Below, one piece after another: positions 1 through 64,000 of a DNA stretch of 64,000 nt. Location: positions 1,612,001-1,676,000 of the forward strand of contig PHSP01000003.1 of assembly GCA_002862125.1 (NCBI GenBank). The letters are read 5' to 3'. This DNA is from Methylobacter sp. KS41 (lineage in GTDB: Bacteria > Pseudomonadota > Gammaproteobacteria > Methylococcales > Methylomonadaceae). The notes beneath the pieces are model-generated. The model was not told the DNA's origin. It searched no databases and saw only the letters and a list, made by a program, of their open reading frames with translations. The position numbers were made by a program, and so were the translations under genes. How positions within the stretch are numbered: position 1 is the stretch's first letter; every line of letters starts with the position of its first letter.

Positions 1-421
1 CATAGGTCGAAAATCTGAAACCTCTTTCAGGATCAAATTTTCCAACTGCGCGTATTAACCCCAGATTTCCTTCCTCAATCAAGTCCAGCAAGGGTAATCC
101 CTTGTTCATATAACGGTAAGAAATCTTTACCACCAGGCGCAAGTTGCTTTCAATCATGATCTTGCGGGCTTTCTGGTCGCCTTGCAAGGCGAGGGCGCCA
201 TACTTTTTTTCCTCATCGGCAGTCAGCAATTTTGACCGGCTGAGTTCATTCAAATAGGAGCGGGTTGCATCGAACTCGCAGTTATTTGCTGTTTTAGTGG
301 ATATAGTCTCCAGTTTTTCAGTTATGACCGTTGCTACATCAGTATCTTCATCTAACGATGATTCTTCTTCACCGAGAATAACAATTTCATCGAAAGATGG
401 TTCTAATAATGTTTCATTCAT
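1..421 (-). CDS. rpoS: RNA polymerase sigma factor RpoS, 5' part (runs off the left edge)
   Basis: This is the first 140 codons of the stationary-phase and general stress sigma factor; the rest lies left of base 1. The translation begins [17 protein letters not shown] at the ATG at 421-419. It then shows the sigma-70 region 1.2 start ([16 protein letters not shown]) and region 2 ([45 protein letters not shown]), which binds the core enzyme and melts the -10 element. The acidic N-terminal lead and the position directly after nlpD, in the same direction, are the usual gammaproteobacterial arrangement and separate it from RpoD and RpoH. In relatives the main rpoS promoter lies inside nlpD; I did not identify it here. 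Confidence 0.95.
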
Positions 422-461
422 ATTAACTCACTGATTGATTGGTCTTAGCCGGACAGCATGA

Positions 462-1379
462 TTATTTTTTCGGCAAAAATTTAAGTGGATTAACCGGCTT
501 TCCATTTTCTCTTATTTCAAAGTGCAAGGATATTCGTTTGATTCCCGCCTTGCCGACTTCAGCGACAACCTGGCCCTTTTTTACCAGTTCTCCTTCATTT
601 ACCAGCAAGACGCTATTATTGGCATAAGCGCTTAAATAAACATCATTATGCTTGATAATAAGTAACTTGCCAAAGCCAATCAGGCCTTGTCCGCCATAGA
701 CGACCTTGCCGGCTTCAGCCGCTTTTACCGGTTGTCCATTCCGGCCGGCTATATCGATGCCTTTATTGCGGGATGGAGAATAACTTTTTAAAACTTTTCC
801 CTTGATTGGCCAGCAAAAGCCTAACTCTAACATTTTTTTATTATCAATTGAAGCAATTGATTTTTCTCGTTGACGTTTCGGCTGTTGAGCAAGGTGGGAT
901 TCAGCAGGCTGTTTTTTATGCGCGTTTCCAATTTTTGAATTCGATTTATCAATTGCAGACTTAACGGTTTTAGTTTGTCGAGTGACCGTGTTTACCCCTG
1001 ATGAATTTAGTTTTTTCTTATTTGTACCCGCTTTTTCAATTGCCGGACTTGCTGTTTTATTTTTTGCCAAATTATTGTTTGCAGCTAATTTTTTATTCCA
1101 TAAAGCCGGACGTTGACTGCCAAGGCGGGTGCTTGAGTCCATAGAATGAAAAGTTTGCAAGTTGGCGGCTGTATGCTGCGTTCCGATGTTGCTGGCAACG
1201 ATCAGGTTGCCTGTGTCTATATGCTGCTTGCTGATTAATGGTTTTGGTATATTTCCGGCAAATACTTGGTTGTTATCAGTTCTCACGGGTGCATAATAAC
1301 TACTGGTAGTACAGCTGGTTAGGAAAGCAAACAGGACCAGGATTACAAAAATGTTGAACTTTGTGCGGCACAAATGCAT
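462..1379 (-). CDS. nlpD: NlpD-like lipoprotein with a degenerate LytM (M23) domain
   Basis: This 305-residue protein is an envelope amidase activator. A lipoprotein signal ends in a lipobox with Cys23 (FLTSC). A long low-complexity Lys/Asn/Ser/Thr-rich linker follows, and a C-terminal LytM/M23 domain spans about residues 188-305. The metal ligands of active M23 peptidases are missing: the HxGxD motif reads NKGIDIAG, as in E. coli NlpD, so it should activate an amidase such as AmiC rather than cut peptidoglycan. I see no LysM repeat in the linker, although E. coli NlpD has one. The gene lies 40 bp upstream of rpoS and shares its direction, which supports the name. Confidence 0.88.
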   Translation of the reverse strand: MHLCRTKFNIFVILVLFAFLTSCTTSSYYAPVRTDNNQVFAGNIPKPLISKQHIDTGNLIVASNIGTQHTAANLQTFHSMDSSTRLGSQRPALWNKKLAANNNLAKNKTASPAIEKAGTNKKKLNSSGVNTVTRQTKTVKSAIDKSNSKIGNAHKKQPAESHLAQQPKRQREKSIASIDNKKMLELGFCWPIKGKVLKSYSPSRNKGIDIAGRNGQPVKAAEAGKVVYGGQGLIGFGKLLIIKHNDVYLSAYANNSVLLVNEGELVKKGQVVAEVGKAGIKRISLHFEIRENGKPVNPLKFLPKK

Positions 1380-1385
1380 GGACTG

Positions 1386-1880
1386 CTAATTTTTCAATAA
1401 AATTTTTTTTGCAAGGTTTATTTTTGCGGCCAAATAATCTGACCCGCCACGGTCAGGATGTATTTTTTGCATTAATTTGCGGTGAGCGGAAATGATGTCC
1501 TGTTCTGATGCTCCAGGTTTCAAACCCAGTACCTCATAAGCTTCTTCAACTGACATTTTTCCTTTAGCGCTGGAATCGCTTTGCCGTTGTGATGAGCTTT
1601 TTTTTGAACCTGAAAATCCCTGCCACAGTCTGTGCAAGTGAGGCGCATAGTGCAATAGCGCGGGCAATAACCTGAGCATAAACGCAACAACTACCCCTGC
1701 CAGAGCGAAAAGCCAGTTTAACCGTCCGGTCGCAGTTAGATAAAGAAGCGTTACGCCAAGCATGCATAACAATAAAATTCTGGCGTATTTCGCCAATAAG
1801 GAAGGGGACGCTTTTAGAAAGGCGCGAAAGCCATAAAATGCTAGAACGGCAAGCAGCAAAATCAGATAAATTCGAATCAA
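1386..1880 (-). CDS. Membrane-anchored J-domain (DnaJ-like) protein
   Basis: This 164-residue protein has two or three hydrophobic segments in its first 80 residues and a short basic linker. A C-terminal J domain occupies about residues 109-164 ([18 protein letters not shown]) with the HPD motif in [10 protein letters not shown]. The layout, an N-terminal membrane anchor with a short C-terminal J domain, is that of Tim14/DjlA-type co-chaperones that recruit and stimulate DnaK at the inner membrane. The J domain is short and lacks a zinc-finger or client-binding region, so this is not DnaJ itself. It lies 6 bp upstream of nlpD and is probably co-transcribed with it. The client is unknown. Confidence 0.85.
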
Positions 1881-1965
1881 TGTTTTCTCCAGGATTAATG
1901 ATCCCAGGTCAATAATACCTTAGAATAAGCAGTCTCACGATAACAGTCTGATGAAATAATTTAGT

Positions 1966-2490
1966 ATGCAACACGCACATGTCCCTATTTTAGGTTTTGC
2001 CGCTTTTAGCGGGACGGGTAAAACCACATTACTGACGCAAATAATACCGCTTCTAAAAAAGCATGGCTTGCGTATCGGTTTAATCAAGCACAGCCATCAT
2101 AATTTCCAAATAGACCAGCCAGGAAAGGACAGTTTCCGTTTGCGGGCAGCGGGCGCCTCGCCGGTTATGCTGGTTTCTACGGATCGCCGTGCAATTATTA
2201 CCGAAATCACGCCGGAACAAGAGCCTCGGCTGGATGATCAGTTAAAACTCTTCGATCAATCTGAACTTGACTTGATTCTTGTTGAAGGTTTTAAAACGGA
2301 GCAATTTCCTAAAATTGAACTGCATCGGCCTTCGCTTAACAAACCATTGCTTTTCCCGGACGACCCGGACATCATTGCAATCGCCTCTGATTGTTCGCTG
2401 GAAACGCCGGGCTATTTGATCCAGCTGGACTTAAATCAGCCGGAAATGATAGCCGCCTTTATTTTAAATCAATTTATGAGGTCAGAATGA
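1966..2490 (+). CDS. mobB: Molybdopterin-guanine dinucleotide biosynthesis protein MobB
   Basis: This 174-residue P-loop GTPase helps MobA attach GMP to molybdenum cofactor. The Walker A motif is near the N-terminus (FAAFSGTGKTT, residues 11-21). It is followed by the family features GLIKHSHH (about residue 40), the DxPGKDSFRLRAAGA segment and LILVEGFKTEQFPKIELHR, which is conserved across MobB. The length matches the family. The stop codon overlaps the moeA start (ATGA at 2487-2490), so the two are translationally coupled. MobA itself is not in the window. The ATG at 1966 follows a spacer of about 85 bp from the divergent J-domain gene. Confidence 0.93.
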   Translation: MQHAHVPILGFAAFSGTGKTTLLTQIIPLLKKHGLRIGLIKHSHHNFQIDQPGKDSFRLRAAGASPVMLVSTDRRAIITEITPEQEPRLDDQLKLFDQSELDLILVEGFKTEQFPKIELHRPSLNKPLLFPDDPDIIAIASDCSLETPGYLIQLDLNQPEMIAAFILNQFMRSE

Positions 2491-3737
2491 TTGACTTATG
2501 CAGCCGGGAATCAAAACCCTTGCTTTCTGTCGATGCGGCATTGGAAAGAATTAAAACGGCATTACAACCAGTCGAAGGTTCAGAAAAAGTCGATTTAAAA
2601 AACGCCTTGGGCCGGGTGCTGTCAGAATCACTCTACGCGCCTGTCAATCTCCCGCCTGAAAGAAATGCAGCCATGGATGGCTATGCTTTTTCCAGCCGGG
2701 ATGTTAATCATGAACAGGATTTTTCGCTCACCCTGGCTGGAACTTCATGGGCGGGGCGGCCTTTTGACGGACTCTTGGAGCCAGGGCAATGCATAAGGAT
2801 TTTTACCGGGGCGGTTATACCCGAGCAAGCTGACTCGGTGGTTATGCAGGAACATGTGCAAGCGGATGGGCAAGCCATTCGTTTTCCGGCAAACACATCC
2901 GCAAGGCAACATATCAGGGAAGCTGGCGAAGATGTAAAACAAGGCAGCTTGTTGTGCGCCCACCCTAAAAAGCTGAATGCAATCGACCTGGGTTTATTGG
3001 CCTCGGCAGGCATTGCCGGGCTTTCTGTCAAGCGGCCGGTAAAAATTGCAATTTTCACTACCGGTGATGAGCTAATAGCGCCAGGTCAGCCGTTGGCGCC
3101 TGGGAAAATCTATGACAGCAATCGTTACCTATTAAGCGGATTATTAAATGATGCAGGTTACAGTGTAACGGATCTGGGAGTTATCGCCGATAATAAACAA
3201 TTGCTGGAAGACAGCTTTCTGGAAGCGGCTAAAAACCATGATGTCATTTTAACCACAGGCGGCGCATCGGTTGGCGATGCGGATTATGTCAAAGAAATAT
3301 TGGATCGCTGCGGTGAAGTGGATTTCTGGAAAGTCGCCATAAAACCTGGAAAACCTTTGGCATTCGGTAAAATTGGTTCCTGTTGTTTTTTTGGGCTGCC
3401 GGGGAACCCCGTGGCCGTTATGGTAACTTTTCAGTACCTGGTAGCGCCCGCGCTTACACAACTGTCCGGCGCGCCGAGTTCAAAACCCTTGCAATTAACA
3501 GCAATATGTTCAAGCACGCTTAAAAAAGCTCAAGGACGTCAGGAGTTTCAACGCGGCAACCTGATCCAGGAACCAAGCGGAGAATTTATAGTTTCCACAT
3601 CTGGAAAACAAGGTTCCAATATACTCAGTTCCATGAGCAGAGCCAACTGTTATATTGTTCTGCCAGCCGAATGCAAGGGCGTGCAGGCAGGCGACAAGGT
3701 AAGGGTCGATCTTATAGGGAATGCCGGAATCATTTAG
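2487..3737 (+). CDS. moeA: Molybdopterin molybdenumtransferase MoeA
   Basis: This 416-residue enzyme inserts molybdate into adenylated molybdopterin to give Mo-MPT. The family motif PPERNAAMDGYAF is near residue 55. The MPT-binding domain contains FTTGDELIAPGQ, LTTGGASVGDADYVKEIL and the loop FGLPGNPVAVMVTF. A C-terminal beta domain completes the usual length. I chose the ATG at 2487 rather than an upstream in-frame start because it overlaps the mobB stop (ATGA) and because the protein then begins MIDLCSRESKPLLSVDAA, as relatives do. It acts in the cytoplasm with MobB in cofactor supply. About 290 bp without a gene follow. Confidence 0.94.
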   Translation: MIDLCSRESKPLLSVDAALERIKTALQPVEGSEKVDLKNALGRVLSESLYAPVNLPPERNAAMDGYAFSSRDVNHEQDFSLTLAGTSWAGRPFDGLLEPGQCIRIFTGAVIPEQADSVVMQEHVQADGQAIRFPANTSARQHIREAGEDVKQGSLLCAHPKKLNAIDLGLLASAGIAGLSVKRPVKIAIFTTGDELIAPGQPLAPGKIYDSNRYLLSGLLNDAGYSVTDLGVIADNKQLLEDSFLEAAKNHDVILTTGGASVGDADYVKEILDRCGEVDFWKVAIKPGKPLAFGKIGSCCFFGLPGNPVAVMVTFQYLVAPALTQLSGAPSSKPLQLTAICSSTLKKAQGRQEFQRGNLIQEPSGEFIVSTSGKQGSNILSSMSRANCYIVLPAECKGVQAGDKVRVDLIGNAGII

Positions 3738-4027
3738 CCGCTCCATGAGCCTTAACGAGAGGTCTTGCAGTTTATCATCCGATCTGCATCTGTAATTACC
3801 TTAATTCGTTTTGCATTGTTGCACTGATAAGCGCTAGATACTCTTGATTTGCTCCTTTATTCAGCGTTAATGTTGGACGCAATGTGTTAACTATTGCTAT
3901 GATCCTTGCGTGATCAGACCGGACTGTGTGCTGCGATTAAGGCTCCTTTGTTCATTCCTTCTTAATTCTATATAAATCATCACTTTAGCTATTTTGCGAA
4001 AGTATTAATTAAACTGTGGAGATAATT

Positions 4028-5038
4028 ATGCACAATGTCACGTTGATAAAAGGTGATGGTATTGGTCCTTCGATTATGGATGAGGCCGTAAAAGTTATTG
4101 ACGCGTCAGGCGTAAAAATTCACTGGGAAGAAGCCTACGCCGGTTTGTCGGCGTTTGAAAAATTCGGAACGCCTCTACCCGATGAAACCATGGCATCGTT
4201 TGACAAAACCCGCTTGGCCTTTAAAGGGCCGTTGACGACTGTTGTTGGCAAAGGTTATAGAAGTATAAATGTGGCGTTGCGGCAGAAATACGAACTGTAT
4301 GCCAATGTCCGTCCAGCTAAAAGTTGGGCGGGTATAAAAACACGCTACGAAAATGTGGATATCGTTATTGTCAGGGAAAATACCGAAGGTCTGTACGCAG
4401 GGCTTGAGCATTATCTTACTCCGAAAAAAGATATTGCCGAGAGCCTGGCCGTGGTTACCCGGAGCGCTTCACAACGCGTTATCGATTATGCGTTTAAATA
4501 TGCGCAGGATAATGATCGTAAAAAGGTAACCGTTTGTCATAAAGCCAATATTTTAAAATACACCCAGGGCTTGTTTCTGGATGTTGCCAGAGAAACCGCA
4601 GGGCGCTTTCCCAATATCGAGTTTGACGAAAAAATTGTTGATGCGGCCTGCATGCATCTGGTGATGAATCCGCAGCAGTTTGATGTCGTCGTCTGCACCA
4701 ATATGTTTGGCGATATATTGTCGGATTTGACAGCGGGTCTGGTAGGCGGACTGGGCTTGATTCCAGGCGCTAATATTGGCGACGATGCGGCTCTGTTTGA
4801 GGCGGTGCATGGCAGTGCGCCGGATATTGCCGGAAAAAATCTGGCTAATCCGATTGCAGTCATGATGGCCGGGGTCATGATGCTGAATTATCTTGGCGAA
4901 ACTCAGGCAGCGGAACGCATTAAAAATGCGATTGAAAAAGTGGTTGATGAGGGTAAATTTGTTACCAAGGACCTTAATCCGCAATCTACCTGCGGAACCA
5001 TCGAAATGGGTAATGCGATTGTTGCAGCAATGAAATAA
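4028..5038 (+). CDS. NAD-dependent isocitrate dehydrogenase
   Basis: This 336-residue enzyme is of the isocitrate/isopropylmalate dehydrogenase family and converts isocitrate to 2-oxoglutarate in the TCA cycle. The substrate-loop segment SINVALRQKYELYANVRP and the family signature NMFGDILSDLTAGLVGG are both present. The cofactor loop reads HGSAPDIAGK. The Asp there is typical of NAD-using members; E. coli Icd has Lys-Tyr for NADP. The short length also fits the NAD type. The ATG at 4028 is chosen because GGAG at 4018-4021 is well placed; the in-frame GTG at 4016 overlaps that ribosome site. It stands alone, with no other TCA genes nearby. Isopropylmalate dehydrogenase is less likely because no leu genes flank it. 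Confidence 0.9.
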   Translation: MHNVTLIKGDGIGPSIMDEAVKVIDASGVKIHWEEAYAGLSAFEKFGTPLPDETMASFDKTRLAFKGPLTTVVGKGYRSINVALRQKYELYANVRPAKSWAGIKTRYENVDIVIVRENTEGLYAGLEHYLTPKKDIAESLAVVTRSASQRVIDYAFKYAQDNDRKKVTVCHKANILKYTQGLFLDVARETAGRFPNIEFDEKIVDAACMHLVMNPQQFDVVVCTNMFGDILSDLTAGLVGGLGLIPGANIGDDAALFEAVHGSAPDIAGKNLANPIAVMMAGVMMLNYLGETQAAERIKNAIEKVVDEGKFVTKDLNPQSTCGTIEMGNAIVAAMK

Positions 5039-5277
5039 CCCGGCGCGAGTCCTCTTGACTCCGGATTATATTCACTCCCATGGCTTCGTGGGGAATGCGC
5101 CATGCGACGCTCCGGTTCCACAATCAATATCCGTCGCTGGATACAGGAGTGTTCGTGGTTGCATTCCCGCGCTGGAGTGGCGGTCCGCTGTCACAGCGCA
5201 GTCGATGGCTTGAGTTTCCTGGTTGTTCAAGGAGTCTGGGAGCGCATCCTGAATCAGGGCGGCTGTTTACATTGGCG

Positions 5278-6141
5278 CTATGCGGAGATTTCGCTAACCT
5301 CCACTATTACGCTCATTGACGGCGATTGGGGGTTAACCGCTTGAAACGAGCCGGATACCGGAGGCGCCGATTCAGGATGCCGGCTCATGGCCACCGGTAT
5401 ATGGTCGTTACCGGCTACCAGTCCGGAAGTGGAGTCGAATCCTTTCCAGCCGGCTCCGGGCAAATAAACTTCCGACCATGCATGGGTTGCGCCTTGGCCC
5501 TGTTGATACGGAGGCGTGTACAGGTAACCGCTGACAAAGCGCGCAGCCAAACCCAGGGACCGGCAGGCCTCGATGAATAAGGTTGCAAAATCGCGGCAGG
5601 ATCCGGCGCGTCTGGTCAAAGTGGTTGCGGGCGTCTGAACGCCCGGTTCCTCGCGTTGTTGGTAGGTGAATCCGGTAGCGATCGCTTTATTGATCCATTC
5701 AAGCAGAAGATAGGTTTCTACTACTTGGCCGGGGTACCAGAATTGCCGTAGCCAGTTATCCAAGAGCGACCGGTCCTGGTCAAAAATTGTTGACAGGTAA
5801 GGCCACAAATCAACACGCTCGGCGGTATCGTACTGAAAAGGAAAAAACACCGCATAATCCGCCACCAGAAAATCAAGAGGCTGTTCATCATAATGCTGGA
5901 TCAGAACACTGCTGCTGATCCGGAGCAGACTGGCCGGCTCGAGAAAGGTCGCCTGGGCGACAGCATTGTCATAAGCATCGCGTTGCCATTGCAGTTGGTG
6001 GGCGGGAAAAATAGTCAGTTCTGCCGATTCGATACGGATGTCGCGCCCTTCGCGAGGACGCAAGAGTAATTTGTGCGGCAACAGGACTACGCTTTCGGTG
6101 TATTGGTAAGTGGTTACATGCTTTATTTGCAGGCGGCGCAT
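5278..6141 (-). CDS. Transglutaminase-like (bacterial Tgl/YebA-type) protein
   Basis: This 287-residue protein combines the bacterial transglutaminase N-terminal domain (MRRLQIKHVTTYQYTESV, with the LLLRPREGRDIRI strand) and a transglutaminase-like core. The catalytic triad is visible: Cys182 in RAGSCRDFATL, His220 in GATHAWSEVYLPGAGW and Asp236 in GFDSTSG. No signal peptide is seen, so it is probably cytoplasmic. Relatives are often linked to peptide-ligase-like partners, but none lies next to it. The fold may act as a protease or an amide-forming enzyme, and the substrate cannot be read from the sequence. It converges on the isocitrate dehydrogenase gene. Confidence 0.9.
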   Translation of the reverse strand: MRRLQIKHVTTYQYTESVVLLPHKLLLRPREGRDIRIESAELTIFPAHQLQWQRDAYDNAVAQATFLEPASLLRISSSVLIQHYDEQPLDFLVADYAVFFPFQYDTAERVDLWPYLSTIFDQDRSLLDNWLRQFWYPGQVVETYLLLEWINKAIATGFTYQQREEPGVQTPATTLTRRAGSCRDFATLFIEACRSLGLAARFVSGYLYTPPYQQGQGATHAWSEVYLPGAGWKGFDSTSGLVAGNDHIPVAMSRHPESAPPVSGSFQAVNPQSPSMSVIVEVSEISA

Positions 6142-6362
6142 TTCTAACCCTCCAGGCAGTTATATTACAGCTAGCTTTGGCTGGCATTCTGACACAATAT
6201 CCCGAACTGCGTTACATTTGCTCCATTCAAAAATATAGATGCAGCGTTTACAATGTCCGCATTTTATATAATTTTTCGGTATTATGTAGCAACAGCACAA
6301 AGCCTATAACCCAGTAGGCCATTAAAATATCCCCCAGTCTAAAACCAAAGGCGGATAAAGAA

Positions 6363-6797
6363 ATGGCAGAACCTCACGTTATAAGCGCACTCACGGCAAA
6401 ACGCTCAGAGCTTGCCGGAATCATCGCCCACCATCGCAAAGAGATAATGAGACTATTGGCTGAAGTAAATGCCATGGACACCACCATCAAGCTCTTTGAT
6501 CCTGAATACCGTATAAATGCCATCAAGCCAAAGCGTTACCATCGAAGAAATGATTTTTTCAGGCATGGTGAAGCTCATAAGCTATTGCTGGATATTATCA
6601 GAGAAGCCGGAAAACCCATAAATACCATAGAAATTGCAGAAGAAGCCCAGCGCCGAAAAGGTTTAGAGCTTGATGCCGATAAATTATCTGCATTCAAAGC
6701 ATCCATTGGCGCGGCGCTTAGCCGCCAACGTAAAGTAGGGTTAATCTCTGAGGTTGGTAAGGATAAAGGTGCTTCGGTTTGGGTGATTTCTAAATGA
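6363..6797 (+). CDS. Hypothetical protein with a predicted winged-helix-like C-terminus
   Basis: I do not recognise a named family for this 144-residue protein. The first 45 residues are rich in charged and Leu/Ile residues (TAKRSELAGIIAHHRKEIM) and probably form a coiled coil. The C-terminal half (HKLLLDIIREAGKPINTIEIAEEA, then ALSRQRKVGLISEVG) has the pattern of a winged helix: a helix, a turn-helix and a strand ending with a trailing K. Similar small proteins occur widely in proteobacterial accessory DNA. It is the first of a run of short genes around an IS1595-family transposase (6.3-9.5 kb), which suggests a locally acquired patch. A DNA-binding role is an inference. Confidence 0.7.
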   Translation: MAEPHVISALTAKRSELAGIIAHHRKEIMRLLAEVNAMDTTIKLFDPEYRINAIKPKRYHRRNDFFRHGEAHKLLLDIIREAGKPINTIEIAEEAQRRKGLELDADKLSAFKASIGAALSRQRKVGLISEVGKDKGASVWVISK

Positions 6798-6882
6798 TTA
6801 GTAATGATTGAGTAAATTACTTATGGAAATTGGTATCATAGCCTTTCTTTTAGCTTGGCTTTTAGATTAGGAGAAAGCACCA

Positions 6883-7203
6883 ATGTCAAACTTCGCATTA
6901 TTGATAATAGGGCATGATGAAAAACGGCCTTTGGAAGAAGGATGCAAAACCTTATCCTCGATACTTGAAGGCGCAGGAACCAGCAAAGGTAATTTTCAAT
7001 TTCTGGGAGAAGGCGCTCTTTTATTCGATTTGAGGACTCAGTTAATTGATTTTTGCAAAGCGACAGCGTTTGCACATAGCCAAGGCCGCGAATTGCGGGT
7101 TTTGTTTTCAGAAGAAGATTTTTCATTTATTAAACAAAATCCTATAAGTGTAAATAACGGTTTAATGGAAACGATTGATGATATGTTTAAAGACCTTGAT
7201 TAA
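6883..7203 (+). CDS. Hypothetical protein
   Basis: This 106-residue protein has no family I recognise. It starts MSNFALLIIGHDEKRPLEEG. It has no signal peptide or membrane segment and is acidic at the C-terminus (ETIDDMFKDLD). A good ribosome-binding site (AGGAG) lies about 9 bp before the ATG, which supports a real gene. It shares its direction with the preceding hypothetical gene, 85 bp away, and converges on the IS1595-family transposase. A short inverted repeat (GCTTAGG ... CCTAAGC, 7232-7258) between the two could be a shared terminator, but it lacks a clear T-run. Confidence 0.65.
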   Translation: MSNFALLIIGHDEKRPLEEGCKTLSSILEGAGTSKGNFQFLGEGALLFDLRTQLIDFCKATAFAHSQGRELRVLFSEEDFSFIKQNPISVNNGLMETIDDMFKDLD

Positions 7204-7252
7204 GATTCTACTATGTGAATGGCGTTTTATTGCTTAGGTTTTCCGGTTAATC

Positions 7253-8257
7253 CTAAGCCGCAAGCTTCTCGACAGCCTTATTCCCTTGCCAATACCCACA
7301 CCAGTTACGCGAAGTAGGCTTTTTAGCGCAGCGACTTGTAATATCGGCAAAAATTTCACCGGTTGAAGTACGGCGCGTGTCTTCACGATATGCAATTTCA
7401 TTGGCGTAGGCCGCAAGATTCTGGGTACCCATTTTATGAACTTGTCCATGTTGCATTCGACGGAAACGGGAGAAATAAGACTCGGCTTGGTTGGTGCATT
7501 CCCCCTTTTTGCCTTTGTAGCGTTCCTGGTGATTAACGCGCTTCATTTCGAATTTGGCATGTAACGGATCGTAAGCCTTGGCTTCGTCGGCATGGATCGT
7601 GGCATCATTGTCAATATTTTCATCTGCAAGCTTTTTCATGTCGGCTTGATTCTCTGACTTCACCATGAATACTTTAGTTTTGATTGCGCCTTCGCCTTTC
7701 TCGCCGCGCTTACGAATCGTAATGATGCAGCGTTTATTGGGGTTTTGGTTTTCAGCAACGCGTAAATCTACCCGGTCTGTTTTTTCATTGCGTGGGCGCA
7801 CATGGCCGTTCACATAAGCCCCATCAATCTCTACCTCACCATTCAATTTATCGGCCATTGTCATATCAATCAATGATTCACGTATCTTGTGCATCATGAC
7901 GAAAGCCGTCTTGTACTGCACATCCAGATCACGAGAAAGCTGTAAGGCGGAAAATCCTTTCGCTGTATTGGTATAGAGCGCAATGGCTCCAAGGTAAATA
8001 CGTAGCGGTAGCTTGTGATTTGCGAATAAGGTTCCTGATGTAACGCTGAATGTATGATTACAGCCTTTACAACGCCATTGCTTACGAGTTTTGATGAAAT
8101 AGTGATTGTCGATACAGCCACAAACAGGGCAAACCGGATAGTCATCACCCCAACGGGATTCTCTGAACAGATCAAACGCCGCTTCATCGGTCATGGTAAA
8201 AATTTGTATCAATGACATTGATCTGGCTTTTGCTGAAAGTAAAAAGTGTTGTGCCAT
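7253..8257 (-). CDS. IS1595-family (ISXO2-like) transposase
   Basis: This 334-residue transposase looks intact. An N-terminal zinc ribbon has CPVCGC and CKGC. The ISXO2-like DDE domain follows, with acidic residues in NGEVEIDGAYVNGH and ATIHADEAKAYDPL, then a KKGECTNQAESYFSRFRR segment typical of the family. The start MAQHFLLSAKARSMSL is the usual start of this group. I could not find convincing terminal inverted repeats or a target duplication around it, so the element's borders are not given. It is divergent from a DUF6471-type gene at 8396. It may be an immobile remnant or an element with poorly conserved ends. Confidence 0.9.
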   Translation of the reverse strand: MAQHFLLSAKARSMSLIQIFTMTDEAAFDLFRESRWGDDYPVCPVCGCIDNHYFIKTRKQWRCKGCNHTFSVTSGTLFANHKLPLRIYLGAIALYTNTAKGFSALQLSRDLDVQYKTAFVMMHKIRESLIDMTMADKLNGEVEIDGAYVNGHVRPRNEKTDRVDLRVAENQNPNKRCIITIRKRGEKGEGAIKTKVFMVKSENQADMKKLADENIDNDATIHADEAKAYDPLHAKFEMKRVNHQERYKGKKGECTNQAESYFSRFRRMQHGQVHKMGTQNLAAYANEIAYREDTRRTSTGEIFADITSRCAKKPTSRNWCGYWQGNKAVEKLAA

Positions 8258-8395
8258 GTTTGCTGCTCTATAAGTGTCAAATATGACATTAATATAGCAT
8301 ATACAAAATTATTTACAACGCTTTTATTTTATATATGAAACATAAAGTGCTTTTATGCTATCCTTTAGCAGAATTATTAATATAGGAGCTTTACA

Positions 8396-8617
8396 ATGGA
8401 AGAACAAGACTGGAAATCAACCGCTAAGAACATACTCAAAGCAGAGTTGGCACGTAAAGGCGTGGATTATGAAACACTTGCTACTAGGCTTAAAAGCCTC
8501 GGCATTGATGAAAGTTATAACAGCGTTAACACCAAGATAAACAGAGGGGCGTTTACCTTCCAGTTCTTCTTGCAGTGTATGAAGGCAATCGGAGTTGATA
8601 TGGTTAGATTTGGTTAA
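8396..8617 (+). CDS. DUF6471-type small protein
   Basis: This 73-residue protein resembles the DUF6471 family: it begins with KNILKAELARKGVDYETLA, followed by INRGAFTFQFFLQCMKAIG. The helix pattern looks like a minimal helix-turn-helix regulator, with a KINRG turn before the recognition helix. It is transcribed away from the IS1595-family transposase, and the 138-bp AT-rich spacer holds both start regions. The next gene starts 19 bp after its stop. A role in controlling the neighbouring transposase or other local genes is possible, but nothing in the sequence shows it. Confidence 0.7.
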   Translation: MEEQDWKSTAKNILKAELARKGVDYETLATRLKSLGIDESYNSVNTKINRGAFTFQFFLQCMKAIGVDMVRFG

Positions 8618-8636
8618 TAACAAACAGGCAAAAAAT

Positions 8637-8900
8637 ATGACTGAAAAAATTATTTATCAACTTCAAGGGCAGATTGAATCGATAAGCGAGATAGTAACCG
8701 CTTTAGCCTTAAGAAATGACCCAGAAGTTTTACGGGATCAACTAGAGCGCATAAAAGAGCGCAAAGCGCAGGTTTTCGATGAAAATGGGGATGCATATAC
8801 CAAGGAGTATGTTGCGATAGAAAATCAGTTGATTGTTTCTTTAGCTTTACTCGAAGGCTATCAGAAAAGCATTCAAGCTGGTGATCCCGGAGCGCACTAA
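8637..8900 (+). CDS. Hypothetical protein
   Basis: I do not recognise this 87-residue protein. It starts MTEKIIYQLQGQIESISEIV. The first half is predicted to be helical with a heptad-like pattern, so it may be a short coiled coil. There is no signal peptide or membrane segment. I chose the ATG at 8637 over an upstream in-frame start because that start lies inside the DUF6471-type gene, and because the chosen one directly follows an A-rich stretch just after that gene ends. The two genes probably share a transcript. Confidence 0.6.
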   Translation: MTEKIIYQLQGQIESISEIVTALALRNDPEVLRDQLERIKERKAQVFDENGDAYTKEYVAIENQLIVSLALLEGYQKSIQAGDPGAH

Positions 8901-9056
8901 TATTAGCGATAATATTTTCATCATTCGGGGTTGTATCGGTCTGCGGTTTTATTTTCATGTGTCCACCATAAGTAATTTTGTCTTACGTTAGCTTGTGCAA
9001 GCGTGGTGATTTGTCTTGTTTTCCTGGGTTGATACGGTTGGGTTTAATTAAGAATA

Positions 9057-9452
9057 ATGTCTATGCGTTTAAAAGAAAGATTTGACCAGTGGAAGAAAGG
9101 CAAATTTGTACCTAATAATTTTGATGGTTATAAGGATGATCAAAAGACTTTAGGCGGAATGGGGATAATACGTGATGGTAAATATGTTCAACCAAAAACA
9201 GTCTTATTGACTAATAGTATTCTGAAATTCGCCAAGAGAAACTGGGATAAAATAATTTTATCAACTTGCGCGATTATTACCGCTGCTGTCGCTATCTACG
9301 CAATGAAGTCTGGTCAACCTACGAAAGATGCGATTCTTCCACCTACAGTTAACAAGGAGCATACAGATAACAAATCCGTTGAGCCAGGAAAAAATAACCA
9401 TAAAACCATTCCACACCATATCGCACCCAAGCCAAAAGAAAGCGTGACTTGA
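9057..9452 (+). CDS. Hypothetical single-pass membrane protein
   Basis: This 131-residue protein has one clear membrane segment at about residues 64-84 (WDKIILSTCAIITAAVAIYAM). A basic N-terminal part (KERFDQWKKGKF) lies before it, and a Pro/Lys/His/Asn-rich tail follows. The positive-inside rule puts the N-terminus in the cytoplasm and the tail in the periplasm. No family is recognised. It ends the run of small genes around the IS1595-family transposase. Confidence 0.6.
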   Translation: MSMRLKERFDQWKKGKFVPNNFDGYKDDQKTLGGMGIIRDGKYVQPKTVLLTNSILKFAKRNWDKIILSTCAIITAAVAIYAMKSGQPTKDAILPPTVNKEHTDNKSVEPGKNNHKTIPHHIAPKPKESVT

Positions 9453-9978
9453 TGATACACGCTGATCATGATGGGTCCGATTAGATTTTCCGACCTTGTG
9501 CAACTGCTACATAATACCGTAATTTTTCATAATTGCGGAATATCAATAACGGCATAGATAATTCAAGGTAATCCGCCAAGCCGCCTAATTGATTTGAAAC
9601 TGCTTGGACTGAATTTAAAAGAGTTTGCTAATTTGTGAATTAAAAAGTTTAATATCAGCCAAGGAATATGCAAAGTTTCTGCCGGATTGATAAAAGCAGC
9701 GTTTATTAAAAGACTTAATTGACGTTATAGCATGATGTTCCATGTAGAATTGAGTTTTGTAGAATATCCGGGCGCTCAGTTTTGCCACGGAGAGACATGT
9801 CATTTTTGCCCATTTGTTGTGGAGGCAGCCGGTGGTTTCAGGATGGAATGGATTTACTTTTACAAGGCTCCAGCAAGCGAAATTGAACGGCAATAGAGAC
9901 GCTGGATTTGTACGCAAATAGATTTTTTCAAATAATGTCCTAAAAATTAATTTATCAAACTTATTACAGGTGATCATG
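9453..9978. other. Intergenic region without a supported gene
   Basis: About 520 bp separate the small membrane protein from hupE. The sequence is AT-rich. The only longer reading frame (minus strand, 9615-9977) has no family resemblance and no good ribosome site, so I do not call it. The region should hold the hupE promoter. AGGTGA at 9968-9973 is the hupE ribosome-binding site. Confidence 0.5.
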
Positions 9979-10560
9979 ATGAAAAGTAGATTAGCAATTT
10001 TGCTGTCGCTGCCAACCCTACTGGCCTACATTCCTACAGCCGGAGCGCATACTATGGGAGCGGAAGGCGCTGGTTTTATAACCGGTCTGGCGCATCCTTT
10101 TTCGGGGCTGGATCATTTGCTGGCAATGATTGCAGTAGGTATTTGGGCGGCGCAACTGGGCGGTAGCGCCGTCTGGCGTTTGCCATTGAGTTTTATAGCG
10201 ATGATGGCTGCCGCTGCGGCAATCAGCGCCAGCGGCTTTAGCTTTCCGGCATTGGAACCATTGATTGCCGGCAGCGTGATGTTGTTGGGGCTTATGGTGG
10301 TTTTCGCTATTCGTTTGCCGGTTAATTTGAGCATATTGCTCGTTGGCCTGTTCGCTGTATTTCATGGTTATGCGCATGGCCTGGAAATACCGCAAGCAGG
10401 CTCGGCGCTCCTGTATGGCAGCGGTTTTGTTCTGGCGACCGCCTTGTTACATTTAGCCGGTATCGGTTTGGGCGGCATTGCTTATCGCCGGTATTTATTA
10501 TCCCGGTTAAGCGGCTCAATAATCACGCTGGCCGGCTTATATCTGGCCATTGCAGTTTAA
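9979..10560 (+). CDS. hupE: HupE/UreJ-family nickel transporter
   Basis: This 193-residue inner-membrane protein has a cleavable signal (KSRLAILLSLPTLLAYIPTAGA), then the family motif HPFSGLDHLLAM and about six hydrophobic segments. HupE/UreJ proteins bring Ni2+ into the cell for NiFe hydrogenase or urease. A second His-rich segment (VFHGYAHGLEIP) is also typical. Several starts are possible (GTG 9970, ATG 9976, ATG 9979). I prefer 9979 because AGGTGA at 9968-9973 is then properly spaced. It lies 28 bp upstream of hypC, so nickel uptake and hydrogenase maturation appear to be one operon. Confidence 0.9.
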   Translation: MKSRLAILLSLPTLLAYIPTAGAHTMGAEGAGFITGLAHPFSGLDHLLAMIAVGIWAAQLGGSAVWRLPLSFIAMMAAAAAISASGFSFPALEPLIAGSVMLLGLMVVFAIRLPVNLSILLVGLFAVFHGYAHGLEIPQAGSALLYGSGFVLATALLHLAGIGLGGIAYRRYLLSRLSGSIITLAGLYLAIAV

Positions 10561-10588
10561 TGACCGCCGTTACTCCGGAGAAAAGCTG

Positions 10589-10825
10589 ATGTGTCTTGCC
10601 GTACCGATGCAAATCACAAAGATTGACGGCTTTAATGCGCATTGCGCCGCCAAGGGCGTCGAGCGGGATGTCAGTCTTTTTCTACTGCAAGATGAAGAAG
10701 TCAAGGCAGGCGATTACCTGTTAATTCATGTCGGTTACGCCATTCAAAAAATAAGCGAAGCGGAAGCGTTTTCAACGTGGGAATTGCTCGATCAAATGCT
10801 GGCCGAGGATGAATTAAGTGCATGA
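10589..10825 (+). CDS. hypC: Hydrogenase assembly chaperone HypC
   Basis: This 78-residue protein has the family start MCLAVPMQI. Cys2, exposed after Met removal, carries the Fe(CN)2CO unit with HypD. The conserved GDYLLIHVGYAIQKI segment follows. It delivers the iron centre to the hydrogenase large subunit in the cytoplasm. The ribosome-binding site CGGAG (10576-10580) and the family start fix the ATG at 10589. It overlaps hypA by 8 bp. hypB, D, E and F are not in the window. Confidence 0.95.
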   Translation: MCLAVPMQITKIDGFNAHCAAKGVERDVSLFLLQDEEVKAGDYLLIHVGYAIQKISEAEAFSTWELLDQMLAEDELSA

Positions 10826-11168
10826 ACTGTCCTTGTGCGACGACCTGCTAGGCCAGATCGTTGCGATTGCCGCGCAACATAATACTCAGTCAGTTGAAAG
10901 CATTACCCTCCAAATTGGCGCTTTATCGGGCATAGAACCCAGTTTGCTTGAAAGCGCCTTTTCCCTGATTAAAGTTGGAACCGTGGCGGAACGGGCTAAT
11001 CTGATTATGCAAACATCACCGGTAATTGTAGTTTGCCGGATGTGCGGCGCCCAGTCCGAGGTAGCCGCCAACCGCCTGCTATGCGATGCGTGCCAAAGTC
11101 ATGAAACGGACTTGTTATGCGGTGATGAGCTTATATTAGCCAGCGTCGCGCTCAATTGCGCGGATTAG
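10818..11168 (+). CDS. hypA: Hydrogenase nickel-insertion protein HypA
   Basis: This 116-residue protein starts with a GTG at 10818, giving MHELSLCDDLL. His2 is the nickel ligand of HypA. The structural zinc site is complete: Cys73 and Cys76 (CRMC), Cys89 and Cys92 (CDAC). It hands Ni2+ to the hydrogenase large subunit, usually with the GTPase HypB. The start overlaps the hypC stop, so the genes are translationally coupled. hypA is the last gene of a three-gene hupE-hypC-hypA unit. The usual partners must be elsewhere in the genome or absent. Confidence 0.94.
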   Translation: MHELSLCDDLLGQIVAIAAQHNTQSVESITLQIGALSGIEPSLLESAFSLIKVGTVAERANLIMQTSPVIVVCRMCGAQSEVAANRLLCDACQSHETDLLCGDELILASVALNCAD

Positions 11169-11339
11169 TTGAAAAAGGAATTCGGGTCTGGCTATCCGTG
11201 TTTCCAGAGCAAGATCGGTATTTAACCTTATCAAGATTGCTAATATGACTTTTATTTAGGCGCTTACCAGTTTTTGTGGCGTTGTGGTTAGCAACGCGCC
11301 CGCTAGCTTATAATACTTCCATTTTATCCGGCTGTTTTG

Positions 11340-14300
11340 ATGTCCTTTCCCGATCTAATTAAACATCTCGTTCAACAGCTACCGCTTTGTCTCAATCAGG
11401 ACAGACATATATTAAAAAGGCAGCTGGACCGGTTGCGGAGTGAAGTTCAGAAAGGCAAAAGCCCGCTGGAGCAACTCAACGCTTTGTCCAACCGTATTGA
11501 GAAATCTGTCTCGGCAAGAAACCAGCGACTGGCCAGCATTCCCCCCCTGAATTTTCCTGATTTGCCAGTTACCGGTAAAAAGGATGAAATCGCCGCCCTG
11601 ATACTGAAACATCAGGTGGTGATTGTTTGCGGCGAAACGGGTTCCGGTAAAACCACGCAGCTGCCCAAGATTTGTTTGTCTGCCGGGCTTGGGGCGGCGG
11701 GCTTTATCGGTCATACGCAGCCCAGACGAATCGCCGCGCGCACGGTTGCCGATCGTATCGCCGAAGAACTCGGTGAGCCGATCGGCAAGTCGGTGGGCTA
11801 TAAAATCCGTTTTAATGACAGGACGCACTCGGAGTCGTTGGTTAAATTAATGACCGACGGTATTTTACTGGCGGAATCGCAAAATGATCCTTACTTAAGT
11901 CAATACGATACGATCATTATTGATGAGGCGCACGAACGCAGTTTAAACATCGATTTTCTGTTGGGCTACTTGAAGTGGCTGTTGCCAAAACGGCCCGATT
12001 TAAAGGTGATCATTACTTCGGCAACCATTGATCCGGATCGGTTTTCCAGGCATTTTAATAATGCGCCGGTTATTGAAGTGTCCGGGCGGACTTATCCGGT
12101 TGATATACGCTACCGGCCCATTGAGCAGAAAGAAGAGGAGGAGGGCGACGATACCAGCGATGACTTACAAAATGCGATACTAGATGCGGTCGATGAGCTG
12201 TACCGGGACTTGCGCGGTGATATACTGATCTTTCTCAGCGGTGAACGGGAAATCAGGGAAACTACGGACTCCTTGAAAAAACACCATCCGACGCAATATG
12301 AAATTCTGCCGCTGTATTCAAAACTTAGTGTCAGCGAACAGGAGCGGGTTTTCAAGCCCAAAGGTGGAAAAATACGCATCGTGCTGGCAACCAACGTCGC
12401 GGAAACGTCTTTAACCGTTCCTGGCATACGCTGTGTAATCGATACGGGTCATGCGCGTATCAGCCGCTACAGTCATCGCAGCAAAATCCAGCGTCTGCCG
12501 ATTGAGCGCATTTCGCAATCCAGCGCGAATCAAAGGGCAGGGCGCTGCGGCCGGGTTGCCGAAGGCATTTGCATCCGGCTGTATTCGCATGATGATTACC
12601 TGTCCAGACCGGAATTTACCGAGCCGGAAATCATGCGTACGAATCTGTCCGCCGTCATACTACAGATGACATCCTTAAATCTGGGCGACATTGAAAAATT
12701 CCCGTTTCTGGAGCCGCCGGAAGATAAAATGATCCGGGATGGTAAAAATCTCTTGCATGAAGTCAACGCGCTGGATAAATCGGGCAAGCTGACCGAAGTG
12801 GGCAAACAGCTGGCCAAATTCCCGGCTGACCCAAAGCTTGCCAGGATGTTGATTGCCGCCGCGCATGAGCATTGCCTGACCGAAGCCGCCATTATTGTGT
12901 CAGCGTTAAGCGTACAGGATCCGCGCGAAAAACCCGCCGATAAAATGCAGCAGGCCGATGCCAAACATGCGGCTTTTCGGCATCCTGAATCCGATTTTTT
13001 AACGCTGTTAAATATCTGGAACACTTTCGAAGAGCAGAAAAAACACCTATCCAATAATAAGTTGCGAAAATATTGCACCGGCAATTTCCTTTCTTATTTG
13101 CGGATGCGCGAGTGGTTCGATATCCACGCTCAGATCATGCAGGTGATTAAAGGCGATTTAAAACTGCACCCGAACACCGACGATGCTGATTATCAAAAAA
13201 TCCATCGTGCGCTGTTGCCGGGTCTGCTCTCCAATATCGGCTTCCGGCATGAGCAATACGAGTATCTCGGAGCACGGGGACTGAAGTTCTTCATCTTCCC
13301 CGGTTCCGGCCTGCATAAGCTCAAACCCAAGTGGATTATGGCGGCCGAACAAGTTGAAACCAGCAAGGTTTATGCGCGCAATGTCGCCAGAATTGAACCG
13401 GAATGGATAGAACAATGCGCCGGGCATCTGGTCAAGCACAACTATTACGATCCGCATTGGGAAAAGAAAAGCGCTAGAAGCATGGTTTCTGAGCGCACCT
13501 TGCTGTATGGCTTGACGCTGCAAGCCGGGCGCAAGATTCCCTATGACCATGTTGATCCCAAAGCCGCCCGGGAGATTTTTATCCGCTCGGCTCTGGTCGA
13601 TCATGAATATCACAGTAATGCGCCGTTTTATGTAGCGAACCAGAAATTGCTGGAAGAAGTGGGCATGATCCAGCACAAAGGCCGCCGGGTCGATCTGGTC
13701 GAGGACGAGCAATGGCTCTACCAGTTCTACGATAATAAATTGCCGCCCGAAATTGTCAGCGGCGTTACGCTGGATACCTGGCGCAAAACAGCGGAACGCG
13801 CCAATCCAAAAATCCTGTTTTTAACCAAAGAGGATCTGACGCGTGAACAGAAAGAAGATTATGTCAATGAATGGGATTTCCCGGACACATTCCCACGCGA
13901 GAGCATGGGAACGAGAGGCAACCTGACCATTCCGCTGCAATACCGCTTTGAACCGGGTCACGATGAGGACGGCGTGACGGCGATAATTCCCGTGCATCAA
14001 TTAAATCAGTTGTCTCAAGCCCCTTTTGACTGGCTGGTGCCCGGACTGCTTGAGGAAAAATGTATTGCCTTGGTTAAATCCCTGCCCAAGCAGATAAGGA
14101 AACATTTTGTACCTGTGCCCGAAACAATCAAAAAGTGTCTTGAAATCGAACCGGATTTTAAAGGCGCGTTGCAGGAATGGCTGGGTAATCGTCTGCGTAA
14201 ATTGACCGGCGAAGCAATTCCATTGAATGCCTGGAATTTGGAAGGTTTGCCTGATCACTTGAAAATGAATTTCAGAGTCATTGATGAGCAAGGTAAGCTG

Positions 14301-15275
14301 CTAGATTACGGCAGGGACTTAAAAAAATTACAGCTTAAATATACCGCAAAAGCCGAGAACAGCTTTGATCAAATAGCCGCTGATGAATTGAATTATACCG
14401 GTTGCATTCAATGGGCATTTGATGATATTCCGGAGACCTACGAATTTATCCAGAACGGACGCGCCTTTATTGGTTTTCCGGCAATCATTGATGAAGGCGA
14501 TGCAGTTGGCGTGCGTATTTTTGACACCAGTCAGAAAGCAGCGCAGCAGCATCAAGCAGGATTAATGCGTTTGTTTCAGTTGCAGCTACGCAAGGAATGC
14601 ACTTATATCGCCAAAAATATGCCGCAGTCAGCGGCCGCTGAATTAGCCTACAATCGTTTGCCGAAGCATCCTATTCTTTCCGCTGTTTCCGGCGGGAACC
14701 TGAGTGCAAGCGCATCCTATAAAGAAGATTTGCTGAATCTAATTCTGTACGGCGTGTTTGTCGAGGGAAGGACCCTGCGCAGTCAACAGGCGTTTGAGCA
14801 AAGTTTGCAGCAAAACAAATCAGGACTGGTTTGCGCCGCCAATGAGGCGGGGAAAATAGCTTTGGAAATCATGGAGCTTTATGGCGCGGTCAAAACACAG
14901 TTGAAACGCCTCAATGCCAACGATCCGCTGGCGAAAGATATCAATGAGCAGTTGAACCTGCTCATTTATGCGGGTTTTATCCGTAATACTCCGTTCCAAC
15001 AGCTTAAAGCCATTCCCCGTTATCTGAAGGCAATCCAATATCGTCTTGATAAATATGATATTAATCCTCAAAAATTCCAGGAAATCAGCCGTTATTCAAC
15101 ACGTTTCTGGAAGGATATCGAGAACAAAATAAAAAAAGACATTGTTATTCCGGAACAAGACCCGTTCCGTTGGGCAATTGAAGAACTCAGGGTGTCGTTG
15201 TTTGCCCAGCAACTTAAAACCGCATACCCAATTTCTACAAAACGGATGGATAAAGCCTGGGATGAGCGCGGGTAA
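11340..15275 (+). CDS. hrpA: ATP-dependent RNA helicase HrpA
   Basis: This 1,311-residue DEAH-box helicase has Walker A GETGSGKTTQ, the Ia segment TQPRRIAARTVADRI, the DEAH box (IIIDEAHERSLN), SAT (ITSATIDPDRF) and motif VI (SANQRAGRCGR). The helicase-associated domains and a very long HrpA-specific C-terminus (DUF3418) follow. HrpA helps clear stalled ribosomes and remodels mRNA in E. coli. The length equals that of the E. coli protein. The ATG at 11340 is preferred over the adjacent TTG at 11337. A TATAAT at 11309-11314 lies 26 bp before it and may be the -10 element, though no good -35 is placed. A hairpin terminator follows the stop. Confidence 0.95.
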   Translation: MSFPDLIKHLVQQLPLCLNQDRHILKRQLDRLRSEVQKGKSPLEQLNALSNRIEKSVSARNQRLASIPPLNFPDLPVTGKKDEIAALILKHQVVIVCGETGSGKTTQLPKICLSAGLGAAGFIGHTQPRRIAARTVADRIAEELGEPIGKSVGYKIRFNDRTHSESLVKLMTDGILLAESQNDPYLSQYDTIIIDEAHERSLNIDFLLGYLKWLLPKRPDLKVIITSATIDPDRFSRHFNNAPVIEVSGRTYPVDIRYRPIEQKEEEEGDDTSDDLQNAILDAVDELYRDLRGDILIFLSGEREIRETTDSLKKHHPTQYEILPLYSKLSVSEQERVFKPKGGKIRIVLATNVAETSLTVPGIRCVIDTGHARISRYSHRSKIQRLPIERISQSSANQRAGRCGRVAEGICIRLYSHDDYLSRPEFTEPEIMRTNLSAVILQMTSLNLGDIEKFPFLEPPEDKMIRDGKNLLHEVNALDKSGKLTEVGKQLAKFPADPKLARMLIAAAHEHCLTEAAIIVSALSVQDPREKPADKMQQADAKHAAFRHPESDFLTLLNIWNTFEEQKKHLSNNKLRKYCTGNFLSYLRMREWFDIHAQIMQVIKGDLKLHPNTDDADYQKIHRALLPGLLSNIGFRHEQYEYLGARGLKFFIFPGSGLHKLKPKWIMAAEQVETSKVYARNVARIEPEWIEQCAGHLVKHNYYDPHWEKKSARSMVSERTLLYGLTLQAGRKIPYDHVDPKAAREIFIRSALVDHEYHSNAPFYVANQKLLEEVGMIQHKGRRVDLVEDEQWLYQFYDNKLPPEIVSGVTLDTWRKTAERANPKILFLTKEDLTREQKEDYVNEWDFPDTFPRESMGTRGNLTIPLQYRFEPGHDEDGVTAIIPVHQLNQLSQAPFDWLVPGLLEEKCIALVKSLPKQIRKHFVPVPETIKKCLEIEPDFKGALQEWLGNRLRKLTGEAIPLNAWNLEGLPDHLKMNFRVIDEQGKLLDYGRDLKKLQLKYTAKAENSFDQIAADELNYTGCIQWAFDDIPETYEFIQNGRAFIGFPAIIDEGDAVGVRIFDTSQKAAQQHQAGLMRLFQLQLRKECTYIAKNMPQSAAAELAYNRLPKHPILSAVSGGNLSASASYKEDLLNLILYGVFVEGRTLRSQQAFEQSLQQNKSGLVCAANEAGKIALEIMELYGAVKTQLKRLNANDPLAKDINEQLNLLIYAGFIRNTPFQQLKAIPRYLKAIQYRLDKYDINPQKFQEISRYSTRFWKDIENKIKKDIVIPEQDPFRWAIEELRVSLFAQQLKTAYPISTKRMDKAWDERG

Positions 15276-15292
15276 GGGGAGGCCGGTAGTTT

Positions 15293-15318
15293 AAATTATC
15301 ATGCTTGATAATTTTTTT
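15293..15318 (+). terminator. Probable rho-independent terminator of hrpA
   Basis: A 9-bp AT-rich stem (AAATTATCA / TGATAATTT) with a TGCT loop is followed by a run of seven T that begins within the stem's 3' arm, 18 bp after the hrpA stop. The stem is weak in GC, so termination may be partial. Confidence 0.6.
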
Positions 15319-15529
15319 ACACAGTAAAAATCAATAAGCCGGAATTGTTTTCTTTTGAGCTGCTGCAAACCAGAAGTTGTCTTTATAAAAAATCATAACA
15401 TATTGATAGTTAAAACTAATATTAGTTTGTCGTGTTTTTATACAATTTAACAAAAAAACAATAAAATCCGCAGTTAAGAGCCGGATATAACAGTCTGTGC
15501 ACAAAGTTATCCACAGATTTTGTGGGTAA
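15315..15529. promoter_or_regulatory. Cluster of DnaA-box-like 9-mers
   Basis: The hrpA-lipoprotein spacer (15276-15666, 390 bp, no gene) contains a perfect DnaA box TTATCCACA at 15507-15515. An inverted near-box (TGTGGGTAA, complement TTACCCACA) lies at 15521-15529, five bases away, and TTTTACACA lies at 15315-15323. The two central boxes form an inverted repeat. The DNA between the outer boxes is very AT-rich. This pattern may be a DnaA-titration or regulatory site. It is not near dnaA or gidA, so a chromosomal origin is less likely. Confidence 0.45.
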
Positions 15530-15666
15530 CTTGGGAACAGCTTATCTTACTTGGAAAGTCCATATTTTTTCTTGACCTATAACTGGATTTAATGCTTATG
15601 AAAGCTTTTGTTGCAGAACCATCGAAGCTTGAAAAGCATCCACGCCCTTACTGATTTGAGATGATT

Positions 15667-16314
15667 TTAGTTGTCTTTCCTCGGTTGGGTTGGCAGTTTT
15701 TTCTCGCCAGAGAAGTTGACGGCAGACTGAACACGGTTGCCCGCCATGACCCGGTTAACAGACAATCCGGCCAGCCAAGCCTGAATCCGGTCAGCCGCTT
15801 TCCTGGCCAAACTCGCGAAACCGCTTACTGCGCCTGCCGCATCCGGCGTTGCAGTGGGTTGTTCCAGATAAAATTCCTGTGAATAGACTTTCTTATCAGG
15901 GCCGCCGGAATAAGCTTCCGCATTAAAACGCAATATTACGCGAGCCCGGCCGGGGGCATCGAATTGCTGTTCAAAATCTTGCAGTTGGATGACTAACGAG
16001 TAATTCCGGATCTTCCCGCTGGAAATCAATAACTGCTCAAACAATTCCGGGGGCGGCGCAACCCAGAGATCCAGGGTATAAAAACCCACACGGGTTGGAG
16101 ACGAATAAAGCAGCCGGTAGCGTATACGATTTTCCCAGAACCAGGTTGGCGAATCCACGTTAATTACTGGAATTTTTTCCTGCTTGCTGTTATCCGGGGA
16201 AATCGAGGCAGGCGAGCCAAAGTCATGCAGCGCAGGCTGTTTGGCTGAAATGCCGCAACCTGTGCCGGACAATAGCGTAAGAAAAAAAAGCAAGCCGGAT
16301 AAACAATATCTCAT
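15667..16314 (-). CDS. ABC-transport auxiliary lipoprotein (PqiC/DUF330-like)
   Basis: This 215-residue protein has a lipoprotein signal (LSGLLFFLTLLSGTGC, Cys20). Its body has the pattern of the ABC-type transport auxiliary component: RYRLLYSSPTRVGFYTLDLW, IQLQDFEQQFDAPGRARVI and a C-terminal SLARKAADRIQAWL helix. Such lipoproteins sit in the outer membrane facing the periplasm and work with MCE transporters, as PqiC does with PqiB. The start overlaps the stop of the MCE gene by 4 bp, so it is the last gene of a four-gene operon. Its C-terminal tail is basic and disordered. Confidence 0.8.
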   Translation of the reverse strand: MRYCLSGLLFFLTLLSGTGCGISAKQPALHDFGSPASISPDNSKQEKIPVINVDSPTWFWENRIRYRLLYSSPTRVGFYTLDLWVAPPPELFEQLLISSGKIRNYSLVIQLQDFEQQFDAPGRARVILRFNAEAYSGGPDKKVYSQEFYLEQPTATPDAAGAVSGFASLARKAADRIQAWLAGLSVNRVMAGNRVQSAVNFSGEKKLPTQPRKDN

Positions 16315-17225
16315 TTTGGTTCCTCATAGCCCGGCTCGCCAGGCCCGGCATTGTGTTGATCAGGCCCAAACAGCAATGATTGCGGATTATTATCCAGCAT
16401 CGTGGCGGTTCTTTTCACTTGCTGAGATGTCGAGTGCAATTCGGTGAGCAATTTGTCAAATTTCGGCAATGTTTGTTGCATCAATAGAACAGCGGCGGCA
16501 TCGCTGGTATCAATAAGATTGCCGGTTTTGATACCGAGTCCGTGCACATCTTTGGTTAGCCTCTGTAAATCGAGAGTTAAATCATTGATATGAGCAAGGG
16601 TTTTTTGCGTGTCGTTGGTTAATGCGGGTATTCCAGTCAGCGCCTTATCAATACTCTTCTCTAAACCGGAAATCTTGCCGGTCAAGATTTCCAAATTACT
16701 TAGAATACTGCCAATATTCTTTGTGTTTTCATCATTTAACAACGAACTAAGCCGCACCATTAAATGATCAGCTTTATGCAAAAGTTCTTCGCCTGAATTC
16801 ATCAACTTATCGGTCAACGACGGCACCAGCGGGATACGTAGCAATGGATTGTCTCCAGGAGGTAAAACAGCGGGTATATTACCGGAATCCTCTAATTGAA
16901 TCTGGGTTAGACCCGTTACACCTTTTAAACGTAACGTGGCATAAACCCCTTTGGTAAATACGATATTTTTATCAACTTCAATTGGTATCAGAATAATGCC
17001 GCTGTCTTTGGGGTCAAACAGAATTTTGATCACTTTTCCTACGGCAATGCCCCGGTAAAAAACAGTTGATTCAGGATTAAGTCCGGAAACGGAATGCCGG
17101 GTTGAAATGACATAAATATTGCGCTCGCGCTCGAAATGCCCAATCCAGTAGATAAGCGCAGTCACCGCCGCCACAAAAATTATTAAAAAAAGGCCGGTGA
17201 TCAGCGCGTGCTTATCTCTACCCAT
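16311..17225 (-). CDS. MlaD-like MCE-domain lipid-binding protein
   Basis: This 304-residue protein has one N-terminal membrane anchor (HALITGLFLIIFVAAVTALI). A single MCE domain follows (STRHSVSGLNPESTVFYRGIAVGKV, residues about 40-130), then a long helical C-terminus with repeated Leu/Ile heptads. It forms the periplasmic substrate-binding ring of an Mla-type phospholipid transporter. I place the start at the ATG at 17225 because GAGG lies about seven bases upstream; it overlaps the ATPase gene by 8 bp. In-frame ATG codons upstream lie inside the ATPase gene. The long C-terminal helix resembles PqiB/YebT-family tails more than E. coli MlaD. Confidence 0.88.
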   Translation of the reverse strand: MGRDKHALITGLFLIIFVAAVTALIYWIGHFERERNIYVISTRHSVSGLNPESTVFYRGIAVGKVIKILFDPKDSGIILIPIEVDKNIVFTKGVYATLRLKGVTGLTQIQLEDSGNIPAVLPPGDNPLLRIPLVPSLTDKLMNSGEELLHKADHLMVRLSSLLNDENTKNIGSILSNLEILTGKISGLEKSIDKALTGIPALTNDTQKTLAHINDLTLDLQRLTKDVHGLGIKTGNLIDTSDAAAVLLMQQTLPKFDKLLTELHSTSQQVKRTATMLDNNPQSLLFGPDQHNAGPGEPGYEEPK

Positions 17226-18000
17226 GAGTAGCCTCATGATAGTGAAATACCCGCTGCGCGCGTTTATTATAAAAAAACTTTTCAATAAAAGGATGCTTGC
17301 AGTTCAGGACCGAATCCAGCGATCCAAAAGCAACCAGTTGGTTATCCGCAAGCACGGCTACCTTGGTGCATAAATCTTTCAGAATATCCAAATCATGGGT
17401 AACCATAAATACCGTAAAATTAAGAGCTTGATGAAGTTCGCATAACAGACTGACAAAATCCTCGCTCGAAATAGGATCCAAGCCGGAGGTTGGCTCGTCG
17501 AGCAGCAACAGCCCCGGCTCCAGAACCATCGTGCGGGCAAGGGCAACCCGTTTGATCATTCCGCCGGAAAGATCCGCCGGTTTTAACCAGGCATCATGGT
17601 TAGATAAACCTACCATTGACAGTTTCATAAATACTATCCGCTTAATTAATTCTTCATCATGAAAACCAATTTCTCGAAGGGGAAAGGCAATATTATCAAA
17701 TACATTCAGCACGCTGAACAATGCGCCCTTCTGAAATAGGACTCCGCACTTATTACGCAGATGTTGCAAGCGTTCGTCTGAAATGTTTTTCAAGGATTGT
17801 CCCAACGCGTAAACTTCACCTTGACTGGGTATTTGCAAACCAATAATTTCACGCAGCATGGTGGTTTTGCCACAACCTGAAGCGCCAACTACCCCCAATA
17901 TCTCGCCATATTCCAGGTTTAGATTGATATCCTGATGCACAACTTTATCGCCGAAGCTTGTGAAGATATGTTCAAAACGTATCGCATAAGGATCTGTCAT
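17218..18000 (-). CDS. MlaF-like ABC transporter ATP-binding protein
   Basis: This 260-residue ATPase has Walker A GASGCGKTTML, the Q-loop region CGVLFQKGALFS, the signature LSGGMIKRVALART, Walker B LLLLDEPTSGLDP and the switch His in MVTHDLD. The LSGGM signature and the sequence around it are typical of MlaF, which powers phospholipid movement between inner and outer membranes. The gene overlaps the permease by ATGA (17997-18000) and the MCE gene by 8 bp, so all are tightly coupled. Confidence 0.92.
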   Translation of the reverse strand: MTDPYAIRFEHIFTSFGDKVVHQDINLNLEYGEILGVVGASGCGKTTMLREIIGLQIPSQGEVYALGQSLKNISDERLQHLRNKCGVLFQKGALFSVLNVFDNIAFPLREIGFHDEELIKRIVFMKLSMVGLSNHDAWLKPADLSGGMIKRVALARTMVLEPGLLLLDEPTSGLDPISSEDFVSLLCELHQALNFTVFMVTHDLDILKDLCTKVAVLADNQLVAFGSLDSVLNCKHPFIEKFFYNKRAQRVFHYHEATHG

Positions 18001-19136
18001 GGCATGCCCACGCCCATAAACAAAATGGCAAACATCGCATCAATCATAATAACCACGGTGATTGAAGCTACCACGGAATTTGTCGTCTCGCTGCCCAGGC
18101 TTTCAGTATTCGGTTTTATTCTAAAACCAAAATGACAGGCAATCAGAGCGATCATCAGACCGAATACCGCGCTTTTACCCAGGCCTATGAAGACGTTCAG
18201 TAACGGCACCACATCAGGCAGTTTAACCAAAAACTGCTGATAGCTGATATCCAATGTATTTTGCGCTGAAAACATTCCGCCAATCAGCGCCGACGCGCTG
18301 GTCCATGCGCTTAAAAGAGGCAGAACTATTGTAAGCGCCGCCACTTTCGGCAAAATCAAGCGCAAGGAATGGGAAATGCCCATCGCGGATAAGGCGTCAA
18401 GTTCCTCGGTGACTCGCATGATGCCTATTTGAGCGGTCATCGCTGAACCGGAACGGCCAGCGACCAGAATTGCCGCTAACAAGGGCCCTAATTCACGGAT
18501 AATGCTAAGTCCCAGAATGTCAATAATATAAATTTCCGCGCCAAAAGTTTTTAATTGCAAGGCTGACAAATAACTGAGCACTATGCCAATCAAAAAGCCC
18601 ACCAATGCGGTAATGCCCAAAGCCCTGACGCCTGCATCATAAATTGTGATGGAAATCTCAGCACGGGGAATTTCACCCGGATGAACCAGCAGATAAGCCA
18701 AGTCCAAAACCAGTTGACCTAACAAGGTTACCAGATTCACTAATTGCGCCCAGAAGCCCCAAACCAGTTGCTGCAAATAGTTAAAAAATAACCTGAAACC
18801 GGAAGTTGCCGGCTCAGCAACAGGCACTGCCTGCGACTGCCAAAGGTCTAATAAAAACTGGTGTTCCGGTTTGATTTGTAACAGAGCAGGTAGTTGTTCT
18901 CCCCAAGCCTGCCAGAGAATCAAAGCCGCCGCGCTATCGAGCACGTCAAGCGGGCGCATGTCCCATTGCAAGCTTTCATTGACGGCATGGAGGCTGATTT
19001 GCTTTTGCAAATCAGGGTACAACGCCAAACTGCGAAGATTCCAGCTACCGCTTAGCCTGATGCACAGCCGCCCGTCCTCTTGCTTAATAACAGCTAATGA
19101 GGGAGGAAGATCCTGGCTTGACTCAGTTTCAATCAT
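17997..19136 (-). CDS. MlaE-like permease fused to an N-terminal STAS (MlaB-like) domain
   Basis: This 379-residue protein starts with a STAS-like domain (about residues 10-100; GRLCIRLSGSWNLRS, then MRPLDVLDSAAALILW). The MlaE permease domain follows, with about six membrane segments and the family motifs LGLSIIRELGPLLAAILVAGR and GSAMTAQIGIMRVTEELDAL. In E. coli the STAS subunit MlaB is a separate gene; the fused form is common in other bacteria and means no mlaB is needed. It is the first gene of the operon permease-ATPase-MCE-lipoprotein. It lies in the inner membrane. Confidence 0.92.
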   Translation of the reverse strand: MIETESSQDLPPSLAVIKQEDGRLCIRLSGSWNLRSLALYPDLQKQISLHAVNESLQWDMRPLDVLDSAAALILWQAWGEQLPALLQIKPEHQFLLDLWQSQAVPVAEPATSGFRLFFNYLQQLVWGFWAQLVNLVTLLGQLVLDLAYLLVHPGEIPRAEISITIYDAGVRALGITALVGFLIGIVLSYLSALQLKTFGAEIYIIDILGLSIIRELGPLLAAILVAGRSGSAMTAQIGIMRVTEELDALSAMGISHSLRLILPKVAALTIVLPLLSAWTSASALIGGMFSAQNTLDISYQQFLVKLPDVVPLLNVFIGLGKSAVFGLMIALIACHFGFRIKPNTESLGSETTNSVVASITVVIMIDAMFAILFMGVGMP

Positions 19137-19228
19137 TGGAAGGGCAATTAGTGTAAATACTAAGCTCCAGTTTACTGAATAGCGTTTTAGTAGCTAAGCT
19201 AACGGGATTATAAAAATAATTATCTTCT

Positions 19229-19798
19229 TTAAACGGATTTATAACCAGACCGCAACTCCGGTAATGTCTTGAACAGCTTAAAGATAGCCAAACCAGCAAG
19301 CGCATAAATCATGGCCGCGCCAACATAAGACGGGTAATAGCGGGCTACCCGTATAAAATACCCTGCCAACGATACATCATCATAACGGCCGGAAAACAAA
19401 TAAAAACTGCCGTTTGAAATAGCAAAAGCAGCGGATGCCGCCAGCGTTAGCAAACCGGCGGACTTTGCCAGTTCAGCAATGCTCATTGCTTTGTATGTGG
19501 AACAGATGCGGCCGGCAAACCACATTGCTGCATAGGTGGGGACCAGAAAAACATAGGCTGGCGAAACGCACCAGCTGCTTACGCCGTTTTTGATGGCGAC
19601 AAAATCAACCAAAGCCGCCAAGGCTAACAAGAAGCCGAACAAGGCTTTTTTCCGGTAAAATCCGGCAAAGAAAAACACTGTTAACGAAGCATCGGGAAGA
19701 TGCAATACGCCGCCAAAGTGATGAAAGCGTGTCAGCACTATCAGCGCAATCAGTGACATGGGTAAATACCCGGCCTGCAAGCTTTGTTTAAAGTTCAT
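19229..19798 (-). CDS. btuM: BtuM-like solitary ECF S-component (cobalamin uptake)
   Basis: This 189-residue inner-membrane protein has about five to six hydrophobic segments. It carries the pattern LHLPDASLTVFFFAGFY near the N-terminus and SSWCVSPAYVFLVP with a cysteine at residue 77. In BtuM of Thiobacillus denitrificans a conserved cysteine at almost the same position (Cys80) binds the cobalt and removes cyanide from cobalamin. BtuM proteins are solitary ECF S-components that move B12 across the inner membrane. The gene lies 44 bp after btuB and downstream of the same cobalamin riboswitch. I name it from memory of the family's pattern, from the context and from the cysteine; no search was run. 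Confidence 0.72.
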   Translation of the reverse strand: MNFKQSLQAGYLPMSLIALIVLTRFHHFGGVLHLPDASLTVFFFAGFYRKKALFGFLLALAALVDFVAIKNGVSSWCVSPAYVFLVPTYAAMWFAGRICSTYKAMSIAELAKSAGLLTLAASAAFAISNGSFYLFSGRYDDVSLAGYFIRVARYYPSYVGAAMIYALAGLAIFKLFKTLPELRSGYKSV

Positions 19799-19842
19799 TT
19801 TTATCTCCGGAGATATAGGAAGGTTAAGGGATGATTCTTCAG

Positions 19843-21687
19843 TTAATTATTGTAATGCACTGACACAAAAAAATTTCTACCCGCCATGTTGTAAGTATCA
19901 ACTGTTTGATAATTTTTAGCCAGCAGGTTATTTAACTTGGCGCTCAGCATCCAGTTTTTATTGAAATGATAGGCTGACCGTAAATCAACGGTTACATAGC
20001 CCGCAACTTTGATGGTATTTTGCGTATTATCAAAACGATCGCCTTGCGCCAGCACATTAGCGCCTGCGTCAATAGCACCGAAAGTTCTGGACAAATCGAA
20101 TGCCAGCATTTCCGAGGCTCGACGAGGCAATCTTGCATGGGTCTCCACATTCTTGGGATTCAACAGGTTCATGGTCAACTTGCCATTCCAGCCCATTAAT
20201 TGCGAAGCAAATTCTGTTTCAATACCTTCAATTTGCGCTTTGCCGATATTTTCCGCGCTAAAATTAAAAGTTAGCGGATTCATTACAGGGGTAATCAAAT
20301 TACCGATATTGGTATGGTAGGCTCGAACTTCCCATTGTCCCCAGTCGTGATTGCCGGCAATTCCCGCTTCATACGACTTGGATTCTTCCGGCTTCAGGTT
20401 GGGGTTGCCGTAATTAGGAAAATAAAGATCATTTAGCGATGGCGCTTTGAACGCATTGCCAAAGTTCGCTAACAGGCTGATGCCATAGTCCCAATTGTAC
20501 CGCCAGCCGGCATTTCCTGTCACATAATCGCCGAACGACTGATTATTGTCATAGCGTACTGAGGCATTTACAAAATGGTTATCCCATAACTTGCTATGCA
20601 GTTCAGCAAACACGCCCACATCGTAACGGGAGCTTTGATTGTATGTTTCCGAGCTATTCACTTCATCCAGGCGATAATCCGAGCCCAAAATTAGTTGATG
20701 CTCGCTGGATAATTTAATCTGATTCAGCCAGCTTGCATTCCAGCGGGTGCTGTTAAATTTACTTGAGAATGAACCATCCGGAGCAAACTGATCTTGATCA
20801 TCCTGGCTTTCCCCGAAGCGCAAAGTCGAGCGCCAGTTTTTGACAATATCCATGCTGGCTGACGTGCCGATAACCTGTTCTGTAAAATTAGTTTTATTTT
20901 GAAAATAACCATCGTAGTTTGTAGTTCCTTGAGTCCTCATAAAGAAGGCTTCGAGCTCTCCGTTACTGTCAAAATGGCGTCCAACCCTGGCATTGACCGC
21001 CGCATTGCTATAGCCATCATTGTCCGGCTGATTAACGCCGAAGGGCCTAGGCGTTGGCTGCCGGGCATTAAATCCGTGCGAGCCGAATCCTGAAGAGCCT
21101 AAAGTGTACCAGTTGCTTTTCCACTTGCCGCTAACGGTGCCGGCTGCTCGATAAGTAGCATAAGTTCCCCCTCCGGAATCCAGGGTTATGTCTGGCTTTT
21201 CAGTGGCGGCGCCTTTACGGGTAAAAATCTGGATAACGCCGCCCATCGCTTCCGAACCGTATAAGCTTGATTGAGGACCTTTGATAATTTCCACGCGCTC
21301 AACGGAATCCATCGGGATAAACTCAAAGGGAGTTGTTCCCAAGGTAGTAGAACCAACCTTAATGCCATCAATCAGCACTAAAACATTGTCGGAATTGGTT
21401 CCACGCATAAATAAGCTCGTGGTTTTACCGTAACCGCCTTGTTGAGTCATGTCGATTCCGCTCGTGCCTTTTAAAAGCTGAGGCAGAGTTTGAACCTGCA
21501 GGCGTTCAATATCCTTGCGGGTATAGACCGTGGTCGCAGCCGATAACTGATTTTTGGCAACTTCCGTCCTTGTCGCCGTAACCACTATATCGGGTAATTC
21601 CATTGAATTGTTAACAGGATTTTCCTGTGCTTGTGACTGGGCATTAATGCCCGCAAGCAATACAGAACTGAAGATAAATTTTTGCAT
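19843..21687 (-). CDS. btuB: TonB-dependent vitamin B12 receptor BtuB
   Basis: This 614-residue outer-membrane receptor has a signal peptide (KFIFSSVLLAGINAQSQAQ), a TonB box (PDIVVTATRTE) and a plug domain with the typical MRGTNSDNVLVLIDGIKV and VERVEIIKGPQSSLYGSEAMGG. A 22-strand barrel follows and ends in FFVSVHYNN; a terminal aromatic is usual, but here the chain ends in Asn. The length matches E. coli BtuB. A cobalamin riboswitch lies upstream, which makes cobalamin the likely cargo. It is probably transcribed with the BtuM-like gene, giving a route across both membranes. Confidence 0.93.
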   Translation of the reverse strand: MQKFIFSSVLLAGINAQSQAQENPVNNSMELPDIVVTATRTEVAKNQLSAATTVYTRKDIERLQVQTLPQLLKGTSGIDMTQQGGYGKTTSLFMRGTNSDNVLVLIDGIKVGSTTLGTTPFEFIPMDSVERVEIIKGPQSSLYGSEAMGGVIQIFTRKGAATEKPDITLDSGGGTYATYRAAGTVSGKWKSNWYTLGSSGFGSHGFNARQPTPRPFGVNQPDNDGYSNAAVNARVGRHFDSNGELEAFFMRTQGTTNYDGYFQNKTNFTEQVIGTSASMDIVKNWRSTLRFGESQDDQDQFAPDGSFSSKFNSTRWNASWLNQIKLSSEHQLILGSDYRLDEVNSSETYNQSSRYDVGVFAELHSKLWDNHFVNASVRYDNNQSFGDYVTGNAGWRYNWDYGISLLANFGNAFKAPSLNDLYFPNYGNPNLKPEESKSYEAGIAGNHDWGQWEVRAYHTNIGNLITPVMNPLTFNFSAENIGKAQIEGIETEFASQLMGWNGKLTMNLLNPKNVETHARLPRRASEMLAFDLSRTFGAIDAGANVLAQGDRFDNTQNTIKVAGYVTVDLRSAYHFNKNWMLSAKLNNLLAKNYQTVDTYNMAGRNFFVSVHYNN

Positions 21688-21809
21688 GATTGTCCTCTGC
21701 GCCGCCCGCGCATAGCGATTGAATAATTACAACGGAGGACTAAAGAAGATGAAAGACACGAAGGCGCACAATCACACCGCAAAACAGCCCTCCGCTGCAG
21801 CGAATTATA

Positions 21810-22001
21810 CTTTCGGGCCGGTCTCCGGGCTTATAAGTGGCGTAAACCTGAATCATCACCTTCCCATGTTCAATAACACAGTGGCGTATTGATGACTCTT
21901 TACTTATATACCGTTGCGGGGGCAGCGTCGGATTTGGCCTTAACCTTACCGACTTCCCGTTTAACCATCGGATTTGACAATCTTCTGGAACCTGAAAGCA
22001 G
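21810..22001 (-). promoter_or_regulatory. Cobalamin (AdoCbl) riboswitch
   Basis: Read on the minus strand, the leader holds the conserved cobalamin-riboswitch blocks in order: an AGGTTCC block near the start; ACGGGAAGTCGG; the core CTGCCCCCGCAACGG (plus-strand 21911-21925); GCCACTG with GGGAAGG after it; and the B12 box AAGCCCGGAGACCGGCC (plus-strand 21816-21832). It lies 120-310 bases before the btuB start. Binding of cobalamin is expected to mask the btuB translation start or end transcription, so uptake genes are off when B12 is plentiful. Confidence 0.93.
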
Positions 22002-22007
22002 GCCATA

Positions 22008-22036
22008 ATTATAGGGGGTAATCTTGATAAAGCAAA
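22008..22036 (-). promoter_or_regulatory. Probable promoter of the riboswitch-btuB-btuM unit
   Basis: On the minus strand a perfect TATAAT (plus positions 22008-22013) stands 16 bp downstream of a weak -35 TTGCTT. It would start transcription near 22001, directly before the riboswitch's first conserved block. From here to the hybrid kinase's stop at 22424 (about 390 bp) I see no gene. Confidence 0.5.
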
Positions 22037-22423
22037 TCGTGGCGCAACTGGCATGGAAGTCAGCTAGCTGGCGGAGTGCGCAGTGAGAAGGGAAAATGCA
22101 GGCGAAGGCGGGGGTGACCAAAGAAACTCTGAATAGATAACCAACACGGAAGCACGGTTATGGAGAGCCAATGCGGAATCTGAAAGAAGCCTTGGCCAAT
22201 GGATCACCTGAACGCAAGTGAATCTCCGCAAGGCGGCAGCAACGGGGTAAGAAGCCGGCAATAACCGAAGTCCAATATTCTCACTGTAACGCGTTGCCGT
22301 ATCGTTGGCAGGCGGATGGATAAAGCCAATAGACATCTTGTCATGTAGATTTTTTTGAAAACAAACCTTGTTCAACTTATTTCGCGCATGTTCCTTAGAG
22401 TTGGAATCGCAAAAAAGTTTGCC

Positions 22424-25400
22424 TCAAGGATTAGTCGCTTCCCTGAGCGTTTCCAATGCTGTTTCGTATTCAAATATGCTAATTTGGCGGATAAAATCAG
22501 AATAACGGCAACCTAACTTCATTCGAAGCAGATTATCGTATTTACGGGCCAAGAGGTTGGCGCGTGTGTTGTCTTCGGCAAGCAGGCTCTCAAGTTCTGT
22601 GAGAATCCGTTTTATGTCTTCAGGATTAATGCCGCTGCTGATGTCTTCGATAAGGACAGCTATCTCGGGCAGGTTTTTGATATTCCGGACGAGTTGCGTC
22701 AATTCAAGATCACACAAGCTGGCCAATTCCATGCATTCAGGCAGTGCAGCGCCTCGGCGCAGGGCGGTATCGAGTTTTGCCGCCAGGTCCGAAACGCAGC
22801 GCGCGCCGAGGGTGGCGGCGACGCCTTTTAGTTCGTGCGCCAGACATTGCGCCTCTTGAGTGTTTCCGTCAGCCAGCCGTTCAAGCACATGTTTCATGTC
22901 TTCTTTATGAAGGCCCGCGAACATGCGCAGTAGGCGCAGATATTTCTCAGCGTCGCCCAGCACGGCGGCGAGGCCTTGCGCGAACTCCAGTCCGGGTATG
23001 TCAGTCAATTGTGCCTTGATAGCATTAGCCGGGGGAGAACTGGGAGTTACTTCAGCCAAGTATTCGCTGGGCTGGATTTCCTCTTCCGGATGGCGACTTT
23101 GGCCCGGACCCGGCAACCAGCGGAGCAGCGCGGCATAGAGGTCCACTGGGTTCACTGGCTTGGCGACAAAGTCGTTCATGCCTGCGTCCAGGCACGCTTG
23201 CCTGTCTTCGATAAAGGCGTTGGCGGTCATGGCCAGGATCGGCAAGGCCGCGAAGCGGGGCTGGGCTCGAATTGCTCTGGTCGCCGTCAAGCCATCCATA
23301 ACCGGCATCTGAATATCCATCAGCACGAGTTCGTAGGCATGCTTGCGGATTTTTTCCAGGGCGATGCGGCCGTTTTCCGCCGTATCCACAGACAGACCGG
23401 CGCCATGCAGCAATTCCAGCGCTACCTCCCGGTTGATCGGATTATCTTCCGCCAGCAATAAAAGCGCGCCGGCATGGTTTCTTCTCAGGATGTTCTCGGC
23501 ATCCGCCGGTTTTACCATGGGTTTGTCAGTTATAACGCCATGGCCCCGCTGGAGCCGGACAGTAAACCAGAATGTGCTGCCTTGACCCAGGGCGCTTTGC
23601 ACGCCCGCCTCGCCATTCATCATGTTCGCCAGGTGCCGGGTAATTGCAAGTCCTAATCCGGTGCCGCCGTATTTGCGGGTGATTGAAGCATCAGCCTGGC
23701 TAAAGACCTCAAATAATACCGGCAGTTGCTCTTCCGCGATGCCAATACCTGAGTCCTGGACTTCGAAACGCACCAGCAAGCCCTCGCTGCTGTCTTCCAA
23801 TAGCTTCGCCCGCAGCCAGATCTTTCCTTGCTCGGAAAATTTGATAGCGTTACTGGCATAATTGAGTATGGCCTGAAGCAGACGGGTAGCATCCCCGCGC
23901 AGCCACAAAGGCACGTCACCGCTATCCACTTCGATGGTGAGGCCTTTGGCCCGGGCTTGATCGGCCACCAGGGAGCGAACGTGGTCCAGCACTGTCTCCA
24001 GAGCAAAGTCGGTGTATTCCAGTAACAGGCAGCCGGCCTCAATCTTCGACAGATCCAGGATGTCATTAATGATAGCCAGCAGATGCTGGGCGGAATTGTC
24101 GATCTTGTTCAGATATTCGTATTGTGCGGGTGTTGAAGTTGTTTTGCGCAAAAGATAGGTTAGCCCGATAATAGCATTCATCGGCGTGCGAATTTCGTGA
24201 CTCATATTGGCCAGGAAAGCGCTCTTGGCCCTGGTGGCCGCTTCGGCGCTTTCGGCGCGGCGCGCCAGTTCAGCCTCCATTTCCCGTTGCGGCTTGATGT
24301 CGCGGGCAAAACCGACCGTGCCTAGCACCGCGCCACCGGTATCGAAAATAGGCGCTTTGAAGATTTCATAAAGACTGTCCGGCTCACTTGGCCCCGCCGC
24401 CTCCACTATCTTTTGACGGCGCGTTGCTAGCACTTCCGCATCAGTGGCAAGTAAACGCTCGGCAGTCGCGCGCGGCCAGAGATCGAAGCCGGACTTGCCA
24501 ATTATTTCTTCCGGTTTTCTGTCAGTAGTCTCAGCGAATATCCGGTTGACAACCAAGAAACGCCCCTCTTTGTCCTTTAGCCAGGCCATAAACGGCAGGT
24601 TGTCGATTAGCGCTTGAAGGAAATGGCTCTGCCTGCGCAGCTCGCCGGTGCGCGTTTCCACCAGCTCTTCCAGATTATGGCGGTGCCGGTCCAGTTCCTC
24701 GCCCAGGCGTTTCTTTCCGGTGATATCCTCCTTCACGCCCACATAATGAGTGATGTTTCCATCCGGCTGGCGAAGGGGGGAAATAATGGCGAATTCCGCA
24801 TATTCCCTGCCGTCCTTGCGCTTATTAATAAACTCTCCTTTCCAGGTTTGACCCTGGGATATGTCATTCCAGAGATTCTGATAGGTTTCCCTGGGCGTTT
24901 TCCCGGATTGAAGAATGCTAGGGTTCCGGCCTATGACTTCATCACGGCTATAACCGGAGTTGTTCAGGAAAGCTTTATTCACGTATTCGATCTTGGCATC
25001 CAGGTTTGTGATGACGATACTTTCCGGACTCTGTTCGACGGCTTGGGCGAGTTTGCGTAACTGATCTTCGGTCTGCCTGCGTCCGGTAATGTCTTCGTAG
25101 ACGCCCAGTATGCCGATGATCAGATCATCCCGGTCACGAAGCGGTATCTTGGAAGTGCGTACCCAGATCCTGTCGCCTTCAAAGCGCGTAAGACTTTCTT
25201 CGAAATTGAGCTTGGGGATGCCCGATTCCATCACTGCCATATCATCTTCTTGATACAATCCGGCTTGATTTTTCCAGACCATATCAAAATCGGTCCTGCC
25301 GGTCAGTTCGTCCGGGGAGGAGCATCCGGCATCTTGGGCAAACAGAGTGTTGCAGCCCAGATAACGCGAATTGCGATCCTTCCAGAATACCCGGTCCGGC

Positions 25401-26347
25401 ACGTTTTCTATGACGGACCGGAGCAAATCCAACGATTCACGAATAGTAATTTCTGCCTGTTTCCGGTTGGTGATTTCGCGGTTAGCGCCATACCACCCGA
25501 GGGGTTCATGATGCTCGCCGTGGCCAGGCTTGCAACGATGGCTGATCCAGCGCACAGAGCCGTCCTTGAGGACGATGCGCAATTCCACTTCGTGTATGCC
25601 GGTATTAAGATTGTCTGCAAAGTGTTGCCGGTACTTAACGCGGTCATCCGGGTGGATAATGTTGTTCATTAATCCTTTATCGGCGGTGAATTCCTCGGGA
25701 CTATGACCGCTAATCATCTCGCAAGCCGGCGATACGTATTTGAAGCAATGGTCCAGTCCTAGCCAAAAGATCCAGTCGGAAGAGTGTTCAGCCAGCAGCC
25801 GGAATTTAGCTTCGGACTTCCGCAACGCCTCATGAGCCTCCTCGGCACGGATGCGGGCGGCGACGGCGTCTTCCATCAGGTTCAGCGCCGCCAGTCTGGC
25901 TTGGCGTTGCTCTTCAATGGCGATCGCCTGGTTTTTGAGCAAGGCGGCTTCAGCGGCTTGGCGTGCGCAGTGTTCGTTGGCTTCATTAACTGTGCGCCTT
26001 ATGGATGGCGCCAGCCGGGTCAGATTATCCTTGAGAATGAAGTCGCTGATACCCAGATGCAACAGTTCCGCCGCCACTTCCTCATTAATGCTGCCGGACA
26101 CCAGGATAACCGGCAAGTCAGGGCAATGCGTCTGGATGCGTCGAAGAGAAATGCGGAAATCCATGCCGGGCACGTTGTAATCGAACAGCAGCACATCCCA
26201 TTCGCTCCGCAAAGCGGCGTCCAGTTCCTCGTCGCTGGCGACACGCAGGCACCAGGCAGACAGTCCCTGCTGGTGGAGGTGGTGCTCCAGCAGCAGGTAA
26301 TCGGCGGTTACGTCTTCAATAATAAGAAGTTTCAGCGGGCTGTTCAT
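22424..26347 (-). CDS. Hybrid sensor histidine kinase: REC, four PAS, HisKA/HATPase, REC, Hpt
   Basis: This 1,307-residue cytoplasmic hybrid kinase has no membrane segments. Domains in order: receiver ([20 protein letters not shown]); a coiled coil; four PAS domains (starting at [33 protein letters not shown] and [13 protein letters not shown]); HisKA ([14 protein letters not shown]); HATPase ([25 protein letters not shown]); receiver ([31 protein letters not shown]); and Hpt with the phospho-His ([13 protein letters not shown]). A complete phosphorelay is on one chain. The ATG at 26347 gives [13 protein letters not shown]; the longer frame runs into the preceding receiver gene. It is the last gene after the ETR1-like kinase and the single receiver, and so may receive their signal. 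Confidence 0.9.
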
Positions 26348-26354
26348 CGCGGTT

Positions 26355-26795
26355 TCATTGCGCGGGCGGAGGCTCGTTAGTCGCCAGCCAGTAGATACCC
26401 AGGTGCGCAACAGTATGGGCAAATTCGGCAAAATCCACCGGTTTGCGCACGAAGCTGTTTGCGCCGTTTTCATAGCTCATCAGACGGTCGCGTTCCTCAT
26501 CCGAAGAAGTGAGGATAACCACCGGCAGCAGCTCAGTGCGGGCGTCGGCGCGAAGTCTCTTTAGCACTTCCAGGCCGGACAGCCGCGGCAGGCCGATATC
26601 GAGTATGACTACAGCAGGCAGGCCGGAGCCTGTACGGCTGGCGAATTCGCCTTCCCGGAACAGGTAGTCCAGCGCCTGCTGTCCATCCCTCGCCACGTCT
26701 ATCTGATTGCACAAGTTGGCTTTACGCAAGACGCGCAAGGTTAGCATTTCATCCTGAAGATTGTCTTCCACCAGCAATATGGTTTTGGCCTTCAT
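26355..26795 (-). CDS. Single-domain response regulator (Rcp1-like receiver)
   Basis: This 146-residue receiver domain has acidic residues in [11 protein letters not shown], the phospho-acceptor Asp in [14 protein letters not shown], the conserved Thr/Ser in [11 protein letters not shown] and the Lys in FVRKPVDF. The pattern with an extended [18 protein letters not shown] helix matches Rcp1-type receivers that partner phytochrome-like kinases. It overlaps the ETR1-like kinase gene by 4 bp, so the kinase and this receiver are probably a cognate pair. With no output domain, it would pass phosphate on, perhaps to the hybrid kinase that starts 7 bp further on, or act on a protein such as a motility target. 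Confidence 0.92.
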
Positions 26796-28408
26796 GGTTG
26801 AGTCTCCTTAATCGTTTGCTTGCCGGTCAAAGTAAAACAGAAAACCGCGCCCTTGTCCGGTTCACTCCGCGCTTCGATAATCCCGCCGTGCCGGCCTACG
26901 ATCCGCTGCACGGTGGCCAGACCGATGCCGATGCCGGGGAATTCATCCTGGCGGTGCAGGCGCTGGAAAGGCTGGAATAGCCGGTTGGCGTGGGCCATAT
27001 TAAAACCGGCGCCGTTATCGGCGACGCAAAAGCGGCGTTCGCCATCCTGTTCCTCGGAGTATACGCGAATAACCGGCGCTGTCGCGCGTATCGTGTATTT
27101 CCAGGCATTGCCCAGCAGGTTGCGCATGACCGCTTCGATCATGCGGGAATCGCCATGCGCTTGCAGCCCTGGTTCGACCCGCGATTCCACCTGCCTTCCG
27201 GGGTCGTTTCGCCTCAATTCGAACAGCAATTGCTCCGATAGGGCTGTTAGATCCACGGCGTCATGCCGTAATTCGCCGCGTGTGCTTCGCGAAAGAACCA
27301 ACAGGCCGTCGACCAACTCGTTCATTTTGCGGCTGGCCAGATCGATCTGCTCCAGGTATACCTTCGCTTCGTCCTGCAGCTGGCCGCCGTAATCCTCAAT
27401 CAAAGCCCGGCTGAAGCCGTTCATGGCCCGCAATGGCGCGCGCAGATCGTGCGAGACAGCATAGGCGAAGCTGTCTAGCTCATGGTTGGTGGCGGTGAGT
27501 TCAGCGGTGCGCTCGATAACCTTTTGCTCAAGGCTGGCATTAAGTTCCTGGATCTTTGCTTCGGCAAGCTTTTTATCGGTAATATCGCGAGCGATTTTTG
27601 AAGCGCCGACGATCAGGCCTTCTTTGTTCAGGATAGGAGAGATTGTAACGGAAACAGCAATCAGGCTGCCGTCCTTGCGGATGCGCTCCGTTTCGAAATG
27701 CTTGATTGATTGGCCGCGCCGGAGGGTATCGCAAATCTTGTCTTCATCTTTCCGGTACTCGGGAGGAATAAGCGTGTCGATAGTTTGGCCTACGATCTCC
27801 GTCGCGGTGTAACCGAAAATCTTTTCAGCTGCCCGGTTCCAGCTAGTAATGATGCCGTCCAGTGTTTCGCCGATGATCGCGTCCTCGGAATATTCGACGA
27901 TGGCCGCCAAGGACATCCTATCTTTCTGCCAGTCCGATTCGACCGCATCCTTTGCCAATTGCAGGGCTTTCTCCACTTGCTTGCGTTCGAATATTTCGTT
28001 TTGCAGCGCTTCATTTATGCCCCTCAACTGAGTTGGGCTAGGTAGTTTCAAGGCCTGAGGGATCATGGGCCAGAGCGCCACGGCGGTAATGACCGAAATA
28101 ATCGCGGTGACCGCCTTAATCAAGGCGTCAAGTTCGTACAGGGGCAGCCATAGTACGATTGCGCCCATCAAATGAGTTGCGCCGCAGGCCATGATAAAGG
28201 CCGCGAACATCCATAACAGCCATGGGTACGGAAAGTCCTCGCGCCTTCTTGCGAAATAAGCCAGCGCCATGGGCATTGAAAAATACGCAAGGAAAATCAA
28301 AGTGTCGCTGACAACGTAAGTCAAAACCAGCGGTTCTGACCAGCTGAGGCAATAACCGTGCGGCATATAGCCATTTACGCCAAAAAACCGGCCAAGTTCG
28401 TTGATCAT
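26792..28408 (-). CDS. Histidine kinase with an ethylene-receptor-like (ETR1) N-terminal domain
   Basis: This 538-residue membrane kinase starts with three hydrophobic segments (residues 28-115) that align with the ethylene-binding domain of plant ETR1. Compare VSDTLIFLAYFSMPMALAYF here with the ETR1 ISDFFIALAYFSIP block, and FAAFIMACGATHLM here with FGAFIVLCGATHL. With one constant offset of ten residues, the ETR1 positions Asp25, Tyr32, Pro36, Phe58, Ile62, Cys65 and His69 are Asp35, Tyr42, Pro46, Phe68, Ile72, Cys75 and His79. Cys65 and His69 bind the copper cofactor in ETR1. A PAS domain (about 165-290), HisKA (SHDLRAPLRAMNG) and HATPase (GIGIGLATVQRIVGRHGG) follow. It precedes a single receiver and a hybrid kinase. 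That it senses ethylene is an inference from the residues. Confidence 0.88.
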   Translation of the reverse strand: MINELGRFFGVNGYMPHGYCLSWSEPLVLTYVVSDTLIFLAYFSMPMALAYFARRREDFPYPWLLWMFAAFIMACGATHLMGAIVLWLPLYELDALIKAVTAIISVITAVALWPMIPQALKLPSPTQLRGINEALQNEIFERKQVEKALQLAKDAVESDWQKDRMSLAAIVEYSEDAIIGETLDGIITSWNRAAEKIFGYTATEIVGQTIDTLIPPEYRKDEDKICDTLRRGQSIKHFETERIRKDGSLIAVSVTISPILNKEGLIVGASKIARDITDKKLAEAKIQELNASLEQKVIERTAELTATNHELDSFAYAVSHDLRAPLRAMNGFSRALIEDYGGQLQDEAKVYLEQIDLASRKMNELVDGLLVLSRSTRGELRHDAVDLTALSEQLLFELRRNDPGRQVESRVEPGLQAHGDSRMIEAVMRNLLGNAWKYTIRATAPVIRVYSEEQDGERRFCVADNGAGFNMAHANRLFQPFQRLHRQDEFPGIGIGLATVQRIVGRHGGIIEARSEPDKGAVFCFTLTGKQTIKETQP

Positions 28409-28535
28409 AATGACGCACTCCGCAGAATGCTTGAAAAGAACGGAAACCTAGAATACCGGGAAATCCAGGACATCGGTATCCACCTTGGCGCCAGGGGCGG
28501 GAAGGGCGGCTGGATGGATAAGACCGGGCCGGCGT

Positions 28536-30740
28536 TCATTGCGCATCGCCCTCCTGCGGTTGCTCTGGAGGGGTGTCGAGAAAGGACAGCGGGTAAGGCG
28601 GCTCCCGTCCGAGCTGCCGGGATAGCGCATTGATCTGCTGTTTGAGCGATATCATGTCCAGTTCACGCCCGACCGTGACGCGATTAAAGCGTTCGAGTTC
28701 GTCGTTCCGCTGCTGTAGTTCAACCAAGGCCGACCTGAGTTCAGTGATGTCTACGAAGGCGGTTAGTATATCGTCTCCGATTATAATCCCGGAAATCGTC
28801 ACCGTGCGCACCACGCCATCCTTGCAGGTAACGTGTGCTTCAATAGGCTCGGAAACGATATTGCGCTCCATCATGCGCTGCACGGCTGCGTTCCAGGCCT
28901 CTATTATCGAGAGCCGGTATTCCGTATCGGGATAAGCAAGCAGCCACCACTCGGCCAGCGTCGGCACATCCTCAAGGGTATAACCGAAGGTGCTGACGAA
29001 TTGTTTATTGGCGGCGGTTATCGCGGTTGTCTTGTTGATGATATTCAGTGGAATCGGCGACAGCATGAAAAACCACCGGAAGCGTTCTTCACTATTAAGC
29101 AGGTTACGTTCAACTTGCTTGAGCGCGGTAATGTCGTGCGAAATACCGAAAAGACCGATGACCTTGCCTTCGGCATCGTGTAGCGGCCCTTTGGTGGCGA
29201 GTAAAATCCGCTCACCTTCAGGCGACTTAAACACCTCCTCCGCGGTAATGGTTGCGTTCCGGGCGATCACCCGGCGGTTTAAAGCCATTAGCCTGTCGGC
29301 CTGTTCGGCCGGGAAAATCGCCCGGTCATCGCAGCCTAGCACCTCCTCGCTCTGTTTTCCGGTCAACACGCTAGCTGCGCGGTTGAATAAGGTGTATCGG
29401 CCTTCCAGATCCTTGGCAAAAATTACGTCATCCGAGCTATCGGCGATCGCGGCGAGCAGAGAAAGGGTTTTAAGCCGCTCATCCTGGGATTGTTGTACGG
29501 CTTTTGCCAAGGTCAGTTGTAGACTTTGCCGGGACAGGTATAAACCTCCCGAGAATATGAATAACGCCAACAAGCCGGCCAAGGCTATCCAGGCGGCTTC
29601 CGGCAAGGTCTTGGCATAAAGCTCGGACTTGTCCAGCTTGACTGCCAGGAACCAATCGGTACCGGGGATGGCGCGCGCTACGCCGATAGCGGGAATGCCA
29701 CGGTAATCCATGTCTTCTAGCGGACCATCCTGCGCAACCTTGCCGCGCAGCACTTGGGCGGCCAGCAGGTTTTTCTGAGCCAGCGGCAGGCGGAAACCGG
29801 CTGCACTATTTTTTCTATGAATGAGTTCATTGAGGTACAGCACCTGGTTGCCATCGCGCCTGAACAACAGCGTTTCGCCGCTGGCGCCGGGCGCCGGCCA
29901 GGTTTGTAAAATACTCAATAGCCAGTCCGACGAGTTAAGTTGCAGAATGACGAGAGGAACGGGACCGGGCGGCATGGCCGTCAGCGGTACGACAAAATCC
30001 AGATTCTGGTTGCCCGCCATGCCGCGATAGAAACCGGTGCGCTGCACTTTTCTCTCTGCCGTGGCCTGTTGTACCGCCGCTGTTAAGGGCGGCGCGATGG
30101 TCAGCTGCGATTTATCGCTGCCCCACAGCTTTTCGCCTTTCGGATTGAGCAGCATGACGTCAGCAAATCCTCGAATTTGGCGAATTTGTTCCAGCCTTGT
30201 TTGCAATCGTTCAGCGCTGTGCTTGTCGCCTGATTCTTGCCAGCTGCGGTACTGTCCGGCAATAAAATCGCTGGTTTTGATAAGGTCCGCATCGCCCTGT
30301 CTTTCTCCTAGCCAATCGGTAATCAGCCGGGTTTTCATGTCGGCGATAGCTTTTAACAGGGCTATTTCATAATTTTTATGCTCTTTAAATGCGTCGAAGA
30401 TACCCGCGCCTGTGAGTGCGACGATGACAACCGCCCCCAATGCGAAGTGCAGGGCCAGTTGCGGGGAATCTGCGGGAATGGATTTTGATGCTCCATCGAA
30501 GCTGTGCCAGGGGCCTAGCAGAATATACAGCAGCAACGAAGTTACGGTGACGAATAACAAGCCCTTGAGCATGCCGGCCAGGGCAATCAACGCCGGGTCA
30601 TTAATCAGCCGCGCCAAGGCCTCGTCTGATAGCAATATCCATAAGGAGGCAAAGACGGCATAGAAGAAGACGATCGACAGTCTCCTTTTCTGACGGGCTA
30701 GCCCTGGTATCTGTTGATCCGGCATGGTATCAGGCAACAT
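28536..30740 (-). CDS. Cache/PAS membrane sensor without a kinase domain
   Basis: This 734-residue protein has two N-terminal membrane segments and a third near residue 115. A periplasmic Cache-like region follows to about residue 375, then a further segment (WIALAGLLALFIFSGGLYL), and two PAS domains (IADSSDDVIFAKDLEGRYTLF; WFFMLSPIPLNIINK). It ends with a coiled-coil tail (ELQQRNDELERFNRVTVGRELDMI) and no HisKA, HATPase, GGDEF or other output domain. This tail is common in kinase-less PAS sensors. It may lend its input to a kinase encoded next to it. A 127-bp spacer separates it from the ETR1-like kinase gene, and about 300 bp without a supported gene lie upstream (30741-31039). Confidence 0.82.
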   Translation of the reverse strand: MLPDTMPDQQIPGLARQKRRLSIVFFYAVFASLWILLSDEALARLINDPALIALAGMLKGLLFVTVTSLLLYILLGPWHSFDGASKSIPADSPQLALHFALGAVVIVALTGAGIFDAFKEHKNYEIALLKAIADMKTRLITDWLGERQGDADLIKTSDFIAGQYRSWQESGDKHSAERLQTRLEQIRQIRGFADVMLLNPKGEKLWGSDKSQLTIAPPLTAAVQQATAERKVQRTGFYRGMAGNQNLDFVVPLTAMPPGPVPLVILQLNSSDWLLSILQTWPAPGASGETLLFRRDGNQVLYLNELIHRKNSAAGFRLPLAQKNLLAAQVLRGKVAQDGPLEDMDYRGIPAIGVARAIPGTDWFLAVKLDKSELYAKTLPEAAWIALAGLLALFIFSGGLYLSRQSLQLTLAKAVQQSQDERLKTLSLLAAIADSSDDVIFAKDLEGRYTLFNRAASVLTGKQSEEVLGCDDRAIFPAEQADRLMALNRRVIARNATITAEEVFKSPEGERILLATKGPLHDAEGKVIGLFGISHDITALKQVERNLLNSEERFRWFFMLSPIPLNIINKTTAITAANKQFVSTFGYTLEDVPTLAEWWLLAYPDTEYRLSIIEAWNAAVQRMMERNIVSEPIEAHVTCKDGVVRTVTISGIIIGDDILTAFVDITELRSALVELQQRNDELERFNRVTVGRELDMISLKQQINALSRQLGREPPYPLSFLDTPPEQPQEGDAQ

Positions 30741-31039
30741 GAAGGGGAGCGGTGGCGCGTCAGGGTATTAGCGCGGGTCCGGCTGAAATTAAACTGATCT
30801 TGGCAATGAGGTTGCTGCTTGCATGGGTATTCCGGATAACCGAGGATTGCCGCTGTCCAGGCGCAATCATAACGTACGTACAGATAAAACGCGCGCGCCG
30901 GTGAAAAATTGAGGCGCTCTTCCCCGCAGCTATCTTCGCATAAGTTCAGAGTAGTAAAAGTAAGATGATCCGGCGGATTCTGGATAGTTACGTCAGTTTT
31001 TTCGCCTAAATGGATGCGAGCAGGATTATTCAAAGCACA

Positions 31040-32146
31040 TTATTCCAGGATGTGATCGTTATAAGAATCAGCGATGCCGCAAAAGGCCTTATAATTGGCG
31101 AGAAAGGCATCGGTTATGTCCGGATCGAAATGCTGGTTTCGTGCGCTTGCAATAATATCCCTGACTTCGGCATAAGATTTGGGTTGCTTGTAAACCCGGC
31201 GGGTAATCAGGGCGTCGAAAACATCGGCGAGAGCCATGATTCGTGCTGAAACCGGGATTGAGTCGCCACTGAGTCCATCGGGATAGCCTGTTCCGTCCCA
31301 TTTCTCATGATGCCAATGGGCTATTTCCTTGGCCAGAGAGAGAAATTCCACTGTTCCGGCCGCGTCCTTCTCGGCTAACTCGATGGCTTCACTGCCCAAT
31401 CGGGCGTGCGTCTTCATGATTTTCCATTCTTCCGGCGTGAGCTGGCCGGGTTTCAGAAGAATGGAATCGGGGATGCCCACCTTGCCAATATCATGCAGCG
31501 GGGCAGAGCGTGTCAGCAGCTTGCTATAGTGGTCATTCAGTGTTGGCGCGAAGCGGGGGTGCGTCCGCAGTTCCAGTGCGAGTTGGCGGACATAGCTCTG
31601 GGTGCGCAGAATGTGCTTGCCGGTTTCAGGGTCGCGCGTTTCTGCTAAATGGGCCAACGCGCGGATAGACACTTCCTGGATCAATTCATTTTCGGACATG
31701 CGCCTCGCGATCTCGTTTTCCAGATAGACATTCTGGTCTTTTAACCGGTCGCGGGCCTGTTTGATTTCCAGTTGAGTACGGACACGAGCCAGCACAATGG
31801 GGGGAACGATTGGTTTGCTAATGTAGTCCGCCGCGCCTGATTCCAGCCCCTGCAACTCCGCCTCCATATTGTTCATGGCGGTCACGAAAATGACCGGGAT
31901 GTCACGGGTGGCCGGGTCTGCTCGCAGCCGTCCGAAGACCTGATAACCGTCCATTTCCGGCATCATCACATCCAGCAGAATCAGGTCAGGCTGCGGCGTG
32001 GCGCCGGCGATTCGTAATGCTTTCAGGCCGGAAGTGGCGGCGCGCACCTGGTAGTCCGATTGCAGCAGCTCACTGAGAATGGAAAGGTTCTCGGGGGAAT
32101 CATCCACGATCAGGATTGTTTTTTGAGCTTCCTCTGGCATTCGCAC
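31040..32146 (-). CDS. Response regulator with an HD-GYP c-di-GMP phosphodiesterase domain
   Basis: This 368-residue protein has a receiver domain (ILIVDDSPENLSILSE; phospho-Asp in LILLDVMMPEMDGYQVF; Lys in YISKPIVPP), a linker helix and an HD-GYP domain. That domain shows APLHDIGKVGIPD, HARLGSEAIELAE, HHEKWDGTGYPDGL and RIMALADVFDAL, all intact. HD-GYP enzymes hydrolyse cyclic di-GMP, and the receiver probably turns this activity on or off. It is the first gene of the minus-strand signalling block; about 300 bp separate it from the next gene, so co-transcription is not certain. It links the block to motility or biofilm control. Confidence 0.92.
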   Translation of the reverse strand: MRMPEEAQKTILIVDDSPENLSILSELLQSDYQVRAATSGLKALRIAGATPQPDLILLDVMMPEMDGYQVFGRLRADPATRDIPVIFVTAMNNMEAELQGLESGAADYISKPIVPPIVLARVRTQLEIKQARDRLKDQNVYLENEIARRMSENELIQEVSIRALAHLAETRDPETGKHILRTQSYVRQLALELRTHPRFAPTLNDHYSKLLTRSAPLHDIGKVGIPDSILLKPGQLTPEEWKIMKTHARLGSEAIELAEKDAAGTVEFLSLAKEIAHWHHEKWDGTGYPDGLSGDSIPVSARIMALADVFDALITRRVYKQPKSYAEVRDIIASARNQHFDPDITDAFLANYKAFCGIADSYNDHILE

Positions 32147-32392
32147 TCCGCGATTGGCGAAAATCGGATTTTTGCTTTAAAAGAGAGAAATTTGCGATGC
32201 TAGTATAAAGGACTAAAAAAAATAACGCTAGTTATCAGTCGTTTTTTAATGCTGGTCCAAGGGTTTCAATTTTATCAGCCCATCATCAATACCAAAGCGC
32301 TGTTTTATTCAATCTTCTTATAACACCAAGCCGGCATATAAAGTCAGTTGTGTTTTAGCCGGATGCCGGCATCGTCAATCAGTGTTATTCGA

Positions 32393-35300
32393 CTACATGT
32401 TTTTTTCTTCAAACCAGCCGTATAACAGAGGCAAAACGACGAGGGTCAGGAAAGTTGAGGTAATCAATCCGCCAATGACCACAATAGCCAACGGTTTTTG
32501 CACTTCCGATCCCGGTCCGGTGGCAAATAAAAACGGCATCAGTCCGAGCAGCGCAACAGTGGCGGTCATCATCACCGGCCGGAAACGTTGTTCGCACCCT
32601 TGGCGAATGGCAAGGGCCTGACTTAAACCGCCGGCGCGCAAGCCGCGAATATACGAGACCAGCACCACGCCATTCAGCACCGCGATACCCCACAGGGCGA
32701 TGAACCCCACTGAAGCCGGTACTGACAGATACTCGCCGCTAACGTACAGGGAGATGATGCCGCCGATCGAGGCGAACGGCAGCACCAGTATAATCAATGC
32801 CGCAAAGCGTAAGGAATTAAACAGCATGAACAATAGAAAGAAAATCGCGGCAATGGTCACGGGAATGATCAATTTTAAGTGTCCCAAAGCCCGTTCCATG
32901 TTCTGGAACTGTCCCCCCCACTGTAAATAGTAACTTTCCGGCAGCTTCACCTTCTTATTGACTGCTTGCTGCAGTTCGGCGACAAAGCCTCCCAAATCGC
33001 GATCATGCACATTGATGCCGACCACAATCCGGCGCTTGCCCATTTCCCGGCTGATTTGCGCCGGACCGTCGTTAAGCGTGATTTTCGTGACATTGCCCAG
33101 CGGCACCCGCGCTCCATTCGGCGAAGTCAGCATCAGGTTGCTGATGGTGGTGATGCTATTGCGAAAATCTTCCGGCAAACGCACGGCCGCTGAAAAACGC
33201 CGTTCACCCTGGTAAATCTCGGTGGCAATCTTGCCGGCAATCGCGGTTTCAATGACCTCGTGAATATCAGCAGCATTCAGGCCATGGCGGGCGATAGCCT
33301 GACGATCAATGGTAATATTCAGGTATTGTTGACCGGTTAAACGTTCTACCCGGATATCCCTGGCGCCGGCGATGTTGCCGGCCACGGCGGCGATCTCGTC
33401 AGCAAGCAGTTTTAGTACCGCCAGATCGTCGCCGAACACTTTCACGGCGACATCGGAACGCACGCCGGTGACCATTTCGTCGACCCGGTCGGAAATCGGC
33501 TGCGCCATCACCACTTGCATGCCTGGCAGATTTTCGGTGAGCTTGTCGTTCATCTTTTCGGCGATATCGTCCTGGGTCCAGCCGGACGGCCATTCTTCTC
33601 GGGGTTTCAACGTAACGATAGGGGTGGACTCGTTCTGAGCCTGGGCATCAGCCGGACTTTCGCCACGGCCGACGCCGCTGACTACGGATTTGACGCCGGG
33701 AATATCCATCACCATTTTCATGGCCCGCATCTCGACATCGATGCTTTCCTCCAGGGAAATGTTCGGTACGCGGAGAATGCCGGGCACGATAGAGCCTTCC
33801 TTCATTTCCGGAATGAACGAAGTGCCCAGCAAGGGCAGCAAGGCCAAGGTGGCGGCAAAAATCGCCACCGCGCTGCCGGCTACTTTGACCCGGTTGGCCA
33901 TGGCCCAGTCCAGCGACAATAAATAATAACGTTTGATGAAAGCAATCAGCCGGGTATCGTGTTCGCCCTGATGACCTTGCAGCAAAAATGAACACAATAC
34001 CGGCGACAGCGTCAGCGATAACAACAGAGATACCAGCAGAGCAATCGCAATGGTATAGGCCAGAGGCGCAAACATTTTGCCTTCCATGCCTTGGAGGGTC
34101 ATCAGCGGCAGAAACACCAGGATGATGATGCCGACTCCGAACAGTACCGGAGTCGCAACTTCCTGTGCAGCGGCCATGACTACGCGCACCCGGCTGATGC
34201 GGCGGCCTTTGCGTTCGCTAAGCAGGCGAAAAGCGTTTTCAACTACCACTACCGAACCGTCGACCATGAGACCGATGGCAATCGCCAGACCGCCTAGCGA
34301 CATCAGGTTGGCGGAGATTCCCAGCCGGTTCATCGCGATAAACGTCACCAACGGCGTCACAACCAGAGTGCTAACCACTATCAAGCTCGAGCGGACATCG
34401 CCAAGAAAAAGGAACAGTACGATGATCACCAGCGCTATGCCTTCCAGCAATACTTTAGTAACGGTATGCAGCGCGGCATCAACCAAATCACTGCGATCAT
34501 AATAGGAAACGATTTTCAGGCCATCCGGCAACATGGCTTTGCCGTTGATTTCCGCTACGCGCGCCTTGATCCGGCTCACCACTTCTTTGGCGTTACCGCC
34601 GCGCAGCATCATGACGATGCCGCCCACCGCTTCAGTATAACCATTCTTAATCACAGCACCGGCGCGCACTTCGTGACCGGTTTTGACTTCGGCAAGATCA
34701 TGGATATGCACCGGCACGCTCTTTTCCTCTTTCAGCACGATATTGCCGATGTCTTCGGCATCGTTAATCAGGCCAACGCCCCGGATCAAATACTGTTCGG
34801 CATAATGCGGCAATACTCCGCCGCCGCTATTGGCGTTATTGCGAGTCACCGCATCGTATACTTCGGCCAGCGAAACATGGTAATGATGCAAACGGTCCGG
34901 ATCAACCAATACCTGGTATTGCTTAACATAACCGCCCTGGGAATTGATTTCGGCGACTCCCGGAATACCGCGCAATAACGGCCGGACGATCCAATCCTGG
35001 ACCTCGCGGCGCTGCTGCAATTCCTTCTGAGTCAATGGACGCTGACCATCATCGTCGCGATCCAGTGTATATTGGAAAACTTCACCGAGTCCTGTTGATA
35101 CCGGACCCAGCACGGGATTAACGTCTGCGGGCATTTGTTGCTTGACCTCGATCAAGCGTTCCATCACTAACTGCCGGGCGAAATATACGTCGGTTTTATC
35201 GGTAAAAATCAGAGTAATCAACGACAGGCCGTTTTTATTCAGCGAGCGCATTTCTTCCAGACCGGGCAAACCGGCCATGGCGATTTCCAAGGGTATAGTC

Positions 35301-35494
35301 ACCAAACGTTCGACTTCATCGGGGGGGCGCCCGGCGGCCTCGGTAGCAATTTGCACCTGGATATTGGTAACATCGGGAAAGGCATCAACCGGCAATTGTT
35401 GAACGGCAAGAAAACCCGACAGCGTGATCGCCACAGCCAGCGCCAAAACTAGAATACGCTGATTCAAAGCGCTTTCGATTAAGCGATTAATCAT
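32393..35494 (-). CDS. Heavy-metal efflux RND transporter, inner-membrane pump (CzcA/CusA family)
   Basis: This 1,033-residue pump has the 12-segment RND fold: an N-terminal segment, a large periplasmic porter region, TM2-6, a second porter region (LPLLGTSFIPEMKEGSIVPGI) and TM8-12. The fourth segment reads AIAIGLMVDGSVVVVENAF, with Asp and Glu as proton relay. It lacks the AIGAMVDAAIVMIEN pattern of copper/silver pumps such as CusA and the DFG pattern of CzcA, so I do not name the metal. The membrane fusion protein lies 3 bp upstream. With it, a tripartite pump from the periplasm or inner membrane to the outside is expected, but no CzcC-type outer-membrane channel is next to it. Confidence 0.9.
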   Translation of the reverse strand: MINRLIESALNQRILVLALAVAITLSGFLAVQQLPVDAFPDVTNIQVQIATEAAGRPPDEVERLVTIPLEIAMAGLPGLEEMRSLNKNGLSLITLIFTDKTDVYFARQLVMERLIEVKQQMPADVNPVLGPVSTGLGEVFQYTLDRDDDGQRPLTQKELQQRREVQDWIVRPLLRGIPGVAEINSQGGYVKQYQVLVDPDRLHHYHVSLAEVYDAVTRNNANSGGGVLPHYAEQYLIRGVGLINDAEDIGNIVLKEEKSVPVHIHDLAEVKTGHEVRAGAVIKNGYTEAVGGIVMMLRGGNAKEVVSRIKARVAEINGKAMLPDGLKIVSYYDRSDLVDAALHTVTKVLLEGIALVIIVLFLFLGDVRSSLIVVSTLVVTPLVTFIAMNRLGISANLMSLGGLAIAIGLMVDGSVVVVENAFRLLSERKGRRISRVRVVMAAAQEVATPVLFGVGIIILVFLPLMTLQGMEGKMFAPLAYTIAIALLVSLLLSLTLSPVLCSFLLQGHQGEHDTRLIAFIKRYYLLSLDWAMANRVKVAGSAVAIFAATLALLPLLGTSFIPEMKEGSIVPGILRVPNISLEESIDVEMRAMKMVMDIPGVKSVVSGVGRGESPADAQAQNESTPIVTLKPREEWPSGWTQDDIAEKMNDKLTENLPGMQVVMAQPISDRVDEMVTGVRSDVAVKVFGDDLAVLKLLADEIAAVAGNIAGARDIRVERLTGQQYLNITIDRQAIARHGLNAADIHEVIETAIAGKIATEIYQGERRFSAAVRLPEDFRNSITTISNLMLTSPNGARVPLGNVTKITLNDGPAQISREMGKRRIVVGINVHDRDLGGFVAELQQAVNKKVKLPESYYLQWGGQFQNMERALGHLKLIIPVTIAAIFFLLFMLFNSLRFAALIILVLPFASIGGIISLYVSGEYLSVPASVGFIALWGIAVLNGVVLVSYIRGLRAGGLSQALAIRQGCEQRFRPVMMTATVALLGLMPFLFATGPGSEVQKPLAIVVIGGLITSTFLTLVVLPLLYGWFEEKNM

Positions 35495-35497
35495 GCG

Positions 35498-36634
35498 TTA
35501 TTCCAGAGTGCTGCGTAAGCGTTCGTTATTGAGATGAAATGCACCCTTGACTACAATGGGCTCGCCAGCTTTTAACCCATCCACTATCGGCCGTTGCTGC
35601 CCTTCGTCACGACCCAAACGCACTTCCCGCAACTCGAAACGATTAGGCGCGGTTTGTACGAACACATAATCCTTATCATTTTCTCTCACCACCGCCTGGC
35701 CGGGCACCACCAGCGTTTGCGCGCCCGGCTTGCTGATTTTCAGGGTCGCCAGCATCTGCGGTTTAAACAGTTGCTGTGGGTTTTCCAGCGCCATGCGCAC
35801 CGTTACCGTCCGGGTATCAGGATTGACCAGATCGGCGACATAAATCAGTTTACCGCTGACCTCCTGGTCCGGCAAGGCCGGTACTTCGGCCTGCACCTGA
35901 TCGCCTTCCCTCGCCCAATAAGCTTGCTGCTCGGGTATTTCCGCCACCAGCCAAAGATGTGACAAATTGGCGACCGTATACAGGCTGTCGGTTGGCTGCA
36001 CCACCTGACCGATGGCAATGTTACGTTCGATCACTACGCCGTCGATGCTGCTGGTCACTGGCGAAAAAGAGTGAATGCTGCGTTCCTTATCCAGTCGTTT
36101 CAAGTCGGCTTCGCTCATACCCATTACCTGCAGCTGGTCGCTGGCTGCACGCAAATCGACTTCGGCTTCATTCAATACGCTCTGCCGTTCCTGCATCTGG
36201 GCAGTTGCAATCACTCCGCTTTGCAGCAAGCGCTTGGCTCTCTCAACAGTCAAGCGCTGCAGATTGACCTGCGAACGGGCTTTTAGATAGTCCGATTGTG
36301 CTTTGCCCAGCTCAATACTGCTCAAAAGCGCCAGACACTGGCCTTTTTTGACATTCTGACCAAGTATTGCGTCGATCCTGGTAACACGGCCGGTTACCGA
36401 TGCGCCGATGCGCGCGACCCCATGCTGATCCAGTTCTACCTGCGCCGATAAACGTAGGGTATCATGGACTTCGCTGGGCTTAACCTTGTCAATTTGCAGA
36501 AGCCTCATCAAGGCGGGGGTGGCTTCAATACTTTCCGGCATAACCGCAAAGGCTTCCGGCAAGTTAAAAAACCATAGAATCAGCAATTGGGATAACAGGA
36601 GTGAAGGGGCCGGATTAAGGCAAGTCATTTTCAT
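35498..36634 (-). CDS. RND efflux membrane fusion protein (CzcB/CusB family)
   Basis: This 378-residue periplasmic adaptor has a signal-like start, a lipoyl half-motif (GRVTRIDAILGQNVKKGQCLALL), a helical hairpin (about 100-190), the second half-motif (SSIDGVVIERNIAIGQVVQPTD) and beta-barrel and membrane-proximal domains. It links the RND pump to the outer-membrane channel. It lies between the pump (3 bp) and an unrecognised gene (3 bp), so three genes form one operon. I see no His- or Met-rich metal motif at the N-terminus, so the cargo is unclear. Confidence 0.9.
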   Translation of the reverse strand: MKMTCLNPAPSLLLSQLLILWFFNLPEAFAVMPESIEATPALMRLLQIDKVKPSEVHDTLRLSAQVELDQHGVARIGASVTGRVTRIDAILGQNVKKGQCLALLSSIELGKAQSDYLKARSQVNLQRLTVERAKRLLQSGVIATAQMQERQSVLNEAEVDLRAASDQLQVMGMSEADLKRLDKERSIHSFSPVTSSIDGVVIERNIAIGQVVQPTDSLYTVANLSHLWLVAEIPEQQAYWAREGDQVQAEVPALPDQEVSGKLIYVADLVNPDTRTVTVRMALENPQQLFKPQMLATLKISKPGAQTLVVPGQAVVRENDKDYVFVQTAPNRFELREVRLGRDEGQQRPIVDGLKAGEPIVVKGAFHLNNERLRSTLE

Positions 36635-36637
36635 TAT

Positions 36638-37252
36638 TTATCCTTTCAAATCATCGGCATTTAATCTTTCCGGATCGATCAGGGCATTGCGCCGGTTGAT
36701 GATCGGACTGTTGTCATAAGCATTTATTGGTTCTGGCGTTAACGGCAGTTCCCGATACCCGGCCTCTGCCACGGACTGACGCAAACCGTAATGAACCTTG
36801 ACGATCGGACTTTGCCGCTGGTTCCACAGCGGCAATGCTTCGGAGATAAGAGCCGGCCGTTGCTTGAAAGCGGAATCCTGCTCGATACTGTTTTTCATGG
36901 CGGGAGAGTTATAAAGCAGTTGTTGTTTCAAATGCATCATTGACGGATGATGTAAAAGCAAAAGCGGCGGAGCCAGTTGCCGCGGCAGAAACAAGCGTTG
37001 CTTGCCTCCGTTCAAGCCGCCTGGATTGATACCGGCTGAAGAATGTCCGTCGGGGTCTCTTCCAGAGCATGAATAGTATTTGGTTTGCAGCGCCGCTTGA
37101 AACGGGGCTTGCCGGTCATCGGTCTTTGCCAGTGCCGGAATAGGGTCTTTCAGTGAAGAAAGGATTTGTTCCAGGGTAAAAACTCGCGCACTTGTTATCC
37201 GGGGTATTATCGAAATTACCCCGAACACACAAAATCGAAAAAAGTTGTTCAT
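36638..37252 (-). CDS. Unrecognised secreted protein at the head of the metal-RND operon
   Basis: This 204-residue protein has a signal peptide (NNFFRFCVFGVISIIPRITSA). I chose the ATG at 37252 because it places this at the N-terminus. After cleavage it reads RVFTLEQILSSLKDPIPALA, which faintly recalls the first helix of TolC/CzcC proteins (LTLEQALxxAL...NP). The rest does not: it lacks long helices and is rich in Pro, Asn, Gln and Arg (LLPRQLAPPLLLLHHP). It sits 3 bp before the adaptor gene, where the outer-membrane channel gene would be expected. It may be a degraded or replaced CzcC, or a small periplasmic partner. No function can be given. Confidence 0.65.
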   Translation of the reverse strand: MNNFFRFCVFGVISIIPRITSARVFTLEQILSSLKDPIPALAKTDDRQAPFQAALQTKYYSCSGRDPDGHSSAGINPGGLNGGKQRLFLPRQLAPPLLLLHHPSMMHLKQQLLYNSPAMKNSIEQDSAFKQRPALISEALPLWNQRQSPIVKVHYGLRQSVAEAGYRELPLTPEPINAYDNSPIINRRNALIDPERLNADDLKG

Positions 37253-37615
37253 ACGGTTTAGATAAATTGTTTGCAACATGGCATAAAATACCGGAGTCTA
37301 AGTCAATGTCTTCATTGACAAAGCGCAATCCAGATACGCCAACGACTGATCCAAAGGCCGAAAAAACGAGATTATTTTGAAGTGAACAACAAAAGGTAAT
37401 GCTGGTATTGTTCACGTTAATCAACCTGATTGTTTTAGATTCTACTATAAAAACCTTCTCTTTATGAACATTAACAGAACTTTTCTCTGTAAATGTCATC
37501 ATTAAAAATTCAATTTCATTCTAAACGGCGTGCATCCATTTATGATTTTCCGGTAACTTACATTGCAAGCGAGTATTGCCAAGACCGTCGCTTTTTTGTA
37601 ATCCCGGAATGGCTT
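37253..37615. other. Intergenic region without a supported gene
   Basis: About 360 bp lie between the RND operon start and the outer-membrane-like gene. The 37116-37502 minus-strand frame overlaps the operon's first gene and has no family resemblance. The region should hold the operon promoter. I see no clear metal-responsive operator. Confidence 0.4.
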
Positions 37616-38470
37616 CTAGTCGTAAATCCGTTCGGATAAATCGCCCCCAAAGTGGAAATTGGCTTTTAGAAAAAACAGGTCAGAACCCTGCGTGAGTCCG
37701 AATCCCAAGCCGAATGAAGTCCGGATAGCGTTGAACAATACCGTGTGCAGGGTAGGGACTACATAATGCTGTTGCTGGCCGATAGGAGTTACATCGTTGA
37801 CTTTGCCGGGCGCGCCATAAACTTGTAGCCCCAGGCGTGTGCGATCGGTCAGCTGGTAGCTTGCTTCGCCTCGATAACCGATTTCGAACACCGCGCTGCG
37901 ATCGACGCCGACAATCACCTTATCAATATCCGGTGCGTTCACAATAAAAGTCCAGTTGCCCACATCCTTTTGCATTGTCAACATAACTTCGGCCTCGACC
38001 TGATCGTCGTCGAATTTAGAGCTCCACCACTCAATCTCGCTATACCAGCCCAAATCAACCGGCAACTCTCCCGCTTCAGCGAATCGTCCGCGAAAACGAA
38101 ACTTCGAACCGGCGTATTGTAAATCCTGACCATCAGGACGAGCGAGATTGAGATAATAAGCGAAATCTATCTTGTCGGTAAGACCGTATTCCAGCTCGAT
38201 GGCGAAGCGCATCATGCTCTGGCTGGCATAAGTCGGCGAAGTGCCGCCTTCGCCTTCCTTGTGTCCCGCCACAATATAGCTCGAAAGCAGCTCGGGATCG
38301 AGATTGCCTTTGCCTTGCGTTTGGTACCCGTATATCTGGAATTCAAAGGGATCGACATCGGCGTGCGCCTTCGTACAAACGCCTACGGCAAAAATTCCGG
38401 ATATAAAAACTGTCAAAAAAGCACGATGTTTGTATGGCTTATTTAAAAATGTTAGCTCGTTCTTATTCAT
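37616..38470 (-). CDS. Probable outer-membrane beta-barrel protein
   Basis: This 284-residue protein has a signal peptide (HRAFLTVFISGIFAVGVCTKAHA). Its repeated alternating amphipathic strands are of the type MMRFAIELEYGLTDKIDFAYYLNL, each ending in aromatic residues, and it ends LFFLKANFHFGGDLSERIYD. This pattern fits a 10-12-strand outer-membrane barrel. It is divergent from the multicopper oxidase gene (164 bp) and next to the metal RND operon, so a role in metal handling is possible. The C-terminus lacks the usual terminal Phe, so it may not follow the classical BAM signal. Confidence 0.65.
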   Translation of the reverse strand: MNKNELTFLNKPYKHRAFLTVFISGIFAVGVCTKAHADVDPFEFQIYGYQTQGKGNLDPELLSSYIVAGHKEGEGGTSPTYASQSMMRFAIELEYGLTDKIDFAYYLNLARPDGQDLQYAGSKFRFRGRFAEAGELPVDLGWYSEIEWWSSKFDDDQVEAEVMLTMQKDVGNWTFIVNAPDIDKVIVGVDRSAVFEIGYRGEASYQLTDRTRLGLQVYGAPGKVNDVTPIGQQQHYVVPTLHTVLFNAIRTSFGLGFGLTQGSDLFFLKANFHFGGDLSERIYD

Positions 38471-38634
38471 TTCATTCTTTAGGGGACAAAGGCTTGGTAT
38501 GTTTTAAACGTTATTGCGAACCATTCGCGTTTGCATTATAGTTTAACTACATTTTTCTGACAAATTTTGTTAGCTCAGGCTAATTCCAATTCGTCTGGGT
38601 TTTAAATGCTTATCAACTTACACAAGAGAATCAC

Positions 38635-40662
38635 ATGAAAATGAAATTAGGTAGATGCATGTTATGCGGGCTGGCATTGGTCAATGCTGCAAAGAACATT
38701 AATGCTGGAGAGCTTGCCGATCCCCCTGTTTTTGCCAGCAATAGAGACGACAAAACACTCGATTTGCTTATGATTGCCAAACCGGCAGATATTGACGCAT
38801 TGCCTGGAGTTACGGGGTGGGTCTATGAAATTTGCGAACGCAAGTACAGTGTGGAAAACACCTGCCCACCAGACAAGTCAAATCCAAATCCTTATGGCGG
38901 AGCGCGTTTACAAGCAAACCCCGGCGATACATTGAAAATGCATTTCATCAACGAACTGCCGATGGTTTTGGATTCATCGCATAGTGAAGAGCCCGGTGAG
39001 GAATTTTTGGCTCAAAATCCAACCAACATCCATACACACGGCATGTTGGTAGCGCCTAGTTTACCTTCACATACTGCGATAAATCCTCTGTTCGGCGACA
39101 GCGTTTTTGTTCTTACTTTTAATTCGGCGAACGGCATACCTGATATAATGCCAACCTCGCATATACATGGGGATGTGCGTACCGATACTACTGACTATCA
39201 AATTAAGATACCCGATAGTCACCCTTCGGGTTTGTACTGGTTTCATCCGCACGCGCACGGTATTTCATTGAATCAGGTTACTGCCGGCCTTTCGGGTATC
39301 ATCACCGTTGGCTCGGTTAACGACTATCTTCGCGGAATGCCGAGCAATATCGCCACTCGCCATTTAATTCTCAAGGATATTCAGATTAATGGCGATCAAA
39401 GCGTGAACGATGAAGAAGATCCGGACTTCTGCACTTCTCCATCGGCTGTTGCCGGTATATGCAATGGTGATAATGGCGGCAAATGGTATTTCAGCGTGAA
39501 TGGTCAATTAAATCCGACAATTACGGTCAACTCGGCTGGACAAATATGGCGAATCACCAACGCTTCCGGCAGCGCGACCTACGAACTGCAATTGACAAAA
39601 AGTGTTAATGGTTCGCCCGCATCTACAACGGGTATGGCGATGCAGGTATTATCAATAGACGGCATTAGCGTGACGCCAGCTGCCGGGACATCCGAGGGCG
39701 GTTTCAAGAAAATCGGCGGAGCAAAGTTCCGCCATATTGCTTGTCCGGGTATAACCTCTAAAAATCCATCGGCTGTCTGTGCAACTAATCTGCATATGAT
39801 GCCTGCTTCCAGGGCCGAAGTCTGGGTGGTGAATCGCGATGCGCAGGGCAATATGATCAAAGCAGACGGCAGCCAGGCTATTCTGCAAACGATTGGTTAT
39901 TCTACAGGTCAAGATGCTGATAATTGGCCGGCAATCAAATTGGCGCAGGTTAAGTTTGCCGGTAATTCCGCTTTGCCTAACAGACCGGTGCTTGATGTCT
40001 TTGATGGAAAGCATGACGCTACGGGTCTGAAGTTCAACGCGATAGCAAAAGAGCTTGCCGAAGCCAATCAGGCGGTTGAGCCAAGCTCAGTCTGTAAATC
40101 TTTGCCAGCTGGTTGGAAGCGCCGAATTTTCTTCGGCTATCCGCAGAGCAGCAATTTCGGAATAGGTTTTGAACTTGTTAATCAACATGGAGTTACAGTA
40201 CCGGGCAGTTTCCAGGATATCTCGGCATTTCCAAATGCAGCAAAGACCATCTGCCTGCCTTTGGGAGCAGGCAATACACCCGTGTACGAACATTGGGAAG
40301 TAATCAATCTAACCGCGGAGGATCATAATTTCCACATACATCAGACCAAGTTCCGGGTTTTAACGCGTGGGGAAATAACGGGTGCGGACACAGGCCAATC
40401 TGCCGCAGGCATACTACAGGATAGTGTGCCAGTGCTGAGCGGTGATGGGGGTTGTGATGGGACAGTCGCCAGTTGGAGAAGTGGCGAGTGTAATACTTCG
40501 CCCATCGATGTGGAAATCCCCTTTGCCATTGCGGGTGACTTTGTCTACCACTGCCATATTCTGGAGCATGAAGATGGTGGCATGATGGCAACCATTCATG
40601 TTGCCGGCTCAGGAACAAGCTTGGACCGGAACAAATACAGCAATATCGGTCATCATCATTAA
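38635..40662 (+). CDS. Multicopper oxidase
   Basis: This 675-residue secreted enzyme keeps all four copper-binding motifs: NIHTHGM, YWFHPHAHG, HNFHIHQTKF and FVYHCHILEHEDGGMM. The last supplies the type 1 Cys and His ligands and a Met axial ligand. It therefore should oxidise a substrate and reduce O2 to water at a trinuclear centre. A signal peptide of about 24 residues lies at the N-terminus. It lacks the Met-rich region of CueO. Its place next to a metal RND pump and an outer-membrane protein suggests a role in copper or manganese oxidation. Other substrates are possible. A strong inverted repeat follows the stop. Confidence 0.9.
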   Translation: MKMKLGRCMLCGLALVNAAKNINAGELADPPVFASNRDDKTLDLLMIAKPADIDALPGVTGWVYEICERKYSVENTCPPDKSNPNPYGGARLQANPGDTLKMHFINELPMVLDSSHSEEPGEEFLAQNPTNIHTHGMLVAPSLPSHTAINPLFGDSVFVLTFNSANGIPDIMPTSHIHGDVRTDTTDYQIKIPDSHPSGLYWFHPHAHGISLNQVTAGLSGIITVGSVNDYLRGMPSNIATRHLILKDIQINGDQSVNDEEDPDFCTSPSAVAGICNGDNGGKWYFSVNGQLNPTITVNSAGQIWRITNASGSATYELQLTKSVNGSPASTTGMAMQVLSIDGISVTPAAGTSEGGFKKIGGAKFRHIACPGITSKNPSAVCATNLHMMPASRAEVWVVNRDAQGNMIKADGSQAILQTIGYSTGQDADNWPAIKLAQVKFAGNSALPNRPVLDVFDGKHDATGLKFNAIAKELAEANQAVEPSSVCKSLPAGWKRRIFFGYPQSSNFGIGFELVNQHGVTVPGSFQDISAFPNAAKTICLPLGAGNTPVYEHWEVINLTAEDHNFHIHQTKFRVLTRGEITGADTGQSAAGILQDSVPVLSGDGGCDGTVASWRSGECNTSPIDVEIPFAIAGDFVYHCHILEHEDGGMMATIHVAGSGTSLDRNKYSNIGHHH

Positions 40663-40695
40663 AAAAATTGAAATCAAGAATTGTCAAAATGATTA

Positions 40696-40732
40696 ATTTG
40701 TCACTCCAGCATAGGATGCTGGAGTGACAAAT
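40696..40732 (+). terminator. Strong hairpin, probable terminator of the oxidase gene
   Basis: A perfect 17-bp inverted repeat (arms ATTTGTCACTCCAGCAT and its complement) with a 3-base loop lies 34 bp after the oxidase stop. There is no long T-run beyond it. The A/T-rich arm ends give T-rich flanks on both strands, so it might end transcription from both sides; it lies between two convergent genes. Confidence 0.65.
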
Positions 40733-40843
40733 AAGTCCGGCGGGCGTTGTTGAATGCATAAAACGAAACACTCTGTTTCTTATGTATCACGCTATATTTA
40801 GATATTTTATTTATAAATCAGATGCTTTTATATATCAGTTGGA

Positions 40844-41287
40844 TTATTCGTCCGGCAATCGAATCGCCAGCACATCGCATTTTGCATAATGTAAAACGCC
40901 GTTTGCAGTTGATCCTAATAATAAGGCGAGGCCATGGCGTCCATGTGATCCCACGACAATTAAATCAACCTGTTCTTGCTCGGCAATATGAATAATTTCC
41001 TGTTTAGGAACACCCCAAAGCATCCAGCGATTGTCTAAACCAACATTCAGTTGATCACCCAAATGTATAAGTTTGGCTTTTTCCGCTTCAAGCAAATCAT
41101 ACGATGAATCCTGATCCAAAGGAATCAAGGTACCATAGTTTGTATCAGGCATGGGAATATTATCCAAGACATGAATAATACTCAATTTAGCCTGATATTT
41201 TTTGGCTAAGAATTCGGCTTTTTCTGCGGCATAAAAGCCTTGCTCAGAATAATCGACGGCCAGCAAAACGTGTTTATAATCTCTCAT
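40844..41287 (-). CDS. Universal stress protein (UspA family)
   Basis: This 147-residue cytoplasmic protein begins HVLLAVDYSEQGFYAAEKAE and ends with the ATP-binding-type motif DLIVVGSHGRHGLALLLGSTANGVLHYAKCDVLAIR. The G2xG9xGS/T layout is that of ATP-binding Usp proteins. Its role in stress survival is general. It converges with the oxidase gene. About 435 bp upstream (41288-41722) hold no gene that I can support. Confidence 0.92.
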   Translation of the reverse strand: MRDYKHVLLAVDYSEQGFYAAEKAEFLAKKYQAKLSIIHVLDNIPMPDTNYGTLIPLDQDSSYDLLEAEKAKLIHLGDQLNVGLDNRWMLWGVPKQEIIHIAEQEQVDLIVVGSHGRHGLALLLGSTANGVLHYAKCDVLAIRLPDE

Positions 41288-41722
41288 AAGTCCTTGTCTT
41301 ATTGTTGTTTGTTATTGATTTTTTGTGGCTGATACCAAGATTGTCGCCCATTGAAACGAACCTGGACATAATTTAAAAAAGATAAAAAATAACCTGTTCA
41401 TAAGATGATAAAATGCACTCATTCTATTGGATCCAAGACATTACGAATTGAACTATTACTGCTGACATATCCTGGTTCCGGTTAGCAGAAAAATTAATCT
41501 TCCTGTACGCAAAGCCGATAGGGTAAATTTGCAAAACGCTGGTCGGGCAGCTGTATTTTCACTATGAAACGAGGCGCTTGCTTTCCCGCAGTAATAATTC
41601 CCCAAGCTGTTTAAGCTGAGACTTATGGAAAAATGGACTTTGCCAATTTTTATTTTATCCAGTTCCTATCATCTTAACATCAACCTTGTTTACCCTCTCA
41701 CTAATCCGGCTCAAAATCCCTT

Positions 41723-44700
41723 ATGCAAGCAGCATTCATTCATTTAAGACTTCATACCGAATTCTCGCTGGTAGACGGTATCGTTAAAATCAAACCTCTC
41801 GTTAAACGCCTGGCTGAATTAAATATGCCTGCCGTTGCAGTCACCGAGCACACCAATCTGTTCTCGCTGGTAAAATTTTATAAAGCGGCGCTTGGACAAG
41901 GCATTAAGCCCATAGCGGGTGCGGATGTGTTGATTTTTAATCCCGAAGAACCGGTCACCCCCTATCGTTTGACTTTGCTGGTCAATAATCACATGGGTTA
42001 CATCACGCTGACCGAATTGATTTCCTTAGCCTATCAGGAAGGTCAGCATCAGGGCGTGCCTATGCTCAGGCAGGAGTGGATAAAAAAAAATAACCAGGGG
42101 TTGATTGCGTTATCCGGTGCAATGAGTGGAGATATAGGCAGTGCCTTGTTATCAGAAAACCATGACGCAGCCCAACGACTGGCGGAGCAATGGGGCGCAT
42201 TGTTTAAGGGAAGTTTTTATCTGGAATTACAGCGTGTCGGCAAGCCTGACGAAGAGCGCTATATAGCCGCTGCTGTCGAGCTGGCGTTGACAACGGGTTT
42301 GCCAGTGGTAGCCACCAATGATGTGCGCTTTATTCATCAAAAGGATTTTGCCGCGCATGAAGTTCGGGTTTGCATTAATCAGGGGCGGGTATTGGATGAT
42401 ACCAGGCGGCCCAGGGACTATACCGATCAGCAATATTTACGAAGCGCCGGGGAAATGCTGACATTGTTTGCCGATATACCCGAAGCTTTGGAAAACACCG
42501 TTGAAATTGCCAAACGCTGCAATTTAAAGCTGACGCTGGGAGAAAACTTTTTGCCGGATTTTCCCGTGCCGGCTGGAATGACGCTGGGAGAGTTGATGGC
42601 GAATGAGTCCAAAAAAGGCTTGGAAGAGCGCTTGAGGCAAAATCCGGCGGCCGGAAATGGCACGGATGAAGAGAACCGTAGAGTTTACTATGAACGTCTG
42701 GACACTGAATTGAAAGTAATAACCGAAATGGGTTTCCCCGGTTATTTTATGATTGTTGCCGATTTTATTCAGTGGGCAAAAAATGAACATATTCCAGTCG
42801 GCCCGGGACGCGGTTCCGGCGCGGGTTCATTAGTTGCTTATGCGCTGAAAATTACGGATTTGGACCCCATTGAATTTGATTTACTGTTCGAGCGGTTTTT
42901 GAATCCTGAGCGGGTCTCCATGCCCGACTTTGATATAGACTTTTGCATGGACAGGCGTGATGAAGTTATTGACTATGTCGCTCGTCACTATGGCCGGGAT
43001 CATGTTGCTCAGATTATCACCTATGGGTCGATGGCGGCCAAGGCGGTGATTCGTGATGTAGGCCGGGTATTGGGTTTTGCCTATGGTTTTGTCGATCGGC
43101 TGGCCAAGCTGATCCCCTTTGAAATCGGCATGACGCTTACCAAGGCGTTAAAAGACAGCCCTGATCTTAAGCAGCTTTATGATAGTGAAGAAGAGGTCAA
43201 GTCATTGATTAATATGGCGCTTTCGCTGGAGGGTACTGCCAGGAACGCAGGCAAACATGCGGGTGGCGTGGTTATATCGCCGACCAAATTGACGGATTTT
43301 ACCCCGCTGTATTGTGAGCAGGGTGGCGGCAATCTTGTCACCCAGTTTGATAAAGACGACGTTGAAGCTGTCGGGCTGGTCAAATTCGACTTTTTAGGTT
43401 TACGCACGCTGACAATTATCGACTGGGCGCTGCAAACCATTAATCATAAAAAACATCAAAGCGGCGAAGCGCCGGTTAATATTGCTATTATCCCCAGAGA
43501 TGACGCAGCCTCCTACGCGCTGTTAAAGAACGGCCAGACCACAGCTGTATTCCAGCTGGAATCCAGAGGCATGAAGGAGCTGATTAAAAAACTCAAGCCC
43601 GATTGCTTTGACGACATCATCGCGCTGGTGGCGCTGTTTCGCCCCGGTCCCTTGGAATCTGGCATGGTCGATGATTACATCAATGTTAAACACGGGGCGA
43701 AAGCGGAATATGCCCATCCATTGCTGGAACCCATCCTCAAACCTACCAATGGCGTTATTTTGTATCAGGAACAGGTGATGCAAATAGCGCGGGAATTGGC
43801 TCATTATACCCTGGGCGGGGCGGATATGCTGAGGCGGGCCATGGGTAAAAAGAAGCCGGAGGAAATGGCCAAGGAACGGGAAAAGTTTACCGCCGGCGCA
43901 GTTGCCAATCAGGTTGATGAACCTATAGCAACTTATGTCTTCGATCTTATGGAAAAATTTGCCGGCTATGGATTCAACAAGTCCCATTCGGCGGCCTACG
44001 CACTGGTCGCCTATCAGACCGCCTGGCTAAAAGCCCATTACCCGGCCGCCTTTATGGCCGCCGTGCTGTCTTCCGACATGGATAATACCGATAAGGTGGT
44101 GGTATTGATAGAAGAATGCAGGCAAATGAGGCTGGTCATTCTTCCGCCGACTATCAATGTGTCCACCTATCGGTTTACCGTTAATGACGACGATCATATT
44201 GTTTATGGCCTGGGCGCAATCAAGGGCGTCGGGCAGGCAGCGATTGACGATATGCTTAAAGAGCGTGACGATAATGGCCGGTTTTCCGGCTTATATGATT
44301 TATGCAAGCGTGTCGATTTACGTAAATTTAACCGGCGTGTGCTGGAAGCATTAATCCGCGCCGGCGCATTTGATGAATTTGATGCTAATCGGGCGAGTCA
44401 TTTGGCGGAATTAACTACCGCTTTGCGAGTTGCCGAGCAGCATGGAAAAATGGCGCAAACGGGACAGAATGATTTGTTTGGTTTGGCGGTTAATAAGGAT
44501 GCCGCGGATACCGGAGCCTATGCCATGGCGATTGAGCCATGGTCTGACAATGAGCGCTTGGCTTCGGAAAAACAAACCCTGGGATTGTTTTTGACGGGGC
44601 ATCCCATCGACCAATATGAACCGGAATTGAAGCACTTTACGCATGGGAAAATAGCGTCTTTACAGGTTTCGCGCGGAAATATGGATGCGCGTGTCGCTGG

Positions 44701-45199
44701 TCTGGTGATAGAAGTGCGCACCCGGCAAACGAAGCAGGGCAAAGCCATGGGCTTTGCTACTATTGATGATAAATCAGGCAGGCTGGAAATTGCCGCTTTT
44801 GGCGAAGTGTATGATAAATACCGGGATATTTTTGCCCGCGACGGCCTTTTGGTCGCGGAAGGGGCCTTGGCTATTGATAATTTTTCCGGCATGCTGCGCT
44901 TGACGGTTGAGAAGTTATACGACATTGAACAGGCGCGAGAGAGTTTTTCGCGTGGCATTAAACTCACCTGGAATGTGGCGGAAAACCAGCTGGAATCGAT
45001 TAACACGCTTGAAAGGTTGCGTGAAACTCTAGGTCCATTCAAGGGCGGCAATTGTCCCGTAAGCATAAACTATACGTCAAAGCTGGCACAGGCAGCTGTT
45101 CAGCTCGGCGATGAATGGCGGATATATCCGGCTGATGAGCTGATTTCGCGCTTGAAATCGTTGTTCGGGTCAACTGCCGTAGAGGTAAGGTATAAGTAA
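41723..45199 (+). CDS. dnaE: DNA polymerase III alpha subunit DnaE
   Basis: This 1,158-residue replicative polymerase has a PHP domain (FIHLRLHTEFSLVDGIVKI), the polymerase palm with catalytic Asp residues in MPDFDIDFCMDRRDEVI, the fingers (GPGRGSGAGSLVAY; ALVALFRPGPLESGM), the little-finger region with the beta-clamp-binding motif QNDLFG, an OB fold and a C-terminal tau-binding region. The length is that of E. coli DnaE, so this is the main replicative copy rather than the shorter DnaE2/ImuC. It stands alone, without the usual lpxB-rnhB or accA neighbours. Confidence 0.96.
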   Translation: MQAAFIHLRLHTEFSLVDGIVKIKPLVKRLAELNMPAVAVTEHTNLFSLVKFYKAALGQGIKPIAGADVLIFNPEEPVTPYRLTLLVNNHMGYITLTELISLAYQEGQHQGVPMLRQEWIKKNNQGLIALSGAMSGDIGSALLSENHDAAQRLAEQWGALFKGSFYLELQRVGKPDEERYIAAAVELALTTGLPVVATNDVRFIHQKDFAAHEVRVCINQGRVLDDTRRPRDYTDQQYLRSAGEMLTLFADIPEALENTVEIAKRCNLKLTLGENFLPDFPVPAGMTLGELMANESKKGLEERLRQNPAAGNGTDEENRRVYYERLDTELKVITEMGFPGYFMIVADFIQWAKNEHIPVGPGRGSGAGSLVAYALKITDLDPIEFDLLFERFLNPERVSMPDFDIDFCMDRRDEVIDYVARHYGRDHVAQIITYGSMAAKAVIRDVGRVLGFAYGFVDRLAKLIPFEIGMTLTKALKDSPDLKQLYDSEEEVKSLINMALSLEGTARNAGKHAGGVVISPTKLTDFTPLYCEQGGGNLVTQFDKDDVEAVGLVKFDFLGLRTLTIIDWALQTINHKKHQSGEAPVNIAIIPRDDAASYALLKNGQTTAVFQLESRGMKELIKKLKPDCFDDIIALVALFRPGPLESGMVDDYINVKHGAKAEYAHPLLEPILKPTNGVILYQEQVMQIARELAHYTLGGADMLRRAMGKKKPEEMAKEREKFTAGAVANQVDEPIATYVFDLMEKFAGYGFNKSHSAAYALVAYQTAWLKAHYPAAFMAAVLSSDMDNTDKVVVLIEECRQMRLVILPPTINVSTYRFTVNDDDHIVYGLGAIKGVGQAAIDDMLKERDDNGRFSGLYDLCKRVDLRKFNRRVLEALIRAGAFDEFDANRASHLAELTTALRVAEQHGKMAQTGQNDLFGLAVNKDAADTGAYAMAIEPWSDNERLASEKQTLGLFLTGHPIDQYEPELKHFTHGKIASLQVSRGNMDARVAGLVIEVRTRQTKQGKAMGFATIDDKSGRLEIAAFGEVYDKYRDIFARDGLLVAEGALAIDNFSGMLRLTVEKLYDIEQARESFSRGIKLTWNVAENQLESINTLERLRETLGPFKGGNCPVSINYTSKLAQAAVQLGDEWRIYPADELISRLKSLFGSTAVEVRYK

Positions 45200-45285
45200 G
45201 GAGCGGGTAAAAATAGCGATACTGAAATGGTTTAAATAAACAGGACACTTCTAAAGACAGCTTTATAATGTCAACAGAGGTGAAC

Positions 45286-45400
45286 ATGAGTAATCAAACT
45301 AAACAAAAACGACCCAATTACACGATTGAATTTAAACAAGATGCAGCCAAGTTAGTAAATGAAAAGGCTATACGCACAAGCAAGCAGCCGATAATCTAGG
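45286..45400 (+). pseudogene. Remnant of an IS3-family orfA transposase, cut by the transposon
   Basis: A short frame begins MSNQTKQKRPNYTIEFKQDA, the typical start of IS3 OrfA (helix-turn-helix transposase 8 family). It goes out of frame after LVNEK through loss of one base in an A-run. Reading on in the other frame gives GYTHKQAADNLGVAA, the expected next helix. The sequence ends where the transposon starts at 45401. The rest of this IS is not found on the far side of the transposon, so further loss has occurred there. Confidence 0.7.
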
Positions 45401-45479
45401 TGTAGCGGCCCGATAATATAAATCACAGGAACCCATTACATCGGTTTTTCGAGGCCACATTAACTGAGAATATCCGGGT
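45401..45479 (+). repeat. Left terminal inverted repeat of the transposon
   Basis: It matches the right end at 74 of 79 positions in inverted orientation. It contains one copy of the transposase-site-like motif (complement TTCTCAGTTAATGTGG). The toxin gene's stop lies only six bases inside it. Confidence 0.88.
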
Positions 45480-45484
45480 GCATA

Positions 45485-46009
45485 TTACGACTCCACCAGC
45501 TTTGCAATCGCTTGCATTGGCAGTATCAGTCGAAGAGAATCTGGTAAGCGAACAAAGCCATTAGCCTCGTAGAAGGCAGCAGCCTGCTCGCTGATGGCGT
45601 CTACGATGAGCATGGAAGATCCAATAGAACTGGCACTCACATAAGCCCGCTTCACCGCATCCGCGAGCAACAGTGCGCCCAACCCCTGTCTTTGTTGGTG
45701 GCCTGCGACGGCCAGACGGCCCATGAGGGTTGCACTGACTAAAGGATAGCGTGGGACGTGCTTGCGGGCAGCTGCTGGTACGCCCCCTTGCACGAGCGCG
45801 GTTGCACACAAGGTGTAGTAACCGAGTACTTCAGTCGGTTCGCGCGGATCGACAAGAACGAATACGCCGTTGATTTTGCGCTTCACATCCTGATTGGCTT
45901 GCGTTTTGAAATAGCGGTCCAGGCTTTCGACGCCGCAGGCAAAGCCAGCGCGATTGTGATGGAAACCGAATGGTTCGATTTTTAAGTCTGGCGATATCGC
46001 CTCAGTCAT
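45485..46009 (-). CDS. GNAT-family toxin (TacT/AtaT-like acetyltransferase)
   Basis: This 174-residue GNAT protein has the acetyl-CoA-binding loop LAVAGHQQRQGLGALLLADAV and the C-terminal FYEANGFVRLPDSLRLILPM. The start FGFHHNRAGFACGVESLDRYF is typical of the GNAT toxins paired with DUF1778 antitoxins, which block translation by acetylating aminoacyl-tRNA. Its ATG directly follows the antitoxin stop (46010-46012), so the two are translationally coupled. It lies at the far left of the transposon, where it may stabilise the element. Confidence 0.9.
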   Translation of the reverse strand: MTEAISPDLKIEPFGFHHNRAGFACGVESLDRYFKTQANQDVKRKINGVFVLVDPREPTEVLGYYTLCATALVQGGVPAAARKHVPRYPLVSATLMGRLAVAGHQQRQGLGALLLADAVKRAYVSASSIGSSMLIVDAISEQAAAFYEANGFVRLPDSLRLILPMQAIAKLVES

Positions 46010-46312
46010 TTATGAAATAATCCGCCGCTTGTGCTCGGCCAGTGCGTGAACAAGTCGTTCACTTGCTTGTGGTGGGCTCATGAGCGTATCGAAAAATACC
46101 TTTCGGTCAAGATCGGAAAGGATAAGTGTTTCATGCTCCGCAATGGTTCGTCGTGCAGCATCGGTAAGTGCCGCTACACAAAAGTCAGTCAGTTTTCGTG
46201 ATTCCAGATGGGCTGCGCGTTCGATCAAGTCCTTCGTCTGTTCATCCAGACGAAAACCGAGCCTTTCCTTGTGTACAGGGTTTTGTGCTAACTGCACTTT
46301 CTTACTGGGCAT
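46010..46312 (-). CDS. DUF1778 (TacA-like) antitoxin
   Basis: This 100-residue protein is a ribbon-helix-helix antitoxin. It has KERLGFRLDEQTKDLIERAAHLE, then LTDFCVAALTDAARRTI, and a C-terminal toxin-binding tail SDLDRKVFFDTLMSPP that is typical of the family. It should bind the GNAT toxin and repress the shared promoter. Two palindromes lie upstream in the promoter region. The gene is directly adjacent to the toxin gene without a gap. Confidence 0.9.
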   Translation of the reverse strand: MPSKKVQLAQNPVHKERLGFRLDEQTKDLIERAAHLESRKLTDFCVAALTDAARRTIAEHETLILSDLDRKVFFDTLMSPPQASERLVHALAEHKRRIIS

Positions 46313-46339
46313 GGCGGAACCTCATGGGTCATGTTCATC

Positions 46340-46370
46340 ATATTAGCTAATATTGTACGTCAATTTGACG
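46340..46370 (-). promoter_or_regulatory. Palindromes upstream of the toxin-antitoxin pair, probable operator
   Basis: Two symmetric sites lie within 60 bp upstream of the antitoxin start: a perfect 14-bp palindrome ATATTAGCTAATAT (46340-46353) and CGTCAATTTGACG (46358-46370). Such paired sites are typical operators for ribbon-helix-helix antitoxins. A TTGACG (minus strand) in the second site could be the -35 element. Confidence 0.45.
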
Positions 46371-46406
46371 ACTTTTAATAGTCACGTCATTTCTTTAAAT
46401 TTATTG

Positions 46407-48202
46407 GTTCGACAAAACGATCGGATACTGTTGGCGAATTGGTCGCACCATCCCGGAGAACAAGAGTCCAAGGCTATTTATTATTTGTTGCAGAGGTATT
46501 GCCATGTCTCTTCATCCTAGTCTTATCGAGCCGGTTCCTGAACAGACGGCTCAGATTGCACACGCCGCCTTTCCCAAGGGCTCCCCCTATCTGACCCTGC
46601 GGGACGAACTGGGCACTCTCTACCATGATAATGATTTTTCCTCGCTCTTTCCTGCCAGCGGCCAACCGGCGTTCTCACCGTGGCGTCTGGCACTCGTCAC
46701 CATTCTCCAATTCCGCGAGAGTCTCCCGGACCGCCAGGCCGCCGAAGCTGTGCGCGGACGCATTGATTGGAAGTATTTGTTGGGCCTTGAGCTTTCAGAT
46801 CCCGGCTTCGACTTTTCCATACTCAGCGAATTTCGCGACCGCCTCATCGCTGGGGAGGCCGAAATGCAATTGCTGGAGGGGCTTCTCGGCCAGTGCAGCC
46901 AGTTAGGGTTGCTGAAAGAGAGGGGTCGGCAGCGGACGGATTCGACCCATGTGCTGGCCTCGGTGCGGGTATTAGGCCGTTTGGAACTCGTTGGCGAGAC
47001 CTTGCGCGCGGCACTCAATGAGATCGCCAGCATTGAGCCAGAATGGCTGCACAGCGTGGCACCGAAAGCCTGGTATGAACGGTATAGCCGACGCATAGAA
47101 GACCGCCGCTTGCCCAAGACTGACCAGAAACGTGAGAGTTATGCCCAGACCATCGGCGAGGACGGGTTTGCACTACTGGATTTGGTCGAATCAGCGGAAG
47201 CACCGTCACAGCTGAGCCAATTGCAGCAAGTGGCGGTTCTGCGCACCGCATGGGCCCGCCACTACGTAAGAGAAGAGCCGCCCGCCGGCGGTCCGCCCAG
47301 TGTGCGCTTCAAAACCGACCATGAAGTATCCCAGGCCGAAGAAAAAGTGGAGTCGCCTTACGATCCCGAGGCCCGCTACCGCAGCAAAAGCGGCATGAAC
47401 TGGACCGGTTACATGGTTCACATAAGCGAAACCTGCGACGAGGACAACGTTCACCTGATTACACATGTGCATACCACCCCCGCCGACGTCCACGAAGCGA
47501 TGTGCACCGAATCCATCCACAAGGCCCTGGTTGACAAGGGCCTCTCGCCACGCGAGCACTTGGTGGATTCTGCGTATGTGTCTGCGGAACTCTTGGTCAG
47601 CAGTCAAGTTCATTACGGCATTGATCTGGTCGGACCCGGCCGCGTAAATGTTACGTGGCAAACTAAAGTAGAGGGTGGCTACACAGGCGAGCAGTTTATG
47701 ATCGATTGGGAACAACGCGTAGCCCACTGCCCTCAGGGCATAGCATCGGCGTATTGGCGAGACCATACCAACGCAGAGGAAAATCCGTACCACCTGGTCT
47801 ACTTTCCGAAGGCGACGTGCCTGGCTTGCCAAGCCCGAGAGCTTTGCACTCGGGCTAAACAGCAACCTCGCCGCTTATACCTGCATCCACAGCCAGAATA
47901 TGAAGCCTTACATGCGGCCCGACAACGTTTAAATAGTGAAGAGGGCAAGCGACTCTATGCGAAACGCTGTGGAGTTGAGGGCTCCCTATCGCAAGGCGTC
48001 CGATCTTTCGGGGTACGCCGCACACGTTACCGTAAGTTGGCGAAAACCCATTTACAGCAGGTCGTATCGGCCGTCGCCATTAATCTTGATCGGATCGCCG
48101 CATGGTTAACGAATAGGCCGTTGGCTGCTACACGAACCTCGCGCTTTGCGGCACTGGCCGCCTAAACCAATTCGCCAACAGTATCCGATCGTTTTGTCGA
48201 AC
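46407..48202 (+). mobile_element. IS1182-family insertion sequence nested in the transposon
   Basis: It is 1,796 bp long with perfect 36-bp terminal inverted repeats at 46407-46442 and 48167-48202, both starting GTTCGACAAAACGATCGG when read inward. One intact transposase gene fills it. The flanks (TATTG left, GCCGG right) show no duplication. It separates the toxin-antitoxin pair from the resolvase. The intact gene and perfect ends suggest a recent, possibly active insertion. Confidence 0.92.
46504..48165 (+). CDS. IS1182-family transposase
   Basis: This 553-residue DDE transposase begins with an InsH-like N-terminal domain (FSPWRLALVTILQFRESLPDRQAAEAV). A RTDSTHVLASVR motif with the first catalytic Asp follows, then the second (HLVDSAYVSAELLVS). 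The C-terminal part (CLACQARELCTRAK, with four Cys, then GSLSQGVRSFGVRRTRYRKLAKTHLQQV) holds the catalytic Glu. No frameshift is seen and the stop is one base before the right inverted repeat. It is the only apparently active transposase in this transposon. Confidence 0.93.
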   Translation: MSLHPSLIEPVPEQTAQIAHAAFPKGSPYLTLRDELGTLYHDNDFSSLFPASGQPAFSPWRLALVTILQFRESLPDRQAAEAVRGRIDWKYLLGLELSDPGFDFSILSEFRDRLIAGEAEMQLLEGLLGQCSQLGLLKERGRQRTDSTHVLASVRVLGRLELVGETLRAALNEIASIEPEWLHSVAPKAWYERYSRRIEDRRLPKTDQKRESYAQTIGEDGFALLDLVESAEAPSQLSQLQQVAVLRTAWARHYVREEPPAGGPPSVRFKTDHEVSQAEEKVESPYDPEARYRSKSGMNWTGYMVHISETCDEDNVHLITHVHTTPADVHEAMCTESIHKALVDKGLSPREHLVDSAYVSAELLVSSQVHYGIDLVGPGRVNVTWQTKVEGGYTGEQFMIDWEQRVAHCPQGIASAYWRDHTNAEENPYHLVYFPKATCLACQARELCTRAKQQPRRLYLHPQPEYEALHAARQRLNSEEGKRLYAKRCGVEGSLSQGVRSFGVRRTRYRKLAKTHLQQVVSAVAINLDRIAAWLTNRPLAATRTSRFAALAA

Positions 48203-48333
48203 GCCGGAAGCAAAGCCATTTTCCGTCGAAATCAGCCTATTTTCAGTGCAGAATACTGGTTCGATGAAACAGCGTTCGATTTACTGTTCTGTGATGAGTA
48301 TAATAAACGATTATCAGGCTCCGAGAACTATCT

Positions 48334-48926
48334 ATGGATATTGGTTACGCTCGCGTCAGCACCCGAGATCAAACTGTTGCGCTTCAGGTTGATGCGCTGA
48401 CGGCGGTGGGATGCGGCAAGGTTTATACGGAAGTCATTAGCGGAGCGGCGACCGAGCGGCCCATATTGGCCAAGCTCCTCGACGAAGTGCGGCCGGGCGA
48501 CATCGTGGTGGTTTGGAAGCTGGATCGACTGGGGCGTTCGCTCAAGCATTTGGTTGAGACCGTCAATCTGCTGTTACAGCAGGATGTTGGTATCAAAAGC
48601 CTGAATGATCCAATTGACACGACCACGCCGCAAGGACGTTTGGTGTTTAATCTTTTCGCCTCCCTGGCTGAATTTGAACGTGATGTGATTCGCGAGCGCA
48701 CCCAAGCCGGTCTTTCCGCCACCCGCGCTCGTGGACGCACAGGGGGCGCCCAAAAGGCTTGCCGCAGCAAGCCCAAGCCACCGCTTGCGCCGCCGAAACG
48801 CTGTACCGTGAAGGCAAGCTCAGCGCACAGCAAATTGCCGAGCACCTGCATATTTCCAAGAGCACTTTATACGCCTATCTCCGCCATCGTGGCGTACCCG
48901 TTGGCGTATCGAGGGCGGTTCGATAG
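48334..48926 (+). pseudogene. Serine resolvase (TniR/invertase-like), frameshifted in a G-run
   Basis: The first 137 codons are an intact resolvase catalytic domain: GYARVSTRDQ with Ser9, VVVWKLDRLGRSLKHL, LFASLAEFERDVIRERT. The frame then fails at the run of five G at 48742-48746, where one G is missing. In the other frame the expected C-terminus continues: GRPKGLPQQAQATACAAETL, KLSAQQIAEHLHISKSTLYA and a TAG at 48924. As written, the frame runs on into the next gene, giving a 333-residue composite. The catalytic domain alone may be made but would lack its DNA-binding domain. A sequencing error in the G-run is an alternative. Confidence 0.85.
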
Positions 48927-48942
48927 AGCCGGGACTTGTCCT

Positions 48943-50260
48943 GTGCCCAGAAAGATCATTTCCGCTGAGATCTTGATCGATTTGGCCCGACGGTTGGCAA
49001 TGCTGTCGGCTCGCAGTCAGGAACGCCGTTTGCTCATAGCGGAAACAGCGCATGCATTTGGCGTTTCCGAGCCGACCTTGTACCGGGCGCTGGCGGAGCG
49101 ATGCCGGCCCAAGGCTCTGCGCCGTGCTGATCGAGGTTCGCCGCGTGCGCTGCCGGCAGAACAGTTAGAGCACTACTGTGAATTGATCGCCGCGATAAAA
49201 GTGCGGACCTCAAATAAGAAAGGCCGACATCTTTCGACCGCCGAGTCGATCCGGCTAATCGAGACGTTCGGTATCGACACCCCCCGACGGACATGTCCAG
49301 GCCCCCGCCGGTACGCTCAACAAGACCACGGTTAATCGCTATCTCAAACACTGGGGTTATGATCGCGTAACGCTTGGACGGCCACCGCCTGCGGTGCGTT
49401 TCCAAGCGGAGCACAGTAATGATTGCTGGCAATTCGATCTATCGCCATCGGACCTCAAGCAAGTCGAAGCGCCCTCTTGGCTACGCCCGGATATGAAGGC
49501 GCCCACCCTCATGCTATTTTCCGTCGTTGATGATCGCAGCGGCGTTGCTTACCAGGAGTACCACTGCGTCTACGGCGAGGATGTCGTAACCGCTTTACGG
49601 TTTCTATTCAACGCCATGGCGGCGAAAGCATCGCCTGACTTTCCGTTGCAAGGCATTCCACTGTTGATTTACATGGACAATGGGCCGGTGGCACGCAGCC
49701 AGTTGTTTCAGCGCGTGATGCGTTACCTTGGCATTGAGGTGCGCACGCACATGCCGGCCGGCAAGCACGGCCGCCGCACCACCGCCCGTTCTAAGGGCAA
49801 GGTTGAGCGCCCGTTCCGCACAGTGAAAGAGATACACGAAACCTTGTATCACTTCCAGAAATCGCGCGATGAGATTGAAGCGAATGCCTGGTTACAGAAT
49901 TTCCTGATTCGCTACAACGCAATGGATCATCGGTCTGAGCCGCACTCACGCACCGAAGATTGGTTGCAGAACCTTCCCGCTGGCGGCATTCGAGCCATGT
50001 GCAGTTGGGAACGTTTTTGCACCTTCGCCCGCAAACCGGAGCGACGCAAGGTTGCAATAGATGCGCGCGTAACGGTGGACGGCACACCGTATGAGGTTGA
50101 TTCTGAATTGGCCGGTGAGGACGTCATGTTGTGCTGGGGATTATTCGACCAAGAGTTGTTTGTCGAGCACGGCGAAAAACGCTTCGGCCCTTACTTGCCG
50201 GTTGGCGGGCCCATTCCGCTGAATCGCTATCACGCTTTCAAAAAATCATCGGCGCAATGA
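48943..50260 (+). pseudogene. IS481/TniA-like DDE transposase, frameshifted in a C-run
   Basis: The N-terminal part (from GTG 48943: PRKIISAEILIDLARRL, AETAHAFGVSEPTLYRALAE) is a helix-turn-helix region. The frame fails at the run of six C at 49280-49285, one C too many. The rest continues in the +1 frame: DGHVQAPAGTLNKTTVNRYL, then the catalytic domain with Asp in CWQFDLSPSD, Asp in IYMDNGPVARS and Glu in KGKVERPFRTVKE, and the C-terminal beta barrel. The catalytic residues are intact, but the protein is made in two pieces. The stop overlaps the ATPase start (ATGA). This is the transposon's main transposase, and the break should disable it unless ribosomes shift frame at the C-run. Confidence 0.85.
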
Positions 50261-51210
50261 CGTGCGGATCGTATCGAGCTATTGGCCAGATCGCCTATTT
50301 TGAAACGACCCAATTACAACAGGCTGTCACCGAACTCAAGCTGGCAATCAAGGACAGCAAGCTCATTGTACTGGCAGGCATGGTTGGCACCGGCGAAACG
50401 ACGATGTTGCAACAAATCCAGGACTTGCTAGAACAAGATAAAGCCATTTTGATTGCCAATTCCTTGGCGTTGGATGTTAGCCAGGTAACGCCGGCAACTT
50501 TGGTACAGACATTATTCAGTGAGCTAGCCATCGACAAGGACGACCCAATGCCTAAAGTGGTGGGGTTGCGGGAACGGGCGTTGCGCGACCTGATCCGCAA
50601 GAGGAAAAAGCCCGTCGCGTTGTTCATTGATGACGCCCATCAACTGCCAACCAAGACCTTGATAGCCCTGAAACGTTTAATGGAAATCGTGCGTAGCGGT
50701 AAAGGTACACTGTCAATAGTCTTGGCAGGACACCCGAAACTCAAAAATGACTTACTTCGGGCCTCAATGGAGGAAATTGGCGCACGGACGGCATTTTTTG
50801 AACTGAACGGCTTCGGGCACGACAAGAAAAAGTATCTGTACTGGTTGCTCGAACAAGTTACGGCGGCAGAAACTAAACTGGAAACCTTAATAACCGAAGC
50901 AGCCGTGACATTGTTATCTGAGAAATTGACGACACCGTTGCAGTTCGAACTGTACCTAACGCGTGCTTTCGTGGAAGCCTTCCGAGTCGGGCAAAAACCG
51001 GTCGATGCCGACACCATTAAAGATATTCTGGCACCTGATCTGGAGGGCTTGGAAGCACGCATGACACGTAACGGTTACAACATCAAGCTGCTGACAGACA
51101 TACTCATCGCCAAACCCAAGGAAATCCGGTCTTTCCTGAACGGTCAGCTACCACCTGAGCGCACGCAGGAACTCCATGATCAATTACTGGCCGCTGGTGT
51201 ACTACTATAA
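50257..51210 (+). CDS. TniB/TnsC-like AAA ATPase with a mutated Walker A
   Basis: This 317-residue ATPase resembles TniB/ExeA-type proteins that help the transposase pick a target. The Walker A site reads GMVGTGETT: Glu47 (codon GAA) replaces the invariant Lys (AAA or AAG). Walker B is intact (VALFIDDAHQL), as are sensor 1 (LSIVLAGHPKLKNDLL) and the R-rich FFELNGFGHDKKKYLYWLL. The ATG overlaps the transposase stop. A single A-to-G change would explain the Glu. Nucleotide binding is expected to be lost, which agrees with the broken transposase next to it. Confidence 0.85.
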   Translation: MTCGSYRAIGQIAYFETTQLQQAVTELKLAIKDSKLIVLAGMVGTGETTMLQQIQDLLEQDKAILIANSLALDVSQVTPATLVQTLFSELAIDKDDPMPKVVGLRERALRDLIRKRKKPVALFIDDAHQLPTKTLIALKRLMEIVRSGKGTLSIVLAGHPKLKNDLLRASMEEIGARTAFFELNGFGHDKKKYLYWLLEQVTAAETKLETLITEAAVTLLSEKLTTPLQFELYLTRAFVEAFRVGQKPVDADTIKDILAPDLEGLEARMTRNGYNIKLLTDILIAKPKEIRSFLNGQLPPERTQELHDQLLAAGVLL

Positions 51211-51240
51211 GCGATAGCGCATAAGCGGCATCTATCGTCA

Positions 51241-51354
51241 TTCTCACTTAATGTGGTTCCTGGCGGATGTTATCGGGCTGTTCTCAATTAATGTGGGCTC
51301 ATTATCATTTAATGTGGTTCTTGATACCCGGATATTCTCAGTTAATGTGGTCCC
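51241..51354 (+). repeat. Four ~20-bp direct repeats at the right transposon end
   Basis: The motif TTCTCANTTAATGTGG(T/G) occurs at 51241, 51281, 51303 (as TATCATTTAATGTGG) and 51335. The fourth copy lies in the right inverted repeat and is mirrored once in the left one. The spacing is irregular (40, about 22 and 32 bp). Clustered 20-bp repeats at one end are typical of transposase-binding sites in Tn7- and Tn5053-like elements. Confidence 0.8.
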
Positions 51355-51404
51355 GAAAAACCGATGTAATCGGTTCCTGCGATTTATATTATCGGGCCGC
51401 CACA
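51326..51404 (-). repeat. Right terminal inverted repeat of the transposon
   Basis: It is the complement of the left end with five mismatches in 79 bp and ends in ACA at 51402-51404. From 51405 to the tRNA gene at 51814 (about 410 bp) I see no supported gene. Confidence 0.88.
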
Positions 51405-51813
51405 AATAGCAACCCAGTTATCAGCTCCACAAATCACAGCGCAGATGCTGATAAAGAAAATATCTTGCAACTGATGCTTCTTTTGTCTGTTTACCCTCGG
51501 GTCTTTAATACTCGAAAAGTGATGAATTATAGATGGTGTAGGTTTTGCAATCATTTAGAATCAAAATGATAGACTTATTACCTCATCTAAATTCTATTTT
51601 CAAGTGTTTTTAAGCACGATTGCCCTGTGCCAAGGTCTCTACATAATTGTTTGAAATTGAAAAATGGTTTACAATGTTCCGATCTTGGGTTGAAAACTTG
51701 CCGCTTCTCGGGACAAAATAGCTTAGTCTTTAAAGACGATAGCATATAAAAGTGCTTATTTACGGTAGGCAAGGAGTCGAAGGTTAGATAGCTTCCTCTT
51801 TCGATAAATAATT

Positions 51814-51889
51814 GGGGTGTTAGCTCAGTTGGTAGAGCAGTGGACTCTTAATCCATAGGTCCAGGGTTCGAGTCCCTGACACCCCACCA
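51814..51889 (+). tRNA. tRNA-Lys (anticodon CTT)
   Basis: This 76-base cloverleaf includes an encoded CCA end. The acceptor arm is GGGGTGT / ACACCCC, the D arm GCTC...GAGC, and the anticodon stem GTGGA / TCCAT with loop CTCTTAA, so the anticodon is CTT (Lys). The T arm is CAGGG TTCGAGT CCCTG. It is followed 28 bp later by the end of a tyrosine integrase gene, so its 3' end is the likely attachment site of the island to its right. No second copy of the 3' end is in the window. Confidence 0.97.
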
Positions 51890-51916
51890 TAAAATCAAAG
51901 GGTTAGATGACTTTTA

Positions 51917-52932
51917 CTAAACCTTTTCTGTTAAGTGTAGTAAATTTGTCACTGCTTTTGAGTTTCCAGCGTATTCTTCCAAGTGCTTGCTGGATAAGTG
52001 GGCATACCGCAAAACCATCGTTAGATCCGCCCATCCACCTAATTCTTTAAGCACATGAAGCGGTGTTCCATTTTGTACATGCCAGCTTGCCCATGTGTGC
52101 CTTAAATCGTGCCAACGAAAATCAGTAATGCCCGCTCGAATTAGAGCCTTTTCCCAGGCATGGTTATTGGCGCGTGTGACCGGATTACCTTTATACGTAA
52201 ATACTGAGTATCATGCTTGCCAATTTGTTGGCGGATAACCGCTAACGCGTCGTTATTCAACGGCACAGCAATAGCTTTTTTGCCCTTCGCTTGATCGGCA
52301 TGAATCCAAGCACAACGGCGTTGCATGTCTATTTGGCCTCATTGCAAACCTGTTACATTGCTTTCACGTAATCCGGTTGACAAAGTAAAACGCACCATTG
52401 CTTTCAAATGCTCTGGCAATTCATGAATTAGCCTGTCTGATTCTTCATGCGACAGCCATCTAACTCTTGTGGCATTCTCTGGAAATAATCTTACGCTGGG
52501 AGTTGAATCCAACCATTCCCAATCCTGCCTCGCTCTATTCAAGATTGAGCGCAGCAATGCCAAAGTTCTATTGACTGTTGCATTACTCACCCCTTCATTT
52601 TGTTTGGCACTTTTTATAGCATCAATCTTGATTTTTGTTATTTCATCGAGCTTGCTATTGTGCAGGTGTGTATGAAGCCAACGCAGTCTTATCTTGTCTG
52701 TTTCAATGCTTTTCTTGTGACTCGATTCAGATAGCCACCTTATTACTGCTTCTTGCCAAGTATGGCGGGGCTTTTCGCCCAAATTTTTAACCCGCCACGC
52801 TTCTGCTTTTAATTGATCATGTAATTCTTGTGCCTCCTGTTTTATTTGAGTCCCAGCAGATTGTTGTACTCTGCGTCCGTCCGGTGTGGTGAACTGAATC
52901 CACCACGTTTCTTTTCGCTTGTAGATTGACAT
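51917..52932 (-). pseudogene. Tyrosine integrase of the tRNA-Lys island, broken twice
   Basis: Read on the minus strand from 52932, the protein has the core-binding domain (SIYKRKETWWIQFTTPDGRR; KIKIDAIKSAKQNEGVSNATV) and the first catalytic Arg (STGLRESNVTGLQ). The next codon is TGA (52339-52341) where GGQIDMQRR-type relatives have Trp (TGG). About 45 codons later the frame shifts (near 52200). Beyond it the other frame gives the rest: [20 protein letters not shown] with His-x-x-Arg and His, and [17 protein letters not shown] with the nucleophile Tyr. All catalytic residues are conserved, so the gene was intact until recently. The stop is at 51917-51919. Confidence 0.88.
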
Positions 52933-53150
52933 GTTTTTTTATCCTCTTGTTCAAGTTCGTCAATCACTTGCAGTTCTCGCCAAGGCTCAGAATAACGCCC
53001 GGACACCCAATCTGCAAGATGTTCTTTGACAAAAATCCAGCACTTGCCCGCTTTCCTTCCTGGCACCTGTCCGGCCCTAGCTTTACGGCGCAAGACTTCG
53101 GGGTTCATTTTAAGAAAGCCGGCGGCTTCATTTAGGTCTAGTGTATTCAT
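52842..53150 (-). CDS. Excisionase-like helix-turn-helix protein
   Basis: This 102-residue protein has an N-terminal winged helix of the excisionase/AlpA type (LDLNEAAGFLKMNPEVLRRKA, RAGQVPGRKAGKCWIFVKEHLADWVSG). The C-terminal 40 residues are polar and disordered. Its 3' end overlaps the integrase start by 91 bp in another frame. Its place directly before the integrase suggests that it controls excision of the island or the integrase promoter. With a broken integrase its excision role is probably lost. Confidence 0.8.
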   Translation of the reverse strand: MNTLDLNEAAGFLKMNPEVLRRKARAGQVPGRKAGKCWIFVKEHLADWVSGRYSEPWRELQVIDELEQEDKKTCQSTSEKKRGGFSSPHRTDAEYNNLLGLK

Positions 53151-53644
53151 AGGTGCAGTGCACTGGATATCGAATGAATCTTACGGAAGCCATTAAACGA
53201 CAGCTCAGTTGGCATAACTGAAAAACTGCTTAACGGGGTTTATATTACGAATTCTGTGCCAACTACCCTACTTATCATACAAAAACATAGATATACGTAA
53301 GCCTTCGTTGATAACCAAAGAAGGGTTAAATACAGCAGGTAGTCGTTCTTGCCATCCGAATTCAGCATAATTTCGATGGTTTTTGGATCGGACAGAGCCC
53401 CCAAATTTCCGGGCCGAGATCATAATCCAGTTTAATGTTTGCTCGTGCTTTTACAGAGCCCTTAGATTCGTTTTGATGATGAAGATTAGGCATAGATTAA
53501 TTGCAGCGATAAAATAATTCGACGAGTTATTTTACTATATATCGATAAAAATAAAATATAAAATATACATATAATGAGATTATTTAAGGGCACAATTAGA
53601 ATAATTTTAATCAAAAATTGCTTTGGTTTTTTTTTGCTGACATT
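53151..53644. other. AT-rich stretch without a supported gene
   Basis: About 490 bp follow the excisionase-like gene. No frame has family resemblance or a good ribosome site. The part at 53510-53640 is strongly AT-rich. Confidence 0.4.
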
Positions 53645-53765
53645 TTGGGGAGTTATTCTTTCGTGATCCCCTTTTCATTAAATATTTGAAGGATATTGGT
53701 AAAGAATATGTGGTTATTCATTAGTTATTCATTGACCGATAAATTAAGCAGCTAAATTTTTGGTG
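53645..53765 (-). pseudogene. Duplicated 5' end of trbA with its upstream region
   Basis: This segment is about 75-80% identical to 54715-54835: the first codons of trbA (the complement of TCTTTCGTGATCCCCTT is shared), the start MNNHIFFTNIL and about 45 bp upstream, including the TTAAGC(A/G)GCTAAA operator-like site. The coding part is broken by a stop. It is a truncated second copy, about 1.1 kb from the intact gene. The 640 bp between it and trbA's 3' end hold no recognised gene, only short minus-strand frames that may be decayed DNA. Confidence 0.7.
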
Positions 53766-54414
53766 CTTTTTTCCTGGTATTTGATGGATTGTATGTCTTG
53801 AATGTACGTTACTGGGTGTCGCTGAATCAAATGGGCGATCAACCCTCGCGCTGGATAACCGGGAACAAGCACCAAGAGATCGTCTGCGTTAAATTTATGG
53901 AGATGCATAAACAAAACATCTGCCACTCTCCAACATTTCCTCTGTACAGTTCTGCGGACAGCATCATCTCCAATCCTGGCAGATAAAAGTTGCACGCGGC
54001 AACACGCAAATTATTCCAGCGAGGGGTGTCAAGTGACTGGAAGCCAGCATCATAAAACGCTGGTTAAGATGCGCAAAAGCCCTATGAGAGAATTGCTTGC
54101 GTGCTTTGAAAAAGGATTGGACACTCGCTTTGCGGGCCAAATCGATTTGATTGGTAAGATGGGCAAAAATGCATTTAATTCAGATTGAACGCTGGCCTTG
54201 ACATTAGGCATCACGATAACTCGTATGATGGGAAAGATCAAAACGCGCTGGTGAATGAATGCGGTGGATGAGAAACGGTATTGCTCTAAGAGCTCAGAAG
54301 TGTGGAGATAGTCAATAAAGTTGATCCATTTTGCATCGTAGTCATGCGAATATTATGCCTTAACCAATTACCTAAAAATTAAATACAAACCCATCATCGA
54401 TGGCTTGTGCAGTA

Positions 54415-54795
54415 TTATTTTTTAACCGTTTCCTGCTTTTTTTTCTTCAGGTGCTCCATGGCATCCTTTGCCCATTGTCTGGCGATGAAAGCTTGATGAG
54501 ACGGCAGTATTAAAGATACCCGCTCATAACCTTCCGCTACGCCTCTGAGTTTACCACCCGTTAAGGCCTCCAGTGATTGTCTATCCAGGTCTGTTTGTTC
54601 AAGAAGTGCGGGTAACGCTGTATCCAGCGCATCGGCTATCTGTTCCATAATCCGCAAAGACGGATTGCCTTTGCCGTTGGTTAAATCACAAATGAAGCCC
54701 ATAGAGACCCCCGATATTTTTGAGAGTTGTTCTTTCGTGATCCCCTTCTCATCAAGAAGACGAAGGATATTGGTAAAAAATATGTGGTTATACAT
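54415..54795 (-). CDS. trbA: TrbA-like repressor of IncP-type plasmids
   Basis: This 126-residue protein has an N-terminal Xre-type helix-turn-helix (ILRLLDEKGITKEQLSKISG, FICDLTNGKGNPSLRIMEQIA). Its C-terminal domain YERVSLILPSHQAFIARQWAKDA is the same one seen at the end of KorA (VTAVLPEHQAFIVKQWEKEA). This shared C-terminus is the mark of TrbA, which represses conjugation genes in RK2/RP4. The length (RK2 TrbA is about 121) fits. A KorB-type operator lies 23 bp upstream. The conjugation genes of the trb region are not in the window. Confidence 0.85.
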   Translation of the reverse strand: MYNHIFFTNILRLLDEKGITKEQLSKISGVSMGFICDLTNGKGNPSLRIMEQIADALDTALPALLEQTDLDRQSLEALTGGKLRGVAEGYERVSLILPSHQAFIARQWAKDAMEHLKKKKQETVKK

Positions 54796-54817
54796 TGGTT
54801 AGTTATTACCCGATAAG

Positions 54818-54830
54818 TTAAGCGGCTAAA
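54818..54830. promoter_or_regulatory. KorB-type operator (OB-like) upstream of trbA
   Basis: TTAAGCGGCTAAA differs at one base from the RK2 KorB operator TTTAGC(G/C)GCTAAA. It lies 23 bp before the trbA start. The same site, one further base changed, is found in the duplicated segment near 53742. Confidence 0.7.
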
Positions 54831-55178
54831 TTTTTTTGTCGTTTTTGATAAAACATTTTCCTTAGTATCACAAGGGAGTTGGCGGCGTTCATTATTGACG
54901 CGCCTGGTATTATAAATGGATTTTTGCCTATCTTACAGAATGGTTTTTTTCTGGCCTGTGGTTGACTCTATGATTCGAATAAACGATACTGACCATTAAT
55001 AATTAAACTCATTATAATGAAATTTATTAACTAAGGTTGCTGTGGCTGAAAGTGAACCGAGTAACAAGTCTCACCACCCATCAACTAAGCTGTATTCACT
55101 GACTGATGATCCATATCGGAACAATTAATGTGTTATTTGCCCTCATCAATCAACTCACAATGACCGTGCGGTGTTCCC

Positions 55179-56021
55179 ATGAGCCTAAATGACAACGCCT
55201 TTCAACAACGGGTCGCTAATTTAGGTCAGCAGGCGTCTGCCCGCTTAAAAGACGCTAAAGTTTATCAACTGCCCCTATGGCCGGAGCCGGCGAGAGGGAT
55301 ACCCAACCCGGTTTTGCGCGGAGCATTATTTGCTGCCGTACAAGGTAAAAACAGGGCGGTTTTTCAGCGTGAGCTTTTAGCTTGTCAGAAAGGGCTGCAA
55401 ATTCGTTTCACAGGCATTCAGTTAGACCAGTCAGACCTTGATGTTTGGGAACAGGCTTTACATTTAGCGAGGCTCCATCCGTTAGGCACACGTTGCGAAT
55501 TTTCCGCGTATAGTTTTTTAAAGGAGTTAGGCCGGAAAACGGGGAAAAGCGAGCATGAGTGGTTAAAAAATTCATTTGCGCGGCTCATGGGTTGCGGGGT
55601 TGAATTAACCAACCAACAAGAACGGAAGACCTATGGCGGGAGTTTGTTAGAGTTCATGCGTGATGATGAGAGTGGCCATTATGTTGTTATTTTCAACCCC
55701 AAGATACTCACTTTCTACGAGGGCGGTTGGACGGCCATTGATTGGCAAGACCGGCAGCTCTTACGTGGAAAGCCTTTAGCGCTATGGCTGCACGGCTACT
55801 TGGCAACACATGCTAAACCGTATCCTATCAAGATAGAGACAATCCGCTCGTTTAGCGGCAGCCGTAATAAGGAAATTAGATGTTTCAAAAGGACGTTGAT
55901 TGCCGCATTAAACGAACTCAAAAAAATAGACTTCATCATGGGTTTTGCTTTTGAGGGCGATAATGTAATCATCGATAAACCCCCCACACCCTCACAACAG
56001 CGCCACCTTTTCAGTCAATAA
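55179..56021 (+). CDS. trfA: TrfA-like plasmid replication initiator
   Basis: This 280-residue protein matches the IncP initiator TrfA: LPLWPEPARGIPNPVLRGALFAA near residue 30, FTGIQLDQSDLDVWEQALHLAR, HPLGTRCEFSAYSFLKELG, and LRGKPLALWLHGYLATHAKPYPIKIETIR with two winged-helix domains. RK2 makes 285- and 382-residue forms; this length fits the short form. TrfA binds iterons at oriV and opens the DNA for DnaB loading. Seven iteron-like repeats start 26 bp after the stop. The gene looks intact although the DNA now sits in a chromosomal island. Replication activity there could harm the host, so repression or decay of partners is expected. Confidence 0.92.
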   Translation: MSLNDNAFQQRVANLGQQASARLKDAKVYQLPLWPEPARGIPNPVLRGALFAAVQGKNRAVFQRELLACQKGLQIRFTGIQLDQSDLDVWEQALHLARLHPLGTRCEFSAYSFLKELGRKTGKSEHEWLKNSFARLMGCGVELTNQQERKTYGGSLLEFMRDDESGHYVVIFNPKILTFYEGGWTAIDWQDRQLLRGKPLALWLHGYLATHAKPYPIKIETIRSFSGSRNKEIRCFKRTLIAALNELKKIDFIMGFAFEGDNVIIDKPPTPSQQRHLFSQ

Positions 56022-56046
56022 ACACAGGAGAGCGGGCTATCCATTT

Positions 56047-56202
56047 CACGGGATACGGGGCACAAAAGCACGGGATACGAGACACAAAAGCACGGGATAC
56101 GAGGCACGGGGCACGGGATACGAGGCACGGATTTCACGGGATACGAGACACAACATTCACGGGATACGGGACACGGGTTTCACGGGATACGAGACACAAA
56201 AA
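56047..56202 (+). repeat. Seven iterons, probable oriV of the captured plasmid
   Basis: Seven copies of a unit with core CACGGGATACG start at 56047, 56069, 56091, 56112, 56135, 56158 and 56181. The period is 21-23 bp, two helical turns. Each core is followed by (A/G)G(A/G)CAC. The unit is not the RK2 iteron (TGACA-type), so this belongs to a different TrfA subgroup. A strongly AT-rich region follows (56203-56458) and could be the melting site. No gene lies in that part. Confidence 0.88.
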
Positions 56203-56458
56203 AAATGTTTGAAATGGCTTGGAGCCCTTACGCAGCAAGAGTTTCAGGATTTCGAAAAAATTAACTAATCTTTTTCTAATCTTTCTTTAATCAAAAGGCG
56301 GCTTATTTTTACGGTTTTAAAGAAAATCGAATAGCGGTAAAAATAAAAACCGGGTAGTGGTTTTACCGAACACATTAAAAGGCTATTTTTTTTGGCTTTG
56401 TAAAATTGTGGTTGTATTACTGTTAGGCTGTCAAACTTCAAATTTATAGGCGGTAAAA

Positions 56459-56812
56459 ATGAAATTAGCGAAACTTTATCAGTTTCCTCAGCACGCGGGT
56501 CGAACCTCATCTACCTCTATCGATCCTTCTGTGGATGCTATTAATACCCAAAATGGTTCATTAAAAACTAAGAGAATTGCAGGGTGGAAAAGGATTATGC
56601 CCTGGACTATTGGGCTAATCTGGTTATTTTTAGGCATGTGTTGGCCTTTGCTTAATTGGTTAGCGGCAATGGATGTGGTTTTCCAGTTTTTAAGGGCGCT
56701 TTATTATTCAAACACACCTGCAGTCCACGCGACTTTACAGGCATCGATACATGGCGTTTTATATATTCTCCTATCACTTTTTGTTTACTTGTATAAACCC
56801 AAGGCATTTTGA
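56459..56812 (+). CDS. kleE: KleE-like stable-inheritance protein
   Basis: This 117-residue protein has a polar N-terminal half and two membrane segments (MPWTIGLIWLFLGMCWPLLNWL and HGVLYILLSLFVYLYK). The segment AMDVVFQFLRALYYSNTPAVHA between them is the pattern I recall from KleE of RK2 (VFxFxxxxYYxNTPGVHA). The gene lies just before korA, as kle genes lie beside korA in IncP plasmids. The molecular function of KleE is unknown. The call rests on recall and position. Confidence 0.68.
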   Translation: MKLAKLYQFPQHAGRTSSTSIDPSVDAINTQNGSLKTKRIAGWKRIMPWTIGLIWLFLGMCWPLLNWLAAMDVVFQFLRALYYSNTPAVHATLQASIHGVLYILLSLFVYLYKPKAF

Positions 56813-56817
56813 GAACA

Positions 56818-56830
56818 TTTAGCCGCTAAA
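56818..56830. promoter_or_regulatory. KorB operator (perfect OB) upstream of korA
   Basis: TTTAGCCGCTAAA is an exact match to the RK2 KorB operator TTTAGC(G/C)GCTAAA. It lies 22 bp before the -35 of the korA promoter. Confidence 0.85.
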
Positions 56831-56851
56831 CAGAAGTTAGCAACAAACAGA

Positions 56852-56880
56852 TTGACTTGTTATAAATGTTTAGCTAAATT
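56852..56880 (+). promoter_or_regulatory. korA promoter with a KorA-type operator over the -10
   Basis: TTGACT (56852-56857) and TAAATT (56875-56880) are spaced by 17 bp. The sequence GTTTAGCTAAAT (56868-56879) overlaps the -10 and matches the RK2 KorA operator GTTTAGCTAAAC in 11 of 12 bases. The same overlap of operator and -10 occurs at RK2 promoters. It supports self-repression of korA-korB with KorB binding upstream. Confidence 0.82.
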
Positions 56881-56957
56881 GATGAACTAACTCGGGTCCC
56901 CTCCATTTTCAACAAATTGGATTTAAGTCATGATTTATATAACCCATGGAATTGTTA

Positions 56958-57266
56958 ATGAAACGAATGACTAGAGATCAATTCATTCAAGCAACACGCC
57001 GTTTGACGATGGGAGAAAGCACCCGGGAGATAGCGGAGGGTGTTTTAGTAGACGGAAAATCCCAATCAGATTACGCCAGAGCGAAGCAGATCACGCGGGG
57101 AGCAGTCTCACAGATTGTGAATCGGGTTTGGAAAATTCATCAAAAGGCGATCAACATCCCGGACAAGTTCGTGGAAGTGACGGCGGTTCTGCCAGAACAC
57201 CAGGCCTTCATTGTGAAGCAGTGGGAAAAAGAAGCCCAAAGAAGTGACAAACGAAAACCTGGGTAA
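56958..57266 (+). CDS. korA: KorA (TrfB-family) global repressor
   Basis: This 102-residue protein begins MKRMTRDQFIQATRRLTMGE. It has the KorA helix-turn-helix ARAKQITRGAVSQIVNRVWK and the C-terminal dimer domain VTAVLPEHQAFIVKQWEKEA. All three blocks match RK2 KorA. KorA represses the plasmid's own replication and maintenance promoters. I chose the ATG at 56958, not 56946, because relatives start at this M. korB follows after 156 bp, while in RK2 incC lies between; no incC frame is seen in that gap. Confidence 0.93.
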   Translation: MKRMTRDQFIQATRRLTMGESTREIAEGVLVDGKSQSDYARAKQITRGAVSQIVNRVWKIHQKAINIPDKFVEVTAVLPEHQAFIVKQWEKEAQRSDKRKPG

Positions 57267-57422
57267 CCGTTAACCCAAAAGATGGAGCAGGTAAAACTTT
57301 TACTTGGGTGTCGCTAGGATTTGATCTTGCTGGCCGTGGGTTACAAAAACCGGCGCCCGCAAATCCGTCCAGAAGTAAGGGCCTGAGCCGATTACCTCGA
57401 TAACAAAATGAAGAGCGATTAA

Positions 57423-58514
57423 ATGCGAACTGCCAAAATAACAGATAAAACCCAGTCCAATTCTGGCTTAAGCGCCCTTGTCGATCCATCCTATGGGCTC
57501 GCCGCTCTGACCGGTTCAGTAGCTGCCCGCAAAAAAGAACTGCTTGATTTAGAGCTCAGTCTGATTGATGAAGACCCTAATCAGCCGAGGCGCGAAGATA
57601 ATCCAGGCTTTTCAGAAGAAAAATTAAACGAGCTGGTAAAATCAATTACCCGGCGAGGTGTAAAAACCCCCATTTCGGTGCACAATCATCCGGAAAAGCC
57701 AGGCCGGTTCGTCATCAATCACGGTGCACGCCGGTTTCGAGCCTCAAAAATCGCCGGTAAAAAGACCATACCCGCGCACATCGATAATGATTACACAAGA
57801 ACCGATCAACTTACCGAAAATTTGCTTCGTGAGGGTAATACGCCGTTAGAGATTGCCATGGCTATCGGTGAATTTCTTAAAAGGGGCATGAAGAAAAAAG
57901 AAATAGCCGAGAGCATTGGCAAAACGGCAGGGTATGTGACGCAATACTCCGCCTTATTAAAATTGCCTAAGTCGATTGGTACGGCCTTTCGTAACAACCG
58001 CATTACGGATGTGACCATCATCTATGAATTGGTACAGTTACACCGTGATTATCCTGAGGAAGTAGATACCTGGGTGAATGATGAAAGCCAGGAGTTTACC
58101 CGCGGCTCCATGAAGTATTTACGGACTTATCTGGCCCAAAAAGAGGAAGAAAGTGAACTGGACACAGAGATGCCAGGTGGCGATATCGATTTAGTCACGG
58201 ATGGAGAGACTGAGCAGGGTCAGGATGCCAGTCACTCTACAGATCATCCCGCATCCTCTTCTTATGGTTCCGGCACAGACGAGGAGCTAGGCTTAGCTGA
58301 ACAAAGCGGTGGTAAAAGCGCCGGACACCAAGCAGACCCGGGCAAGTTTAAAAAGGCGATTGTAAGGGTCTTACATAATAATCGGGTGGCACGGCTAATG
58401 CTAGATCGCAGGCCATCGGCAGAAGGGCTTGCATGGATAAAATATGAAGCTGATGGCAACGAATTTGAAGCGGCCTTACGGGATGTTCAACTGACTGCCA
58501 TTTTAGAGGGTTAG
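57423..58514 (+). CDS. korB: KorB (ParB-family) repressor and partition protein
   Basis: This 363-residue ParB-like protein has the DPNQPRR motif in its N-terminal ParB domain (ELVKSITRRGVKTPISVHNH; HGARRFRASKIAGKKTIPAH), the DNA-binding helix-turn-helix (KKKEIAESIGKTAGYVTQYSALLKLP), an acidic linker and a C-terminal SH3-like dimer domain (IVRVLHNNRVARLMLDRRPSA). It should bind the TTTAGC(G/C)GCTAAA sites seen at three places in this island. The partner ATPase IncC/ParA is absent from the window, so partition function may be lost while repression stays. The next gene starts 2 bp after the stop. Confidence 0.92.
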   Translation: MRTAKITDKTQSNSGLSALVDPSYGLAALTGSVAARKKELLDLELSLIDEDPNQPRREDNPGFSEEKLNELVKSITRRGVKTPISVHNHPEKPGRFVINHGARRFRASKIAGKKTIPAHIDNDYTRTDQLTENLLREGNTPLEIAMAIGEFLKRGMKKKEIAESIGKTAGYVTQYSALLKLPKSIGTAFRNNRITDVTIIYELVQLHRDYPEEVDTWVNDESQEFTRGSMKYLRTYLAQKEEESELDTEMPGGDIDLVTDGETEQGQDASHSTDHPASSSYGSGTDEELGLAEQSGGKSAGHQADPGKFKKAIVRVLHNNRVARLMLDRRPSAEGLAWIKYEADGNEFEAALRDVQLTAILEG

Positions 58515-58516
58515 GT

Positions 58517-58867
58517 ATGAAACATCGTTTACTTATCATGAACGGCCAGTGCATCATGCAGCAAGAAGACCAAGGTCAGTGGCGTAATGTTAAGGTTGAA
58601 AAGGCGAGAGGCGTTAAGCCAGGAATCTACAATATTTATACGGCAAACAAGGCGGATAAAGCAAAAGCATATTCAGGCATCATCTTGTTTACAGATAAAA
58701 CGACTGTGTATCAACAAGTCGGGAAAGGGCAATATGTCATCCATGATCGTGCAGATTTTAAAAAACAGCCGGAACCCGGAGAGACTAAAAGCATCACCTA
58801 TAACGCTGATGGCAAAGCCGTTGTTTCTGAGGCGACACTCGGGCAAAAACAAGCCCGGAAAATTTAG
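58517..58867 (+). CDS. KfrB-domain-like protein
   Basis: This 116-residue protein has a C-terminal pattern (YSGIILFTDKTTVYQQVGKG, HDRADF, PGETKSITYNADGKAVV) that resembles the KfrB domain of IncP and related plasmids. The N-terminal 35 residues are not similar to anything I recognise. It is transcribed with korB (2 bp), and in RK2 the kfr genes also lie near korB. The domain's role is not settled; kfr proteins help plasmid stability. I rate the family call as probable only. Confidence 0.6.
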   Translation: MKHRLLIMNGQCIMQQEDQGQWRNVKVEKARGVKPGIYNIYTANKADKAKAYSGIILFTDKTTVYQQVGKGQYVIHDRADFKKQPEPGETKSITYNADGKAVVSEATLGQKQARKI

Positions 58868-59257
58868 TGTCAGTTTCTGGTTTAACGCCAGAAGGATGGG
58901 TTATCTAATGACTACATTATCAATGAACATAAAGGTTACGCCAAGTGTGGCTGGTACTCAGTCAATATTGTTATGACATGGGACCGGATAACAGAAATTG
59001 CTTTATTAATGCCGATGTGGGTGAAAAGGAAGCTGAGCGGTCATGGGGCGATACCTGAAAATAATCAATTCGTTCCTAGCCCAGATGTTAGGTTTACCTC
59101 TAATACGAACCGCCAGAGTGGCAAAAAATTCCGGTCGAGAACATGATTCACGATCTGGCCCTGAGCTTCTGTGTGCTTCTCTCAGCTCTGAATCTCTTTG
59201 ATCAACTGACGAAGGCCCCGTTTGGGTCGAACTTTCCTTATTCAGGTCCCAGATTTG
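58868..59257. other. Region without a supported gene
   Basis: About 390 bp between the kfrB-like gene and the CPBP protease. One open stretch (58886 to about 59142: NDYIINEHKGYAKCGWYSVN...) has no start codon at its head and no family that I recognise; it may be decayed coding DNA. The base composition changes near 59200. Confidence 0.4.
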
Positions 59258-60004
59258 ATGCATTCAAACGACAGCAATGAACCCAGAGAAAAGGGGCCAT
59301 GGGGATTTTGGGCGACGCTTTTGTTCGGAGCCGGGATCCTTTTGATCACCTTCCTTTTCACGATTTCCCTGACTGCGTTCTATACCGCCGACTTCACGGC
59401 CGACGGCGCGAAGCGCGAACCTGCTACCTATTTCGATGGCACCGTCCTCACGCTGAGCATTTTTGTCAGCGTCCCGGTTATACTTGGCTGCATCGGGCTT
59501 TGCATTTATTTCCGGAAAGGCCCTCCGATCCGGCAATATATCGGCTTCAATAGCGTCGACATCGGCACTGTGCTGCGCTGGACGGGGTTGATTCTGCTGT
59601 TCCTCGCGGCGGCGGAACTCCTTTCTCAGGCTATGGGCCGGCAACTGTTACCGGATTTTGTGCTTGAAACCTACAAAACCGCCGTGAGCTCGGCTCTGCT
59701 CCTGGCCGCAGTAGTGATCGCCGCCCCCCTCGCCGAAGAGATCTTATTTCGGGGTTTTATCCTCGCCGGCTTCCGGTCCGATACACTCAGCGATGGTGCC
59801 GCCGTCTCCCTTTCAGCATTGCTATGGGCAGCCAATCATTTCCAATACGATTTGTTTGAAATGATCCTGGTGTTTTTGCAGGGCGTAATCATGGGCTTTG
59901 CTAAAATCAAGACGGAATCGGTTTACACGCCTTTGGCAATGCACGCGTCCGTCAACCTCCTGACTTTTGTCGTCACAGCCATTTATCTTGGCTCTGACGG
60001 GTAA
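59258..60004 (+). CDS. CPBP-family intramembrane protease
   Basis: This 248-residue protein has about seven membrane segments and the CPBP/Abi motifs: EEILFRGF (motif 1), FxxxH-type in WAANHFQYD (motif 2) and LAMHASVN (motif 3). The catalytic Glu pair and the two His are present. In bacteria such proteins help with bacteriocin immunity or membrane-protein quality control; the role here is unknown. It sits between the kfrB-like gene and traK and is not part of the IncP backbone, so it is a cargo gene. The ATG at 59258 gives MHSNDSNEPREKG; an upstream TTG start is possible. Confidence 0.85.
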   Translation: MHSNDSNEPREKGPWGFWATLLFGAGILLITFLFTISLTAFYTADFTADGAKREPATYFDGTVLTLSIFVSVPVILGCIGLCIYFRKGPPIRQYIGFNSVDIGTVLRWTGLILLFLAAAELLSQAMGRQLLPDFVLETYKTAVSSALLLAAVVIAAPLAEEILFRGFILAGFRSDTLSDGAAVSLSALLWAANHFQYDLFEMILVFLQGVIMGFAKIKTESVYTPLAMHASVNLLTFVVTAIYLGSDG

Positions 60005-60217
60005 AATCTTAATTGGCACCGATTGAGGAAACCTTGGCTGACTTGCGGAAAGAACTTGAAGCCATCTATGTCAATCTGCATCCAAATTTTTCCAGTATTA
60101 GCGTTGGTATTATCGGTCGTTAAATAAGCTATATCCTCTAGAAACAATAAGATGGAAATTTATACTGGCAAATCTGGGCGGTGTTTTTGAAAAGAACTGG
60201 CAAAATTTGGAAGCTGA

Positions 60218-60505
60218 TTAAAACCCAGGTGTTTTAGCGTTGGCTTCCTGGTTACTTTTTATCGGCGTTTGATTAGGCTTCAGGATCAAATCGTTCGCAT
60301 AGTTAACGAAGATCTGATAACTAAACGTTATTTTCTTTTGGGTGTGCAGCGTTCTGTAAATTTGTTTGAGGGCCCATCCAACCTTCATCGCTTCCTTGAT
60401 GTCGTCTCTTAGCACGAGGAATACCGCCCGATTTTTTAAGCCGGTTCCCTTCTGTTTACTTTTAGTTTCTTCCTCGGCAATCAGTTCTGTCAGTCTTTTT
60501 GACAT
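60218..60505 (-). CDS. traK: TraK-like oriT-binding protein
   Basis: This 95-residue basic protein has FLVLRDDIKEAMKVGWALKQIYRTL, and ITFSYQIFVNYANDLI close to RP4 TraK's FLAVRxDVxxAL...TIWxxMHExGxIxFxYExFxRY pattern. RP4 TraK is longer (134); the variable tail is shorter here. TraK binds oriT and bends the DNA. Its position, transcribed away from the oriT-traJ-traI unit, is as in RP4. The 213 bp on its left (60005-60217) hold no gene. Confidence 0.85.
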   Translation of the reverse strand: MSKRLTELIAEEETKSKQKGTGLKNRAVFLVLRDDIKEAMKVGWALKQIYRTLHTQKKITFSYQIFVNYANDLILKPNQTPIKSNQEANAKTPGF

Positions 60506-60639
60506 GGGTATTTTCTTTTTTTGTGATGAGAGCGTGGATTGATTTTGCCTTGATTCCAGTTTTGATTTTTCCTTGATTTTTTGTTGATTATTCCTTTATT
60601 TTTTCATTACATAGCGATTTTTACTTGATTCATGGCGTT

Positions 60640-60850
60640 TTCAAGCGGTCTAAAAGAAAGTAAACAAATAATCAATATATCGTAAATAAAAAATAAATGG
60701 TATGCTTCGCAATATACCGACTTTAGTCGGGGCAGGATATGTGAAGTGCTAGCACCTGCGCAGCAGGTACTATCTCTTCACTTCCACTTATTCGCGCTAC
60801 GCACTCAACGGGAATCCTGCTCTGCGAGGCCAAGCGGCTACCGCCGCTGT
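60640..60850. other. oriT of RP4 (IncP) type
   Basis: The spacer between traK and traJ holds the RP4-type nick site: GGGCAGGATA at 60730-60739 (complement TATCCTGCCC, nick expected between G and C, 60732/60733). A GTGAAG TraJ/TraI-contact region follows, then a hairpin (CACCTGC...GCAGGTA, 60753-60768) and a strongly conserved leader (CGGGAATCCTGCTCTGCG) that I recall almost unchanged in RP4. traJ begins right after it. AT-rich DNA on the traK side is also typical. Confidence 0.9.
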
Positions 60851-60869
60851 TTTATTCAATGAGGCTGTT

Positions 60870-61238
60870 ATGGCAGAAAAGAAACCGACCAGAAAAGGTA
60901 GTACACCGATTGTGGTTCGGGTGACTCCCGATGAAAAAGCGGTAATCGAATCCTTGGCAAGGCAAACAGGGCGTAGCACGTCAGCCTATTTGCGGCTGCT
61001 CGGCCAGGGCTATGTGCCTAAAAGCATTATTGACCATGGCAAGGTCATGGAGCTTGCGCGCATCAATGGCGACCTGGGGCGATTGGGTGGCCTTTTAAAA
61101 CTCTGGCTGTCGAATGATGTCCGGACCGCACAGTTTGGCGAGAGCACGCTACGGGCGGCACTTGCGCGAATTGAAGACACGCAGAAAAAAATGCTGGAGA
61201 TTATGAAGGCCGTAATAATGCCTAGGGCTGATTGGTAA
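60870..61238 (+). CDS. traJ: TraJ oriT-binding relaxosome protein
   Basis: This 122-residue protein begins KKPTRKGSTPIVVRVTPDEK with a ribbon-helix-helix DNA-binding fold. It then has ARINGDLGRLGGLLKLWLSND, which is close to identical in RP4 TraJ. RP4 TraJ is 123 residues. It binds oriT and brings TraI to the nick site. The ribosome-binding site GAGG lies about six bases before the ATG. A KorB-type site overlaps the gap to traI. The gene looks intact. Confidence 0.93.
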   Translation: MAEKKPTRKGSTPIVVRVTPDEKAVIESLARQTGRSTSAYLRLLGQGYVPKSIIDHGKVMELARINGDLGRLGGLLKLWLSNDVRTAQFGESTLRAALARIEDTQKKMLEIMKAVIMPRADW

Positions 61239-61239
61239 A

Positions 61240-61252
61240 TATAGCGGCTAAA
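61240..61252. promoter_or_regulatory. KorB-type operator (OB-like) between traJ and traI
   Basis: TATAGCGGCTAAA matches the KorB operator TTTAGC(G/C)GCTAAA at 12 of 13 bases. It lies 13 bp before the traI start and directly after the traJ stop. Confidence 0.65.
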
Positions 61253-61265
61253 TTCTTTAGTTAAG

Positions 61266-62023
61266 ATGATTGCGAAGCATATGCCTATGAAGTCGGTTAA
61301 AAAAAGCGACTTCGCCGGTCTGGTGAAATACCTGGCAGACGACCAGGACAAGAAGGAGCGTGTTGTCTATACGTCGGTAACGAATTGTGAATCGAACGAT
61401 TTGAAGGCGGCGATTATTGAGGTCACGGCCATTCAGGACATGAATACCCGTGCCGAATCCGATAAAACCTATCACTTGATTTTAAGCTTCAGGGCCGGTG
61501 AACGTCCCGATGATGAGGCCTTAAAGGCGATCGAAAACGCTATCTGTGAAGAGCTGGATTATGGCGAACATCAACGTGTGAGTGCCGTTTATCATGACAT
61601 GGACAATCTGCATATTCATATCGCCATCAACAAAATTCATCCGGCACGTTTAACCATTCATAATCCCTATAACGACCATAAGGTGTTGGGTAAGTTATGT
61701 GCGGCGTTGGAGTTAAAGTACGGACTTGAACGGGATAATCATCAGCCTGCAAGGGTCGGCAGTGAAAACCGTGCCTGGATATGGAACATCATGCCGGGGT
61801 GGAAAGCTTGTTAGGCTGGATTAAGCGTGAATGTCTGGAGCAGTTACAGGCCGCTTCTTCTTGGGCCGATCTGCACCGGGTTTTGCAAGACCACGGCCTT
61901 GAATTGAAGGAGCGCGGCAATGGATTGGTGATTGCTAATCAGGATGGCTTGATGGTAAAAGCAAGTTCTGTGGCTCGTGAGCTGTCGAAGGGCAAACTGG
62001 TCGACCGCTTCGGTGTGCAATAA
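61266..62023 (+). pseudogene. traI: TraI relaxase, frameshifted and truncated
   Basis: The first part is a relaxase domain close to RP4 TraI (IAKHMPMKSVKKSDFAGLVKY, with the nick Tyr22). It has the His triad in DNLHIHIAINKIHP. Near 61776 one base is missing, and the frame goes to a false stop at 61814. The next frame continues the protein (DMEHHAGVESLLGWIKRE, LHRVLQDHGLELKERGNG, SVARELSKGKLVDRFGVQ) and stops at 62023. RP4 TraI is 732 residues, so only the relaxase third is left and the C-terminal part, including the primase-like region's neighbour, is gone. The remaining domain should not work unless the frameshift is a sequencing error. Confidence 0.88.
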
Positions 62024-62130
62024 CCAGGAAACTGAGTGAAGCGTTAACATTAATCGACGTGCGCTCACTGGATCACATCGTTGTCAGCACAAAGGGCTGT
62101 TATAGCTTCGCTGAACATGGGTTAATTTAA
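62023..62130 (+). pseudogene. C-terminal fragment of a RadC/JAB-domain protein
   Basis: After the traI stop the reading frame TRKLSEALTLIDVRSLDHIV then VSTKGCYSFAEHGLI ends at TAA 62128-62130. This is the C-terminal strand-helix of RadC family (UPF0758) proteins, with the LDHxIV...SFAExGL pattern. The N-terminal three-quarters of the gene is missing and replaced by traI. It marks a junction between the plasmid backbone and the next island segment. Confidence 0.75.
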
Positions 62131-62184
62131 AATGAGCGGAAGGTGGAGTAATGCTTCACCTTCCTCTTGCTTAAGGAGTCATCA

Positions 62185-62544
62185 ATGAGCCAAGAAACAC
62201 CAATTTACGTAAAACCCGATACAGAGCCGACCAGCCTTAGCGCATTTAAAAACAGACCGTGTGCAAGAGTCTACACCGATAACTACATCCAACCTACGCC
62301 CGGAGAAGTTAAGGCTCTTATCAAATTATGTAACTGGTCGCAAACGCAAGTTGCAAAATTAACGGGCGTAACCTACAACCCGCTAAAGGGTTCATCAACC
62401 GTCAGGAAATGGCAGACCACCAGTGAAAAAGAACACAGAGATATCCCTTATGCAGTGTGGCGATTACTTTTAGTCTATGCAGGTGTGGTGAAGCCAGAAA
62501 ACGATGTAACCACTATGAATAGTCGTAGTACGGAAATAGATTGA
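62185..62544 (+). CDS. Small helix-turn-helix-like protein
   Basis: This 119-residue protein has a segment (PTPGEVKALIKLCNWSQTQV, AKLTGVTYNPLKGSSTVRKW) that resembles an Xre-like helix-turn-helix with a long loop, and a helical end (DIPYAVWRLLLVYAGVVK). No named family is recognised. The ribosome-binding site AAGGAG (62173-62178) is ideal for the ATG at 62185. Similar proteins occur in integrative elements. It lies about 200 bp before the BREX operon and could regulate it, but nothing shows this directly. Confidence 0.6.
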   Translation: MSQETPIYVKPDTEPTSLSAFKNRPCARVYTDNYIQPTPGEVKALIKLCNWSQTQVAKLTGVTYNPLKGSSTVRKWQTTSEKEHRDIPYAVWRLLLVYAGVVKPENDVTTMNSRSTEID

Positions 62545-62618
62545 AACGAAGAGACTCGGAAACATTGTCTGATATCGAGCCCCTTATAAAAAGAACGGCT
62601 TAAATCGGTAAATATCGG

Positions 62619-62648
62619 TTGACATTTCTATCGGCAAATTCGCATATT
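62619..62648 (+). promoter_or_regulatory. Probable promoter of the BREX operon
   Basis: TTGACA at 62619-62624 (perfect -35) and CATATT at 62643-62648 (4 of 6) are spaced by 18 bp. They lie 100 bp before the first gene. The 5' leader is about 95 bases. No clear operator is seen. Confidence 0.5.
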
Positions 62649-62747
62649 CCTGTTATAGTTTATTTGAGGAACTGTGCCTGTTTCCCCTACTTAGTCTTTG
62701 AGCGAACACTGGCTCATAACCAAATCATCCGCGAGAAGCTTGAGAAA

Positions 62748-62960
62748 ATGACCGAGATAGAAGACCGCTGGTTATCAATAAGTGAAATTTGCAAATACCT
62801 TGGGGTCAGCAACGACACCGTTTACAAGTGGATTGACAAGCGTGATATGCCCGCTCATCGTATGGGGCGTCTTTGGAAATTCAAGAAAGAGCAGGTCGAT
62901 GCGTGGGTCGAAGCCGGTGGTGCTACAGAACATCCTAAAAGGAATCCAGACCAGGAATGA
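62748..62960 (+). CDS. Small HTH protein at the head of the BREX operon
   Basis: This 70-residue protein is a winged helix-turn-helix of the excisionase/MerR type: WLSISEICKYLGVSNDTVYK, then WIDKRDMPAHRMGRLWKFKK and EQVDAWVEAGG. It overlaps brxA by ATGA (62957-62960), so it is translationally coupled to it. I chose the ATG at 62748; the longer upstream frame has no good start. BREX operons are often controlled by BrxR, a larger WYL-domain protein. This is not BrxR. It may be a different regulator of the operon. Confidence 0.8.
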   Translation: MTEIEDRWLSISEICKYLGVSNDTVYKWIDKRDMPAHRMGRLWKFKKEQVDAWVEAGGATEHPKRNPDQE

Positions 62961-63571
62961 ATAACGAGAGGTATAGCATGTCATTTACAACGGGTAGCCT
63001 TTTTCACCATGAATCGGTGAGGCTGGCCGTACTGTATCTTGAGCTCAAGGACTGGAATGCTGTGAGAGATTCAGTGCTTTCGGCAAATCTGTTACAAGCT
63101 CGAACGCTTAATACTTCTAAGCGTGTCTGTCGCGAAATCATTTCCAGGTTGAACAAACTCAGTACAAATGAACTGGACTTGCTTGTTAAAGCCAATCCAC
63201 AAGATCAGGGCTATCTTTTATGGCTTGCAGTCTGCCGCCGGTATAGGTTTATCGCGGATTTTGCCGTCGAGGTTCTACGTGAGCGATTCATCAGCCTGAA
63301 AACAGATTTGAGTCACGCAGATTTTGATTCCTTCTTCAACAAAAAATCAGAATGGCATACAGAGCTTGACGAGATTCGGCCTTCGACCCGAAACAAGCTG
63401 CGGCAGGTGCTTTTCAAAATCCTCCGCGAGGCAGATCTTTTAACTGAAAACAACACGATTAACGCAGCCATGATCAGCCAGAGGCTATTGAATGTCCTGC
63501 CACTTGGCAACCGCCGGGATGTTTTGTTCTTCCCTGCTTTTGAATCGGATATAAAGGAAATGGCACAGTGA
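62957..63571 (+). CDS. brxA: BREX system protein BrxA (DUF1819)
   Basis: This 204-residue protein has the family's start (MSFTTGSLFHHESVRLAVLYL), the helical core (RVCREIISRLNKLSTNELDLLV, YLLWLAVCRRYRFIADFAVEVLRERF) and the C-terminal winged-helix part (IRPSTRNKLRQVLFKILREADL). BrxA is a DNA-binding helical protein found in type I BREX systems, which block phage replication and mark host DNA by methylation. The ATG at 62957 overlaps the HTH gene's stop; M at 62978 is the other possible start. It overlaps brxB by GTGA. Confidence 0.92.
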   Translation: MNNERYSMSFTTGSLFHHESVRLAVLYLELKDWNAVRDSVLSANLLQARTLNTSKRVCREIISRLNKLSTNELDLLVKANPQDQGYLLWLAVCRRYRFIADFAVEVLRERFISLKTDLSHADFDSFFNKKSEWHTELDEIRPSTRNKLRQVLFKILREADLLTENNTINAAMISQRLLNVLPLGNRRDVLFFPAFESDIKEMAQ

Positions 63572-64000
63572 CAAAATTGTCTGGAACGAATTTTGGCGAG
63601 AACGGCAAAGCCGTGAGGTACAGGGATGGAACCAACAAAGCAGATATAGCAAAGATGCCTATGCAGGATAGATTTCAGCATCTCTTCGCTGTAATCTCCG
63701 GCAAGCGCTTTCTTAAGAAGCAAGGACTCGGTAACGAGGTGCCGTTCTTCATTTGCCCTTTCAAGCCCGAAGAATCAGTTGAGATGGAGAGGCTACGGCA
63801 CCAGTTGGTCAATCGCCTGGAACAAACCGGTGTTCGAATACTGGAGATCAACATTTATGATCTCTCAATAGAGATGCTTAAGAAAGAAGGTGACTTCGAA
63901 TGGATTATCGAAAATGAAACAAAAATGACCAAGGAGAAGCTTCAAGAAGAGTTGCAAAGTATCCTGGATGTAGAGAACTCTCTTATCCCCGTAATGGCAG
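63568..64000 (+). CDS. brxB: BREX system protein BrxB (DUF1788), 5' part (runs off the right edge)
   Basis: About 144 codons of BrxB are present. The core begins MPMQDRFQHLFAVISGKRFLKK and has the DUF1788 block VPFFICPFKPEESVEMERLR, then ILEINIYDLSIEMLKKEGDF. The start is either GTG 63568, which overlaps the brxA stop (GTGA), or ATG 63655, where relatives usually begin. The unusual 29-residue lead (TKLSGTNFGENGKAVRYRDG) favours the later start unless that lead is real. brxC, pglX, pglZ and brxL would be expected beyond the edge. Confidence 0.9.
   Translation, partial: MTKLSGTNFGENGKAVRYRDGTNKADIAKMPMQDRFQHLFAVISGKRFLKKQGLGNEVPFFICPFKPEESVEMERLRHQLVNRLEQTGVRILEINIYDLSIEMLKKEGDFEWIIENETKMTKEKLQEELQSILDVENSLIPVMA

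Follow-up and report, generated by a model that had tools for sequence, protein, structure and literature searches.

Does an aerobic methanotroph carry a receptor for ethylene, and what would such a receptor be used for? The question is raised by a gene of Methylobacter sp. KS41 lying in the window analysed here, a stretch of 64,000 nucleotides (assembly GCA_002862125.1, contig PHSP01000003.1), which an initial annotation had described as a bacterial ethylene-receptor-like kinase. According to the available part of PMC11507031, a few ppm of ethylene inhibit methane oxidation in soils, methane monooxygenase makes epoxyethane from ethylene, and ethylene is harmful to methanotrophs.

The gene occupies 28408..26792 on the minus strand and encodes a 538-aa histidine kinase (P0001) composed of an ethylene-binding-type domain (EBD), a PAS domain and the kinase part; the coordinates first given were exact, and the strand is added here. 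Pfam places ETR1_N (PF25487) at residues 27–122 (28043..28330) with 126.1 bits and an E-value of 6.8e-37 against a cut-off of 27, covering profile positions 2–97 of 97, and the genome search gave the same stretch. The PAS domain is found at residues 168–278 (27575..27907), and HisKA (312–377) and HATPase_c (419–527) together span 26828..27475. All four kinase boxes (H, N, G1 and G2) are complete, being SHDLRAP (319), NLLGNAWK (430), DNGAG (464) and GIGIGL (492). The structure model of the EBD, with a moderate pLDDT of 70.6, has three helices (25–55, 62–87 and 92–119), predicted to lie in the membrane, and a search of this model against the PDB returned no solved structure at E <= 0.001. The model of the full-length kinase is poor (pLDDT 63.9, pTM 0.35).

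The domain had also been said to align with plant ETR1 without gaps, at one constant offset and with every key residue kept. We used ETR1 numbering and positions counted on the AtETR1 sequence, with which the BLAST alignment agrees. The single offset holds for the seven residues named, which are all present at +10 (D35, Y42, P46, F68, I72, C75 and H79), the copper ligands Cys65 and His69 of ETR1 corresponding to C75 and H79. It does not hold beyond them: there is a gap of three residues in the loop between helices 2 and 3, and helix 3 is aligned at +7, with K98 and S105 at the positions of ETR1 K91 and S98. Nor is every key residue kept, for ETR1 Ile35, listed in the available part of PMC6586836 among the residues essential for ethylene binding, is Met45 in the KS41 kinase, so that affinity or ligand could differ.

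Conservation of the site was analysed among 169 distinct domains, namely 125 of a gamma group (the loci of families f1 and f2 of the host order, the window's own included, and two Methylobacter MAGs; some of these genomes have no AMO match), 10 from alphaproteobacterial pMMO carriers, 33 others and plant ETR1. The residue table lists the locus identical to the window gene as L001. Both copper ligands, Cys and His, are retained by 123/125 gamma, 10/10 alpha and 30/33 other domains, and the full set of seven residues by 95/125, 9/10 and 23/33, respectively; these counts are upper estimates because the fetched EBDs are mostly high-scoring matches. At the position of ETR1 Ile35, Ile is present in 116 of the 125 gamma-group EBDs, and Met in all 12 members of the clade that contains the KS41 kinase in a quick tree (support 93, below the 95 mark). 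Eight members of this clade come from methanotroph families, and the remaining four are MAGs titled Rhodocyclaceae (two), Sterolibacterium and Proteobacteria. The residues at the positions of ETR1 D25 and K91 form the pairs D/K (150 domains), N/D (6), D/R (4), E/K (3), N/E (2) and four pairs seen once each. Their covariation has a p-value of 3e-11 when descent is ignored, and the domains that pair Asn with Asp or Glu fall into two or more clades of the quick tree. Judging from these sequences, the two positions seem to change together in nature, which fits the described Asp-Lys pair: the available part of a 2026 review (PMC13012798) names a conserved Lys as the partner of the Asp and reports an about 100-fold lower ethylene affinity when Asp is changed to Asn.

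In the quick tree of the 169 domains, 27 of 166 inner branches are well supported. The gamma-methanotroph label changes 15 times on this tree, at least four of the changes being forced by well-supported branches, and the domain was therefore probably gained several times. Moreover, the domain of one alpha-methanotroph (L249) is sister to that of an f2 genome of the host order (L050) with support 100. The two frames are 67% identical over 166 residues, and both have Ser at the position of ETR1 Pro36. This sisterhood and identity suggest that the domain was transferred between methanotrophs of different classes.

Which characterized receptors does the kinase resemble? We searched 72,556 plasmid records with EBD residues 1–142 as query (E <= 1e-5) and obtained 19 matched records. 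Among them is Azospirillum brasilense Sp7, whose EBD is 50% identical over residues 8–139. In the Sp7 locus (L158, unannotated in its record), an EBD-PAS-kinase frame of 525 aa has an RF3-like frame upstream of it, and its end overlaps with a frame for a receiver; because the length, the RF3-like gene and the overlapping receiver match the published locus, we take the Sp7 gene to be AzoEtr1. In the available part of PMC11819568, AzoEtr1 is reported to bind ethylene in yeast and in cells. The KS41 gene shares with AzoEtr1/AzoRR-Etr1 the EBD-PAS-kinase order and the overlapping gene for a stand-alone receiver, and on this relatedness it is best filed in the bacterial ethylene-receptor family, from which its binding of ethylene may be presumed. 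However, the whole proteins are only 29% identical, the kinase half has MAHEMSQP in AzoEtr1 and SHDLRAP in KS41, and AzoEtr1 has Ile at ETR1 position 35 where the KS41 kinase has Met. No match to an HD-GYP, membrane-PAS or hybrid-kinase gene was obtained in the 12 kb surrounding AzoEtr1, and its host is not known as a methanotroph. The AzoEtr1 receiver has no match to the KS41 receiver at E 1e-8; given this and the different kinase type, the outputs of the two kinases may differ.

SynEtr1 of Synechocystis PCC 6803 is likewise a bacterial ethylene receptor with a working kinase and a response regulator (PMC11819568, in the part available); compared by description alone, it differs in being also a light sensor and in acting via a small RNA. 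Plant ETR1 has the same Pfam domain, the seven named residues and the equivalents of K91 and S98, and the KS41 EBD is 39% identical to it over 106 columns. In addition to Met for Ile35, KS41 differs from ETR1 in a helix 2–3 loop shorter by three residues, in PAS in place of GAF and in a separate receiver. Family membership, the copper ligands, the counterpart of Lys91 and the AzoEtr1-like architecture strongly support the description of the gene as an ethylene-receptor-like kinase.

The kinase gene belongs to a cassette of five genes, all on the minus strand, in the order response regulator with HD-GYP, membrane protein with PAS domains, EBD kinase, receiver and hybrid kinase. The single receiver and the hybrid kinase downstream of the EBD kinase, both named in the initial annotation, were confirmed by Pfam, and the HD-GYP gene at the head had been absent from it. 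The gene for the stand-alone receiver (26355..26795), a protein of 146 aa with its phospho-acceptor motif at D66, shares 4 bases with the kinase gene, from which we infer that the receiver is the partner of the EBD kinase. The hybrid kinase has the order REC-PAS repeats-HisKA-HATPase-REC-Hpt in a frame of 22424..26473, for which Met at 26347 is a more probable start than that of the frame. In the membrane protein (28536..30740), Pfam detected PAS domains and, below the cut-off, a match to Cache, but no output domain. The response regulator (31040..32146) contains HD-GYP (PF13487) with intact motifs, HDIGK (218) and HHEKWDGTGYP (279). A scan for promoters and terminators in the cassette did not outperform shuffled sequences (9 vs 7.8; 9 vs 13.4).

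The full order is also present at L164, a locus of genus g12, and the same order without a separate receiver being detected was found in three genomes of genus g11 (L167, L168 and L169). In these four loci, the cassette is headed by response regulator HD-GYP genes 73–75% identical to that of KS41, hybrid kinases 43–47% identical take the same place, and a neighbour is related to the membrane-PAS protein, the end of one such protein being found in L260 as well. In L051, L125, L052 and L053, the kinase and the receiver alone were recognised; the receivers beside the EBD kinase in these loci and in L164 are 64–79% identical to the KS41 receiver.

The surroundings of the cassette contain several other features. 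It is adjoined by genes for heavy-metal efflux of the CusA/CzcA type and by one for a multicopper oxidase (32393–36634 on the minus strand and 38635–40662 on the plus strand), and on the far side of these metal genes are transposase and resolvase-type recombinase genes (46504–49335, plus strand). On the other side, a cobalamin riboswitch (21799–22010, minus strand, 105.7 bits) lies directly upstream of a BtuB-like TonB receptor (19843–21687), and a group II intron core is weakly matched at 22167–22333 (plus strand, 34.7 bits vs gathering 32).

Regarding the output, motif and profile probes divide the 125 gamma-group EBD frames into 58 with a kinase, 41 with GGDEF or GGDEF and EAL, and 26 with neither, many of the last being incomplete at the end of the fetched stretch. 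By Pfam, GGDEF and EAL are both present in five frames, namely four of those that the probes had labelled so and the third EBD protein of KS41, whose frame had been incomplete in the probed set. Ethylene decreases cyclic-di-GMP (c-di-GMP) in A. brasilense. Since the cassette includes an HD-GYP response regulator, related EBDs are joined to GGDEF/EAL and A. brasilense shows this ethylene effect, we predict c-di-GMP as the likeliest output of the KS41 cassette, at about even odds.

The KS41 genome (4.74 Mb, 4 contigs; G000) contains two AMO/PmoA-family genes, and the closest named protein relatives of the EBD kinase are in two Methylobacter MAGs (69 and 70%), in a search that may omit records very close to the window's own. 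By its genes, therefore, the host is a gammaproteobacterial methanotroph near Methylobacter, in line with the methanotroph host that had been supposed. An AMO/PmoA-family gene is present in 167 of the 201 genomes and in all 29 genera of the host family. The KS41 genome encodes three EBD proteins, two of them absent from the initial annotation. The second, of 1040 aa, is an EBD-PAS-kinase in which the seven residues are all present, and an Ile-bearing EBD paralogue is located at G000:C3:334159. The third (L003), with 1282 aa and the order EBD-PAS-GAF-GGDEF-EAL, has a degenerate site, in which Cys is replaced by Ser, Asp by Asn, Tyr by Phe, Pro by Ser, Ile62 by Phe and Lys by Gly. Its gene (L162:8687–12532; G000:C4, about 77.7 kb) lies directly downstream of an RND efflux gene.

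We further analysed the distribution of the domain among genomes, with a PF25487 match above the cut-off taken as presence. It was found in 116 of 201 genomes of the host family and in 12 of 369 of a class sample, three of which (G000, G010 and G336) belong to the host order. Outside the host order, it thus occurs in 9 of at most 365 class genomes, and taking 365, Fisher's test gives p 2e-53; like all the other tests of distribution given below, it is uncorrected for phylogeny. The host family has more kinases (median HisKA matches 26, vs 15.5 in the class sample), and within it the frequency of the domain increases with kinase number. In four strata of HisKA number, the family and class counts are 3/9 vs 0/47, 7/27 vs 1/35, 16/30 vs 2/28 and 39/45 vs 1/18, or 65/111 vs 4/128 when pooled, with a Mantel-Haenszel odds ratio of 27; high HisKA counts are lower bounds here (at least about 43–49), and G021 and G047 were taken as below the PF25487 cut-off from their E-values. 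The excess is present in all four strata, which rules out that it comes merely from the many kinases of the host family.

Methanotrophy and the domain are also associated in a family of Alphaproteobacteria, some of whose members carry pMMO. The domain is present in 27 of its 149 genomes, that is, in 7/11 AMO/PmoA carriers vs 20/138 others (p 6e-4); eight of the 10 domains fetched from alpha-methanotrophs group in a single clade, so these occurrences are not independent events. In a Nitrosomonadaceae-like AMO family (a label taken from three equal-scoring AMO copies), 5/81 genomes have the domain, not different from the class (p 0.15). Within the host order, the domain is found in 42/101 genomes, all in two families (22 in f1 and 20 in f2), and the other families have no EBD, yet 24 of their genomes have AMO-family genes. 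The latter two results rule out that any carrier of ammonia or methane monooxygenase has the domain. Together with the 4/11 alphaproteobacterial pMMO carriers that lack it, they indicate that co-oxidation of ethylene alone is no predictor of the receptor.

In this gammaproteobacterial methanotroph, the gene probably encodes an ethylene receptor of the same copper-dependent type as AzoEtr1 and SynEtr1. From the domains, residues, gene order, conservation and the methanotrophy of the host, a working scheme can be proposed. The three membrane helices would hold Cu(I) via Cys75 and His79, and the copper would bind ethylene. The signal would reach the kinase by way of the PAS domain and alter phosphorylation of the stand-alone receiver, and the kinase may further act on the hybrid kinase and the HD-GYP response regulator, changing c-di-GMP. 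Ethylene would be expected to inhibit the kinase, by analogy with the reported or predicted behaviour of ETR1, SynEtr1 and AzoEtr1. The response may be altered attachment or motility. The likely use would be the detection either of ethylene, which methane monooxygenase converts to toxic epoxyethane, or of roots and waterlogged soil.

Other readings of the domain should be weighed against this one. The clade with Met45 could have moved to another small ligand (alkene, CO or acetylene) or to another affinity, Met being a possible extra copper ligand. The fixation of Met in the clade, set against the prevailing Ile of the gamma group, gives this some ground, but the remaining named site residues are unchanged in the KS41 kinase and Met45 reaches the copper in no structure, and we regard such a shift as unlikely. 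The domain could instead sense copper itself through Cys-His occupancy and tie the copper supply of pMMO to behaviour, ethylene being incidental. Copper ligands that are almost always kept, and the location of the cassette beside an operon for metal efflux and a multicopper oxidase gene, are what this would lead one to expect. However, AzoEtr1 and SynEtr1 are ethylene-responsive (PMC11819568, in the part available), the non-ligand site residues Y32, P36, I62 and K91 are mostly kept too, and the efflux genes are unmatched around L164, L167, L168 and L169 (about 0.9–2.6 kb beyond the HD-GYP gene), which makes copper sensing decidedly improbable.

The three helices might also be a mere membrane anchor and dimer part, with PAS as the true sensor. 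In fact, the third EBD protein of KS41 has lost Cys, Asp, Tyr and Lys, and the fold can thus persist without the site. Anchoring alone would not require an intact site, and since the site is intact in the KS41 kinase and largely so in the sample (all seven residues in 95/125; Cys and His in 123/125), there is very little to recommend this reading. Finally, three helices make a simple fold, and similarity by chance or through a general three-helix arrangement, which the initial annotation had named as grounds for refutation, was considered. With a Pfam score of 126 bits, far beyond chance, no occurrence in 14 control genomes and no PDB match at E <= 0.001, it is ruled out for practical purposes.

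The receptor family itself is already known: the available part of a 2020 review (PMC7700396) states that many proteobacterial proteins carry an EBD with varied outputs. The interesting part is the link with methanotrophy, for which we found no report in the literature searched, although an earlier listing in supplements or subscription papers is quite possible. In the parts available, PMC11507031, on ethylene in methanotrophs, does not mention "receptor", PMC6956133, an inventory of methanotroph sensors, does not mention "ethylene", and PMC12172448 and PMC6944256 contain nothing on methanotroph ethylene receptors.

Aerobic methanotrophs may in general perceive ethylene, having acquired this ability repeatedly. 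They would do so with receptors of the plant type, in many cases more than one per genome and in many cases connected directly to c-di-GMP enzymes, and would thereby sense both a metabolic poison and a marker of roots and flooded soil; we put this forward tentatively, with somewhat more doubt than confidence. The domains compiled here offer natural variants of the ethylene site for binding studies, including Asp-Lys to Asn-Asp or Asn-Glu, Ile35 to Met and a paralogue without the Cys. Ethylene sensing by methanotrophs is directly testable in cultivable, mutable strains. If methanotrophs do sense ethylene, the ethylene of wetlands and rice roots would be a signal shaping the methane filter.
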